64,000 bases of DNA, from NCBI GenBank assembly GCA_030374765.1, contig JARGXX010000093.1, forward strand, positions 62,001-126,000, in the 5' to 3' direction. The translations under genes were made by a program, and so were the position numbers. Under the pieces are notes generated by a model, which saw only the letters and a program-made list of their open reading frames with translations, had not been told where the DNA came from and did no database searches. Within the stretch, counting starts at the first letter, position 1; every line of letters begins with the position of its first letter. Shown piece after piece: positions 1 to 64,000 of the stretch. Origin of the DNA: Agarophyton chilense (lineage: Eukaryota > Rhodophyta > Florideophyceae > Gracilariales > Gracilariaceae).

Positions 1-321
1 CCCGGGTGATCTGGAGAGTGCATTCCACTGCATATAGGGAACTGCACCTCCCCCATCCTTATCTGATAAAGGCAGGCATCACTTGGGTCACGGCAACACC
101 TTTTGGTTTATTGTTTCTCACCTACCACACAGGCTTTCCCGCGCGTCGACGCCTACCATCATTCACCTACACGGTATAGGCTAGTCGCCCCGCCGTTTGC
201 CCCTGCGGGTTTTCACGGTTCCCTGTTACCATCGAGGTTTATCACGTCTACCTTCTAAGGTTGAGCGTCACCACGCTCCCGAGACAAGACAGTAGCAGAC
301 CCCAGAGGTGATTGTACGACA
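1..321 (+). repeat. 5' LTR of element A, truncated by the window edge
   Basis: This stretch repeats 16808-17128 base for base as far as I can read, at a constant offset of 16807. Similarity stops abruptly after the terminal ACA, as expected at the inner edge of a 5' LTR. The start of this LTR lies left of the window. Confidence 0.9.
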
Positions 322-327
322 TTTTGC

Positions 328-342
328 TCTCCCGACTTAGAA
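328..342 (+). other. PBS-like motif of element A
   Basis: The 15-mer TCTCCCGACTTAGAA lies 6 bases inside the 5' LTR. The same 15-mer occurs just inside the 5' LTR of element B (minus strand, 46286-46300), although the two LTRs are otherwise different. Position and sharing suggest the primer-binding site. The matching tRNA cannot be named from this window. Confidence 0.55.
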
Positions 343-813
343 AGTTTTTTTAGATTTCGTCGTACCTTCACGGTTCACACGAGATTCCGAGAAGAATTGG
401 ACGCTCGTACACCTAGTCGGTTTCAGGAAATCCCGCGAAGCAATACAGGATACCACTATTGGTCACAAGTAGAACGACCTACAAGGAATACGCGTGGTCT
501 GAGCGCCCCGCAAAGCCATAAAGGTCTTAAAGGAGTCTCATCGGCTCAACCGATTCTGTAAAACCCCGAGGAACTGCTCCGGCACCCTCAAGACAAAACC
601 GGAAAGGTACATGGTCCGCCGCCCATTGGCAATGGAACCTCAAAGGGAATTACCAATTGAGGTTGCAGCGCAGGAGCTATGGCCTCAGCTCGAAGAGCGA
701 GCGAAAGCGCTCGTCACCCTCGCGCTCGAGGAAGCATTAACCATAAAGGAGAAGTCGGGTACCCGGATGGTTCCGCCCTCAATGGCCCTAGAAGAAAGTA
801 GTGTGGCAGCCAC

Positions 814-820
814 GGGGTGG
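814..820. repeat. Left copy of a 7-bp target-site duplication
   Basis: GGGGTGG occurs here and again at 9551-9557, exactly where element A's gag sequence breaks off and resumes. It is the best candidate for the target-site duplication of the nested transposon. Seven bases is longer than the 3 bp usual for classical CACTA elements and nearer the 8 bp of KDZ-type relatives. The terminal inverted repeats are too weak to fix the boundary independently. Confidence 0.5.
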
Positions 821-835
821 GTACAGGACTGGACG

Positions 836-961
836 TGTACAGCAGTGCTTGCAGAGTGTCATTGGAGTACACCGAGTAGTGCTCAGCGAGTACTGTGCTC
901 CTCGCAGAGTGTACACGGAGTACGTGTCGCCACAATTGAATAATGGAGGGCGAACAGAGTG
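836..961 (+). repeat. Left subterminal repeat cluster of the CACTA-like element
   Basis: Within 130 bases there are three copies of CAGAGTG, several GAGTAC boxes and one CACGGAGTAC. Matching motifs recur at the other end of the element (9404-9520). I read this as a binding-site array for an element-encoded protein; that role is inferred from CACTA biology. Confidence 0.5.
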
Positions 962-1096
962 CACTTAGTCTGCCTCCACTTCCTGCAAGAGAACAACCTG
1001 AACTCATTTGACAAAGGAGAGTGATGTTTTAGTCATTGCGTGACAATGGTGTGCAAGCCCATGGAATCTGTGTAAATGGGAATCCTGTTTGAGACT

Positions 1097-1225
1097 AGTC
1101 TTTCTATAGGTGGAGAGCGGATCGGCCTAAACGAGCTGATTTGCAAGGTACGGAGATCTGAACCTAGCTTTCTGATTGGTCAGAAGTCCGACGTCAGCGA
1201 CGCCGTGTCGATTGGCCTCCTGCCC
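1097..1225 (+). repeat. 129-bp direct repeat, copy 1
   Basis: This segment is repeated at 3094-3222 with about six mismatches. Both copies start with a pyrimidine-rich run ending in AG (TTTCTATAG here, TTTCTGCAG there), like a splice acceptor. Both can encode the same peptide core (GERIGLNELICKVRRSEPSF, then an IGQKSDV box). Copy 1 lies upstream of the 685-codon frame and copy 2 inside it, 1997 bases apart. Confidence 0.85.
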
Positions 1226-1380
1226 CCAGCGCGTCGTTCTTTTCGGCGCGACATGCGAAGGGTACATCCGCCGCACATACTTCGTTCGGTCACTTCTCAT
1301 CGTCGTCGTCTGCTTCGTCGTTCGACGCGCTTCTTCGCCTTAAGTACGTTGTCTTCACACCGCATTTTCTTGTTCCAGTC

Positions 1381-3438
1381 ATGAATGTTGCTTCTGTTTC
1401 GCACGATGCCCGAACCCTTGCGCATGCGCGTGGACGCAAGCACGAGCGTGGCCGCGGCCGCGGCCGCGCCCGTGGTAGGGGACGTGCGCGTGGAAGGGGT
1501 TCGTCTGTTTCTGGTCGCGTCGCCGATTCTCATGCTGTGCCTTCGCCTTCAGCTGATGCTCACGTGCCCGGTACAGATCCGTTGAACGGTTCCAACCATG
1601 CATCGCCTCAGCTTCCCTTACATTTGATCACACTTGTTGATGCTACATCACCCCCATCTAAGGAGAACCCCACCGTGCAATCACAACCTGATTCCATCGC
1701 CCCTGCATCCTCGCCGCTGTCTCAAGTTCCTGTTGGCGATCAGGTATCGCCGATTGCTTCACCTGCTCGACAGCAGCGTCCTGTCAGCATTCGCTCTGGC
1801 ACCACTCCACGCAACATGACCGTTGTTCTCAACCAAACTAATCAGGTTTCGATCGATAGCGACCACGTCCCACCCGCCATGTCCATTCCTGGCAATATTG
1901 CTACGCTTGTTGACCCTATCAAACCGCTCGCATCACCAAGGCCAGTACAGCGCGATATGAACAATTCGGCTACCGATCCTGCTCACCCTTCTCACAAAGC
2001 ACCCCCGAGCCCTGCCGTTGGCGCAAAGCACGGGGTTACTATTATAGGCGAATCTGTTTCGATCAAGTCCGATCCAACTGGCCCACTTAGGATGTCAAAT
2101 AAGAACAAACCCGAGGAGAACCATAACGGCAACATGAACCTTAAAACAGCGAGGCCAGGCGATAAGAAGCCCAAGGACGGGACATCACTAGAAAACAAAT
2201 ACAATGGGAACAAGCTAGATGACAAGAATATCAGCTCCGGCAGCCCGGAAGAAGACAATTCCAAACACAAGACCCTACGTGCCACCGAGGCAGACGACGT
2301 GAAGTTCGGCGACGAGGCCGATGTCGATAATGGCATCGACACCAAGAAGAGCAGTACTATGAAGAAGCACCACAAAGGGAGTGATGAAAAGAAGCTTACT
2401 CATGAGAACACCAACACTTCCATTGTTGCAAATGATTCAACTGTCCTTGACGCGAGCACCTCCACCTCCGACACTTCTGCATCAAAACCAGACAAAGCGA
2501 ACAATGAAACCAATGATGCATCTGCTGGAAGCCACAGCTCTCATTTATTGGCTCATGCCAACAACAACGCAAAATCCTTGACACAACGAAAATTCCGCTC
2601 ATCTCGTCAAGGCATTGCCAATGCTACTGTGACAAATGCACCTTCTGAAAATTATCGATCCCCAGAGCTGCAAAACTCACCCTCAGTGCCAAATGCGTCT
2701 TTGACGCAACCGAAGCACGCAGAAGCTTCCACACTGGTGAGTCAAAAAACGCAGAAATCAGAGCCTGTCAGCTCAAGAGTCGCCCAATCCAACGGCGCAG
2801 TTCGATCCTCCCAAGGAAGCAAAATGCGTCCGGATTTGAAACGTCGCCACATCCGACAGACATCACAACCTCTTGAAGCCTCCCAGCCACGTCAAGGTGA
2901 TGGTTTCCCTGTTTGGCGTGTTATGGAGTCGTCATCAACAAGGGCAGGAACGGCTGCCGCTAGCTCTACTGCTCGCACTTCTGAAGTAGAGAACAACGAA
3001 ATACAGCGTCAGTCCGATAGAACTACTCCACATCAGAGAGTTCTCGCACCCACCACCCCTCCTGAAAAGGTCCCTGCTACTGTAGAGTCCAAGAGTCTTT
3101 CTGCAGGTGGAGAGCGGATCGGCCTAAACGAGCTGATTTGCAAGGTACGGAGATCTGAACCTAGCTTTTGGATTGGTCAGAAGTCTGACGTCGGCGACGC
3201 CGTGTCGATTGGCCTCCTGCCCGCTGGAATGAGACCTGATGGTGAGGCATGCCCGTTCACCCATTCCCACTTGCGAGACTTTGACCTTACCAATTCGCCG
3301 CTCACGAGAGAATGTGCTCTCCACCTCCCCAATCGCGAGATGCAATGCTCTCCCCACCGTGGCGCATCTGCAAGGATAAAGTATGCCCTTCTTGATGGAA
3401 GTATGCAGTATTTTCTGTTCTTGGTGTTCGCAAACTGA
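1381..3438 (+). CDS. Disordered RG-rich protein carried by the CACTA-like element
   Basis: This is a 685-codon open frame that I do not recognise. Residues about 17-45 are an Arg-Gly/Ala-Arg tract of the kind found in RNA-binding RGG boxes. Residues 50-560 are low-complexity, rich in Ser, Thr, Asn, Pro and Lys, with charged stretches and no membrane segment. Near residues 575-615 it contains the peptide encoded by the second copy of the 129-bp repeat. The C-terminus after that is rich in Cys and His but shows no regular zinc finger. In CACTA elements a second gene often encodes a DNA-binding TnpA-like factor. This position and basic composition would fit, but that is inference. The repeated, acceptor-like segment hints that the real transcript may be spliced. 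Confidence 0.55.
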   Translation: MNVASVSHDARTLAHARGRKHERGRGRGRARGRGRARGRGSSVSGRVADSHAVPSPSADAHVPGTDPLNGSNHASPQLPLHLITLVDATSPPSKENPTVQSQPDSIAPASSPLSQVPVGDQVSPIASPARQQRPVSIRSGTTPRNMTVVLNQTNQVSIDSDHVPPAMSIPGNIATLVDPIKPLASPRPVQRDMNNSATDPAHPSHKAPPSPAVGAKHGVTIIGESVSIKSDPTGPLRMSNKNKPEENHNGNMNLKTARPGDKKPKDGTSLENKYNGNKLDDKNISSGSPEEDNSKHKTLRATEADDVKFGDEADVDNGIDTKKSSTMKKHHKGSDEKKLTHENTNTSIVANDSTVLDASTSTSDTSASKPDKANNETNDASAGSHSSHLLAHANNNAKSLTQRKFRSSRQGIANATVTNAPSENYRSPELQNSPSVPNASLTQPKHAEASTLVSQKTQKSEPVSSRVAQSNGAVRSSQGSKMRPDLKRRHIRQTSQPLEASQPRQGDGFPVWRVMESSSTRAGTAAASSTARTSEVENNEIQRQSDRTTPHQRVLAPTTPPEKVPATVESKSLSAGGERIGLNELICKVRRSEPSFWIGQKSDVGDAVSIGLLPAGMRPDGEACPFTHSHLRDFDLTNSPLTRECALHLPNREMQCSPHRGASARIKYALLDGSMQYFLFLVFAN
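3094..3222 (+). repeat. 129-bp direct repeat, copy 2
   Basis: This is the mate of 1097-1225, about 95 percent identical. It is read in frame by the 685-codon protein. Only a handful of substitutions separate the copies, so the duplication is recent or kept similar by selection or conversion. Confidence 0.85.
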
Positions 3439-3895
3439 GGTTCGTTTTTCAGTAAGCATGTTCGTATTCGATTGTCCTCGGTTTTTGACTCTTCAAGCTG
3501 CTTTGAGGCTCAGGCTAGAACACTTAATTACTTTTCTCTTGCTCCCAGAATGGCTAGATTGGTAGTAGTTCCTTTTGTTCTTGTCATTTTGTTGCGCCCG
3601 CATGGTTTGTTCTCAAGATTCTACATACTCAGCGACACGCAGTTACTCTTTTCTACAGCTAATTCATTGGTTTATTGGTTTTTCTTTCTTTGTATTTACT
3701 ATCTTAATACATACGTTTGCATTCTTTTACGGGTTCGTTGTACTACAATTCATGTTCTTGCTAGGATAGATTTATTCATTGGATGAGTACATTATTCGAA
3801 AAAACTTTCAACTAACTCCTTTCTTTTGCTGAGCTTCAATATTGCGTTTCCGTCAAGTGTCATACCTTTTGCGGTGAAATGGTACACATACGAAA

Positions 3896-5296
3896 CTAAC
3901 GCCTGCTTTCGTGCCGGTGTTGGAAGCGTGTAACGGTTCGTCGGGCTCCTAGATTTCTAGAAACACGGGGCTGTCTGCTGCCAGTAGTATTCTCACAGTC
4001 ATGCGAGTTATTGGCTTGCGAAAATTGCACTGTAGCAGGACGTAATGCAGGAGTGCCGGATTGAGCTGTGGTTCGGGCTCTGGAAGCATAAAACGGGGTC
4101 GAGCCAGCGTGAGCAGCAATTACCCTTTCGAGAACAGCAGGACTTATAAGAGACGCTAACTGCGATGAACACAATCGATCAAAACCTGCAGCAACGGCAT
4201 CAACATCTGCTCCATCGTCGATGGTGTTAGCTGGTTCGGTACTTTCTCGATCTTCATTTTGGTTGGCAGTAGACTTCTCTAACTGAGATATGGGTACGTC
4301 TTCGTCGTTGGGACCAGGATCAGAATCCTGGTCTTCGTTGTCCAAGTTTCGTGCACCAGGTAGGTTTGTGGCCCTATTTTTTTGACTCGATAGGTTGTAA
4401 TCACTGTGAAGCGCATCGTTTTCTTCTGACGAATGGAGGTCTGAGAATGAATGCATGCCAATGACATGAGAAACCGGTATACCCAAAGGACTCGATATTT
4501 GGCGAGCATCATTTAGGCGTCTTTCTACTCGGCCAACAATTGATTGGTCACCAGAACCATCGCGCGAATGCTGCATATCCGGGGTAGGAGTTGTACGTTT
4601 CAACTGCGTGGAAGGTAAGATGTGCGCACCAAAGGCTCCTCGAGAGCTATTTGAAGATGTGCGAACTGTGTTCTGATGATTCTGAAGTGCTGGCAATGTC
4701 GAAGGACCAATGAGGTCTATTCGACGCCTTTGTGTTAATCCGTTGCCAGCAAGGGCGCCGTTCGGTTCTGGAACTCGCTTCGAAGACTTGCACTTCTGAA
4801 TGAAGAACTGTTCAACTCCCCAGTTTGATGCACCCTGCGCAAAAACCATCATGCTAGGCTTGGCACTGGCTGCATCTAACATTCTCTCCGCCAATGACTT
4901 GTTTTCCTTGTATATCGCTGACCAACTCTTTCCTTCCCAACCTCCAGGAAGCATCAAAGCCAATATGTTACCTACGCAATCCTTAGCATGCGCATTGATA
5001 ACCTCATCCGGAACGTCTTCAGGTACGTTAATGAGCCTTCGAGAGTCGGCGACTGGAAGTTTCGCATTTGTTTCCATTATTAACTCCCGAAAGGTTTTTG
5101 CAAGATTTGGGTCTCGACCAAATCTTGCTTGGAATCGTTTTGGTTTGTACAGAGGGTGTCGGAAGGGCTGGGGATGAATGGTATCAACCCTGCATTTGAT
5201 GTAATGCATTTCGTCTTCTATTTTTGACAGTTTGAGCATGGCTCGATCCAGTTTTGATTTCAGTGCATTAAGATCATCACGAAATGCCATCTCCAA
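3896..5296 (-). CDS. Coiled-coil protein of unknown function in the CACTA-like element
   Basis: This is a 466-codon open frame on the minus strand, transcribed away from the transposase. Residues 1-40 have the heptad-like pattern of a short coiled coil. Residues about 45-165 form an ordered-looking basic domain (from LYKPKRFQARFGRDPN to SNWGVEQFFIQKC) with conserved-looking Trp and Pro positions. The rest, about 170-466, is Ser/Asn/Glu-rich and probably disordered. I do not recognise the family. The ordered block could be the DNA-binding part that reads the subterminal repeats, with the coiled coil giving oligomers, but nothing in the sequence proves this. The start is the first ATG; a second in-frame ATG lies two codons later. 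Confidence 0.6.
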   Translation of the reverse strand: MEMAFRDDLNALKSKLDRAMLKLSKIEDEMHYIKCRVDTIHPQPFRHPLYKPKRFQARFGRDPNLAKTFRELIMETNAKLPVADSRRLINVPEDVPDEVINAHAKDCVGNILALMLPGGWEGKSWSAIYKENKSLAERMLDAASAKPSMMVFAQGASNWGVEQFFIQKCKSSKRVPEPNGALAGNGLTQRRRIDLIGPSTLPALQNHQNTVRTSSNSSRGAFGAHILPSTQLKRTTPTPDMQHSRDGSGDQSIVGRVERRLNDARQISSPLGIPVSHVIGMHSFSDLHSSEENDALHSDYNLSSQKNRATNLPGARNLDNEDQDSDPGPNDEDVPISQLEKSTANQNEDRESTEPANTIDDGADVDAVAAGFDRLCSSQLASLISPAVLERVIAAHAGSTPFYASRARTTAQSGTPALRPATVQFSQANNSHDCENTTGSRQPRVSRNLGARRTVTRFQHRHESRR

Positions 5297-5591
5297 ATGA
5301 GTTACGAATTTGGAGTTGTATGGAAGTATAGTACGAGCTCGGCGCTAAGCTTGGTCTGTGCGAGGAAGATGGAGATGCAGCTGCACTTATATCCTCCCAT
5401 ATTTTCGGTTCGTTTATAATATTTTCTGAACAGGCCTCGAATGGAAAGAAGATGCGATGCCACCTAACTGCCACGTTTCAGTTTATTCTATTCTATGTCT
5501 TCATCTTCACTTTTCAGGAATTGAATTCATTTTGCTCCTCGACATTGTGAGGCAAGTAAGACTGACTGCCGTGAATGAATGTTTTCAAACA
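5297..5591. promoter_or_regulatory. Shared divergent promoter region of the CACTA-like element
   Basis: The coiled-coil gene (minus) and the transposase gene (plus) start back to back here. The gap is 160 bp to the first transposase ATG and 295 bp to the more likely one at 5592. AT-rich TATA-like stretches (TTATAATATTTT near 5414, TTATAT near 5388) are present. A bidirectional promoter is the simplest reading of the layout. Confidence 0.4.
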
Positions 5592-8500
5592 ATGGAGCGG
5601 TATGCGTGTCCTCCGTGGTTTCAATGTCGATGTAGAATAGGAAAGCCAGTGAGCCTGTCGACGATGCGGAACCATCGTCGGGAGGCCAACAGGCGTCGGA
5701 AACGGGTTGGACGTGGACTGTTTACTTGGGGCCCAAAGCTGAAGGCGGGGCAAACGAAGTATCACCAATTCGAATGTTTTGATGACCTGAGTGAGCACCC
5801 GACTGACGAAGAGCCTGTGGCGGCCGACGAAGAAATCGGTATAGAAGATGCAGTGCGAAATATTCAGGATTCCATCCATTCCTCGCATGGTGAAGACTTG
5901 TCTCCGGGAAGCAAAAGCGGTTTGATTATGTCACAAGAGGAGTGTACTCTTGGGAGAGAAAATAGCCCTCCACCACCACCGATTCAATCCCTTGGACGTT
6001 CGTCCGCCAATCAAGATAGATCAGAAGACAATCTAGAAGGAAATGGAGGGGATACATCCTCTAAAAATGATGAGGTACAAGAAACCCAATGCACCACCGG
6101 AAGAAACGTTCAGTCAACATACTGTGAAAATGAAGGAAGTAATGTCAGAGATGAATCTGAACAGGAAATTGGGATCTCTCGCGCGAATTGTAACACCAAT
6201 GATTCCTATGGTGAAGCATTTCAACCCGGTCTACACTCCATTCCAGGCATGGAAGAAAGTGGTTCCTCGAAGGAGACGACTTCCGCCGTAGGTGATACAG
6301 GAATGGTGGAACCAGTTGTAGTACCTCAAAGCTCAAGTGGTGACGGACTAGCACATGATGAAGGTTTGCACTCTTCTCAACATTCTGAAATTGTTGCAGG
6401 AGAGGGTAGCTCATACGAAAATGACGACATCGGCGGAACCCAACATGCATCATCATCAATCAGAGGTCTCGGTGCCTGGGTCACAGCACAAATAAGAGTC
6501 GTTGACATCTATCACAAGAATAATTTAGAGTTTACAGTTATGGACGATATCTTGAATATCGTGGATGCCCCTTGCAAAAGCTGGAAGACAGTTACCAGCT
6601 ACATCTGCAGAAGCACTGGGCTGTCCGGTAATCTCGAGAAGTACGCTATATGCCCAGGACACAGGGCATTCGTTGAAATCGATGTTGGGGGGAACTCGGC
6701 AAGAAATGAATTAAGTTCAGCTGTACCGCAAGCAAGCGACTGTGATGTATGTGGAAAATCAACCCCGCCAGAGCTTGATGATGCTGAAGAGGTGTACAAA
6801 TATCTACCAATCTTGCCAAGAATTGAAAAAATGGTGCTTGACCCAGAAATGTGTGAGCAGCTATATCAATATCGTTGGGAATCTGCGCGTGATTCTTGTG
6901 AGGGAATCCTCAGTGACTACATGCACGGGAGTCAGTACGCTCTCCTTCAGCAGAAATACGGCGGTGAGGAGGGAATGAAGTACGATTTCTTCATCGGAGC
7001 GTCCACAGACGGGTTTCAAATCTTTAAAAACAAACTCTACGATGTTTGGATACTCTCAGCCTTAAACCTAAACCTCCCTCCCAACCGTCGTTATCGAATG
7101 CACAATGTGCTGCCACTGGCTTTCATTCCGGGACCTAAGCAGCCCAAGAACCTGCAGTCGTTTCTTATCCCGCTTTTGAATGAAATTCATCGCTCTCTAG
7201 CAGCTGAGGGTGGCATTCTACTTTTTCATGACGGCGTACAACGCAAAGTACGCATTCATCTTCTTTTCTTTTCAGGTGATCAACCAGCCATTTCAAAGGT
7301 CGCATGCCTTGCCGGACCAAACGGTAAAATGCCGTGTCGTGAGTGTGAGATACATGGGCATCATCAAGTACACACGTACTTTCCTTCGAAACTGAGAATT
7401 GCAGAGAGCAGTTCGCGATTCAAGATTTTTTTCAACCCAAGAAGGTTAAATCTTCGAACTCCCACTTCTATAAGCGAAAGCATTGAAAGAGTTGAAGATT
7501 GTTCGACCGAGGCGGCACGGGATCGTGTTCGTTTGGCATCAGGGATATCTGGGAGGACTCTGTTGTTCTCGTTACCATACGTGAATAACTATACTTGGTT
7601 CCCCCAGGACGTGATGCATACCTTTATGAACATTCAACGCGATCTCTTTCAAATCATGTTTGAGACAAAGGATGATGAGTTTACTCTCTACCCTCACGAC
7701 ATTGCCGTGCTGGATAAAGATTTGGTAGGATGGGGGGCAACAATATCCGGTCAAATTGCAGCAAAACCGAGAGCACTCAGCAGGTACAGGAACTGGAAGG
7801 CATCTGAACTGAAGCGTTTCACATCTATGTACTCCACTGTGCTCTTCGATGGTGTAATTCCGCGAAAGTACTTGGATGGTCTATCTAGTTTCGCTGAAAT
7901 TGTGGATATTTGTTTTAGGACAAAGCTCACAAACTTCGATATAGATCGAACAGGACAACTTTGCATCAGTTTCTTTGAACATTTCGAGGAATGTTACTTT
8001 CGGTACAGTCCTTCTCGCGTTTGCTTCTGCAAATCTACGTTTCATGCGCTTTTGCATCTTGCCGAGGGAATGACACGATACGGCCCTCTGGGTGCCGTAT
8101 CGCAGTACTGGCTGGAACGAAGTATCGGATGGGTTCAGGACCGCAACAATTCCCGATACCGAGCAACGGAGTCACTGATGAAAAGCGCTTGCTTTGGGGA
8201 AGCATACAAGCTATTTTATAGGACACCCTTTGTCACTGAAGATGATTCGAAGAAACCAATCATCGAAGCTGGAGGCTTCCAGCGCTTGGGACCAAGCGCA
8301 CAAGTGAGTCTGGCACAATTTACCGACGGACTCCGCCTACGTCAGCTGATTCAGAAGTATTTGGTGAGAAAATACGTAGGAATGTCAGATGCAGACTCGA
8401 GAACACTTGCATCCAGATTACAGAAGTGCCATCTCTGGTCACGCGTAAAGTTCGTCAGCGGAGATACTGTACAAGCATCAAGTGTGTATTGGGATATACG

Positions 8501-9002
8501 GAGCAGGGAAAAGCGTCAACCAAACATGAGGGAGAATTGCTTCGTGGCGGTTGAAATGGACAAGACAGCCAACTCTGCTGATGTGTACTACGGGAGGTTA
8601 ATGCGTTTGATTGAATTTGACCTCTCCGCGATACTTAGTACTGGGGTGTCTGCACCACCAGATTGGCAATGTTCACATTTCGTTGGGTGGTTTGATTGGG
8701 GTGAAAACATGAAGCAAGGACGACAAGGACAGGTATACAAGGAATGTGCCTCCACTCTGGCTTTCAAAAGAGCATCTTTAGAAGATGTTTCAATTATAAA
8801 TCGTCTCATTGGTCTGGCAGAGCATCGATTGTGGAACCAGGAGAGAAATGAAGGAACCGAGAGGAGGGCTCTCGGTCGACGACGGACATACTTTTTAGAC
8901 GACCTCTGCCGCACGCACAGTCTTTTGAATCCCAGAGCGCCTTCCTGGGATGGTATCAACAGAGTACTTTGTGGAGTAGCTGGGAGGGAGACGGAACGTT
9001 AA
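5457..9002 (+). CDS. CACTA-like DDE transposase (Transposase_21/tnp2 type)
   Basis: This is an uninterrupted 1181-codon frame. If translation starts at 5592, the product is 1136 residues and begins near a Cys-rich segment (CPPWFQCRC) followed by a basic stretch, like the N-terminal zinc module of such transposases. After a 350-residue acidic disordered region the catalytic core follows: TDGFQIFKNKLYDVW (first Asp about 516), then IPGPKQPKNLQSFLIPLL, which is the family hallmark. Next come GDQPAISK with a CREC pair (second Asp about 607), FPQDVMHTFMN, and finally WLERSIGWVQD (Glu about 887). This enzyme would cut and paste its own element. Length and motif order match full-size tnp2-like enzymes, and no lesion is visible. 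Assignment to CACTA rather than to the related Plavaka or KDZ groups is less certain. Confidence 0.85.
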   Translation: MPPNCHVSVYSILCLHLHFSGIEFILLLDIVRQVRLTAVNECFQTMERYACPPWFQCRCRIGKPVSLSTMRNHRREANRRRKRVGRGLFTWGPKLKAGQTKYHQFECFDDLSEHPTDEEPVAADEEIGIEDAVRNIQDSIHSSHGEDLSPGSKSGLIMSQEECTLGRENSPPPPPIQSLGRSSANQDRSEDNLEGNGGDTSSKNDEVQETQCTTGRNVQSTYCENEGSNVRDESEQEIGISRANCNTNDSYGEAFQPGLHSIPGMEESGSSKETTSAVGDTGMVEPVVVPQSSSGDGLAHDEGLHSSQHSEIVAGEGSSYENDDIGGTQHASSSIRGLGAWVTAQIRVVDIYHKNNLEFTVMDDILNIVDAPCKSWKTVTSYICRSTGLSGNLEKYAICPGHRAFVEIDVGGNSARNELSSAVPQASDCDVCGKSTPPELDDAEEVYKYLPILPRIEKMVLDPEMCEQLYQYRWESARDSCEGILSDYMHGSQYALLQQKYGGEEGMKYDFFIGASTDGFQIFKNKLYDVWILSALNLNLPPNRRYRMHNVLPLAFIPGPKQPKNLQSFLIPLLNEIHRSLAAEGGILLFHDGVQRKVRIHLLFFSGDQPAISKVACLAGPNGKMPCRECEIHGHHQVHTYFPSKLRIAESSSRFKIFFNPRRLNLRTPTSISESIERVEDCSTEAARDRVRLASGISGRTLLFSLPYVNNYTWFPQDVMHTFMNIQRDLFQIMFETKDDEFTLYPHDIAVLDKDLVGWGATISGQIAAKPRALSRYRNWKASELKRFTSMYSTVLFDGVIPRKYLDGLSSFAEIVDICFRTKLTNFDIDRTGQLCISFFEHFEECYFRYSPSRVCFCKSTFHALLHLAEGMTRYGPLGAVSQYWLERSIGWVQDRNNSRYRATESLMKSACFGEAYKLFYRTPFVTEDDSKKPIIEAGGFQRLGPSAQVSLAQFTDGLRLRQLIQKYLVRKYVGMSDADSRTLASRLQKCHLWSRVKFVSGDTVQASSVYWDIRSREKRQPNMRENCFVAVEMDKTANSADVYYGRLMRLIEFDLSAILSTGVSAPPDWQCSHFVGWFDWGENMKQGRQGQVYKECASTLAFKRASLEDVSIINRLIGLAEHRLWNQERNEGTERRALGRRRTYFLDDLCRTHSLLNPRAPSWDGINRVLCGVAGRETER

Positions 9003-9550
9003 TGACACCGGTTCTTACCAGGACGGAGTTTTTTTGCAAGCGAGAAGCATGGGAAAATCCGAGTCGAAAACGTTCAAGCTCTGTCATCGACGAATATGCA
9101 ACCCCGCAACGTCGAGAAGCTGACAAGGAGGAATGGCAAATGTGAATCCAGGGAAAATGAAGGCAATAGATCTCACGGTACCATATTTCGTACCCAATGT
9201 TTAAGTAAAGCACCTGTTTCAATATTGGCCGTGACGTGACCAATATTGCTGCCACCGTACAATGTTGGCCTACGCTGTTGCCACATGGGCCAATGAATCT
9301 CGCATCATGAGATTCTTTGTTCTTAGCATGCCCCATTTCTTCCAATGGGGACCGCTCATACGGCCTGTTAAAGAGTGTTTCATTTGAGTGTGAACACAGT
9401 TCACACGGAGTACACATAGGTGAAATGTACACACTCGCTCTGCACTGCGTGCACCATACCATGAGGAGTTTACAGAGTGCCCGTACGGGATGCATACAAC
9501 ACGTTGTATACACTCTGTACATCCCGTGTGGACCTACCCAATATTCTACA
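9003..9550 (+). other. 3' non-coding end of the CACTA-like element
   Basis: There is no gene here. There is a 9-bp inverted pair CAATATTGG/CCAATATTG at 9220-9228 and 9240-9248. A CACGGAGTAC subterminal box lies at 9404-9413. A nested inverted repeat spans 9473-9526: CAGAGTG/CACTCTG, CGGGATG/CATCCCG and a central ATACAAC/GTTGTAT. These arms could fold into a long cruciform just inside the right terminus. Confidence 0.6.
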
Positions 9551-9557
9551 GGGGTGG
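9551..9557. repeat. Right copy of the 7-bp target-site duplication
   Basis: GGGGTGG matches 814-820. Element A's gag sequence resumes directly after it. Confidence 0.5.
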
Positions 9558-11292
9558 ACGTTGATGCATTTACCCGTATTGTGGTTGACCGAGCAGCTCA
9601 AGAGCTATCGGAAAGGATACCTGAAAAGGTGAAACAGTATCTCTTTACAGATGCTAGGGAGCATGTTAACCGCGCTGTGCAGGACCTTTGAGGTTCCGAG
9701 TGATTCGCAGAATCCCGACCTACACAGGTGAACATCGCAAAGCGCATACCGCAAGGGTTCCAAATGGGTCATTCCACCCATTCCAAACACTTACCTACTG
9801 GTAGTGAGTACCTAAAAAGTCCAAGGCAGAGTCAAGAGGTCCCGGGGAAGGTAGATCCTCAAGACATTTACCTGCCACCAATTACAGGTTTCGTTCAAAA
9901 GGATACCCATGGAGGTGGTCCCAAGGACGATTCGTCTGACTCGTTGTATGAGCGACGAAGAACCCGAAAAGGGAAGAAGCGGAGGAAGAAGAGGGGAAAG
10001 AATCGAGAGGATGATTCAGACCCCGACTTGTCAGATTCCAGTTCCGATACGATGATGACCGTAAAGGTAAGAAAAAGAAGAAACCGAACAGGTCGACGAA
10101 GAAGTCGTCGAAAAAGAACCGAAAATGTAAGATGCGATACAATGAGTCGTCGGAATCTGAGTCGGACACCGAAATGGACCATGAGGTGCACCAACCGTTG
10201 AACGATATGTTCACCAAAGCGGTTGATTACAGGACTTATCGGTTGATCAACAAGTCTTCTGAATACACCCAAGGGGTGGCTCAGAAGATTACTAAGCACC
10301 ACAAAAAGTTCAGCTTCCAAATGGGTGACACAACCTTCACAGGTACGGATCCTATTGCGGTAAATGAGTTTCTACAGATGTTCAAGCTTGCATGTGACCA
10401 AAATGGGTTTTCCGAGGGCGCTGCGATGTGGCTATTTCAGTTTTACCTTAAAGAACAAGCATACTACTTGCTGCAGGGTAGGCTCTGCGGCAATACCTTA
10501 GCGATGGATGAGGAGGGCACAGAGATGTTGGAGTGATACCCTGAAGTGGTCAATTTCCTTTTGTAAACATACGCCACCGATGAGGTTATCCAAGAGGCTT
10601 ACTCGGAAGTCCTCGCTTACTATCAAATGTCCGGGCAAACCGAATCAGATTTTTCGCTCGCGCTTTGAAATCTGGAAACCTGTTGTGGTAATTTGTTCAC
10701 TACCTCGAGGTTAAAGTCGCTATTTCCCGACAATGTCGACAAAGCGATCCGTTCCCAGGTACGGAATTATCTGGCCACTAACCGAAAGCTAGACTACAAT
10801 GGGCTGGCTCGATACTCCCAGTGCCTTGGAGATACCCTTCGGCTGGGAAAGAGACCAGCCGTGCCTCCAACCTCGAAGGATAAACCGAAAATGTCAGTAG
10901 TGGAAATTGAAGACAAAACAACCTCAGAGGGTAGCTCGCACATCGAAGTACCTACAGGAACCGCTATTCACTTGGTAGCGACCCAGGGACGGTTCTCGAA
11001 ACCGTCGACGGTAGGAAATTGGTCGTCAACGCGTACACCAAACTCGGTACAATCGCCGCCAAGTTCGGTGAGCTCGCATAAGATGCCAGGAGCGAGCTCC
11101 CATAACTCGCCACCCGCATTCTACGCCACTGCTCCTACCAACCAGGTTTCGAAGCCCCCCTCAATGGTAACGCGAGACACCCAAACCGGAGGCCTCATTT
11201 GCTGGTTCTGCCTCGCGACAGACCATTTGGCAAACGATTTCGCTAACTTACCTCAAGGGATGAGAGCCCAGTTGATTCAGGCTGGCATGTAG
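9551..11292 (+). mobile_element. gag region of element A
   Basis: The stretch encodes a charged Lys/Arg/Asp/Ser segment, then a helical capsid-like domain (FTGTDPIAVNEFLQMFKLAC, closely paralleled by FTGTDPILVLDFLARFVQEA in element B). Towards 11.2 kb it has a CCHC-like knuckle (CWFC...H). The resemblance to the better kept gag of element B is clear. It is a fossil and is not open throughout. Confidence 0.7.
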
Positions 11293-11566
11293 AATCACCA
11301 ACGCCTCTATGGGTCTTCAACGCAAGCACCAAATAGGTTGCAACCCCGTACACCGGTACAGGTCAATACCATCGAGGAAACACCAAACTTGGACCCAACC
11401 CCTCCCGTACAGGAGGAAAACACCGAACGGTTGGCGTAATGGCCGAACCCAACCTGCAATCGGAAGGCCAATCGATACCAAGAACATTGAAAGTGGAAGA
11501 GAACACGTCACAACCAGTTCCGGTTTGTCATATGAAGTACAACAACTATAAAGTACGTGCTTTAAT

Positions 11567-14500
11567 GTGTTTCTCCGATCGCCTTGCGGTTCCGGTCACC
11601 TGCGTGTTGGATACCGGGCCGGACCAAACGTCCTAAACTCCCGCGGTATATCTGAGGCGGTACTTCAGAACTTGAGCCGACCTCCCGACAACAACCCGCT
11701 GGTGGATGCAAATGAGCGCCCATTAAACCTTCGAAGTATGGTCACCACTGTGGTGCAGCTCGGACACCTCAAGGTAAAACTGCAATTCTTTGTTGTCGAC
11801 CGTTTACCGACAGACTGCCTACTAGGTACGAACTTCATCGACAGACGTGTCAAAGCAATCCTTCCCGGTTCCCATACCGTCGATCTACGTCACGGGGGAC
11901 GAATTGCCATTTTAGGGCAAACGGAAACCAAACGGGGATAGTTCGTCAAACAGAAGAAGACGATATCCACCGAAACGGTCTCCAACAAAGTGCGCATTAC
12001 CAAACAGGTTGTTATCGCGCCAATGCACCAAATATTGGTACCGGTGTCGTGTGCGACCCCCGGGCTGGTTATACTACAAAACCGTCCGAGGTTAGCACAT
12101 CGACAACTCACCTTGATGGCGAACGAGGTTTTCGACAACATCCCAAATCAACCCTTTAAGGTGTGTCTCAGTAACTTCAGTAGTCATGACGTGAAGTTGC
12201 CCAAAAATACCAATGTTGGCATCGCACTACCGGCACCACAAGGGGTCTTCACCGTAGCTGACACTGATCTCGGCGAGGTCGTCTTCGATAAGGAAGGAGG
12301 GGTGCGCAAATGCGTCCACAACCACAAAGGTATCGATAAATACCAACTTGGAAGCAAAGCTAACCGATAAGGCATCGGTAGACAAAGAAAAGGAACCTGA
12401 CCCGGAGAGGCAATGGCAAGAAACAGTCCAGATCGGTGAAGAAAACGGCAAACTGCGGGGCCGTATTGTTGACCTTCTGGAGGAGTTTGAAACCATGTGG
12501 TCAGGTCATCTGGGCCAAAGTAAGGCCACACAGCATCGCATCGAGCTCCTCCCTGACTCGATGCCGATTTATCAGCAACCATACCGTACAGGTCCGAAGG
12601 CGAGAGAAGTAGAACTCAAAGAAATGGAGCGAATGCTCCAAGAAGGTGTAACTGAATCAGCCAACTCAGATTGGGCTAGTCCCGTGGTTCTGGTTCAGAA
12701 GAAAGGGGATAACGGTATGAGGTTCTCTTTGGATTACAGAAGGCTCAATAGCGTGACCGTCAGGGACTCGTACCCGATACCTAGAATGGATGAGTGCATC
12801 GACTCCTTGGGAGACGCGCAGATATTTACCACGTTGGATGCCAATTGTGGTTATTGGCAGGTACCTGTAGGTGAAAAAGATCGATACAAAACGACCTTCA
12901 CGTGCCATGCAGGTTCGTTTCCATTCACGCGGATGCCATTCGGGTTGCGCGAGGCTCCAGCCACCTTTCAAAGGGCACTGGACATCATCCTTTCAAAGGT
13001 TAAATGGACAACCGCCTTGGTATACATCGATGATGTAATCATCTATTCGAGATCGGTAGAAGAGCATTTTGCTCAAGTACGCACCGTACTAACCCTCCTA
13101 GCTGAGGCGGGGGTGACGCTTAAGATACGCAAATGCGTCTTCTTTACCAGAACGGTTGAATACCTGGGCCACATCATAGGCCCTGGTACCCTAAAAGTTG
13201 CGCCGAGCAACATTAGAGCCTTGCAGGATGTCAAGTTGCCACGATCCCAGACAGACGTACCATTCTTTATAGGTTTATGTAACGTCTATCGTCGCTTCGT
13301 GAAGGGATTCGCGAAAATAGCCTCTCCCCTCAACAAGAAGCTCCAGAAAGGTGAGCCTGAACTGGTTGAGAATCAATCGAACGACGAAATGGATACATTT
13401 GAGGAATTGAAACGAGCGCTGTTGTCGCCGTCAATCTTAGCGTTCCCGAAAACAAGTCTACCGTACACGTTGGATACAGATGCATCCCATGCCCAAATTG
13501 GTTCTTGTCTCATGCAGGAGCAGCAAAACGGAGACAAATTACCTATAAGGTACTGGAGCCGCGCTATGAATGAGGCGGAGCAGAACTACACAGTAAACGA
13601 GAAAGTATGTCTAGCAGGAGTGTGGAGCATATTGATGTTCCATCCATGCCTTTATGGTGAGCGCATTACGTTGCGCACGGACCACGACGCCTTAAAGTGG
13701 ATCCTCGGTCTCGCAGATGCGTCTGGTAGACTTGCCCGTCGGGAGTTGAGACTGTCGGAGTTTGAATACGACGTACAGTACCGTCCAGGTATCAAGCACA
13801 ACATAGCTGATTCTATGTCACGCTTAAAGACCTCAGGGTTAGAGAGAGAACGTGTAGACGATGATATCCCTTGCTTTGTGGCGTCATCAAACCATAATGG
13901 TACCGGCGAACAACTAGAAGGATGTTGGGACTTACCTGAAGAAGGTGCCATGCAAAACACCGACATGGAAACGCAGATACTGAGCCTAGAGGAAACAAAC
14001 GTCATGCCCGTACCCCGAGAGGAATTTATACGAGAACAGGCCCAGGATGCGTACTGCAGAACCCTGGCTGACCAAATTGGTTTCAAAGGATCACCATTCG
14101 ATGTGGACCACAATGGGTACATCATGAGAAGGTCAACCTTGGATGGTCGCCTTCAAAAGGTGGTTCCGAAGGCGCTGCGCCCGAGTGTCTTGTGTCTCGC
14201 GCACTACCCGCGACTATCGGGACACCCCGGTGCCACCAGGATGTATTACACCTTGAGGCAACAATTGTGTTGGCCTCATATGGCCCATGATGTCTATACC
14301 TTTGTAGGTCAATGCGAATCCTGTGTTCGTACCCGCGGTGGTATTCGAAAGCATCGAAAGTACCTCAAGCTGTTTCCCGCAGCGGCTCCGCTGGAGTTTG
14401 TTGCGATAGGCCTTCTAGGACCACTTCTCAAGACCAAGAATGGGTATCAGCACATTCTAGTGATCACCGACAGGTTCTCGAAGCTCACGAGAGCGATACC

Positions 14501-15437
14501 TTCAAAGGAGACGAAGTCAACCACGCTGTCGATCGCGTTCCTCAACAATTGGGTCTACCCGTATGGTGCACCACTGTACCTACTTACCGATAATTGTTCA
14601 AACCTGGCGTCGAAGTTCTTCAAAGCAGTCTGTAACCTATTGGGTATTAAGCACTATTTCACTACGGCCTACCACCCGCAGACGATCGGACAGGTCGAGC
14701 GCTTTAACCAAACATTGGTATCAAGGCTACGACACTATATGGAAGAGCCCCAAACTGGGTTGGATGAGCTGGTGCAGCCGCTCATCTACTCCTATAACTT
14801 TCAGGTACACCGGTCAACGCAGACCACTCCCTTTGATTTGGTTCTTTCGCCACACCCCCCAGGTATTTTAGTGCAGGGAGATCATACCACCAGCACTGCA
14901 GCTGGCGCACTGACCCCTGCCCAGGTCAAGCGAAATACCCTTTTGAGGCTGAGGAGGGCTCTCAAGCGTGCAGAGAGCCGCCTCACTGCAGCCCAGAAGC
15001 GGTACAAGGCCGACTACGACCGTAGGGTAACCAAAGTGGTCTCTGTATCATCGGGACAATATGTCTACATAGACAACCCACCTTCAAGTAAAAGACCACG
15101 ACCGGGTGATAAAGCAGACGATGAAGCTATTGATAGAGATATCAATTCGAAGCTTCTACCCAAATCAGTGGGACCCGATAAGGTATTGAACGCATCAGAC
15201 CACACCGTTACGGTTGACCAGGACGGAATACCGAATACGATATCAATTGATCGTATTACGGTAGCAAATGAAACGGTTCAACATTGCATTGAAGCAGGCA
15301 CCTCAGCCCGAGAGCCCAGAGCGGTAGCTCTGCGCACTCGACCCTCGGAGGACCCCACCCCAATTGAGGTGAATGATGACCTTCAACGGGATGATCCAAG
15401 TTATAACCCTCTAACAGGGACGAAAATTGAACCTTAA
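11567..15437 (+). mobile_element. pol region of element A (protease, RT, RNase H, integrase)
   Basis: An aspartic-protease segment (VLDTG) lies at 11.6-11.9 kb. From 12.35 to 15.44 kb a long open stretch holds RT (YIDDVIIYS near 13.02 kb), RNase H (TDASHAQIG and later TDHDALKWILG), the integrase zinc-binding segment (HPGATRMYYTL...CESC near 14.2-14.35 kb) and the integrase core. Order and motifs are those of Ty3/gypsy pol. The element as a whole is broken. Confidence 0.88.
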
Positions 15438-16807
15438 ACGGTAACAGCGGGAGCTCTCGACCCGGCTCCCACACACGAAGCTCCAAACTCGAAACATATG
15501 AACCCTCGAGGTAGCACCCCCCCCCCCGATAGATCAGGACCAAACCTCAGGGAAATTTCCCTTTGACCGTCTGGTGGGCCACACGCGAACCTACAATGGT
15601 CTGAAGTACACCGTATGGTGGTACGGCTGGGGCCCAGAAGGGGACACCCTCGAACCCCCAGCCGCAATACCCCCACACTTCCGTATCAGGTGTTGGCGCC
15701 GTCGCAAAGAGCAGATGCCTGCAGACGGCTAACCTTAGACCTTCGTAATGCTCAGGCCTAAGGAGGGGGGATAAAAGACGTCGTTTTCGGCAGAAGGTGG
15801 ACGCATGTGCTTGTCAGATTACTTACAAGGGAGGACACGAAAGAACAACCGAGTGTAACAGTAGAAGATACAAGAAGTGACAACAATTGAATTGAAGAAG
15901 GAGACACTACGGAAGTCAAGTGGCAGGCGGCCGCCACAAGAACCTCAATGGTTGTATCGACGCAGGCTCAGGCCCAGCAGGCTCCACGAATCAATCCCTA
16001 AAAGGTAGACGAAACCTGAAAGGTCGAGAAGCCAGAAAACCTTGAGGGAAAAGCCGGACAGTACAGTTAAGGTCGCGACGCCGCCAATTAAGGGCAGTAC
16101 TACCTGAAGGGTTGTCGAGCCGTGGGAACGACCAGGCGAGACGGCGCTGCGTATGGACCTAGGAGGAGAATGAAGTTGAAGTAACCGGGAAGGATGCGAT
16201 ACCCACTCGGTTAGACAGTGGGCGATGCGGAAGCAGAATCGCTGGCAAGCAGGGCCACTACCGAAAAGGTGTCCAAGAGCGTGCTAGGTACACTGCATCG
16301 CCCTCATGACAGTCCCTATCTGAGTGGTTGTCGCTCAATTCGTGCGCCGACGTCGACGCGCGCCCTCCCCCAACCGATACTGGCGCCGAGTTCTGAACCT
16401 CAAGGGATCCAGCGCCGCGCCCAGACACTACTCCGATGCCCGCGCCGCTGTCGCTCGCTACAACTCCATGGGGTGATGAAGGGAGACACGGGGCGTGCCT
16501 CGTGGGTAGGAAGGGGGTCTGTCGTGTAGTGGCGGAAGGGCTGACCTTTGAGGTTTCCGATACACTACGCTGACCTTCTATGTGATGGGTGCGAGGAATC
16601 ATCGGCCACCTGGCTCCGAGCGAGCTACCATCTAGGTGTTTTCAGCCACGTGTAGCGTTGACATGTACCTCCCGGTTGAGTAATTGTTATTAATTGTACT
16701 TGTAATTATATTTATTTTAGCACAGAAGTGGAGTGGACACCTGGCACTGTAGCCAGTGCTGGACGGGTCTCTGACACTAGGTCAGAGACCGTGCCTTGCT
16801 GGCACCT
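15438..16807 (+). mobile_element. 3' tail and LTR upstream part of element A, with chromodomain-like stretch and purine tract
   Basis: Around 15.55-15.71 kb one frame reads like a chromodomain (YTVWWYGWGPEGDTLEP). The polypurine tract is AAGGAGGGGGGA at about 15760-15771, so the 3' LTR should begin within about 10 bases of it, near 15.78 kb. Its length would then be about 1.35 kb. This start cannot be confirmed because the corresponding part of the 5' LTR is outside the window. The rest holds no gene. Confidence 0.55.
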
Positions 16808-17128
16808 CCCGGGTGATCTGGAGAGTGCATTCCACTGCATATAGGGAACTGCACCTCCCCCATCCTTATCTGATAAAGGCAGGCATCACTTGGGTCACGG
16901 CAACACCTTTTGGTTTATTGTTTCTCACCTACCACACAGGCTTTCCCGCGCGTCGACGCCTACCATCATTCACCTACACGGTATAGGCTAGTCGCCCCGC
17001 CGTTTGCCCCTGCGGGTTTTCACGGTTCCCTGTTACCATCGAGGTTTATCACGTCTACCTTCTAAGGTTGAGCGTCACCACGCTCCCGAGACAAGACAGT
17101 AGCAGACCCCAGAGGTGATTGTACGACA
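16808..17128 (+). repeat. 3' LTR of element A (part verified against the 5' LTR)
   Basis: This stretch is identical to 1-321. It ends in ACA at 17128 and is followed at once by piggyBac coding sequence on the other strand. The five bases after it are CTATC, the predicted target duplication; its partner lies left of the window. Confidence 0.9.
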
Positions 17129-18722
17129 CTATCCATTCTTGAACTACAAGAATAATACTCCTCAAAAACTTCTGGAATAGCAATTGAAAGCGGAATTTTC
17201 TATGTTATTCCATCAGTTGTCCTCCATCTTTCACAAGAAATAGGAGTTCCTGATTGGGTACTGCTACAAGTGCTGATGATATATCCCTTCTTGCGGTCCA
17301 CCCGGAGGACAGACATCATCTTTCGATCCAATTCAGGCAGTTTCGAGACCATTGGCACGTGCTGGCCTCGTGCCGTCATTGTAAGTTCGGAAAGAAGTTT
17401 CATAGGAAAACTTCTGGTGGCTGTTTTTACGACCCCAATTAATTGCATTCCTCTTTTTAAAAGTTTTTCAGCGGTTTTAACAGATGAAAAATATAAATCG
17501 GCACAAACGATTCAAACGATTCGATCAGTTGCGAACCAATTTTCAACATGTCTCATTAAAACAGCTGTTGGATGTGCGTGTTCTGATTCAAAAGGCTGTA
17601 CATCTGGTTGTGTAGCTCCCATCGTGATTTCTATTTTCAGAATAATTCCACTCCTTCCACGACACAGTGTCTTTCATTCACAACCATTTTCAGGTTTTCT
17701 ATCAAGAGCAGTGTAGTATGGAAGTCCAGTTTCATTCCAGTTCCCTCCAAGTCCATACCAACGTGACGTACTTTCGTTCACGCACAAAGTGTGTGAAGGA
17801 GATACGAACGCTTTCCGATGGTCATTTATAGCTTTTACAAACTCAGAAACGCATGACCACCTGCATTCTTCTAATTTTTGATCTTTTTCAGAGCCACTGG
17901 AAACGATGAATTGCCTTATATGTTCAAACTGATTTCGTGACATTATCTTTTCGAGCTGCGGAGATTCGATATATTGAGAAATTGTGTCTTTAGACCAAAG
18001 CGATCTTCTATTTGAAAACTCGAAGCTTGTAATTAACATCACCAAACCGAAAAACTTCAAAATTTCACCTTATGTAGTCTGCTTTAAGCCTTTTTCTTCC
18101 AGCCGAGATTGGTAGATCAAACTATGTTTTCCAAATGAGCTACAGGAAACACCCACATGAAGAAATAGTATGGAGAGAGTCCCGAAGGTGCATGAATGGC
18201 GGAGATAAAATCTCCAACAGGTCCTGAGACTTTCCATTGATGCATTTGCACTGGACCATTCAGAGTCAAGGATACACTTTCAGTTGTCCATTTCGTCGAA
18301 TGAACTTCCACAAAAATGTCTTGCCTGTCACTGTTTGTCACAGTAGGAGGGCTAAACGGATTCAGTGTGTGACAGTGATCGCCATCCGTCACATTATGCT
18401 GCTCTTCATTGTTCCAAACTATATTAGTAATAGCAGCACCATTTATATCCACGTTGGAATTGATGGCTTCTTGAGCAATTTCCTGAACCGTTACATGATC
18501 TCCGGCTTTTAATTTGCAAAGTTTGAGAGTGTATACTTTCTCGCGACCAGGTAGCTCGAAGTTTATTCTGACAAAAGTGTGTCTCCGATTATTTTTGACA
18601 ACAACGTTTACTTTTGTAACACTTCCGCTAACCAGTTTCGTCTTCCATTGAGTTCCAAAGAAGCGTTTACTGTCGCTCTCTGATGTGACGAGACGCGCGC
18701 GGGTGTTTACTCTGTTTCCCAC
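17129..18722 (-). pseudogene. piggyBac transposase (DDE_Tnp_1_7), decayed and cut by element A
   Basis: Read on the minus strand, 18722-18117 gives an N-terminal domain ending in a segment before the catalytic core. From 18060 follow LITSFEFSNRRSLW, IMSRNQFEHIRQFI, the first-Asp position seen as LCVNESTSRWYGLGG, and then GLPYYTALDRKPENGCE. Further on come GVVKTATRSFPMKLLSEL and VDRKKGYIISTCSST, and finally IAIPEVFEEYYSCSSRMD. All are box motifs of piggyBac transposases. The frame changes several times and there are in-frame stops near 18.07-18.12 kb, so it is dead. In the catalytic box the usual Asp-Glu pair reads Asn-Glu. Coding stops exactly at 17129, where the LTR of element A starts, so the C-terminal part should lie left of the window. 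Confidence 0.85.
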
Positions 18723-18924
18723 TACACGACGGGGATCTATAGATGATGACAGATTTCATAGATTATGAAAGAATGAGGTAAAGATGATGTTGTTTACAGG
18801 TTGTTGACGATCGTTCGTGATCTTTGAGGTTGACGCCAGAGAAGAAGAGAGTGTTGACAACGTCTAGGCACAACAATTTAAGGAAATTGACAAAGTTTAC
18901 AAAAATTATCGGTGTTGTAATTTT

Positions 18925-18959
18925 GGCCTCATACAAGGCCAGTGGTCGTATAGACACTA
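18925..18959 (+). repeat. Short dispersed motif, copy 1
   Basis: GGCCTCATACAAGGCC is followed by GTCGTATAGACACTA (18945-18959). The second half recurs exactly at 19596-19610, where it also follows a CCTCATACGAGACC box. A related GGCCTCATTTCAAGCC lies near 21894, and GGGCCTCATGTGATGCC near 19152. These may be terminal or subterminal repeats of the piggyBac element or of a small non-autonomous relative. Confidence 0.5.
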
Positions 18960-19555
18960 GCAGTGCACTAAACCAACCAAGGTACGCTGACACCTGTACA
19001 GGGCCTACATTTGCATGCCGGTAGTGCAACCGACCAATCAGTGCGCCCCTACACATGTGCAATGTCTGCATTTGCAGTTCGGCACACTACATGCTAGAAC
19101 CTTCTAACTAGTGTCAATATGCCCGAGTGTTTGACGTCAAGAGGCAAACTGGGCCTCATGTGATGCCAAAATTTCTTTTAAGTAACCGAAATTCATTCAA
19201 CATATGGATTTTAAAATTTAGAACGGAACGAAAGTAAACAAGAATAAGAACCACACATCTTTATTGTTGACAAAAAGCCACGGAAATCTAGTCAAAAAGA
19301 TCTTTAATACTCATCTTTGAAAAGGACATACTTTTGGTTTAGCAAACTTAAATAATCGCAAATAAACAACAACAAAAAAATTTTGGCCTTAAACGATCCA
19401 AAGAAAACATATTGCAAAGAATTATCATTTTCAAGCATCTAGTAATGCATGAATTAAATTTTCAATTCATCAAAGAAAAATTTTGCAGCAATTTGTTCCT
19501 GACATGTAGAGCTCATGGATTGCGTTAATTGCTTAAGTATAAGAAATAAATAAAT

Positions 19556-19610
19556 AGCCTCATACGAGACCAATGGACCTCACATGAGGTTATCAGTCGT
19601 ATAGACACTA
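19556..19610 (+). repeat. Short dispersed motif, copy 2
   Basis: This is the mate of 18925-18959: the GCCTCATACGAGACC box, an internal inverted pair ACCTCACATGAGGT, then the exact 15-mer GTCGTATAGACACTA at 19596-19610. Confidence 0.5.
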
Positions 19611-22599
19611 CATTCTACAATACACAATCCTGGCTTTGTGTGTGAACCATCTCTTGATTGCGACACAGTGCGCCATAGCTGACTACAACTCTCGACTTTA
19701 GTAAGATTTTCAGCAATTAGAATGCCCAAATAGATTATTTTGATATAAATATTCGGAAATATACTTTTTTTCTTGATCTTCGTGAAACGGTGCGCAACCA
19801 AAAACTTATATCAGTAATCACCAGTAGTCAAACTCTCTCGATCCAGTTGGACGCTATGAATGTGCAAGGATTTTTGATAGCGATTCAACATTTTTTAACC
19901 AAAACTAAGCGTTATCAATGCTTCCAAGATTTTCTGAGAAGATTCAATAACAAAAATGTATGCTTTAACTTAATATTTAAAGCTGGTATTGTGACTAAAT
20001 GTTACGCAGCAACATTGGCGTCAGATTCCCAATCAGTACAAAATCCCAAAACACCACGAAGTATTTACAACCTTTACAGGCTTAACCCTCTGTGTGGGCT
20101 TTTTAGGCAGACCCAGCATAGTTAGTACACACAGATGGTCTTTTTTCCACGGCACGGGCGCTTCAATCGGCTCTCTTGACATATAAGAGGTACTCCACTT
20201 AATGGCTAACGCTTCACTGGTCTACTGTACTTCGGCAAACGTCTCAAAGCTTTAAATTTTGTATATGGTTGCTCTTCCAGCGACAGTCGCCTTACTGGAC
20301 CCCTGATGGCAGAGACCTCACCTTTTCTGGTAAAGCTGAAGGGGTTTATGCGAAGGGTAAGTGATGGTTTCGGGAGTATATTGTTGGTTGAGTTCGTCCA
20401 AAGGGAGAACTTGAAGACATTTGAGTCTCTTGTATAGAGACCTAGAACCTTCAAAATAGAGCTGAAATGAATTATCACTTGATTGTTTCTATGATGTGCT
20501 TCTAGGTTACTTTATTCGCTGCTAGCATCGATTAAAGCAGCGAACCAACCAATAAAAATATGACAAATATAATTATTTCAACAACGCGCTATTATGGAAT
20601 TTGGCGGCAGTGATGGTGAAGAAAGTGAAGACCCTGCTAGCACTTCGTACACGTGTGTTCCAGCATTTCTATATTACTGTACACATTTTGCGAGTCCTAC
20701 ATTGCATTGCAATCTATGAATACCCTCCCATATTAAAGAAAAAAGATACGCCTTGAAATTACCTAAAGTTCCAAGGGTTTTCAAAACATGCATGAGAACC
20801 TTTGAAATACGACTGAAAATTCCATGTATAACACCAAAAGTATTTGAAAGGATAAACCAGATCTCAACACGAACCTAACACTAAATCAAAAAAATGGTTC
20901 TTAGCGAGAAATAATCCACCACTGAACGCCGACGCGGCCATCGTTGGTGCCTTGCGATTGATCAGCAGTTCTGTTCTGCACACTACTTGTATCAATGAGG
21001 CTGCACTGCTTAGTTTGGTGGAGGTTTCCGAGGTGGGTTAAGAAGTCTTTTGGCAGAGAGGAGTATCAAAATTTGGTTCGCGCTATGATCTCCAGCGGAT
21101 GCAATTCTTCTCAGACCGGTTTTATCGATTTTGTATCGAACGGTCTTTTTAAGCTTATCTGGGTTGTGGTCGACGTCGTTTGGCCTTTAGAATACCGAAC
21201 GTCAATGGATGCAGAAAACTTTCTTTCACTCTGGGCGCGATCTTCTGCCGAGACAACCACATGGTGTGTTGTATCCCTATCAACGCGAGGCGCTAAGCTC
21301 CATATTGCGGTGAAAACAGAAATTTGTCGTTGGAACCATTCAAATTTCCCTCTTTAATCAGAGAATCAAGTTTCGTGAGAAGCTCGGGTGGTGTGGATAC
21401 ACGAATTTGGGATATTTAAGAAAAAGTTTGCTTTATAAGAGGTCTTGAAGGAAATATCGATTTATTCGGTATTTATTTGAGCCTACGATCCAAGTGCAGC
21501 ACTATAACATGACGTGCGAACGGTGTATCACGACTACCACTGTCTGGAGGAGCAGCACCGTTTTTCAAATTTTGATCGGGAGCTATAACGACAATCAAAG
21601 CGTGCTTTTTTTCTTGTAGGAATTTAGTACCGAAAACGGTGTTGTTGATACCCGAATAAAGATTTTAGTAGGTTCCTTTTGCGATTGGTGACACCATATG
21701 GCCAGTTTCTTTTCGAGTTTTTAATACTTGTTACGGAGGAAAACTGGTTCATGCGTTTAAATAGCTGTCGAACCGAAAGTACAATTTCATTCATCGAATT
21801 TCTTATTGTATGCATATTGCGCTTCGCTTATTGCCATTCGGGCGATCTAAATCATCTTATGTAAACAAAAAGCCAGTATCGATAGGACCGTTGGCCTCAT
21901 TTCAAGCCATTTGGCATCAAATAAGGCTGTAATTACACCATTGATAGTTTTCGTAAACTTCGACATTATATCAAATGTTTTGCGAATATATCTTTTCAAA
22001 ACTCTTCTCTTGTCTGGCTGACAACCTCCGACGTAAAAAAAGATCGCCCACACCATGTCAGTTTCACACACAATATAGTCTGCTTCCATATATAGAAGTC
22101 TTGAGTACGAAGTGAATTACTACAACAGAAGTGTACGTCTCTTTGTTGAATCATGTATCTCTGACAAATCACTTCAGAGCGGGGTATATGTACACAAGCA
22201 CTATTTGCTTTTAGATATACCACATTTTTTGAGAATTCTTAGAATGAGTCGAACGTGATCTTTTCTTTTTCTTGTCCGTGTGTCACAGAATGCTCTCTTC
22301 GATTTCTCTTCTGCTTCAGTACATGTTGACCTTATCGCTTTTGGTTTCCTAAAAGAGAGCCTTCTGTTCGTCAATTCCCTAATGGGTTCGATAAAATCTT
22401 CTTCAACATAAGAAGCTTTTATATTCCTCGCGATGTAGGAATGTTTTCCGATACCATCGCCCCTGACAACATAACTGACTCCCTGCCTCACCGCACTGTA
22501 TGGTAATATATACTGCACCACTGATTTCGAGTGGTTCACACCACTATTTTTGGTTGTCCGACTTCCACCCACTCAAAAAGAGCCATGAGTCCACTCCTA

Positions 22600-24000
22600 A
22601 TCTCCAGGCTCCTCTGACCCCTTCAATCCACTCTTCCAGCAACGTCGTCGTCGCAAACGAAGATTCTCACCCCCACCAGCAACATGCGCTCTCCCTCCAA
22701 ATCGCAGGCGCACACTACATCGCCAACAGCCCTCTCTGCTCCGTCATATCCTCCTCTCTACTCTAGAACCTCTCCTTGACCCCCATCTTCCAACTCCTAG
22801 AAGTAGTGCAGCTCGTTCTCTACCTCTCCTCCATCGCTTTGAACCTCACCCACCGAAAAGCGAACGAGTTCATTGCCATTCTCAACAACCCAAGCTTCTT
22901 CAAGTCAACCATCCAGCAAACCATCTCCTCCGCCCTCAAATGCATCGACCGCCAAGAAAACTTCTTCAAGCACCACATCGGTTCCTTTGGCTTCTTCCCA
23001 CACTTCATCACCGACACTCTCAATCGCTTCTCCGCAACCGTCTAACTCAAAAATCCATTCGATGTCCTCAAGCATCAACTCTCCATCGCAGGGGTTTAGG
23101 GGGTTTAGGGGGTTAGATCTTCGCTCATCTCCATTGCGGCCCCCCTCGAGCAAAACGCCTTTCCCGCACTCCATTCCGATATTTTGAAGTACAAGAACGA
23201 CAAATCATATAACACTTTCCGAACACAACCGGAAGAAACTCTTTGATCAGCTTCATCCAGCTCTACTCGAATCAGTCCTCCACCTCCTTCAAAGACTTCT
23301 TCCTCATCTCCTACGGCCTACACATCACCCTTCTCAACTTTTTGAACTCCTTCTGACGAGAATGCATCTCTCACAATCTTACCTTCTTCGTTTAACTCCC
23401 AACTGCCTTCCAACCCCCCTAATCTGGCCGCGACATAGACGCTATCTCCTGCTCGTCGTTAGTTATTCATCACAAAACAAGAATGGAAATCACCCAAGCC
23501 GCAATCAAAACTATCCTCCAGTCCCTTCTCTCCTCCGGTCTCCTCGGCTTCCCCGTCCGCAACGCTCACGAGGTCTTCCGCCCATATCACTCCATCCTCA
23601 CGACCTACTGTGAATACAGCTCTGTGGCTAAAAAAATCCTCTCCACCTCCTAGGGAACCCGCTCCAAGAGACCTTGACTACGATGTCTCCTCACTCGCTC
23701 CCTCCTCCACGAATCCTCTCACAACGCTCCCTACCCCACCCCCCATCACACCTCCTACCCTCGAAAGCTGCACTTCTCTCTCCTCCATGACTCCGAACAG
23801 GCACTTCTCTCCCGAAAACCAAGAGTCGCCCGCACCGAGAAAGAGAAAGCACTCATACCCCTCCAAAAAGAATCCATCGCAAAATACGGCTCTAATCTCG
23901 AACCCTACCCCCTCCACACCATCTCCCAAGAGCTCACCGCCTGCAGCATCTTCGCATTCGAACCCGTTCACATCTTCTACCTCGGAATCTTTAAGCTCAT
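22600..24000 (+). pseudogene. Decayed transposase-like coding remnant
   Basis: Successive plus-strand frames read like one degraded protein, with blocks such as HRKANEFIAILNNPSFFKST, HHIGSFGFFPHFITDTLN and PYPLHTISQELTACSIFAFE. The final block reads EPVHIFYLGIFKLI and weakly recalls the P-x-D-x-x-H box of CACTA/KDZ transposases. Coding sense ends abruptly at 24000, where the dispersed repeat starts. I cannot name the family. Several stops and frame changes make it dead. Confidence 0.35.
23091..23116 (+). repeat. Interstitial telomere-like repeat
   Basis: Almost three units of a GGGGGTTTA-type repeat (G-run, TTTA, G-run, TTTA, G-run, TTAG) sit inside the degraded coding remnant. The unit resembles the TTTAGGG family of plant and algal telomeres. 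It is too short to be a telomere. Confidence 0.6.
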
Positions 24001-24640
24001 TGTAACGCAATGACCGGTTAAGTCGGCGTACGGGTCTCAACCGGTGGTAGCGTGGTAGAACGGGTCCTAAGGTTCGAATCCTTGACGGCGGCACTCCCAG
24101 AGTACTTGGTGTAGTGGGCTGGCGTTTATTGCGTAGTTCTACAGGTTAGAGCTACGGAAACGATGGCTTAAAGACCAAAGGGTGGAACCAATATACCAAA
24201 GAGGGTTTGTTAGTATCCTAACGGTGCCTACCGTACTCTAAGGAAGAAGCGTCGCTTGAGCCAAGTAAATAGTACTGGCGAGGCCCTTAGATCTCCCTGG
24301 CACTGTAATGTTAATCTATTACACGAATTAAATTAAAATAATAATCTACATGTGCCCACCTGAGGTCGAGCCGTACACGTGTCACCTGCAAGATCCTTCA
24401 GGGCCCGGCGGCTTACCGGGCTCAATCGGTACTATCGCTCCTTCACCTATCTCCCTCCTTAGGATTCGACCGTTACGGCGAAGTCCAGATGGTTTCGTAA
24501 ATGCTCCAGGGGACGCGTGCACTTCATTGCTCCCGCCACCATTGGGTGCGGCGGTACGTCGCGTCGTCACCGCCGGCGGGGATGCGGGGATACGTGAGCC
24601 GACCATTGGCGTCGATGGGAAATTAATTTGCCTAAGAATT
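24001..24640 (+). repeat. Dispersed repeat R, copy 1 (tRNA-like head, or LTR)
   Basis: This stretch is about four-fifths identical to 63379-64000. Both start with TGTAACGCAATGAC, and in both a transposase-like coding sequence is cut at that point. The body includes a short AT-rich run (TAATAATCTA) and a conserved CAGGGCCCGGCGGCTTA block. Copy 2 runs off the window, so the true right end is unknown. In copy 1 a CGTTAC near 24811-24816 would mirror the TGTAACG start if the unit is an LTR of about 815 bp. The tRNA-like boxes near the left end argue instead for a SINE. I cannot decide between the two. Confidence 0.7.
24044..24092 (+). other. tRNA-like promoter boxes in repeat R, copy 1
   Basis: A D-arm-like stretch (GTAGCGTGGTAGAACGG) is followed closely by a perfect B box (GGTTCGAATCC, 24071-24081) and GCGGCA. 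There is no room for an anticodon arm and the acceptor stem does not pair, so this is not a working tRNA gene. It could still be an internal RNA polymerase III promoter. Confidence 0.5.
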
Positions 24641-27160
24641 GAAACTTTCACGCGCCGTGAGCGCTGGCCATAGGTGCATCGCCGGCGTATTCCTCGCGCC
24701 GCGTTGCCGAGACGGTCCACTGAGTTCTTCCTTCGTCTCTGTTTTTCTCTAGGCCACCGTCCGCGCTTCGTCCACCGTGGTTCAGTCCTGTCAGTCCGTT
24801 CGGATCAACTCCGTTACTTTGTCTTTTCCTCGTGGTAACTTTCCATTGGTTGCGCGTGATGCCAAAATCACCTTATAAGCCCGCCGGATACGCCGTACTT
24901 CCTTCGGACTATGTTGCCTCCACCGGCTCTCCCATCTGTTTTCCGGCGTACCACCCTGGGAGCAGCGGTACCATGACCTCAAATAATCCAGCGGGGAGCT
25001 CCTCGGGATACCAAGTAGCCTACGAGCGTCCGGGGGACCGCTATGACCATAACATCGGATGAAACCCACTGGCAGTGCGCCACGCCGTTCTGCCGTCTTC
25101 AGTGGAAGAATACCAAAGGTTTTTTCACACGTATCTCGACGCCCGAAGGTTTTCCAATATATCCGACTTCCGGAGGGGCAGCAAGAACGTGCGCAGCGGC
25201 TCGTTGTATAACCGATTGTTGCATTGTCCTGTGGATCCGCGCTCGGCGACTCGATTTCGCACACTCGTCCAAGCGGACACCATAAAACAAATTTTTCAGA
25301 AAAGCGTATGCACTTGGAGTGTGCAATAAGGTTTTGGGAAGCTTCAAAGAAAGCTCGATTTGAATTGTAATATTTTACAAAGTAGGATGACAATTGGAGG
25401 CTATCGTGAATGTTCCAACATCCAGGTGTATTCATAATGACATCAGCGTGGCTTCCAAATGGACACCATAAGTCGACCAGAAACAAAGGGTTTCAAAAAC
25501 GTCATCCGTTTGCTCATTACTTCTTGCAAACGCACCCATGTTAATGGCTGGAACGGGCATAATCCTTTGTAAATGCAGTGAATTTACTAGCCGTATGCGA
25601 TCGCTTAACGCACTCATCATGCACTCCTTATTCTCTGTAAAAAAAATAGAAATGAATGACCCACATAATGGGGAATAGAAATGTATGATTCTGCTGTGGT
25701 GTTTGCACAGCTGTCCAAGTGCCTGCTCCCTCTTTTTCTCGAAGCGTTTCCGTACCTTTGCGCTTCAATGATTTTGCTTTTTCTCGCCTCCTTCCTCCTT
25801 TCAACTCTCAAGTTGTGTGTGCGCGGAATCCTCCAACTTCGCTTCCTCAGTGTGATTAGTCTCCACGGCCAACGTCTGCACTTTCAGCTTGTGTGCGTTC
25901 ACACCCTTATACTTTCGCTTTTGCAGTGTGCTTGCCGTCGCGCTCTTCGTTCGTCGACGGTTCGGCCTCAACTTCCTTTGTATCATCCACCTTTTCTCCC
26001 TCAATCTCTTCGTCAGTGTTGCCGTCCTTATCCCTCACGCCCTGCGGCGACTCAAGTTTGTCATCGTCAGCCAGCGCGGTGGTTTCCTTCTTTTTTTATT
26101 AGCCATATTTCATCTCTTCCTTGAGATTGAATGGGCATGCCGTCTCCATAATTATTAGCTTAGCAAGTTGATAAAACTTTCTAAACGTACAGATAAAACA
26201 GCTAAATTTCAAAACTTCCACGATAAGCAAAATACAAGGCTTGGTCAATTCCAATTTGAAACGAGGTTCATACTACCTAATTTGGCGAGTAATCGAAAGA
26301 TTAAAGTCTTCCATTTTCGCAGAGCTGTTCAAACGGGCTCGGCAAATGATGGAGAACGACAAACTTCCTTCCTGTTCCACACTCTGGAAGTGCTCTTTGA
26401 AAAACTTCAGCGCCGTCGTGGTTTCCATTTCCGCTCTTGTACAACACGTACCGTTTATGGAGAGCAAGCGAGCACAGTGTCGTGATCCAGGACGTCCGCT
26501 TTCTTGTGCCTTTAAGAAAACCTGTCCAACTGGATTTTCTATGTCCACACGTTGATCGTTTACACGAAGAAACACCGAACCCTTCACATCTGCAAAAAGC
26601 GTGTAACCTGAAGGCTTCCCTTCGCAAATATATTATAATGAGATGCCTTTCGCAATTCAGCAAACTCCTCGTCCAACGAGGCGTTGTTAACCTTCGCATT
26701 CACAGACGCTCCCTCATGCGCACCATGTGACCGTTGGTTGACGTACAGCCTGCCTTCGCGTCATCTGCTGTATTGGTATCTGTCGAAGCAGTCTGTGAAG
26801 CAGGAGCTTCCTTTTCAACCAATGTGTCAAGTTACGGCTGATAAACAGCATCATCGCCCGTCCGCGGCTTCACAAATTGGGGTAGTAGCACTACGATCAT
26901 ATGAAACGCTTGATTCTCCTTGACCAGCGTGCAGTTGACGAGAACTCCACATTTCACATGGTTCAAATCAGCGCGTCGCACCGTATCGACCGCTGTGGCA
27001 CGCAACTTTTTACGGCGTGCTCGCGGGGACAGCCCAGCGTCAAGGGAAGCTCGACGTTTTTTGGAAAAGTGGTGCTCATGTTGGGCTTGAGAGAGTGGAA
27101 CTTCCCAAGTGACCAGCAATCTGCTAACTTCGATAGCACCCCCTGCTGAGTGAAACTTAC
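24641..27160. other. Region of short, broken frames
   Basis: At 24832-25329 on the plus strand two frames hold protein-like pieces (for example VEEYQRFFHTYLDARRFSNI) that might be the start of a gag-like or other mobile-element gene after repeat R. At 25.4-25.6 kb the minus strand has MSALSDRIRLVNSLHLQRIM. At 25.8-27.1 kb the minus strand gives a run of coding-like pieces (an acidic Glu/Asp/Lys segment, then VDIENPVGQVFLKAQ, then NHVKCGVLVNCTLVKENQAF) in shifting frames, as from one dead gene. I recognise none of them. Confidence 0.3.
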
Positions 27161-27174
27161 AGGAAATTATTTGG

Positions 27175-27624
27175 TTGGAATTGTCGTTTGTGACATTAAG
27201 TCATGATCCGGTGACGAAGGACCAGGACAAGATGTACGTGGAGGTGGCGGTGGGAATGGGCGAGACGCTGGCTAACGGCAACGTCGAGGAAAGTCGATAT
27301 CGGCTGAAAGTGGATCGCAACAGCGGAGATGTTGAAACCGTTAGCTCCGCGTCGATGGGTGGCGCACTGGTGGCAGGCGAGGAAGGTAATAGTGGACTGC
27401 ACACGGTGGTGGTGGACTACTCGCAAGAGCGCCTGACGACGGACAACGAGCTACAACGTGCTTTGGGCGCGCCCATCGGCACGGCGATGAAGCAGTTAGA
27501 GACGCAGCTACGCGGTGCTTAGGACGTGGAGGGTGCGCTGAAAGAGTGCAGCGACGAAGGGGATTGCGGGCACGGCCGTGCCCTGCATTTGTTCGTGTTG
27601 CAGGCGCGTGAGCAGATCGAGTAA
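27175..27624 (+). pseudogene. Phosphoglucan water dikinase C-terminal fragment
   Basis: The working enzyme phosphorylates glucan chains of starch (C3 position) using ATP and opens granules for breakdown. Here only the last 150 or so codons remain, from the PPDK-type ATP-binding domain. They include MYVEVAVGMGETLANGN (family: LYVEVA-GLGETLASG), TVVVDYSQERLTTD (family: VDYSK-PLT) and DVEGAL...LFVLQAREQIE (family: QDVEG...IYIVQTRPQ). One in-frame TAG (27520-27522) stands where the family has Gln of QDVEG. The frame then continues cleanly to TAA at 27622. The catalytic phosphohistidine domain is absent and upstream sequence shows no match. The box wording favours the PWD (GWD3) branch over GWD1. 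It is a truncated duplicate. Confidence 0.75.
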
Positions 27625-28489
27625 AACGTGTGTTGCAACGGTTGGGCGCCGCGCGCTGTGTTGGCATCGCCCGGTTTAAGCGCCAATCGTGCGCTGCCGC
27701 GCACTGTTGCTCCTCGCTGTACGCCCCTGGCCCGCCCCCCCACACTTGAGACCCGTGCTTCCTCCTGCGCCCCCCTCTTGCGCTTTCCTCCACGTCCTAC
27801 CCCTCCCCCTTCTCCTACCCCTCCCTCTTCCGCTCACAGCTGCGCGCGCCGTTTGTCGTACGAACTTCGTACCACTTAAACTCCCAAACTTCGTCACGCC
27901 TTTCCCGCCGCTCCACGTCACGTCCCCATACCGCCCCTTGTGCTTCTTCGGCTTCATTCGGCCCACAGCATTCCCCCCCACACCCCGCTCCCTTCCCCAA
28001 ACCCTCCCCCCTTCTCCGCCTTCCCCGCTCCGGGCACCGTTTGCGCCACGCCGCCTCTCTTGCGCACCGCCGCTCCAATCTCTTCTCCTTCCTTACCCCC
28101 TGCCTCCGCTGCTGTTGAAACTGCTGCTGCACATCCCTTCTGCAACATGCTCTCGATTCTCAAAAGCCCACTATATTCACTCCCAAGCCGCCTCCTTGCA
28201 CAACACAGTCCACCCCTACCTTGAAATCGGCGGTCAGCAGCGCATGCAAAAACTCATCAATCTCTCTTGGAATGTAATCTACAACCCTCTCCACACCTTC
28301 ACTCGAGAATACGCTTATGAGTGCCGACCGCACGGTTCCGTCCCGCCGCGATACCTAACTGGGCCCCAACAACCAACATCTGACTTGCAAATTTTGCGCT
28401 TGACAGGTCTGCACGTGCCCGGCGTCGATCCGGAACACCACTTACTGACCACCGACCGAAAACACACCCAGCACTGCATCAATGCACCA
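27625..28489 (+). other. Pyrimidine-rich stretch without a convincing gene
   Basis: The plus strand is very rich in C and T from about 27.7 to 28.15 kb. This opens long frames on both strands by composition alone (for instance 306 Pro/Leu/Ser-rich codons at 27689-28609). I see no domain. The right part may hold eroded upstream sequence of the metallopeptidase-like copy. Confidence 0.5.
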
Positions 28490-29438
28490 ACGCCTGTCCT
28501 TAATTGTCGGCCACAAGTCCGACTTTCTGATCCGTTATGCCCCCAACACTCCTGCATCCATCAAATCCTCCGTCGAGTTTTCCGTCAGAAAGTGAGCGGA
28601 CGAGTTTGAAAGTGATATCAGATTTCGTCTTTGTTTTGCTTGGGTGTCCATGGGCGACGAAACCCTTGGCTCAACTACCACCCCACTTCTCACCGTGGGA
28701 CTGGGTTCCAACCGCCACATTGACGACGATTCTATTTACAACCCTGCTCTTGCCACATCGCTACAGGGCGAGGATCCCATCGACGATACAACCATATTTC
28801 ATGTACATATGCTTTTGCACAGTGCTATATCATGGCATTTGGATATAAGAACTCGTGCGTTCGCTAGTAATTACGATCTGGCCATTACCCTGCTGCATGA
28901 GCTAACCCACGGCTTGTTCTTCACTGGTACTTTGAAGGTTCCGAATAGAAATCGTGCCACTGCCGAGTTTACGACCGACAAGCCGGGCCGCTTTGAACAA
29001 TTCGTGCAGGTCGAAGTCAACATCGGTGTCGCTAAATCTTGTTCATCGGGAGATGTATTGTTCAAGGCTATTACTAGTCGTAACATACGTTTTGTTGACA
29101 GGAAGAGCAGATCAACTTTCGGGCTCTACTCACTATACCCTTTTGCTAGTGGCTTCTCAGTTTATCATTTTAACAACACCGATTCACTTAACAGAGACTG
29201 TCAACGAATGGGCATTGCAAATGCTCAATGTTCAGATCTCATGACTCATGAATTACAAACAAGGTATACTCAAAGTAATCTTGGAGAAACTACGTCAAGA
29301 GTGTATCGAGCGATGAGGAGTGCCTCTTCCTGTCCCCCGAAAGGTCATGCCTGTACAGTTCCCGACTACTCGAACAGACAGACCCTGCATTCCACTACTA
29401 CAAACGCTGGTGCGGGGCCGTTCAAGTTGCAGCCATAG
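28490..29438 (+). pseudogene. Zinc metallopeptidase-like (zincin) gene copy
   Basis: An open frame of 264 codons (28644-29438) carries HELTHGLFFTG with the zinc-binding HExxH at residues 85-89. It is preceded by HLLLHSAISWHLD-like and DLAITLL segments and followed by a SVYHFN box and SDLMTHEL. This order (a strand-like segment, HExxHGL-F, then a later His and an LMT box) is that of secreted zincins found in bacteria and algae. Family-like sequence before the ATG (DFLIRYAPNTPASIKSSVEF, about 28515-28575) lies in another frame with a stop between. The copy therefore seems to have lost its N-terminal signal and pro-region and is probably dead. A real, shorter gene starting at 28644 is possible but less likely. 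Confidence 0.55.
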
Positions 29439-30342
29439 TCAATTGTTACTGTGGGTATAACGAAACGCTCTAACAAAGAGCTGATGATAATGAGGACAAA
29501 GTAGTTTACGGATTTCTGGCCTTATACTGCCACGGCGCACTGTGTGGCGTCAGGCGCGTTGTGTTTTGTTAAATTCCAACTGCTCGTACAACCCTGCTTT
29601 TGGAGTCACTGATTTCCTAGTGGCTCGCACATTGTCCCTGGAAACAAAAGTGGTTTCAAAGAACCCAATGCATTTTGTACATGAGATAACCAGGCTAATG
29701 AAAATAATAAATACATCACGCCAAATAACATCTTACGTTTTTCAAGAACTCACCCAATTTGCCTCAACAATCACGGAACATAATGAATGCAGAAAACTAG
29801 CACAATTGCAAAAGTCTTACTATACCCCAGCCCTGTCAACTTGAACATCGGACGAAATCAACAGATTCTGTCGCAAATGTGTACGAAGGTCGCTGTCCCA
29901 GCGTAGCGTAAACAGCGCTCTCTTCTCTGCCTTCTTTGCAGTTGCCAACTATGTATATATACTGTCCTCAGTACAAGTCCATATTTTTGCAGTGATGGCA
30001 ACCAGACTATCCGAAACGTTTACCCGCTCAGTAAACATTATAAAGACGTTATTTCCTTTCATACATACTCAACAAAGAACGTACACGATAGCCAATCCAT
30101 CAAAAACAATTGCTTTTCATGCGGAATATATTTGCACACACATACCCACAGGAGTCGCAGAGCACAAAGCAGAACTCGCATCAGAACCCATCATTCTTCG
30201 GCTACAATTAGAAGTTGAGCGACATAAAGTTCTTGATGATTGCGAGCAGTTTTTCACTCTATCCCACACCCGCTCAAAACGTGCGTAAGAATCACAAAGC
30301 GAGCATTAAGAAAAGAGTCGACAAAGACCGGATTGTCTCCAC
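29439..30342. other. Intergenic stretch with one small open frame
   Basis: Only short frames occur. One of 97 codons starts at 29995 (ATGGCA), with a TATATATA at about 29954-29961 some 35-40 bp upstream. The product would be small, helical and without known motifs. I see nothing else. Confidence 0.35.
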
Positions 30343-31300
30343 TTAAAGTTCAGAAGCATCAATCCAATTGCCCTCGCAAAGCAGAGAAGCACAGCCAATC
30401 TCAGGTCGTAACTCCTCTGTACGATGAAGCAGAAACGCAAGGAGCTCTGTTCCATCTATTAATCGATTTTTAGTTCGTGAGAAAAACGCACTGGCATTTG
30501 TTCCGTATACTTGGGCTTCTTTTCCATACAAGCACCATTCTGCGATTTCTCTGACTTTGTCGAATTCCTGTTGATTACGGTCCAGGTCATAACCACAAAA
30601 TGCACAAATCACAACATCAATCTGAAGCGCGGAAAGGTGTTGCCATGTTACCTGTTTGAATTTCTGGCCACTTTTTTCGAGAATGCAGACTCCATTAGCC
30701 GCTGCTTTCATATTACGAACCCAATGGCCTGTAGAGTAGGGAAACTCTGGCCATTCAATCACAACAACTTTTGGTTTTTTTGTGGTCGAAGAAACGATTT
30801 GAAGCACTCGGCTCAAGCGAGACTTAAGGTTCTCAACAAGGGCGCGAGCCTATCTAGAGTTTCCAACGACGTGACCAATTTGTAGAATAGAATCCAACAA
30901 TTCGGGTAACCTGTGAGGATCCGAGGATCCGACGCGACAGTCAAAAAGGAAAGGTGTACGAAGCATAACGAACTGTTGATTCCGGAACAGCACAGACTGC
31001 ACATAAGCTTTGTATGACAAATACATCTGGTTTCAAGCTTTGAAGTTTCTCCAATTCTAATCGGTATATGGATTGAGGATCCTTGGTGAGAACATTGGAA
31101 ACAGAATCATCTATTTGCTTGGCACTCAAGTTTGGGTGATGGAGATTTGCTGTGCAATGTGGAAGATGAATTGCTTCGGGGGGGAAGTCACACTCATGCG
31201 TCACACCTACAATGTTCGGACAAGCACCGATTTCAAACAGAACTTCAGTAGCACTTGGAAGCAGAGACACATTTCGCGGAGGCAAGGCACGCCTACCCAT
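30343..31300 (-). pseudogene. BtuF-like corrinoid (B12)-binding protein copy
   Basis: The family is the periplasmic-binding fold that in bacteria captures cobalamin for an ABC importer; eukaryotic algae carry homologues of unclear location. The copy starts PRNVSLLPSATEVLFEIGAC, continues with VGVTHECDFPPEA, SIYRLELEKLQSLKPDVFV and SLCAVCAVPES, then VVIEWPEFPYSTGHWV, VICAFCGYDLDRN and NRLIDGTELLAFLLH. It covers the family from start to end, about 320 codons. Two lesions are visible: a frame change in the T-run around 30940-30950 and a TAG at 30850-30852. Otherwise it is clean, so decay is recent. No signal peptide is seen before the first strand. Confidence 0.8.
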
Positions 31301-32975
31301 CTCGCCTCAAGATTACTCCTTCGGGGCCTTGGTGCTCTCTGCTCTTTTGTCTAGATGAGAGGGTTCAAGGCGTCTTCAAGCGAGAAGGTCAAGGGGATAG
31401 TAGCCAAAATTCAGAACTATGCAAGTGCAATTTGGGGCAAACTTGATGTTTGGGCTTCAGAAATAGCAATTTCTAGCAATCTAGCCCAATGCAGTAAACG
31501 GTAGATCGCTAGCGCTACAGCAAGCCCTGAGCTCTACTAGCCAGCTAGCCCTCTAGCTAGAGGCTAGCCCCCAACTGCGTGGTTGGTACACTGGACGGTG
31601 CCTTGGCGTTCGAAAGGTGTAGCAATCCTTAATTTAAGTGAAATCATTCGTTAGTTTGCTTTCACCGCCGCCCATCAGCTCCTCCGTTGATCATAAAGAT
31701 GCTGAGTCAGCATCCGCAGTTCTTCCCGGCGGGCGATCAGATTCATTCTCGCCATGTTTCTCGCAGTTATGTCCGCGCTGCAGGGTCACTCTGACGGAGA
31801 TCCTCCGCATTCGGATTCACACCACCTTCTGTGACGACTGCGAACGGCAAGGTTCTTCCGACAAAATCGAAAAGGGCGTTTAAAACTTCGTTTCGTAATT
31901 CATCGCGTGTGTCGGGAACAACACGCATGGAGAACTGCATGTTATGTGAGGTCTATGACAGAAAAGATCGTATGCACCGTACAGCGGTAATAGAGCATTG
32001 GAGTTAACAGTGTTGTGGAAGGTGTCAGCTGCAGGCGTGATGAACGGAAGGGTGGTTGAAATAGTGAAAGTGATTGCATGGCAAAGCTAATGTAGGCATT
32101 TATAATGTATAGAGGAGTGAAATTCATAGGTATTATCCGAGATATGAGTGAGTATTCGACAGCGCCTGCGGGCCAGGATCGCAATGACGTCGCTAGTGAA
32201 GTTCTGATAGCGCTGGGAGCTCTCTCGTACAGCCAATGCGGCTAGAAACGGAAGAGCGTTGATGGTATGCAACCAAGAACACAGCGGGGTTTGGAGCCAC
32301 CAATTGCAGCGCAAATCGACAAAAATACAGACCAAACGGATCTGGCAAGTTGGTAAACGGAGGAATAACACGTTGATCGAGAAGATGGAACGCATGCATA
32401 GTTTCGGGGGGACGCACGGAAGACTGAGATTGACGGTGAAGCAAGCGATCGTCGAGAGCAAGGGCTGACTGCGGTTCAAGCGAGGCGGAGATGTGGTTGA
32501 GTGCGGATTGGGTTTGCTTGATGTGTAAAGGACTGCCGTAGTGCAACTGACGCAGAGCGTCCTTGGCTATACTTCAGACTACATATTGTTAACGTGAGGA
32601 CAAAAAATAAGGAGTTGTAAGAGGATTAGAGGATGGAGGGAGGCGGGGAACTCTCGGAAGTCGGATGACGTGGTTTCTGAAAAACGAAGGTACAGCGCTA
32701 CAGCAGTACTTGGAGTGTGCATTGGGCGCATAAGGGGGGGTCCTAGGGAAAAAGTTTCGTTCGTGCAGAACCATGTAAACACCATAGGCACTTCGTCATT
32801 CATTGGCAATTACGAAAATTTTTGAAAATTAAAAACAAGTTTTACTGAATTATGACTCTACAACTTCAGATCAAATCATGAAGACGACGAAGAGCTTCGT
32901 CACGTTTGGCAGGCCGCTACCGCCGTGCCGTGATTCATTGATCGTCACGTCAGTTCCACAGCGTTTCTATCCGTT
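31301..32975. other. Region of unrecognised, broken frames
   Basis: A minus-strand frame at 32546-32193 (117 codons) and the overlapping 32479-32087 look protein-like, with many Leu, Pro and Ser residues, but match nothing I know. A plus frame at 31638-31883 has a CPRC...CDDC cysteine pattern, too little to call. A CTAG-rich palindrome lies at 31544-31568. Confidence 0.35.
31544..31568. repeat. CTAG-rich palindrome
   Basis: GCTAGCC, CTCTAGCTAGAG and GCTAGC form a nearly perfect palindrome within a 100-bp run of CTAG tetranucleotides. A similar CTAG-rich hairpin is at 57336-57380. Confidence 0.6.
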
Positions 32976-34241
32976 ATGATTGAGCGGAAACGTCGCCGCT
33001 TTCAATATTTGGTGCTGGTGTTCACAATATTTTTGTGGGTGCACAACAAAAGGAAGAGAAATACTCGAAGAAAGAAAAAAGCACCTAATCGTCGTTCTTT
33101 CATTTCTGTCACCCAACGCCTCACCAACTCCGATTTCGCCAAATCTTTTCGGATGTCTTGTACCGCGTTTTATACTCTTGTTGAACTTCTTAAGCCGTTT
33201 ATTTGTCGCTTTTACGACGGTGAAGAACACCACGAAGCGGAAGCCCATTTCAAAGGGCATGACGTCGAGACGGCGACGAAGGTGGCAATCTTTTTCCGCA
33301 CTATGGCCGGAGCCAGCTACTGGGATATGTTCTTTACGTTTGGCCTAGGAAGATCAACTGTGTATACCATTCTTTATAGCGTTTTAATTGCATGTGATTC
33401 AGTACTACATTTTGAGCAGTTTCCGCAAAAAGAAGACCACACTGCTTTTTTCGACCGAGCGATAGATTTCTCGTTGTCAAGAAGGCATTTTAATTCTCTA
33501 CCGGGGTGCATTGGTGCTGTGGATGGAACTATCATATATTTGGAGAAACCTTCGAAAGAACTAAATAATCAACAGTTCTACACTCGAAAAGAAGGGTTTG
33601 GTGTCCCTGTGCAGGCGGTCGTAGACTCCAGATATCGTTTTGTTGCTAGTTCTGCAATCTGCGTTGGGTCTACCGTGGACTCAGTTGCGTTCGCCCATTC
33701 CAATATCTCAAAGTTCTTAGACGAGATCGGACTACCGCCGGGTTTTTGGATTCCTGGAGATGAGGCCTATATCTGAAACGATATGCTAATTAGAGCGGTG
33801 CCTAGCTCTGAAGCTGATGAATTTGATCAGGGGTTCAACATGCTGTTGTCGTCGCACAGGGTGCACGTCGAGCAGGCATTTGGACGATTAAAGAGTCGAT
33901 GGGGAATTCTATGGCGACCGTTGAAGTTTGATTTACAGCAGTCATTAGTAATAATAAATAACGCTATGAAGCTGGAGAACTATTGCATCAACGAAGAATC
34001 ACGCGACGAACACGAATATCATGGTATGAGAAACCTGGTGGTGGCTAAAGACAGTTTAGTTAGGTGGTTAGAGTATAATAGGTCTGGCTTCGATTCTTTC
34101 TTTGCTCTTGATCCTGAGGAAGACGTGGAGAAGGAAGGAAATATGTTAGACGTGATCTTTGATAAGTACTCAAAAACGCGGCAACGACTACGAACTATTG
34201 CATTAAGGCTGCGCATAATAACGATGACATGCTCATTATAG
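32976..34241 (+). pseudogene. PIF/Harbinger transposase (DDE_Tnp_4), nearly whole
   Basis: One collinear frame of about 421 codons is split by a single TGA at 33774-33776. Before it lie a basic N-terminus, a helical region, CIGAVDGTIIYLEKPSKE (first Asp), the GVPVQAVVDSRYRF block, GSTVDS and GDEAY (second Asp, about residue 261). After the stop come FNMLLSSHRVHVEQAFGRL (catalytic Glu), KSRWGILWRPL and NNAMKLENYCINE. This is the full motif order of Harbinger transposases. The TGA stands where the second copy (49.2 kb) has a Cys codon. The partner Myb-like gene and the terminal repeats were not found. Confidence 0.85.
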
Positions 34242-34665
34242 CCAGTGCAAACGTGGTCTTGCCGAAATGAAAAATCTTGCTCTCTTCAAAGTCCAAGCAG
34301 ATGCTTTTACTCGTTAGTAAAGATAGAAATGAGGACTTACCTTCGGCACCGAGAGCATTTGGCCAGGCGGCATTGGCAGGCATTCCTACAATACCATCAG
34401 CGCTATTCACAGAAGCATGTATGTTCATGTCGGATTGGAGATATTTCTAGTACGGATTATAACTCTGCGGCATGTTGAAGTCTTAGTCCATTCTAGCGTA
34501 GTACTGCTGCTACTAGAGATTATTGTAGCACGCGCCATGCTGATCGGCTAGCGACGCTTGTTATTTTTTGTAGTCAGCTGCAGCCGCAGCAGCTGCTGCA
34601 TTAGGGCCCCTACTGTTGGCACCTGGGTGCGGCAACTCTCACTCTGTTAAAAACCGCTACCGGCT
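34242..34665. other. Spacer with a possible gene scrap
   Basis: A minus-strand frame at 34428-34195 contains GMPANAAWPNALGAEGK. Directly after it a GTAAGT reads like a splice donor (near 34345, minus strand). The piece is too small to name. Confidence 0.25.
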
Positions 34666-35446
34666 CTAATTACTAGCAATGGCAGTATCGTTATGGATGT
34701 CGATGGCCTTCGTGATCGCATTGTCGTCATAAGTAATCCTGTTGTTGTGAATGATGGTGCCATTCTTATCATTTTTGCCAATCACTCCTCCATAAAAGCC
34801 ACCCGCAATAACCAAGTCTTCCTTGGTAGTAAGTGTAGAGATCTGCACCAACATGCCGAGGCCGTCAGGTCCTGAAATGGTGGAGCCACTAAGATCAAGC
34901 ACCTTTGGCTTGCGCTTGGCACAGGCATCCCAGTGAACAATGACGCCCTCATTCATGACAAACACGTTATGCTAGCTAGTAGCCCACGCAAGGTTTCGCA
35001 GCTGAAAATGAAAAATGATGCACTGAACCTTTCTGGTATTCCTACAAAAGTCGTAGAATCGTGCATCCTTCCTCGGTTCCTTGACAACCCCATCGTCGCT
35101 TTTCAAAACAAAGCGACCTGGATTTTCGCGCAGGCGCATAGCGCGGTAGTCAACCCTGGTGAGTTGTAGCGTATCCCATAGAATGACCCTGTACATCGAC
35201 ACCTTGGGCGGCATGCTCAGCCGAATCTTCGTCATCCGATGAGGCCAACGCACAGTGGGTTCCGTCGGCGCGATGCAGCGAGGAAAACGGATGTGCGATG
35301 GAAGCGGAATGCAAAGCAGCATGGCAAGTACAGAAGTTTTGGACAGCACGGCGTGACCTTCTCTTAGTGGTGAGCGGTGTTGTGGCGGCGCGACGTGCAG
35401 CAACAAGCGCGCCAACTGGAGACTGCAGCCATTGCATGCAGCGTAG
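34666..35446 (-). pseudogene. WD-repeat (transducin-like) protein fragment
   Basis: Read on the minus strand, the pieces in order are EHAAQGVDVQGHSMG, then YRAMRLREN, then FYDFCRNTR, IIFHFQLRNLAWATS, NVFVMNEGVIVHWD, QISTLTTKEDLVIAGGFYGG and TYDDNAITKAIDIHND. This is the order found in the plant and fungal WD40 proteins whose blocks read FYDF--NTR, HFQLRNL--ATS, AGGFxGE and DENAITNA. The scaffold usually has seven blades; here only the first blade region survives. A TAG lies at 34972-34974 between ATS and HNV, and there is at least one frame change upstream. The sequence ends at the LTR of element B (35447). Confidence 0.7.
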
Positions 35447-36363
35447 TGTGGAGCAAAACCCGGCGACGGGAAGTGCTCTCAAGGTGTTCGAAGCCTTGCT
35501 CCCTGGGGGAGGCAGACTCAGAGACAGAGCCCTCCGTTCCACCCGTAGTGTGGGGTGTAACTCCCACGGGGGATTCCGGCAGTACTGACGGAGGTGAGGG
35601 GTAGAAACCGTTGGATTGGGAATGGGTATGGGTATCCCAAAAAATGGGGGAAAATCCGGCGAAGAGGAAAAACGGGGCGAGGGTCGGGCACTAACAGGCA
35701 CCGGACCCGAGAACCAGAAAAGGGGCGAAACAACAAAAGAAACCCAATACAGGGGCGAGAACCTGTCCTCGAAAGGAAACATAAAAAGCACGCAACAAGT
35801 AAGCAAAACCCCCACGGGGTATCGTGCACGCAGTTCGTCTGAGCGGTCCCAAGGGGGTGGTTGCACGGAACCCAAACGTGGGCACTCTCCGAGTGGAGTC
35901 GTGTCCCTACGCAGGCGTTGCTAACCAGAGCCCGTTCCGGGTTGTAAGGCCGAAACAATGGCGACGAAGAACCTCTAAAGGTATCGAAGACCAATCTTGG
36001 TTGCCATTTTACTCTGAGCTTCGGACTGTCAGATCTCGTCTCCCTAAGTAGGGCCCACTAACTAAACTCTACAGTAGTGCACACCTGCTCAGGGCCATAC
36101 ACGTGTAGATCCCACTGCCAGGGCCCAAAAGTCCAACGTTCTAACAAATATCCGAAAATCGGTGCCAAAAATAAGCCACGTGTATCACGGGGCCAATCCA
36201 ACCATGGGCCATCCGAATTTTCACTTCATAGGCGAACTCTAACCAGGAAACAGTGCCACCTCAGCACACCTTAGAGGAAATCATAGTCATAACCATCGGA
36301 GGGTTCAATCCTCATTCTATGAGTTGCATCTTCAAGTATCCCCAAACTGGGCGTTGCTCTACA
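35447..36363 (-). repeat. 3' LTR of element B
   Basis: This 917-bp LTR begins TGTGGAG and ends CTCTACA on the plus strand, and repeats 46306-47228. The first 509 bases look identical between the two LTRs; the remaining 400 or so are about 7 percent diverged with one short length difference. Confidence 0.95.
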
Positions 36364-36375
36364 TCTCCCCCTCCT
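36364..36375 (-). other. Polypurine tract of element B
   Basis: On the minus strand this reads AGGAGGGGGAGA and abuts the 3' LTR directly. This is the expected primer for plus-strand DNA synthesis. Element A has a very similar tract (AAGGAGGGGGGA). Confidence 0.75.
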
Positions 36376-36402
36376 GACGAGGAAGAACATTCCTAGCCGC
36401 GG

Positions 36403-38205
36403 GTGTCTCGCGTTACGGTCACTATATATACTGCTCTCCCAATGGGGTCCTTCACCACTTCTGAGGATCGCCACAAAACCGGCACGTCAGTACAACTTTC
36501 TTCTACTCCTCCGACTTTTGGCGATAAGAAACTTCTCGCAACAGCAGTCTCAACCAGTCCTCTCAAGGGAATGAACCCATACGTCCTCAACCCCCTCTCG
36601 GGGCCATCGGCCTCCGCGCCGGCGGACAACGAAGCTCCCCAGCAGGGTGGATATTTCTCCGGTTTGGATGCGGCTCCGTCAGGTACCGAACCTTCCGCCT
36701 CGGCGAGCAACCGACATCCTCAAGAGGATTTGGACATTAACGCGGTGGCGTGGAACTCCGCTCATGCGATGCCCTTGGTAGCAAACTCCAGAGGTTGGAT
36801 CTCAAACGAATCCCTTCGAAGGTGAAGTCCCCTTACCGATCCGGTGATATATTCCCGCGCTCCGTGGTTCCATCCGACAGCGGTTCGCGACGATGAGCTC
36901 ATCGACTCCTACGTGGAGGATGGCTTATTGCTGGGTGGCCTACCTGTCGAGGTTGTACGTTCTCCCGATTGGAGGGCGCGGGTAGCCATAGAGCCTCAGT
37001 ATCTATACCGCGGTCGCGGGGAGTCCCTGGACAAGGCGCGCGCAGCGATGGCGGCTCTGGCCTACCAGCGATTGGAGAAGTCACGCTTTGACAATCTGGT
37101 TCCCCCGGAGTACGGGTTCGATGTCGCCTATTACCGCACGTACGGTGAGGTCTCCTACGGGGATAACCTGGCAGCCTTTCCCGAAGCCGAGTTCCGCGGA
37201 CCGGGTTTTCCTCTTCGGGAAGATATGCTCCAATGAAGTCGTCCCATCCTTCGGGCTGAATTCAGGTACCTTCAACGGCAGTTTACCCAGTATGGGTTCG
37301 ATCGACGCGTGCGCTTCGAGCGCCGCTCGCGCTCCCGTTTCGGGTTCCTTGTCCCGTATCCTCACGTTGAACTGGAGCGTATCCGTAACACGGCGAAGGT
37401 TGGGCGATTCGTGCCCCTTCCAGCTTGGTGGAGTAAGGTCGAGGTCCCCCGAGGGTGCTTTGCTGAACTGCCTCCATGCATCTACTATATCGGGTCTCGT
37501 TTGATGCAAGACCCGAACTCCGGATACTGGGCCCTCGTTGCAGCCGAGTGGGCAGCCCGCGTAGCGGCGCACCTCCTCTGGGATGCTCATGACCATTTTC
37601 GTATCTGGTATATTCCTCCGATGCTACGGACCATCATGCGTCAGATCGACCTTGTCCCAGCGTTGGGTTCGGCCAGCAGCGTGCAGGACCTGTACCTAAT
37701 CTTGGACGTGATCGACAACACCCAATGGGATCGAGTTCCAGTGGAAAATCAGCCCGCAGGGGAAGGATCCGCGCGAGACAAGTCTCCTGGCCGGTACGAT
37801 CCGGGCTCCGGTAACTGGGTCTATTAAAATCCCTTCGAAGGGGTTCGCATTAGCGCGGCGCAAGCACGGGCGCTGATTGACTCGCCTCGACCGATGCCGG
37901 TGGGACACCCGACGGGGTTCATTTATACCGACGATTACGAGTACGAGCCTCCAGTAGACCTGGACGATCCAGGGTTGGATAACGACATGCCAGTTCCTAG
38001 TGGAGTACTCCCTGTGGAGCCATCTGCACCCTTCCAACCAGTGGGAACGACCTCAGCTGCGGCGGCGAATGCATCCGGTGGCGGTCCATCTGCTCCTTTC
38101 GGGTGGGGTGTGAACACCCTTGCGCAGGCGCCGGTTGCCACTCCGCAAGCGGATAGTATTCGACAAGGCCTCGTGAACGCGGGAATTCCGATTCCCCGGG
38201 TATGA
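36403..38205 (+). mobile_element. Extra open region of element B, antisense to gag-pol
   Basis: Between the chromodomain and the 3' LTR, and on the strand opposite to gag-pol, a 1.8-kb region is mostly open in successive segments. The conceptual peptides are unlike low-complexity noise: PWFHPTAVRDDELIDSYVED, then YGFDVAYYRTYGEVSYGDN, then many Trp/Tyr residues (PAWWSKVEV, DHFRIWYIPPMLRT) and a Pro/Ala-rich tail. I know no family for it. Plant Ty3/gypsy elements are known to carry additional antisense frames in just this place, so an accessory gene of the element is plausible. It is a fossil and no longer open throughout. Confidence 0.45.
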
Positions 38206-38361
38206 CGGATGTGAGCCAGATATTGGCTTTCGCCTCGGCGTACCATCAGGGTCAGAATCCCAACGGTGGGGCGGGTCCTTCCTCAGGCTTTCCGTAGTTC
38301 CGCCTTGGGGCAATTGTGGAGTCCATAGCTTGGCGACAATAGTAAACTTCTGATATTTGCA

Positions 38362-38500
38362 TAACTTCTTTTCTTCCTCCTTCCTAGGATCTTAACTTCT
38401 ACTTCTTTTCTTCTTCCTTCTTAGGATCTTTTTCATCTTCGTCTTCATCTTCTTCCCTTCCTAGGGTCCAATCTTCTTCTTAATCTTCTTCTCCACTTCG
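38362..38500 (+). repeat. CTT-rich low-complexity tract
   Basis: About 140 bases of imperfect CTTCTT/TCTTCC sequence lie with three CCTAGG(A/G)TC interruptions at similar spacing, so a longer unit was probably duplicated. The tract lies between the antisense region and the chromodomain of element B. Confidence 0.7.
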
Positions 38501-38698
38501 TGGGTTTTCTTTTCCTTTTTTTCATCATAAACTGTCCCGATAACCGGTGCTGTGTTCCCCGGTTAGCGGCGCTAGGCCGAGGGCCAGTAGACATACCCTC
38601 TCAATACGTGTTCTTCGGGATACTCTCCTCAATTCCTCTTCAGAGGTCCAACATCTTCCTCACTTCGAGGTCGCATCCACACAAGTTCCCGTGGTGGC

Positions 38699-38989
38699 TT
38701 ACCCGACTTGGGCACGATCCAGACTTGGAGGCAAGGTTACCCGAGCGCGTCGGTGATAGGATAAAACCTTAGACCTCGGAAGGTGCTCAATGGGTTCCAC
38801 TGTATCCTCATCAGGCGAGAATCCGTACCATCGGACTTGGTAGCGGACTTCTCCCTCGGGGGTGTAGATGTGACGCACGATGCGATCGATAACGAATTCC
38901 TGCGGGTACACTTTTCCCTGTTCGGGCTTCTCTTCCATCTTGGAACGCTCTAGTTCCCTTGAGGGTGTCAACGTAGAGTTTAGACCCAC
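38699..38989 (-). mobile_element. Chromodomain of element B
   Basis: The frame contains EFVIDRIVRHIY, EVRYQVRWYGFSPDEDTVEP and IEHLPRSKVL, the fold order of a chromodomain. In chromoviruses this domain at the integrase end binds histone marks and steers integration. Confidence 0.85.
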
Positions 38990-39523
38990 CCCGGTGGGTT
39001 CTTCTCCGTGTTGCGAGCGGGTCTCAGCACTTCGTCCAAACGGCGCCGAGTTGCCTGTGGGCTACGTTGTAACTTCCGCCTACGGAGTCAAAACGGCCCA
39101 GTTTTAGGTTCTTCTTAAAGGTGAGATCTTCCTGATAACAACGGTGTTCTTAGATCCCGTGACGGTTGAGAAACCGCAACGCAGTAGCGTCTCCAATCTC
39201 AGGGGGGTACCACTTCAACGTCAACCCGAGCTACGGGGACGAAGGTTGCTCCGGTGCAACGCGCCGTGCGACGGAGGCGGTTTGCGCGACGGTTGGTCGT
39301 CAGAGCCTTCTGATTGGCTCGGTGCCATTCGACGTGTGCCACACAAATGCACGGGCGCCCTGTGTGGGGTGACCGTTCCTTGTGCGGGAAAATCTGCCTA
39401 TGCGGATGTGAGGTGGCGCTTTCGACACGCGCTAGCACTCTCCTGAGCAGTCCCTGACGGGTCTCACTCATTTCTTTCCCATTCCTGAGGGTTCCAGTGT
39501 CTTCATAGGAGTTCCTATTCCCA
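38990..39523 (-). mobile_element. Linker of element B between integrase end and chromodomain
   Basis: This holds no separate gene that I can see. The open frames here on both strands look incidental. It lies downstream of the long Pro/Ser/Glu-rich integrase tail. Confidence 0.4.
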
Positions 39524-42500
39524 TTACATAACGGAGAGCCAAATTTGGTCAACCTCGTCGTCGAGATCTTCCCCGTGCGGGTCCGCTGACACAGCTCGTT
39601 CCCGAGAAAGCGGGGTTTGAGTGTGCGACACCTCAGTGTCTCGTCCGCGGCGGCGGGTGATCGTAGGCTCTGTAGGCGTTCCGGGTGCGGAGTTCTCCAC
39701 ACAACTCTCCCTAGGCGGGTTTTCGTCATCTTTTCTGACGTCGTGCTCGGCTGGGTTGGCGGTGATGTCGCTACCCATATGATGGGGTTGGGACTTCTCT
39801 GTCGCCGGCTCGGTCGGGCTCGCCGTCTCACTGTGAGAACTAGATTCCCTGTTAGGGCGACTGGCTGACGCCGAAACATCGTCCTGCGAAGGAACTAAGT
39901 CCTCCTCCCCCTCCTTAGGCGGAGAGCCAGGAGGCTTGATTACCTCCGGTGGGGGAGTAACTCTGTAAGTGTTTGTTGACTGGGCCCTTGAGGGAGCGGG
40001 CCCAGGTTCGGGAGTATCCGAAGTTTTCGGTAGGTCAGGTAAACCACGTTCCGGGTGCGGAAGTATAACGGGGCGGGTGTTCGAATCTCCGCCTGACGGG
40101 TTAACTTCCGTTGAATCATCCCCTGTGGAGGGCGTTGTTGCCGACACCACTTCCACATTTGGGTTGGGCGCTCGTGTGATGCGGTCCCTGGAGATCCGTT
40201 CGTGGCGGTTAGCGATATCCAATACCACCGTGTCCGGGTCTACAGAAACCACACGATAGGGTCCGTCCACAATTGGCGAAAACTTGTGCCTACGTTCCTT
40301 TTCAGGATTGTAGTATTTCTTTCGAAGGAAGACGAAGTCGTCGGGCTCCACCTGATGTAGAGGTTTGCGAACCCGATTGTCAAAGTCCTTCTTGTAGGCG
40401 CGTTGAGCTTTGTCCATTGCTTTCCGGGCTATCGGCACCATCTTCGTGAGCCACTCCTTCCAGGCTTCTCGGTACAATCCCGGTGACGGGTACTTCGACA
40501 GCGTCGGTTGAGCCTCGATGGCGACCGGCGGCGGTGTCCTCGACAGTACCAGTTCGAATGGGGATAACGATGTAACCCGATGTACTGGGTGTTGTATGCA
40601 TACGTGATAGCGTCTGTGTACAAGTCCCAATTTTTGGGGTGATCCGCAACATCCGATCTCATAGCGTTGAGTATCGTGCGGTTAAACCTCTCCACCTGGC
40701 CATTCCCCTGAGGGTGATACGTAGTAACAAATAAATTCCTTACATCAAGGATTCGACATACATCCTGAAAGAACTTTGATGCGAATTGCCCTCCGTTGTC
40801 GGATAACAACTGCACCGGCGGTCCATATACGAACACTCAATGGGTCACAAACGCTTGCGCGACGGTAGCGGCGGTGATTTGCTTCAGCGGCACAGTTCTC
40901 GTTAGCTTAGAGAATCTGTCAGAAATGACAAGCAGATACAGATGACCTCGGGGCGTCCTGATAAAATCCCCTAGGATGTCTATGGCCACTAATTCGAGTG
41001 GAGCCCGTGCCGGGAACAGCGTCAACTTCTTAGAGTGCTTCCGAAGTTTGACGTCATTCTTGGCGCAATTGGTGCAGGTCCGTCTGACGGCGTAACAATC
41101 GAATGCCATTGCCGGCCAGTAAAAGTCCCTTCTCAACGTGAGGTACAGTTTTCTTCCCCCGGGGTGGGCGCCAACCTTCACATAGTGAGTGAGGTGTAAT
41201 ACCTTCTGTTGTAGGGTGTGCGGCACCACTATCTTCGGGCGAGGTCCAACGGTCCTGATTGGGTAACCCTGATCGTCGTCCTCGAAAGGTAACTGAAATC
41301 CTCCGTTGAGGCGAGCCCGAATCCGTGTACAGAATGGGTCGATCTGTTGCTCGCGTATCATCTCCTCTGGAGAGATAGGTATAAAAGAGCCGGTCGGCGA
41401 ATCCAGACTCTCGTTGACGAGTATATCGTCACAAACATCATCCGTCAGCGGTTGAGCTCCTCCCTCGAGGTCCGATTCCATAAAGCATGGGATGTCATCG
41501 TCCTCGTAGGGTTCCGTTTCCGCTGTGGTTCCCAAGCGGGATAGTGCATCAGCCTGAGTGTTCAGCTTCCCTTTCTTGTACAGGATCTCAAAGTCGAATT
41601 CCGACAGTCGGAGACGCCAGCGCATAAAGCGGCCCGAGGGTTCGGAGATCTCCAGGAGCCAACGCAAGCATGCGTGGTCCGTATGGACTTTGAAACGAGT
41701 ACCCATCAGATAGGGGCGAAGTGTATCTAAGGCCCACACAACGGCTAAACATTCTTTCTCGGAGACCGAGTAGTTCCTTTCATGGACATTCAGGGAGCGT
41801 GACCAGTACCCAATAGGGTGACGTTCACCATCCTCAGAGGATTGGAACAGTGCACACCCTACTTGGTTTGCACTAGCATCGGTGTCCACTTCGTAAGGGA
41901 GCCCAGGATTGGGTAGAGCCAAGATTGGCGGTGATGTTACGGCATTCACCAGTGCCGTGAAGGCAGACGCTTCCGCGTCGCCAAAAGGTTCCAGTTCAAC
42001 TGGTTGTCCCTTCGTCAAAAGCCTGTTGAGGGGGGTGGCAATGTCCGCAAAGTTCGGGACGAATCGGCGATACACGTTACACAGACCTAAGAAGGATCGC
42101 AACTCCGTTTGAGTTTTCGGGTGTTTTGCTTCCTTCAAGGATTTCACTCGTACTTCATCGATTGAAAGCTGTCCGGGACGGATGATATGACCCAGATACT
42201 TAACCGAATCGGTGAAAAACTCGCACTTCTTGAGTTTCAAGGTGATTCCCGCGTCGCGGAGTATCTTCATTACGTCCCTGACGTGTTCGAGGTGGTCATC
42301 CAGGTTGTTGGAGAAGACAATAATGTCGTCTAAATACACTAGACACGTCCTCCACTTGAAGGGAGCCAACAGAATGTCTATCGCCCGTTGAAACGTTGCG
42401 GGGGCATTTGTCAACCCAAAAGGCATCCTCCGGAAGCGGAAAAGTCCTTGACGACACACGAAAGCCGTTTTGTCTCGATCTTCCTCCCTAATAGGGACTT

Positions 42501-44045
42501 GCCAGTAGCCCGAATTGGCGTCGAGGGTAGAGAAAACAGTAGCGCTCCCAAGGGAGTCGATGTATTCGTCCATCCGAGGGATCGGGTACACATCCTTAAT
42601 GGTTACCTCGTTCAGGCGTCTGTAATCGATGCAGAAACGCCACGATCCATCCGGTTTCGGAACTAACACCACTGGTGAGGCCCAAGCGGACTGGGCAGGT
42701 TCAATTACGCCCGCTTTAAGCATCTTCTCCACCTGAGATTCTCCTCTTCCCGAGCTTTCGGTCCAGCCCTGTAAGGGTGTTGGGCAATAGGCCGAGTGTT
42801 CGGTAACAAGTCGATGCGGTGTTCTGTAATCCCAATAGTTCCAAGGGAACCATCGCACATGGGGGTAAATTCACGAAGCATGTGCCTCAGCTTCTCCCGA
42901 TGAGATGCGGGTACATGGTTGAGATCCCATTTCTCCAATTCCTGAACAGGATCCGTCTGGTCTGCTCTTGTGGTAGGGGCCGTAACCTCCTGAGGTTTAA
43001 AGTGTTCAGCGTGTGGAGCTGCAGTCGTATGCTCACCGTCTTCCGCGATTTCGGCATTGTCCTCCCCCTCCTTAGGGTCCGCCACACCAAGGACTTCTGC
43101 GATAGAGATCTTTGTAGGTACGACCGCATGCGGGTGTGGAAGAACAGAACCCAGGATCTGGTGTTTGACCAAATGCTGCGTTGTCTTTCCAAAGTTGGCT
43201 ACCAAAACCTTGAAAGGTTTATCCGGTTCCACGGAGACAACCCCATTTGCAAGGGCGAGTTGACGCCGCGTATACAGAGACGGGTTCGGTTGTACCATAT
43301 GCACACCAATTTGCTTGGTAACAACTGTGACCCAAACCTGGGTTTCTGGCGGGATAGCCACTGACTTCGCAACCTTTACCCGTGTAGACACCGGGTCCTT
43401 CTTCACAGATTTCTGCGCGACGGGGAGAGGGACGCGTGTTCCCGCTGCTCCCTGTAAGGGTTTACGAACGATTGGGATCGTAGAACCGTCTTCGAGTTCC
43501 ACAGTTCTATTCCGAGGACGGATGGCTTCCACGAAGCGGTCGCAAAAGTCACAACCCAGTATGACTGGTGCTGCAAGTGACTTGCATACAATAAAATCCA
43601 GTTGAACGAGATAGAAGCCTAACCTCACCATGAGGGAAATTGTACCCAGTGTCCGTAGCGGGTTGTTGTTCGCATCGGCGATATCCAAACGTGGACCGGT
43701 ACGAACTTGAACCCGGAGCAGCGGGGGTAACAATTCAACATGAATTAAGTTAGGAGCGGCTCCTGTATCCAGGACAGATATTTGACGAACCATAAACTGG
43801 TTGGACAGGCCGAAGTCGGCGAATACCTTATAATTCCGCTTGGCCATTACCATAACTCGATCCGGAATACGGAGATTACGGGACCGTATCCACGGGCGAC
43901 GGAGGACACTAAAGTATCCCGAGTTAACGTCGGTGTCAACCGTTTTCCTTGAAAGGATTGTCACAGCTGGGGAGCGAAGCTGGAGCGCCTCGGGCGTCTT
44001 CAACTCCGGCTTAGAAGACGCCCCTCCCGCAGGGGAGACTCCCAA
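39524..44045 (-). mobile_element. pol region of element B (protease, RT, RNase H, integrase)
   Basis: On the minus strand the order is: an aspartic protease (SVLDTGAAPNLIHVE near 43.75 kb), RT (YLDDIIVFS near 42.33 kb), RNase H (VDTDASANQVGCALF; TDHACLRWLLE), integrase zinc segment (HPGGRKLYLTLRRDF...CTNCAKN near 41.0-41.2 kb), integrase core and the GPY/F region (FSPIVDGPYRVVSVD near 40.27 kb). A long disordered tail follows. It is close in order to element A's pol but clearly a different lineage. Confidence 0.9.
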
Positions 44046-44047
44046 GT

Positions 44048-46078
44048 TTAGTTTTTCGAAGCGGACCCCACCGAATTCGGTGCAGCTGCCTCGAAGGGGA
44101 CCGGTTTTTCCCCGTTCGCGGGTACAAGTTCTGTATCCCTGTCAGCAAGGTGAGCTCGGAGTATCCTTTGTTCCTCATAGGACCTACTCGGGACTCGAGC
44201 TTTCTCCTCAGGGGTCAGAGCCTCGTACTGAGCGATAATTCGTGAACCCTCCCGCAGGGGAAATGTGCAGTCTGGTGCTTTGTGACCACGGAGGTAACAA
44301 AAATAGCAAATCAGCTCTGCCGGGTTCGGTTGTGGACGTGAATCCACGCGACGTGGTGCTGTATTCCTCCATCCGGGGCGAGAGAACCGAGCAGCGGTAT
44401 TCGCAAAAGGTAGCGATGCGGCTGGCACCCTCCGTCCGTGGGTATAGAGCGCTGGGTCTTCATCCGTAGTCGGAGCGGATGTCGACGGCAACTCAGACGT
44501 ACCCATAGATTCGGGGTTACTTCGCATGAATTGAATGTTATCATTGACCCCCACAGGGGCAGGGCCTCCTGCGAGTGACAAAGACGAGTTACCTCCATCG
44601 GCGAGGAGTGCACGTGTCGGCCGACTCTTTCGGTTCTGCCGGGCACGGAGAGTATTCCCCTCAGCCTGGGCGTACTGAACCAGTTCCAAGTAGGTCAGCT
44701 TGCGCTTCTCTTCCCGATGTCGGGCAACCAATGCCCTTATCGAGGGGTCCAAATCGTCCACAAACATGGAGCATCTTTCGTAGGCGGGGAATACATTCCC
44801 GCATCGGTGAAACGCTTTATTCAAGCGAGTTGAATACAACATTTCGGTTTCCATCGGCTTCTGCCGCGTATCCCTTAATGCAAGGATTGCTTCCTGAATC
44901 GCATTTCCAGTAGCGTATGACCTCAAGAGGTACTGAACCGCTTCGGGCCAGCACGCGACTGCCCCTTCCGAGGCTCGGGATGATCCACGGACGGAGTTGA
45001 ACTGGTCTTCAGCCATCCCCTTTAAGAAATAGGGTAATGCAAGATACGCTTGCGCTTCACTCATACCGAGGATGTCAGCCTCCTGGACGAACCTCGCAAG
45101 GAAATCGAGCACCAGAATTGGGTCTGTTCCTGTGAACTCCCTCTTCTGTAGGGTGATGCTCAGCCTTTTGATGTAGTCCTTGACCTTACCCGTTCCGCGG
45201 GATGTTCGATCTCCCGAAGGGTTATCCAACCGGTAATAGCGGTACGATAGCAGCTTCCGATAGAGAGGATTCGTCAGCTTCAGCTCCCTTAATCCAAGGT
45301 GTTTCCTACCCTTCTTCCCGGTACGGATTGCCCCTTGAGAGGTGTAAGTAGCCTTCGACCGAGTCGCCCGGGATGACCGGCGTCCATCTTCACTATCCGA
45401 AGATTCGGAGGACGAACTCGATGACGAGCGATTGGGATCGGAATCCAATAAATCCTCTTGGAGGTGAACCCTCTTCTTGGACTTGCGGCGGTCCCGTTTC
45501 GCGGAGCGGTGTTCTTCGTCTTCCAAAACGTCGGGTTTATCCTTCGAGGCTTCTGTGTCTCCGTCCATACGGATAATGGCCTCGAGGGTGTCCAGCCGAG
45601 CTCGGAAGCGTTCCGCTTGCACGCGGTGTTCCTCCACGAGGCTCCGGTACTCCTGGATAAAGACCCCAGGGGTACCAAAGCTTTCCAAAAGGGAGTTCAC
45701 ATCCCTCCTCAGGGTACGAAGATCATCGGCGACTCCCCGCACCTGGGCGTCCTCCACCTTGTAGCGGAGGGTAGTAACCTCCTGAAGGAGCTCGACGTGA
45801 GCCGCGTTGGCGATATCGATTCGAGTCTCCAGGCGCTGTAATTCAGGGTCGGCCCGACTTCGGGGTGCTGCTGAGAGGGTCTCCACCACTGGAGCTGCGC
45901 CCACAGCCACGACCTCTCGAGGACTTGAAACCACTGAGGGTGCTCTCCGAGTGTCCGGATCGATACCGGAATCGTTCCGGACTTCGGGAATTGAGCTCCT
46001 CGACCTAGGCGGGGCCGGGGGCACTGAATTCGCTTGACGGTTGGATCCAGTCCTGGAACCACGGGTAGTCGGCGACAT
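44048..46078 (-). mobile_element. gag region of element B
   Basis: This is a 676-codon stretch. It has a disordered Ser/Pro/Arg-rich start, a coiled-coil-like segment (about residues 85-180), a Ser/Asp/Glu tract, and a capsid-like domain (FTGTDPILVLDFLARFVQEA; FHRCGNVFPAYERCSMFVDDL). A single CCHC knuckle (CYFCYLRGHKAPDC) lies near the end. This is the standard gag plan of the family. Confidence 0.88.
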
Positions 46079-46285
46079 GCTGCAGACACGACACCGGCGA
46101 TTCGGGGTAACGATGAAATTCGATCACGAGATTCCCGGAGAACGGATGACGTAACACAAAACAAAAATAAAAACCAATTCCACCCTTTCCAAAGGGGAAC
46201 ACTACAACAAATCTTCACGACGGTGCTTCCTCTTCCAAGAGATATTCCAACACGTGGATGACCAACCCAAAAGTCCGAGAACGGA

Positions 46286-46303
46286 TTCTAAGTCGGGAGA
46301 CCA
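46286..46303 (-). other. PBS-like motif of element B
   Basis: On the minus strand TGGTCTCCCGACTTAGAA starts 2 bases inside the 5' LTR. It opens with TGG, as primer-binding sites complementary to a tRNA CCA end do, and contains the 15-mer shared with element A. Confidence 0.65.
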
Positions 46304-46305
46304 CT

Positions 46306-47228
46306 TGTGGAGCAAAACCCGGCGACGGGAAGTGCTCTCAAGGTGTTCGAAGCCTTGCTCCCTGGGGGAGGCAGACTCAGAGACAGAGCCCTCCGTTCCA
46401 CCCGTAGTGTGGGGTGTAACTCCCACGGGGGATTCCGGCAGTACTGACGGAGGTGAGGGGTAGAAACCGTTGGATTGGGAATGGGTATGGGTATCCCAAA
46501 AAATGGGGGAAAATCCGGCGAAGAGGAAAAACGGGGCGAGGGTCGGGCACTAACAGGCACCGGACCCGAGAACCAGAAAAGGGGCGAAACAACAAAAGAA
46601 ACCCAATACAGGGGCGAGAACCTGTCCTCGAAAGGAAACATAAAAAGCACGCAACAAGTAAGCAAAACCCCCACGGGGTATCGTGCACGCAGTTCGTCTG
46701 AGCGGTCCCAAGGGGGTGGTTGCACGGAACCCAAACGTGGGCACTCTCCGAGTGGAGTCGTGTCCCTACGCAGGCGTTGCTAACCAGAGCCCGTTCCGGG
46801 TTGTAAGGCCGAAACGATGGCGACGAAGAACCTCTAAAGGTATCGAAGACCAACCTTGGTTTCCCTTCACTCTGAGCTTCGGACTGTGAGATCTCGTCTC
46901 CCTAAGTAGGGCCCGCTAACTGAACTCTACTAATTACAGTAGTGCACACCTGCTCAGGGCCATACAGGTGGAGATCCCACTGTCAGGGCCCAAAAGTCCA
47001 ACGTTCTAACAAATATCCGAAAATCGGTGCCGAAATTAAGCCGCTTGTATCACGGGGCCAATCCAACCATGGGCCATCCGAATCTTTTCTTCATAGGCGA
47101 ACTCTAACCAGAAAACCGTTCCACCTCAGCACACCTTAGAGGGGATCATAGTCATAACCCTCGGAGGGTTCAACCCTCATTCTATGAGTTGCATCTTCAA
47201 GTATCCCCTAACTGGGCGTTGCTCTACA
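46306..47228 (-). repeat. 5' LTR of element B
   Basis: This 923-bp mate of 35447-36363 starts TGTGGAG and ends CTCTACA on the plus strand. It is followed immediately by Harbinger coding sequence. Confidence 0.95.
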
Positions 47229-49248
47229 CCAATCACAGGTGGTCGCCTCAGTCCCTTTTTCTTTATTGCCTCAACCAATGCCTGTCGTTTCAAAGATGGG
47301 GTGCCTTGACTCGCAGAACCATATAGGTCTTCCCTCCACTGCCCATAATTGAAAGATGAGTCCCATGCCTTCACATCTTGATTTCGTAAACATACTTCGT
47401 CATATGAAATGTCACTGGGCCCTGATGCTCCACTGTCCACACAAAAGTTGTCTAGTTTCATGCAAAAATGATAATTCTGGAACTCACAGCCACATCGTAT
47501 TCCAGAAAATTAAGAATACGCCACCTCGCAAAAAGCATGCCAAACGCCTGCTCTACATGCACACGTAGAGATGATAGATAATAGTTAAACCCATCTTACC
47601 ACCAAAATGTATGTCAACGCTTGGAGCGGAGACACCACGAAGATGTTCGGGATCTTCCTCTCTTGAGAGACACGCCCCAGGCGGAGGAGACGCGTCTCAG
47701 CGGAGCACAGAAACAGAGCCACTCTGAAAAGGCACGACGAAGTCGGGTGTAAGACCGAGGCCAATCCGGCGGGATATACCTAGAGTGTTTAGGTGAGCAC
47801 GACACAGTCCGGGGTGTGACCAATCCTAGGCGGAGTGGTACCACGGCGATTGTCGGAAAAGGAGCGAGGAAACACTCGTATGAGGTGGAAGAGCGAGGTG
47901 AGCGAGGCGGCCACTCATGAGAGCCAAGACGGAGAACAAGAGGAAAACGGAGGCGAAAACCTATACAGGGGCGAGAATAAGACAAGTGTCGGCGATTAAA
48001 TATGAACACACGGTGGTGGTAGCACTCTGGTCGACAGAGGGGGTGGATGAACTAACGTGCAACCGGCGCTCACGCAGTATGCGGTGAAGACGCGCCGAAG
48101 GCGAAAAGTTCAGAGCCAAGACTCCCTCCTTGGGATCTCCCAAGAAGATGTTTACTGGGGAGCAGTGCTCAACCTCCTAAGTACTGTGGCGCGCGGCCCC
48201 TGACAGTGGGCGCACGCCCGAAAAATAGACACTAAATGGCGATAGCGTAGCTAAATAAATACTGAAAATTACTAAGTAATACTAACCATTAGGTAGAATC
48301 CGGGCCACGTGTGGCACGCCCCGCACTCGAGCGTCGGCATCCGTGCAGTCCACGTGTTCCACCAGTGTGCACCTCCGGTCCTAACCGGCCGTCGGCACGC
48401 AAGAGCGATATAGCTTTTCATAGACCAAGCTAGTCCTCAATCGAGCGAAATCTCTAAGTCCTGGGAAGAAACCCCCTTGAAGATTGTCTTTTACAAAACG
48501 GCATCTGAGAGAGTGGAATCGGCGTTATCAGGCTTTACTTACAGAGATATGCCTCTTCTCTTGCTACCCAAAACATTTCTTGCAGTTTCTTCTCCTCGAG
48601 ATACGCCCCCCGTTTATACACAGCATGTGCCAAAGAATCATGTGTTGACCCAACACATCGTATAGAAACATCGAGAAATCGATACGAAGAATCCACCACG
48701 GCCTGAACTGGAAGAGAAAAATTACCCTTTCCACAATAGTAAGCCGCCGCATAACGACACAAGGGCTTCTTAATCTTCAGAGCTATACCGTCAATAGCCC
48801 CCACGAAACCGTAAAGAGGACTTAAAATGTTTCTGGAGTGTTTGAAACCCAATGCCACGCGTTCCAGATCATCGAAAGCCTTTAGAATTTCAGATAGCTT
48901 TAACGTTTTTTCAAGAGCCGCACATGTGTCATGAAACACTGCGTACGGTTTAGAAGCCCCAACCTGAAACGCAAGTATAGTATCTATATAACTCGCAACG
49001 GCAAGCATTCGAAATGTTACAACCAGTCTCATATCAAAAGAAATTGTGGGCCATTTAGCTCTGTTGCCCATGTACACATCTTTTTGTAGAAGAAGTCGCA
49101 CTTTTTCGTGAAGCTCACGAAATTCGTTCTTTGAAAGTCTGAAAGCGCGTTTAAAGGAGCTGTAATTAAGTCGCTGTTTGATTGTGTCAAATTCCAATGA
49201 ACAAATTGTTAATGACGAACGCCTTTCTTTTACACGTTTGGAAACCAA
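47229..49248 (-). pseudogene. Second PIF/Harbinger transposase, split by a solo LTR
   Basis: The N-terminal two thirds (49248-48535) include FVGAIDGIALKIKKP (first Asp), FSLPVQAVVDSSYRF, IRCVGSTHDSLAHAV and EEAYLCK, then LITPIPLSQMPF. The sequence then breaks at the LTR (47608-48495) and resumes at about 47602 with FNYYLSSLRVHVEQAFGML (catalytic Glu), ARWRILNFLEYD and LDNFCVDSGASG. It ends at 47229 at the LTR of element B, near the usual C-terminus. In-frame stops flank the insertion point and a one-base loss lies before LDNFCV, so it is dead. It is a diverged relative of the 33-kb copy. Confidence 0.8.
47608..48495 (-). repeat. Solo LTR inside the second Harbinger gene
   Basis: About 888 bp, with TGTATGTC at the left and TTTTACA at the right on the plus strand. 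CAAAA occurs at 47603-47607 and 48494-48498, overlapping the right edge by two bases, and is the likely target duplication. Internal blocks (a TACAGGGGCGAGAA box, CAGTACTTAGG, TTACACCCG, GAGAGGAAGATCC on the minus strand) are shared with the solo LTR at 61461-62296 and, more weakly, with the LTRs of element B. No internal element sequence remains. Confidence 0.75.
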
Positions 49249-50479
49249 TGACTCTTTTAAAAGAAATTACAAGCATCGGTTCAGATAAAAAACAACGGAG
49301 ACTTCCATAAATATTAGAGAGCTTCTAGTGCTGTTTCCCACCATGTGTTAGCCAGAAGTATTTGTGAAAATGTTGTATATGTAGATCTGCTGTTCAAATC
49401 GATACAATTAAAAGATAGTTAAACAGGAAAAACAGCAATGGAAAGCTTCGAAGGACAGTGACTGACGCACACTTGTGTACACGGATGATGATTGATTTGT
49501 AAGAATAAGACTGATTGAACGTCAAAAGCTGTACGCTGTTATCTCTTTATCGCAATTCAAACCAAATTCTCCGAACAAGAAGTTCATCGCCATGGAGAGT
49601 TTCATCGAAGTGCGATGACACTCACGAGTGGGAGAGGACGGCTTTGATCGGTTTCTTGATCGCGATGCAAACACGATGCACATTATGGAGAAATGGAATG
49701 TGGCCCGCGTCTGTAAACTAGCTCTGAATGCTTCTTACAGACGTTAATTTACTGTGTGCAATTCTTAGAAAAATCAAAATATTCGTTCACACTCATTCAC
49801 GTTCACGCTCGTTCACGCTTGTTAAGAACGGCCCTGAGAAGTAGGGGGTATCGTCTGACCTCCTTTTGGGGGCTCGTCGGCGACTTGTTTGTGCCAAGTT
49901 TGAGAAGTTTTTCAATTAAACGGGGGGTATTGTCATTGTTTTATCCAAAGTTTCGTGCAAAAGTGCTCCACTTGGACCCTGCAGGAAGCTATCTAAGTGT
50001 TTCTACGATGATGATTTTAACACGACATGGGTGAACTACACAAAATGATGACGTGCTGGACTTTAGTGAGTAGCGAGTAGGTAATATGCAATTGCATATG
50101 CAAGCGTGCTTTACGTAAGAGCTGAAGTGGCCGTTGTCCATTACATTTGTCAAGCAACGAAGAGGCAGCACCATACATGAAGGAAAAGCTTTAGATAGCT
50201 TCCTCTCTGCGAAGGTGGCTCCAAACGTTGACACAATTCTGCCACCATCCAGTCCAAAAAGAACAGCGCGCGCTCAATACTTCGTGCACTTCCCGCTTGT
50301 TGGCTGCAGGCGTTGCCTTTCTTTCACGAGTGTTCCGTACTTTCGCGCTTTCAATGATCCTTTTCGGACACTTAAGAAACCATGCCATGCTCAGAGCTAA
50401 CCTATGGCTCTTCACAAACATTAGGCCGTGAACCCATTATCCCCGCTCTTCTTTACAGTCCCAAACGGCTTCCTGCACC
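49249..50479. other. Intergenic stretch upstream of the orphan membrane protein gene
   Basis: There is no gene that I can support; short frames only. A degenerate tandem array of TTCACxCTCG-like units lies at about 49783-49822. The right part is the presumed promoter of the gene starting at 50480; no clear TATA box is seen. Confidence 0.5.
49783..49822 (+). repeat. Short degenerate tandem repeat (TTCAC units)
   Basis: TTCACACTCA, TTCACG, TTCACGCTCG and TTCACGCTTG follow one another. It is possibly a regulatory array or simply slippage. Confidence 0.6.
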
Positions 50480-51973
50480 ATGACGCATCTTCAAAGGCAT
50501 CCAGAGTATGGTCTACGCGCAGTTCATGACACCGAAATTGAGCACTACCTCGAGACACTCGACACTAAATATGGCTGCGAACCAACATTTGTGCAAACCG
50601 TTCTCGAGATCTCAAGCATTTACGAAGAAAACCTGTCGCCGAACACACTAACAGGTCTCAATCTGGACTATGACGTAATTCCGGATGACCCAACAGTGTT
50701 CTTCCATGAGATCTGCAATCTGGCACGTACCGCACCATTCACAGCAGCTGCTTGTTTAGATACGTCTTCTATCACTAGTGCATATTACAACGCCGCCACC
50801 GGAGGAGTGAAGGAACTGGAACGACCGTTTCGCGCGGCATTCTTTATAGACCGCTTTGTAACGCGTGTTCGAGATATGAAAGACCGGCGCGAAACTCCCT
50901 TTGCAGTTTTACAAGCTGTCGCTGCGGAACCGAAACTCGTTGACTTCTCAGAATATGTTTGCAGATATGAGATTTTCATTGGGCCGCAGGAATCAGACGG
51001 TCGTATTCAATCTGCAAGCTTTCCTGACCAGACTGTCATGCGAGCCGCGTTGTTGTGTATCCACCTTGCGTCAGGTCCAAATGTTACATACGAACAAATG
51101 ATGCACGCAAAGAGGATACGTGGGAGTTTACAAGATCAATTGAAGCCTAACTTTACACAGTTGCAAGATGAATATGATCGCTTTGTGCAGACGATGAATG
51201 AGGAAGAAAAGGTAAATGCTTTGATGTGCACGTTGGCCGGTCGCAATTTCTTAGTTGAACGCTCAGATGTCGCGCTCGCATGTTACTATTGGGACCCTAC
51301 AACCTTGAGAGAAGTACGCGTTGCGCTGCAGAAGTATGCGGAAGATGCAAATGGCCCCAAGTTGTACGGGTACTACCGGAGGATTGCTGTGGCATGGACT
51401 TTGGTTGTAAGCGGCGTTCTCCTGGCTATACTGGCTGGCGTTCTGAACTGGGGGAAACGAGAGAATCAATTTGAGCGTGTCAACGATGTGTTTCAGACGT
51501 TTCTTCTGGTCCTTTCCCTACCTGCGTTCACAGTTAAAATTGCCGCTACGAACGGAGAGCAAGCGATTAAGGACTGGTTGGTTGGTGCCTGTCGAATTTC
51601 TACAATGGAAGTACTTGAAAAGGAGATCCACAAACGCTTGAGAGGCAACAAGCGAAGAGGTTGGATTGCAATTCAACGCGTCAAGTGTGAGACGGATGAT
51701 AAGCAGAATTGGACTGCTCCGGATAATATGTGTTTCAAAACGTCGCACTTGAACGGTAATCTGCGTGCGAGACGTGATAGGACCATGGCGGATCTGGAAC
51801 TTGTGTTTGGTACAGATGGAAAGAGAGCGCGGTCTTGGGTTGAGTTATCTAACGAGACGAATATTTTGGGAAGGGATGTGAATCATTTGCAATTCACTTG
51901 TGGGACAACTCTTTCAAACAAGACTTCGGCTTTCTTTTCTCATACTCCGTCCAGAAGGGTTTGGTTTGCATGA
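50480..51973 (+). CDS. Orphan two-pass membrane protein
   Basis: This is a clean single-exon frame of 497 codons with an ATG in good context (ACCATGAC). I do not recognise the family. Residues 1-295 are a soluble helical domain without signal peptide. Residues about 302-323 (VAWTLVVSGVLLAILAGVL) and 338-355 (FQTFLLVLSLPAFTVKIAA) look like two membrane spans joined by a charged loop. Residues 360-497 are basic and soluble. With no signal peptide and two spans, both ends would face the same side. It is the first of four uninterrupted host-like genes that stand together in the only repeat-poor block of the window. Confidence 0.75.
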   Translation: MTHLQRHPEYGLRAVHDTEIEHYLETLDTKYGCEPTFVQTVLEISSIYEENLSPNTLTGLNLDYDVIPDDPTVFFHEICNLARTAPFTAAACLDTSSITSAYYNAATGGVKELERPFRAAFFIDRFVTRVRDMKDRRETPFAVLQAVAAEPKLVDFSEYVCRYEIFIGPQESDGRIQSASFPDQTVMRAALLCIHLASGPNVTYEQMMHAKRIRGSLQDQLKPNFTQLQDEYDRFVQTMNEEEKVNALMCTLAGRNFLVERSDVALACYYWDPTTLREVRVALQKYAEDANGPKLYGYYRRIAVAWTLVVSGVLLAILAGVLNWGKRENQFERVNDVFQTFLLVLSLPAFTVKIAATNGEQAIKDWLVGACRISTMEVLEKEIHKRLRGNKRRGWIAIQRVKCETDDKQNWTAPDNMCFKTSHLNGNLRARRDRTMADLELVFGTDGKRARSWVELSNETNILGRDVNHLQFTCGTTLSNKTSAFFSHTPSRRVWFA

Positions 51974-52193
51974 GTTTCGTGCACTTGTTTTTCGTGACTG
52001 TGTGAGTGATTTACATATGCGAATCGACGCAATACCACCAGGTTCTGCTCAAATCCCTCGCTATCATTTTTGAGTGTGCTCTAGAGGCGAGAAGCAGCAG
52101 ATGCATCGGACGGCGCCGATTGTTGTTTCGGTTTGACGAACTTCTAATTACATCAGATATCTGATAACTAATAACTTCCCTCGCCAATGTGTA

Positions 52194-53408
52194 TCATAGG
52201 CATAACTTTAAACTCTTGGGATCAACTGGAGGTAATGATGAGTCTCCTTCCCTGCATAGCATATTTTGAATGCGGACTTGCTCAGTTGTAAGAAACCTGA
52301 AAACCTCCTGTAGCAATGGTACAGAATACTTGTTCTCGCTATGAGGGTGAACTCCATGCTTGAGATCAACGGCTTTTGGATACGAAAAGCTAACTGTCCG
52401 TTTGTTCGAAAGCTTCTCTTGACAAAACTCTAGAGCACTCTGAGGATCACAGGCATTATCCGAATCCGAAACAATAACAAAAGTGGCCACTCTCTGCCGG
52501 ATGGGTTGGGTTATTTGATCTCTTTGAATTACACGAGCTGCTAGTGTAGTTGCAGTCACATGGCGTGCACTGACAGTTGAGATGTCAAATGGAAAAAGGT
52601 GTAGATCTAAGGCACCTAGGGCCGATAGGCTGAAGGAAGGCAATGGCTCTGTGTCATAGCCGAAGAAATGAACGAGTGGGGCAAGTACAACAAGTTTTTC
52701 AACTGCAGGAACCCGGGCTGCCAAGTTCATAGCTTGGACAGTACCCAAAGAATAACCGATGACAGAAACGGGACCTGGGAGAGAAGCAACGTCGCAATAC
52801 CGTTCAATGGGGTGGGATTCATAACGATAGTGATCGGATTCACAATACTTGGCGACTTGTGCTTCTAAGTCTGCGGGACAATCAGTACCGCTGAGAAGCT
52901 GCAGGGCACTCATTACGCCAGTGAACTGCTGCGGTGACAGTTCTTTCTTAAGCAGTGTTATGATAAGATCGGTAATTTCCTTAAACTCAGACGCATTTGG
53001 TGGCGTCATTACCGCAAGCTGCGTGATTCGATCGAAGTACTGTTTGAGCGCCGGATTTTGATTAATGACGGATGCCGCTATCTGAGCACCGAATTCTGAA
53101 GACATCAGCGTGTGCGGAAGACGCGAGTAGTGGAAGGCATGCCCCGCACCAGGCGGTGCGTATACATTGAAGCCGTTTTGGTGAAGGTATGTCACGAATG
53201 GACGCATTAGCTCTGGGCTGGATGCCAGTCCATGGAAAATAATCACAGTCCCATGAACTCGTTTCCCTGGTTGATGGAAACTATAGATGGCATGAGCGCG
53301 AGGACGTGCGTCTACGTCGGTACGCGTGGTAGCGATATACGACTCAACACGGCGCAAAGCGCGATTATATTGCGCGCTGGTTACCGAGAATGCCGGAAGT
53401 GAATTCAT
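52194..53408 (-). CDS. Alpha/beta hydrolase, putative serine esterase or lipase
   Basis: This is a single-exon gene of 404 residues with the alpha/beta-hydrolase fold. The strand before the oxyanion turn is GTVIIFHGLASS (His-Gly at 59-60). The nucleophile elbow is GYSLG (Ser220). The acid lies in VIVSDSDNACDP (Asp 315 or 317), and the His in DLKHGVHPH (351, 354 or 356). A 90-residue cap lies between strands, residues about 105-205. It has no signal peptide, so it is probably cytosolic or organellar. The closest general type is the monoacylglycerol lipase or S33-like group; the substrate cannot be told. It is tail-to-tail with the orphan membrane protein gene, 220 bp apart. Confidence 0.85.
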   Translation of the reverse strand: MNSLPAFSVTSAQYNRALRRVESYIATTRTDVDARPRAHAIYSFHQPGKRVHGTVIIFHGLASSPELMRPFVTYLHQNGFNVYAPPGAGHAFHYSRLPHTLMSSEFGAQIAASVINQNPALKQYFDRITQLAVMTPPNASEFKEITDLIITLLKKELSPQQFTGVMSALQLLSGTDCPADLEAQVAKYCESDHYRYESHPIERYCDVASLPGPVSVIGYSLGTVQAMNLAARVPAVEKLVVLAPLVHFFGYDTEPLPSFSLSALGALDLHLFPFDISTVSARHVTATTLAARVIQRDQITQPIRQRVATFVIVSDSDNACDPQSALEFCQEKLSNKRTVSFSYPKAVDLKHGVHPHSENKYSVPLLQEVFRFLTTEQVRIQNMLCREGDSSLPPVDPKSLKLCL

Positions 53409-55288
53409 CGAGATGATGAAGATTCAGGAGGCACGGGGTAAAGGGTTGGTTTATGGAAATGCGAAACTTAAGTGCAAACTCAAATAAAAGCCAACGCCAA
53501 GCGTTCTGTCTTCACTAGAGAGGCTATAGAGAGAGCTACCGAAGGATAGCTGGCGACACGAAAGGTTTTGACAGAAATACTGTACTGGAGACCAAGGTTT
53601 GCAAACTGGTCTCGTATGAACGTGTGACAACAGAGAATCATTCATCACTCTCTTGTGCGGTATCTCATACGAAAAGACGGGAGGCGGGCGCCAGGGCAGA
53701 CTAATACTCTCCCAGCTTCGTTCGTCATTCGGTGGCGCGACTCTCGACGAAGTTCAGGCCCGTTCCATACATGTGATGATTCGAAAAGCAGTGCGCATGC
53801 AGACGTGCACACTGAGTGCATCCGAAAAGATGTAAATGGAGGGTGCACGAGGCGCCCGTTGTGTTGAATGATGCGAGCGCGAACGCCTCCCCTGCGATCC
53901 AACTGTCAAGTTAAGCGTCGATTGCGTTGCATTTCCAGCGCACATGTGGTGAACTGTACACTTTTTGACTTTTTCGATACAAAACTACGACGATGGAGGC
54001 GAAGAAGCTCCCGACCAGTGTTAGCTTGTCCACCATGATGCAGTTTTTCGAGCCTGTGTCGGCCCCCCGATGCAAGGCCTTACGGACGGACGGTCCCTGG
54101 GTCATGACCTCCTTCTTCGACCCCTATACATATGTATATTGCAAGGTGTCCTCTTCTCCACTGAAATCAATAAAATTGGAAGAGTGATTAAGGGCCGTTC
54201 TATGAGGTTCTAAAGGGTTGGTCATTTGGTGATATCACAAGGTAAGAGGGTTAGGGGACTGCTAGCATATCTAGCCCTTGAATCCCTTCCCGCTTTTGTG
54301 GCACAAAAGCGGGTGTGGTAGCAATCTACCACTCTTCAACTTCGTGTTGCTGAGAGACATCAATCACATTGAAGTTTCTTTACAAGAAAGCCATCGAGAT
54401 GGTACTTGCCAACTTGATTTCATTGCTCTGGATAGCAACAGTATCACTGTCGACGCCGGTTTCCGACAGATTAGAAGGTAATGAAATAATCAATCGGCCT
54501 AGAAGTAGTAGAGGTGATGATGATATTCTGAATGGAAAATTGAGAGGCCCGCAGAGAAAAAGCGACGAGTTAGACACTTTTGGAATTCAAGCCGAAACAA
54601 ACCATTATTTTCACACTGCTACCGAAACTTAGCGAGTACCTATGTTTCGGACAAGTGTCTTGGAACGGGATGATTGACTGTCGACGCATTGCGAAGAATA
54701 CGGGTTGTTTCGTCGGCTCGACGTGAATATAAGCGCCGGCGGCTGTGCGAAAATGCGGAAGGTTCTCACACGCCAAGCGAACGAAACGCAAGTGCAATTG
54801 CACGATGGGGTTGAGCACGAGTCGTTCACGAATGCGGGAGCGCTAGACAGCCGTGGCGGTTGAGGAAGGTGGGTTGCGATGCAGTCGGACGCGCGTGCAC
54901 CCCAAAGAGACGCGTGCTTTCCCTTTAGACGGGCCGTTTTTGCGAGGTAAGCCCAAGACAACCTCGCCACGGCGCAGGGACGCCAAAAACAAAAACCACA
55001 CAGGGCTCGCGTTCGTCAGGAATACGCAGTCGGAGAGCTTGTGAAGGAGTTCTACCGCGGGTGACGATCATTAGCCGAATATCCTTAACCCGTTAACGGA
55101 GAGCAAGGCCCCTCGAGCATTTCAGAATCAAGCTATGGCTTTCCAGAGAACTTTAGTTAATCGAACTGCGCGCCCATGACGTCTTCTCGTCAGCAAGCAC
55201 CAAAAAAACACCGACTCCACACCTCAACTAATCACAATCAACCCACGCGGTCCGGTTGACCAAGAATCAGCTTACCTATTCTATCAGC
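53409..55288. other. Intergenic stretch with two small candidate frames
   Basis: A 64-codon frame lies at 53993-54187 (plus; Met-rich, no motif). An 87-codon frame lies at 54369-54632 (plus). The latter has a hydrophobic stretch at residues 12-29 (VLANLISLLWIATVSLS) followed by a polar remainder, as in a small secreted or anchored protein. Neither has homology I can name. The rest holds nothing I recognise. Confidence 0.35.
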
Positions 55289-56956
55289 TTAAAGTCGATA
55301 TTGGTACTTGAACACGCCCTTATACGCGTTCCGATGGTTAAGGCGGCCTAACTTTTTCAGCCTAAGTACACCATTCTCTCTCTTAACCCGAATTGGGTCT
55401 ATATCCTCTGATAACACCACGTACAGCTTCCCCTTTTCAGAATCATAAATCACGGGAAGTTCATCCGTGATCTCTTGACAAAGCGCAGTGTTAATGACAG
55501 GCAGCTGCGAAGCGTCCTGCACATTGAAGAACTTTGCATAAGTCGCTCGCGACCGCGAAGAAACTTCGATGTTCCCACGCACAAGATTCACAAACATCCA
55601 GACGGCTTGCGATTTGCCCAACTCCCCAGACAGAAAAGCACGGATCACCTCCTGCTCCGCAACCCAGCCCTTCGCTTCGTTATGCGGGGAGAATTGGATC
55701 GTTACGCCGTTGATTGTGATAGAGTCTACGAGACCGCGAATAAGCTTTGCAACTTGTTTCGGTATTCCTCTCGTAATGTCGCCTATCGTCTCTCGTGGAA
55801 CCGTTATATCTGCCTTCAGTCCGTGGGCCGTCATTTTCGCGGTGTATATCAATCCTCCGTGTTTCGTATGCCTCTTGGTTATTATGCTCTTCGGGGTTCT
55901 GATTTGGGGAAGTTTTCCCTTGCCTTTCTTCACCCAAATATCATCCTTTCTAATGCTTCTATCCAACCACCCGAAACTTCCTAAGTCTGTCGCTGCAAAA
56001 ACAATCGGGTTATTTTCCTTCCAGAGAAGTTTGTACTCGTCTAGGTGCAGAATAGTAGACAACTCGGTCTTAAGGGCCTCCTGCTGCTCGGTGGTGAGAA
56101 CTGTGTAGTACGACATTTCCTCAAACAGCGAATAAGAGCCCCCTTCATCTTTCAGCATCATGACCGCGCGATTGAATTGCAGTAAATCACTCACTGCTAC
56201 CGCCACATCTTCCATGTCCTTTTCCAAGTCAGTGATCTGTGCGAGAATGAACAGACGCGCAAGTGATCCCTGAACATCTTGCGAACCCTTGATAACACGA
56301 TCCACGTCACAAAGCAGCACGCGCAAGCGGTCCTCGGACCCCGGGGAGCAAACATACGCATACCACCGATCCCAATACTCAATCGCCTGCCCCAGCTGGC
56401 CTGCTTCCTCCGCCAGGGCGTAGGCAACAAATACCGTGCTAACAAAATCGGCATGCGAGTGAACGTCAACGCCTCCAGAGCTGTATCGAACGGCGTGGTA
56501 CAGCGTATATTCGAATTGGGAGCGTGGCTTGAGCTGGTGCCCAGTGGCGTGTGAGGCGTCCACTGGGTATGCCTCAACGCGGGTTAAAGAGCGTCCCAGT
56601 GGCCAATAATTGCTCGATTGGCAATGGTACAACAGTTTTGTAGAGATAGGGGTGGCGGCGTATGCATGTGCTACGCAGTGAGACGGGAGGTGGGCGGTAA
56701 CGTGATGCAGCGGGGAGGCGGTGTTGGGACCGATGGAGAGTTGGTCAAGGTAGGAGCGCGGTTCGAGAAGCGAAATGATGCATGGGGACTCAGGGAGCCG
56801 GTTTAGAATCGTGGTGGAGGTCTCTTCCAGGGTCTCATTGTCGTGCCCGATGAGACTTGCATGTTCGCCTGAAAGGGTTTGGAAATGCTTCGTGAGTTCC
56901 GCGGAGCTCGGAGCGGATTGAGAGATTGCGGTGATGGTGAATTCTGGAGCAACCAT
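55289..56956 (-). CDS. Orphan protein, paralogue of the divergent neighbour
   Basis: This is a clean single-exon frame of 555 residues. No known domain is seen and there are no membrane spans. The N-terminal 250 residues are mostly helical. Residues about 265-320 include FNRAVMMLKDEGGSYSLFEE. Residues 437-555 form a 119-residue module beginning VIRAFLSGELGKSQAVWMF and including YAKFF, INTALC, LPVIYD and EDIDPIRV. The same module, of identical length and about 45 percent identity over its first 88 residues, ends the protein at 58270-60123. A short NxALxxxKExG stretch upstream is also shared. The two genes are divergently transcribed. This looks like a lineage-specific family; its function is unknown. 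Confidence 0.75.
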   Translation of the reverse strand: MVAPEFTITAISQSAPSSAELTKHFQTLSGEHASLIGHDNETLEETSTTILNRLPESPCIISLLEPRSYLDQLSIGPNTASPLHHVTAHLPSHCVAHAYAATPISTKLLYHCQSSNYWPLGRSLTRVEAYPVDASHATGHQLKPRSQFEYTLYHAVRYSSGGVDVHSHADFVSTVFVAYALAEEAGQLGQAIEYWDRWYAYVCSPGSEDRLRVLLCDVDRVIKGSQDVQGSLARLFILAQITDLEKDMEDVAVAVSDLLQFNRAVMMLKDEGGSYSLFEEMSYYTVLTTEQQEALKTELSTILHLDEYKLLWKENNPIVFAATDLGSFGWLDRSIRKDDIWVKKGKGKLPQIRTPKSIITKRHTKHGGLIYTAKMTAHGLKADITVPRETIGDITRGIPKQVAKLIRGLVDSITINGVTIQFSPHNEAKGWVAEQEVIRAFLSGELGKSQAVWMFVNLVRGNIEVSSRSRATYAKFFNVQDASQLPVINTALCQEITDELPVIYDSEKGKLYVVLSEDIDPIRVKRENGVLRLKKLGRLNHRNAYKGVFKYQYRL

Positions 56957-58185
56957 TGCGAGTGAAGAATGGGGATGGGATGTGCGGTGCCGTGCGGATT
57001 GCTACCCTTCGTACATCGGGGCTTATAAAGTCGCAATCGCCCTGGGTCAACCTGAACGAGCTAGTGCTGTACCGACCGCATGTTAGGACTGATTGAAGGC
57101 ATGTAACCAGGTCATACGCATGCCACAAATATTCAAAGTCACAGAAATAAGTCTACATGTATCTTATTGTTTCTTCCGGAACATGGTAATGCGGTGAACA
57201 GGGCGGTGCATCGTTTATGTGCTGTGCTGGAACGCTTGAACGTTTGCGCCCCTCCCTCAACGGCCCCAAGTAAATCAGGGTACTGTAATTCTGATAAATA
57301 GATCCGTACCGTTGGCAGGTTAGTTGGACTACGAAGGTTGCTAGCCCTCTCTCTAGAGCTAGCTAGGAGGGTTAGCAACCACGCTCTAATCGGATTCAGT
57401 ACGAAGGTTAGGGAAGTTACGGTATGTACGTCCTACATACACATGTACGAAGGAGCCGCCGTGTTCTACACCAACAATCTCAGAACAAACATGGCTACAC
57501 AAATTGCCATCCAGTAACCCCAAAGTGAGACTTCTCTGCCTCAGCAAGAGCTGAGTGAGACAGAGAGCGATACTGTGGGGGGCGGAAAGTACGTGATATG
57601 CCGTCATTGCTGGAACACACGTGTAGAAACGCCACACTGACGCTACTGCGAATACATGTGTAGTTGGTACAATTCTATTGGTTAGTGTGCTGCGTCTAAC
57701 CGAAAGCCAGTGTGTCTGAGCATTCATCCTTTTCAGCTACGAAGAACTTTTATTTTCGTAAATGTCAGGTTTGGCCCACCGCGTCACTTAAAAAATGCCC
57801 ACAAATACAGACCAAAAGGGCTATAATTGCTACCTTCATACCTCCGCGCACCCGCGCACTTCTCGTCGTCGACAACTGCGCGTGCGTTTTTTCAATCTAT
57901 CACGTTCGTGTACAGCTGCATGATGATGTGCGTGATAGCAAGGCCATCCAAGACCTGCTGCGCACTCCGCTTGCTCTCCTTTCCCGTCATTCTTCGCCAA
58001 TCCACCACGGCAACAAGGTTATGCCTAACAAACATGTTCAATGCAACTTCGAAATACTTTCCTGCTTTCAAGAAACAGTTTATCCTTCCAAGTTTACCGT
58101 GTACAACTACGTGCCAGCAACACATTTGTCAAGCACACTCATGCGAGCTCCTTCCACTCATCCAACCTGCTCTTCGTGGGAGTGA
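56957..58185. other. Divergent intergenic region between the paralogous genes
   Basis: This probably holds both promoters. Small open frames (57378-57139, 57727-57386 minus; 57712-58185, 57827-58204 plus) show no family. A hairpin with 14-base arms lies at 57336-57380. I see no clear TATA box at either start. Confidence 0.45.
57336..57380. repeat. Inverted repeat (hairpin)
   Basis: GGTTGCTAGCCCTC (57336-57349) and GAGGGTTAGCAACC (57367-57380) pair at 13 of 14 positions around a CTAG-rich loop. It could be a small foldback element or a transcript end signal. Confidence 0.7.
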
Positions 58186-58269
58186 GTGGTGCCATCTAAA
58201 TTAACTTCCGGACGCAACGGCAAGAGTCTCTGGCAACTCATCTACCCATCGACTTTTCTGCCGCCAAGT

Positions 58270-60123
58270 ATGGCCACCTCGAGCAGCTCCATTGTGTCTC
58301 ATGAACTGAACGCTGAGGAAATCGAGAATTCCCAAGCATTCCCGCCTATCGAGCTACGTACCGCAGGCTATAAGGTTCTGACTGAAGAGGAAGCGCGCCG
58401 CGAAATTACCATCGCAAACAACTGGAATGAAGAAGGCAGAGATCACCTCCCACTAACGAGGGAAGTTCTCTCCGACACCCTAGATACCCTCATTGACCTC
58501 CGCAACAGAGATCGGAGTGAGATGCGTGAAACCGAAGACGGCGATCGTAATCATGTTCAGTGGGAATGCCGCATCCTTGAATGCGACTCCTTTTCTCGTC
58601 ATATTTCGGAGTCAAGCGCAGATGTCAATGCCACTGCGCTCGAGTTTCTTTCTCACCTAGCGACTGCTAGGCATATCGACCGTATGAGATTCGTTGGTTA
58701 CCGAGATCTTTTGTATTTTGGCGGTAGCCTTGTGTACGATTATGAAAACGGAATGCTCTTTCCGGAAGAAAGGGCCCTTTCCCGCGTCGTTCAGTACACA
58801 ATGGACACACCTTCGGCGGAGTCTGCACTATATAATACAGGATCTCGTTTTGGGAGAACACTGTGGAGATCAGTGCACGTTTCATGCGACCGTGATTTAC
58901 AAGAAGAAGGTGCCGTTCCTAGAATATGTGTGTACTCAATCACTGATTTTATCAGCACTGTCTACGCAGCAATGGTGGAGCTGTTCGAAGCGGATTATGA
59001 GGACGAGGAGGAGAAGGGACGATTTTTTCAGGACGCGAAGTTCCATTGGCTCAGTTTTGCTAGTCTCTTCGGCGACAGAGAGAAGGAGGTTTCCAACGAT
59101 CTCGGGCTGGTTATTGTAGACCTGCAGAAGGCTTTCATGTACGACGGAGAAATGAGACAGTTTATTGTTGAAGTGTACGTTGCAATTGTGTACTTGTACG
59201 CCATTGCTGACGAGATAGCTCGAAGCTCTGTGCAGGATCATGTCGACTTTCAAGCGACCTTGCGCAACGCTCTCAAGTACAACAAAGCTTTGTTCCTTAT
59301 CAAAGAAAGCGGCATCACAATGGAGCTCTTCTTCCATACAAACTATAAGGGCAATCTGAATCGAGAACAACGTGAAATGTTTTACGAAGAGATTCGCGCT
59401 GTGTTTGAGAATGATGAATACGGAGGCATGCAAGTCAGCGATGCCTTGCCAATCCCAGCAACAGCGGCTCCGGGCATGCCAAACTACGAAGCGTTGAGCG
59501 TTGAGGTAACCGTTTGCGGGGTGCGGGTGCGCCCCGGCTGTGCTCGGCTACCAGCAACATCTCAGGCCGTGATACTCTGGTCAGGTGCTGATCGAAGAAG
59601 CAACTTGTGCTTCATGGCAAAGCGGGTAGGCAACACAACGGATATTAATATTTCCAAGTCGATAGCTCCTACGGCTTCACCGAATCCTCTTGTACAGATA
59701 GACGAGAACGAATTAACATTTGACAACAACGGACAAGCCCGGGGACGTGAAGTTGCTGAGGAGGTTATGCGTGCTTTTCTGAGCGGAGCTTGCGGCCCGA
59801 AGAGGGCGTGGTGGATGATTACTCGTCTTGCTTGTGGTGAGATACGCATCTCGCAGCGATCGGAGGCAGCATATGCGCGATTCTTTGGCACGCTTGCAGA
59901 CGAAGAAGCGCCGGCTGTGAACACACCACTTGCTAAAGATATTAGGAAACGACTGCCTGTGCTTGTTGATGAACAGGAACAGAAAGCGTACCTGGTGCTT
60001 GGGAAGAATATTGACCCGATTAGGGTGCAAGCAGAAGATGGACGGCTTATGCTGTTGGAACAGAACGCTGATGTGCCCGGTAGATGTCGAGTTGGCACGC
60101 TAGCGGACGATCTGGAATTTTAG
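58270..60123 (+). CDS. Orphan protein, paralogue of 55289-56956
   Basis: The frame is open from 58186 (645 codons), but the ATG at 58270 (AAGTATGG) gives a 617-residue product that begins more like its paralogue, so I prefer it. Residues about 1-460 are acidic and helical without a known domain. The stretch YNKALFLIKESG and a following EQREMFYEEI correspond to the paralogue. The last 119 residues (from VMRAFLSGACGPKRAWWM through NIDPIRV) are the shared module. A Cys-rich insertion (around CGVRVRPGCARL) is peculiar to this copy. No signal peptide or membrane span is seen. Its role is unknown. Confidence 0.75.
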   Translation: MATSSSSIVSHELNAEEIENSQAFPPIELRTAGYKVLTEEEARREITIANNWNEEGRDHLPLTREVLSDTLDTLIDLRNRDRSEMRETEDGDRNHVQWECRILECDSFSRHISESSADVNATALEFLSHLATARHIDRMRFVGYRDLLYFGGSLVYDYENGMLFPEERALSRVVQYTMDTPSAESALYNTGSRFGRTLWRSVHVSCDRDLQEEGAVPRICVYSITDFISTVYAAMVELFEADYEDEEEKGRFFQDAKFHWLSFASLFGDREKEVSNDLGLVIVDLQKAFMYDGEMRQFIVEVYVAIVYLYAIADEIARSSVQDHVDFQATLRNALKYNKALFLIKESGITMELFFHTNYKGNLNREQREMFYEEIRAVFENDEYGGMQVSDALPIPATAAPGMPNYEALSVEVTVCGVRVRPGCARLPATSQAVILWSGADRRSNLCFMAKRVGNTTDINISKSIAPTASPNPLVQIDENELTFDNNGQARGREVAEEVMRAFLSGACGPKRAWWMITRLACGEIRISQRSEAAYARFFGTLADEEAPAVNTPLAKDIRKRLPVLVDEQEQKAYLVLGKNIDPIRVQAEDGRLMLLEQNADVPGRCRVGTLADDLEF

Positions 60124-60777
60124 TATAGGCACGGCAATGAGGGAAAGGAAGTCTAAAAGGTTCCAGAAGGATTCAAAAGCGGGTCGGACCAAGGTCTCAT
60201 CGAAAAGAGAGGGCCCCGAGCTCACCCATTCATGAGAACGCGTCCTTCACATGATCATAATATGTTATAAACATCTCGTGTCTACAATTCCACCTCCAGC
60301 TGGATATAATAGACTACAGTTACTTTTAACACTGTTATATACGAACGGAACGTTGGCAACATGCGATCCGCCTTCACGTGGTGTGCCTGACTTACCTTCT
60401 CTTTAGGGAAGCGAAACGGATCTGCGGTTGATTCTCCTACAGAGGCCGAAGTCTTCCAGATTACGAAGATGAAAATACTAGGGCAATAATCTGGATTTGT
60501 TCATTAGAGGTTTTTAAATAAGGAAAAATTGTGTTATTCGTGTTCTATTTTACCTGAACGCAATCTCGTCGCTTTAATTACGCATTTCAGTAGTGCTAAA
60601 ATTTCTGATATTCAAAGATATAATAAAATATAGCAAACGGGCTACGATCCCGCGAACTAGAAATCCCACTGTTTCTGGCGGGAAACCGAAACAATTCTGC
60701 ACGCACGCAAGTGTCAAGGTTCCCCCCCAACAGGGGTTAGCATCGGCATAGCAGCACATGCACATATATCCTTCACC
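60124..60777. other. AT-rich intergenic stretch
   Basis: No gene is seen. It contains an E2F-like box shortly before the next ATG. Confidence 0.5.
60677..60685 (-). promoter_or_regulatory. E2F-like site
   Basis: On the minus strand TTTCCCGCC, an exact E2F/DP consensus, lies about 95 bp upstream of the ATG at 60778. It may be chance in a 9-base match. Confidence 0.3.
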
Positions 60778-61460
60778 ATGGCATCCCCTGCAACCGCCTC
60801 CGTTTCTCCCGCTCGCAAATGCGCGGCCCCGTTGAAGACGACAGAGAAAAATGGCCGTTTCGATTGCAACAAGATCGATAAGAAGTGGATCACCATGCAG
60901 CTCATGGTCCGCAATGCTTCACTCCAGAAAATAAAGACGCTGGGAGCTACTTTTGAAAAAATCTCGCAGGCATGCCGTTCCCGTCATATCACGGATGATG
61001 TGATGGCCTTGCAGATAAAGGATAATGGGACGTTCTGGCGTCAGTAACGTATGAAATAAACACAAAAGCAGCACGTGAGATACTCGCTTCAACAGTTCTC
61101 AAGCTCTTAGAAGCCGTAAAGATTGCACAACCTGACTCTGAAGACGATTAGGACACTCCATTGGTTGCTGTAAGTTCCAAGTATAAACAAAAGAGCGTAC
61201 AGCACATTCTAGACCACTTCCTGATGAAGAACAAGCACCAGGCAAAACGACATATCGAATCAACAGATGAGGACGCCTAAAAGGCCATGTTTTGCCAGCG
61301 AGAGTGTCATAAAGAGAAGAAGGACCGCATGGAAAACAGTAAGTCTGAGTACGCGAACCAGAAATGGTATCGATAGCAGGCGAAGTTGCTTCGGATTTCA
61401 GAGCATCGTGAAACGGACGTGAAAACCTTTATGAAGAGCAACGTCCTCCAGGGAGGTTTT
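60778..61460 (+). pseudogene. Decayed gene with a DNA-binding-like N-terminus, cut by a solo LTR
   Basis: It starts ATGGCATCCCC in good context. The first 89 codons (ending at 61047) include RFDCNKIDKKWITMQLMVRN and SRHITDDVMALQIKDNG. One frame change near 61045 and three in-frame stops follow, but coding sense continues: EILASTVLKLLEAVKIAQPD, then HILDHFLMKNKHQAKRHIES, then RECHKEKKDRMENSKSEYAN, then LRISEHRETDVKTFMKSN. It stops at 61461, where the LTR begins. The charged helical character and the nearby convergent transposase remnant suggest the accessory (Myb-like) gene of a Harbinger-type element, but I cannot confirm that fold. It could instead be a host gene. Confidence 0.45.
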
Positions 61461-62296
61461 TGAGGACTTAAGTTTTTTCCGGAGCCTCCGGCGTGCAACC
61501 TCGTTATGAGTAGGAGTAATCCGTTTTCACGGCGATGGCCGGAACGCCGGTGATGCACCGGCGGGACCGGATGCCATACACGTGAGCGCAGCGCCCGCGC
61601 GACACGTGGCCGCCAGATTGGCCCCTTTGTTGGATGGACATTTAGCTATTTAGGATAGACTTTATTTATTCTATTCTACGGTGGTTACAGTACTTAGGCC
61701 GCCGGCCTCACGGCCGCCGGCCCAGTAAAGTCTCCCCAACAAGAGTGATCTTGGTCTTCCAGATCTTGGCTCTGGGTCGAACCTCCTGCGCGGATATACA
61801 ACTCCTTACGGAGGGATTTCCCGTGGTGCACGGCTTCCCAACCCCCTTGGACGTTCAAGCAGCCTTCGTGTGTTTGGTATCTATTCCCACTTTCGTGGTT
61901 CCGCCCGTGTATACGGTTTGCTACACCCGGCAGTGCCGGCTATTCCCGAGTCCCCTCTTGCGACTCGTGGTCAACCTCGCCCTCTTGCCTCCGTTCCCAT
62001 TTTCCTTCCCTTTTCCTCCCCTTCATTGGGCAATTCCCGCTCTTGCGGCTCGCACTGACACCTGTCGTGCTCGCCACTCTCGTGGGTTTCGCTTCCTCAG
62101 AGGATACGCAAGCACCGCTTCGGCGGATATTCTCGGCTTCTTTCAGCCTCCCTGCGCCCGTCGCGACGGTTCGGCTCCGGCTTACACCCGGCATTGCGCG
62201 CCGATCCCTGGAAGGGCTCTACCGCGCCGGTTTCCTCGTGAGAGGAAGATCCGGACGTCTTCGTAGGTTTTCCCCCCTTGGGGGCATTGTCCTACA
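61461..62296 (+). repeat. Solo LTR
   Basis: TGAGGAC at the start mirrors GTCCTACA at the end. Block order (TTTATTTATTCTA, ACAGTACTTAGG, CCAGTAAAG, TTACACCCGG, GTGAGAGGAAGATCCGG, CTTCGTAGG) matches the solo LTR at 47608-48495 read on the other strand. No clear 5-bp duplication is seen at its edges (GTTTT and CTTTA), so the ends may be off by a few bases. It interrupts the gene to its left. Confidence 0.7.
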
Positions 62297-62739
62297 CTTT
62301 AAGTCACATACAATGACTGCAAACGCCGCAGCAGCGAGCATGATAAGAGTGGCACGCGAGTGTCAGCAGTTAGAAGCGTTGCTCTTCATGTACGAGGCGC
62401 AGTGCAACTTTGCGAATCTATAACCGACTACTCCACTGTCTGCCTCGTTGAAAACGGAGTCGCTGGAAATGAAACCATCTCTCCTCAGCAAGGAGCCAAC
62501 CGGCGAAAAAGTGGCATCGACCAACGCGCTGCCTGCTTCTAAAGAGCTAAGGGGGTCCGGGCGGAGCCTGGCGGAGTCTCTGGCGGGGCCCCAGCGTGGT
62601 GAGGGGCTCGTGCCCTCGAAGAATTTTCATTTCTGGACATGTACGTGTCGAAATTGTAGCTACTTGAGGGGGGCCGAAGATGGTCGAACGAGGGTGTGTG
62701 CGGAGAGGGTTTGTGTTCGAAGCGCTTTATCGAAGTAAA
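62297..62739 (+). other. Short stretch between solo LTR and transposase remnant
   Basis: Small plus-strand frames (for example TANAAAASMIRVARECQQLE near 62315-62380) may be the continuation of the interrupted gene. I recognise nothing else. Confidence 0.3.
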
Positions 62740-63378
62740 CTACTCATCGCTGCTTTCAGCCCGTTCCAACTTCTCCTGGTATCGCACCATCGTCTGCAAG
62801 GCGTAGAAACGTCTTCCGAAGCTCCACTTAGCTATTATCGCAGCCATAGTGAACGCTGTAAGGAACAGGCGTTTTTCGAACGGCCACCTCCCGAGGAAAA
62901 TTCTATTCCGATTGCTTATATTCCCTATCTCCCACTCCTTTCCCATCCTTTTCTTCCTTCTGTCACGGTTTTGTGAGCCCCTGCTGTGCCACTTGGTGCT
63001 CTCGTTGGCCTTGAAGGGCACCACCCGGTCCCCGTCACAAGCGAAGCCCATTTCCGCCATACCGTGCTGCCCTTCAGAGAGGTATATGTCGCGATTTTCG
63101 TACAAATTAGAGTCTCCATAGAGCGTACGGTCGCTCTTTGCCCCCTTGCCCATAATCTCTAGACGAATAAAGCGGCCGAATAGGTCGCGATACACGAGAA
63201 GTGCAAAGACGTGTTTGCGCTTGAAACCGTCGTATGCGCGTTCTTGTTCATGGTCGTCGCCGGGCCTGAATATTTTTCCCTTTTTACCATCTACGAAAAA
63301 CACGCACTGCAGGAATCCGATTACGAGACCCTCCACCGCCATCCGTTCATCTTCATCGGGCCAAAGTTTGAAAGGGGG
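62740..63378 (-). pseudogene. DDE transposase remnant (DDE_Tnp_4 / Harbinger-like), cut by repeat R
   Basis: On the minus strand the frame is open for about 213 codons. It contains CVFFVDGKKGKIFRPGDD (first Asp), YDGFKRKHVFALLVYRDLFG, MGKGAKSDRTLYGDSNLYE and MGFACDGDRVVPF (second Asp), then a basic linker, EWEIGNISNRNRIFLGRW (probable catalytic Glu) and the C-terminal helix. This is the plan of the DDE superfamily endonucleases. The N-terminal part is missing because the frame runs into repeat R at 63379; the first 30 or so codons of the open frame there come from the repeat. The core itself has no visible lesion. Confidence 0.75.
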
Positions 63379-64000
63379 TGTAACGCAATGACGGGTGGGC
63401 CAGCGTACGGGTCTCGACCCGTGGTAGCGTGGTTGAGCGGGTCTTAAGGTTCGAATCCTTGACGGCGGCACTCCCAGAGTACTTGGTGCAATGGGCTGGC
63501 GTTTACTGCGTAGTCCTACAGGTTGGAGCTACGGAAACGATGGCTTGAAGACGAAAGGGTGTAACTAATATACCAAAAGGGGTTATTTAGTATCCTAACG
63601 GTGCCTACCTTACTCGAAGGGAAAAGCGTCACTCGAGCCAAGTAAATAGTACTGGCGAGGCGCTGGGATCTCCTTGGCACTGTAATGCTAATCTATTACA
63701 CTAAAAAAAAATAATAATAATCTAAATCAGTCCAGCTGAGGTCGGTCAGTTCACGCGGCATATGTCAGTTCCCTCAGGGCCCGGCGGCTTACAATGCTCA
63801 ACCGTTATCGTTTCTCCTTCCCATATCTCCCTCCTTAGAATTCGACTGTCACGGCGAAGTCCAGATGGCCTCATGATAGACCCAGGGGACGCGAGCACTT
63901 CGTTGCTTCCGATACCATAGGGCGCAACAGGACGTCTCGTCGTCATCGCCTGCGGGGATGCAGGGAAGCGTGAGCTGACCATTGGCGCCGAAGGGCAATT
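63379..64000 (+). repeat. Dispersed repeat R, copy 2 (continues past the window)
   Basis: This is the mate of 24001-24640, with the same TGTAACGCAATGAC start and several conserved blocks including CAGGGCCCGGCGGCTTA. It truncates the transposase to its left. Confidence 0.75.
63421..63470 (+). other. tRNA-like promoter boxes in repeat R, copy 2
   Basis: GTAGCGTGGTTGAGCGGGTC resembles the D arm of a class II (Leu/Ser) tRNA and is followed by the B box GGTTCGAATCC (63448-63458). The anticodon arm is missing, as in copy 1. The boxes are better preserved than much of the rest of the repeat. Confidence 0.5.

Follow-up and report, generated by a model that had tools for sequence, protein, structure and literature searches.

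Structure of the Locus and Insertion Site

The analyzed stretch of Agarophyton chilense DNA (64,000 bp; hereafter, the window) contains an LTR retrotransposon, element A, and, within it, a DNA transposon of 8769 bp that carries a transposase gene, a divergently oriented ORF2, a captured segment of a host gene, two pieces of a Mutator-like TIR, and a chimeric ORF (Table 1). The first-pass annotation had placed a large DNA transposon inside the coding sequence of the retrotransposon, which was borne out by comparison with the relatives of element A. An empty site with one TGG was found in all of the sampled copies (6 of the 39 other scored places of this retrotransposon), and the retrotransposon frame was open across the insertion site in five of these six. 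The limits, previously set at 821–9550, were corrected to 786–9554 from seven full copies with differing flanks. The transposon starts with CCCTAGAAG and ends with CTACAGGGG, and the termini CCCT(A/G)... and ...CAGGGG were present in 7/7 full copies of the family. The GGGGTGG motifs earlier read as a bracketing duplication are of different origin: the left one occupies element positions 29–35 and was found in 8/8 copies possessing a 5′ end, which rules it out as a TSD, and the right one consists of the GGGG end of the element and the TGG of the actual 3-bp TSD.

Table 1. Features of the transposon and its insertion site (positions in the window)
Feature	Position	Strand	Basis
Whole transposon, CCCTAG...CAGGGG	786..9554	+	Ends of seven full copies, different flanks
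Left TSD, TGG	783..785	.	Single TGG at empty site in 6/6 sampled copies
Right TSD, TGG	9555..9557	.	Single TGG at empty site in 6/6 sampled copies
5′ end of short and long forms (element 1–300)	786..1085	+	97–98% to four long-form copies
Mutator-like TIR piece 1; outer terminus adjoins captured gene	1086..1225	+	Matches outside family; end sequences
Captured host DEAD-box-like segment from C16, 1881 bp	1225..3105	+	98.46%, ungapped
Mutator-like TIR piece 2; outer terminus adjoins 3′ core	3094..3222	+	129 bp aligned with piece 1, 95.3%
Chimeric ORF of 685 codons (N-terminus from the capture, then TIR piece 2 and element DNA)	1381..3438	+	Open in 4/4 short copies
3′ core of all copies where not truncated (element 2438–8769)	3223..9554	+	97.7–99.6%
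ORF2, 466 codons (TTG start), divergent from transposase	3896..5296	-	No Pfam match
Transposase, 1136 aa; D473 (7008–7010), D563 (7278–7280), E842 (8115–8117)	5592..9002	+	Transposase_21; invariant motifs

The LTRs of element A lie at −287..321 and 16520..17128 of the window. Their identity, from which the first-pass annotation had derived a young age of element A, holds for the part inside the window (0/321 differences); over the whole LTR, 24/609 positions differ, every one within LTR positions 8–272, outside the window, and the age argument fails. The bases beside the LTRs do not match (CCATA and CTATC), and element A looks recombinant or gene-converted in its sequence. Because of the patchy mismatches and the non-matching flanking bases, that is, the absence of a TSD, LTR identity was rejected as a clock for this element. 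The C10 and C3 copies of the transposon also lie within members of the element A family (87–91%), which gives three of the seven full copies; the flanks of the C1 copy and of one C13 copy had only distant similarity to this family (67–70%), and those of the two remaining full copies had none. Since there are at least 40 such retrotransposon places in the genome, a proportion of 3/7 does not prove a target preference.

Copies of the Family and Their Relationships

At least nine copies of the family were found in the genome (79.8 Mb, 135 contigs searched; all copy counts are lower bounds), of which seven were full-length and located at different sites and two were truncated, C111 lacking the 3′ part and C95 the 5′ part. 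The HSP90 of this genome was 100% identical, along the entire query, to a protein labelled Agarophyton chilense (synonym Gracilaria chilensis), against 92% for Gracilaria domingensis, Gracilariopsis chorda, and G. vermiculophylla. A published assembly of G. chilensis has 76.07 Mb in 138 contigs, with 66.2% repeats (PMC10388701). When 2 kb of the transposase served as the query of a DNA search, the same nine copies were matched, this count also being a lower bound. All seven full copies had a perfect 3-bp TSD (TGG, TGA, TTA, GAA, GAT, AAA, and TGA). Thus, the search for further copies that the first-pass annotation had proposed revealed a family with different flanks, which speak against segmental duplication as the source of the nine sites, and the nine copies with their sharply set ends rule out a lone, diverged element with ill-defined ends. 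Truncations aside, the copies agree in their first 300 bp (5′ end) and in a 6.3-kb 3′ core (beginning at about element position 2438), with two forms of DNA between these parts. The short form is represented by four copies, and alignment to the window copy extends over their whole length (98.0–99.6%).

In the tree constructed from the 3′ core, the window copy and two C13 copies formed one group (support 100), and the C1, C10, C3, C97, C111, and C95 copies diverged from almost a single point, their branches being 0.9–1.4% long. The short C1 copy was not grouped with the other three short copies (support of 54–66 at the relevant nodes). The window copy had the shortest terminal branch of the nine (0.11%) and differed from its closest copy by 0.49%; in the captured 1881-bp segment it had 1 private change, and the other three short copies had 6, 5, and 19. 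The earlier suggestion of a recently active CACTA-like element therefore agrees with the differing sites, the perfect TSDs, the six empty sites, and the 0.11% branch. These sequence comparisons support recent mobility of the family, and the window copy was probably among the latest insertions.

Transposase and ORF2

The transposase frame was uninterrupted, as previously annotated (5457–9002, 1181 codons); the ATG at 5592 gives 1136 aa, and this start was aligned with those of two of four relatives. The protein matched Transposase_21 (E = 2.8 × 10−8, 33.6 bits against a cut-off of 28.6). Residues D473, D563, C582/C585, H818/H822, and E842 were invariant in five transposases, namely, that of the window and four homologs (unnamed proteins) with 39–47% identity, found together with one weak Lolium match in a search that scored only the 7986 candidates sharing most words. 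The sequence thus fits the motif rule given for CACTA/EnSpm in PMC12730594, which places C(2)C and H(3–4)H in the interval from the second D to the E of the catalytic triad; the histidine spacing here is H(3)H. The predicted structure (mean pLDDT of 42.8) was too poor for checking the catalytic fold; a profile search of solved structures gave 0 matches, as did NCBIfam for three proteins of the element.

The transposase sequence was present in all nine copies and its frame was open in two of them, those of the window and C3; the other seven frames were broken or truncated, although some of the breaks may be assembly errors. ORF2 was present in eight of the nine copies and open in two of these eight. 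Changes between copies were near the neutral ratio in the transposase (dN/dS of 0.67–1.04, six pairs), and the ORF2 values scattered from 0.2 to 3.7 on few changes. Such ratios, near neutral in both genes, would be consistent with a dead family, in which a past burst left copies that are only decaying, but sister copies would in any case be expected to change neutrally once they have inserted. The seven interrupted or truncated frames and the terminal branches of most copies point in the same direction, whereas the two open frames, together with the short branch of the window copy and its small distance from the closest copy, argue against it; a dead family is accordingly regarded as quite possible, if somewhat short of probable.

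Classification

On the basis of its sequence, the family is classified as a cargo-swapping CACTA-like transposon (CMC clade, tnp2-type) with CCC..GGG termini. With CACTA/EnSpm (CMC; 'CMCT' in PMC12730594) it shares Transposase_21, the DDE residues together with the C(2)C and H(3)H motifs, the 3-bp TSD, two main ORFs, and a large size, whereas its termini are CCC..GGG rather than CACTA or 5′-CA..TG-3′, its two core ORFs are divergent, and its host is a red alga. The CACTA-like label of the first-pass annotation thus stands for the transposase, its motifs, and the TSD, but not for the termini, which is why the family is filed as CACTA-like (CMC) and not as canonical CACTA. The Plavaka group, described with TGT..ACA or CATCA..TGATG termini and a 2–3-bp TSD in PMC12730594, was rejected because of the CCC..GGG termini. 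As regards the subterminal short repeats of CACTA/EnSpm elements, a few 9-mers were common to both ends, the count for the two ends together being inflated by the N spacer, and neither end was richer in repeats than the interior. Literature searches in an open-licence library yielded no paper whose title or first abstract lines dealt with CACTA/EnSpm elements in Gracilaria or red algae. The present family thereby gives red algae a large CMC-type member that was mobile recently and has termini other than CACTA.

Captured Gene Segment and Mutator-like TIR Pieces in the Short Form

The region 1086–3222, missed in the first reading, has the same order in the four short copies: TIR piece 1, 1881 bp from C16, and TIR piece 2 in the same orientation as piece 1. 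Of the 43 matches to TIR piece 1, 20 were further places, each 115 bp or longer, that do not belong to the transposon family; the piece did not differ among the four short copies. The source elements of the TIR pieces have termini starting with GGCAGGAGGCC and 8–9-bp TSDs; the TSD GAAATCACA was perfect in one of three pairs, with 8 matching bases in the other two (by eye). Mutator-like elements are characterized by long TIRs, a TSD of about 9 bp, and a MULE transposase domain. The protein of one of these elements gave a SWIM match above its cut-off (E = 1 × 10−4) and a MULE match below its cut-off (E = 0.0015).

The captured segment comprises 155 bp upstream of the donor ATG and 575 codons, and matches to it were confined to the four short copies and C16. 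At the donor locus, a single frame stays open for at least 1070 codons, up to the end of the stretch examined; it has DEAD and Helicase_C domains, and its relatives were MSS116-like (best 120 of 2149). At the right junction, between the helicase segment and TIR piece 2, a 9-bp identity (10/12 bp) was found at the AGTCTTTCT microhomology; among 200,000 random junctions, 9 bp was reached by a fraction of 1 × 10−5 and 10/12 bp by 5 × 10−5. The left junction, between TIR piece 1 and the helicase segment, and the junction near element position 300 had little microhomology by eye.

The chimeric ORF reads in frame from the donor codons through TIR piece 2 into element DNA. It is open in all four short copies, in one of which the transposase is also open. 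It should be noted that few stops are expected in this ORF anyway, so its being open in 4/4 copies weighs little. Comparison of the C93 and C1 copies revealed 17 synonymous and 18 nonsynonymous changes (P = 0.008, uncorrected, against a neutral spectrum derived from the remainder of the transposon), and two other comparisons with the C1 copy gave P = 0.02 each, uncorrected; P was below 0.05 in only these 3 of 18 comparisons, all involving the C1 copy, and above 0.05 in the remaining 15. The signal is therefore a hint and not a demonstration of selection on the chimera. That the 685-codon ORF encodes a protein kept by selection, built from the promoter side and N-terminus of a degenerate helicase gene, a Mutator TIR, and element DNA, seems improbable; if it were so, a red algal CACTA-like transposon would have assembled a novel gene and distributed it.

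Proposed Origin of the Short Form

The family is probably of the CMC tnp2-type with a fixed core and exchangeable DNA between its parts, the short form of which would have arisen by break repair with a template switch, followed by transposition. The transposase would cut at the CCC..GGG ends and insert with a 3-bp stagger. A Mutator-like element may once have lain at the edge of the 3′ core, since the Mutator terminus forms the end of either TIR piece, adjoining the helicase segment in piece 1 and the 3′ core in piece 2. The DNA between approximately 300 bp from the 5′ end and the Mutator TIR would then have been lost, and 1881 bp of the helicase-like gene would have been copied in by double-strand-break repair. 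One end of this copy would have been attached to the Mutator terminus; at the other end, a return through the AGTCTTTCT microhomology would have doubled the TIR piece. Transposition would have carried the product to at least four sites, a single capture followed by transposition being indicated by the structure that the four copies share end to end and by their identical TIR piece 1. We infer this order of events. In animals, gap filling with microhomology has been published as a way in which fragments are captured (PMC8277862).

The position of the helicase segment between two Mutator-like TIR pieces, with the right junction on the inner side of a TIR, would also be expected of a Pack-MULE, that is, of a Mutator-like element already carrying the gene that inserted into the transposon; however, this requires inverted TIRs, whereas both pieces have the same orientation and the left one meets the helicase DNA by its outer terminus rather than its inner side, which makes such an origin unlikely. 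A tandem double insertion, with two related elements on either side of a host gene moved as one, is published for Arabidopsis Pack-CACTA (PMC13317346, section 7), but the captured DNA here is bordered by Mutator-like TIR pieces and not by the CCC..GGG ends of the family, and no family copy was found at the C16 donor locus in the stretch examined; this route is very unlikely. The doubling of the TIR piece in one orientation is accounted for neither by a Pack-MULE nor by a double insertion, but it would follow from repair with template switching.

Gene capture by transposons is known from plants. Capture of host fragments by CACTA elements has already been published (PMC8978399, PMC8903248, PMC13317346), and the combination of features described here is a variant of it. 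Like Pack-CACTA or Pack-TYPE and other gene-bearing CACTA elements (PMC8903248, PMC8978399), the short form contains captured host-gene fragments moved by transposition; in contrast to Pack-TYPE elements, defined as non-autonomous, the present copies retain the transposase gene, open or broken, and the capture is flanked by pieces of a Mutator-like element. The animal gap-filling Pack-TIRs (PMC8277862) are similar in their copied filler DNA, breakpoint microhomology, and multicopy spread via later transposition, but the present case involves two transposon superfamilies. According to section 7 of a 2026 review (PMC13317346), the mechanism by which DNA transposons capture unlinked host DNA is partly undiscovered. 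Because the donor locus, near-identical copies, pieces of a second transposon, and the microhomology occur in one genome, one such route is readable base by base and testable in sister species.

Middle Part of the Long Form

The C10, C3, C97, and C111 copies carry 6–16 kb where the short form has its middle, with other, apparently older fragments of host genes in place of the C16 segment. Six stretches of the C3 copy were scanned, and three of them matched WD40, NOP14, and HflX-type GTPase domains. The long-form cargo matched other places in the genome at 70–87% identity, with collinear series on C79 and C2 among the matches; at this level of identity, uptake of the cargo presumably long predates the spread of the present copies, or the cargo is of outside origin. 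The greater length of the C10 copy is due mainly to an additional 7.7 kb; an ORF in this DNA, for which a Pfam search gave no match, resembles by eye the ORF at 42705–44045 of the window.

Element A and other coding regions of the window

Coordinates of the features are collected in the table below. The two LTRs of element A, the retrotransposon hosting the CACTA-like transposon, differed by 24 mismatches, all within LTR positions 8–272, with 0 in 273–609, and the bases flanking them did not form a matching TSD; element A therefore looks like a recombinant or gene-converted retrotransposon. The 266-aa ORF is, judging from its domain match, a partial Harbinger-type transposase. The gag- and pol-like ORFs appear by eye to belong to a second Ty3-type retrotransposon. 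The two large ORFs near the window end, which had no Pfam matches, possibly represent a lineage-specific gene family. They resembled each other in places when compared by eye.

Features of the window and related loci
Feature	Location	Strand	Match
Element A LTRs	window -287..321 and 16520-17128		
266-aa ORF	window 32976-33776	+	DDE_Tnp_4, E=2.9e-12, half of domain covered
gag- and pol-like ORFs	window 39524-46078	-	likeness by eye
Large ORF	window 55289-56956	-	
Large ORF	window 58186-60123	+	
Mutator-like element	C113:672081-677909 (L051)		
C16 donor gene	L033 from 1656 on		DEAD-box-like protein

Host sequences related to the transposon cargo

The frame of the C16 donor gene, from which the short form captured its segment, was intact, but the catalytic motifs of its protein were eroded (motif I and the SAT and HRIGR regions differed from five relatives); the product therefore looks like a pseudo-helicase with a long, RG-rich N-terminus. 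The Mutator-like element on C113 carried one ORF with a SWIM match and a weak MULE match, as well as a 1207-codon ORF with a weak Ulp1-type peptidase match below the cut-off (E=0.0018), and in this it is reminiscent of gene-bearing Kaonashi-type MULEs. Three pieces of the long-form cargo (older host-gene fragments) were found on both C8 and C86 (75–85%) at nearly equal spacing, and related pieces on C121; these loci are perhaps another repeat family with the same cargo.
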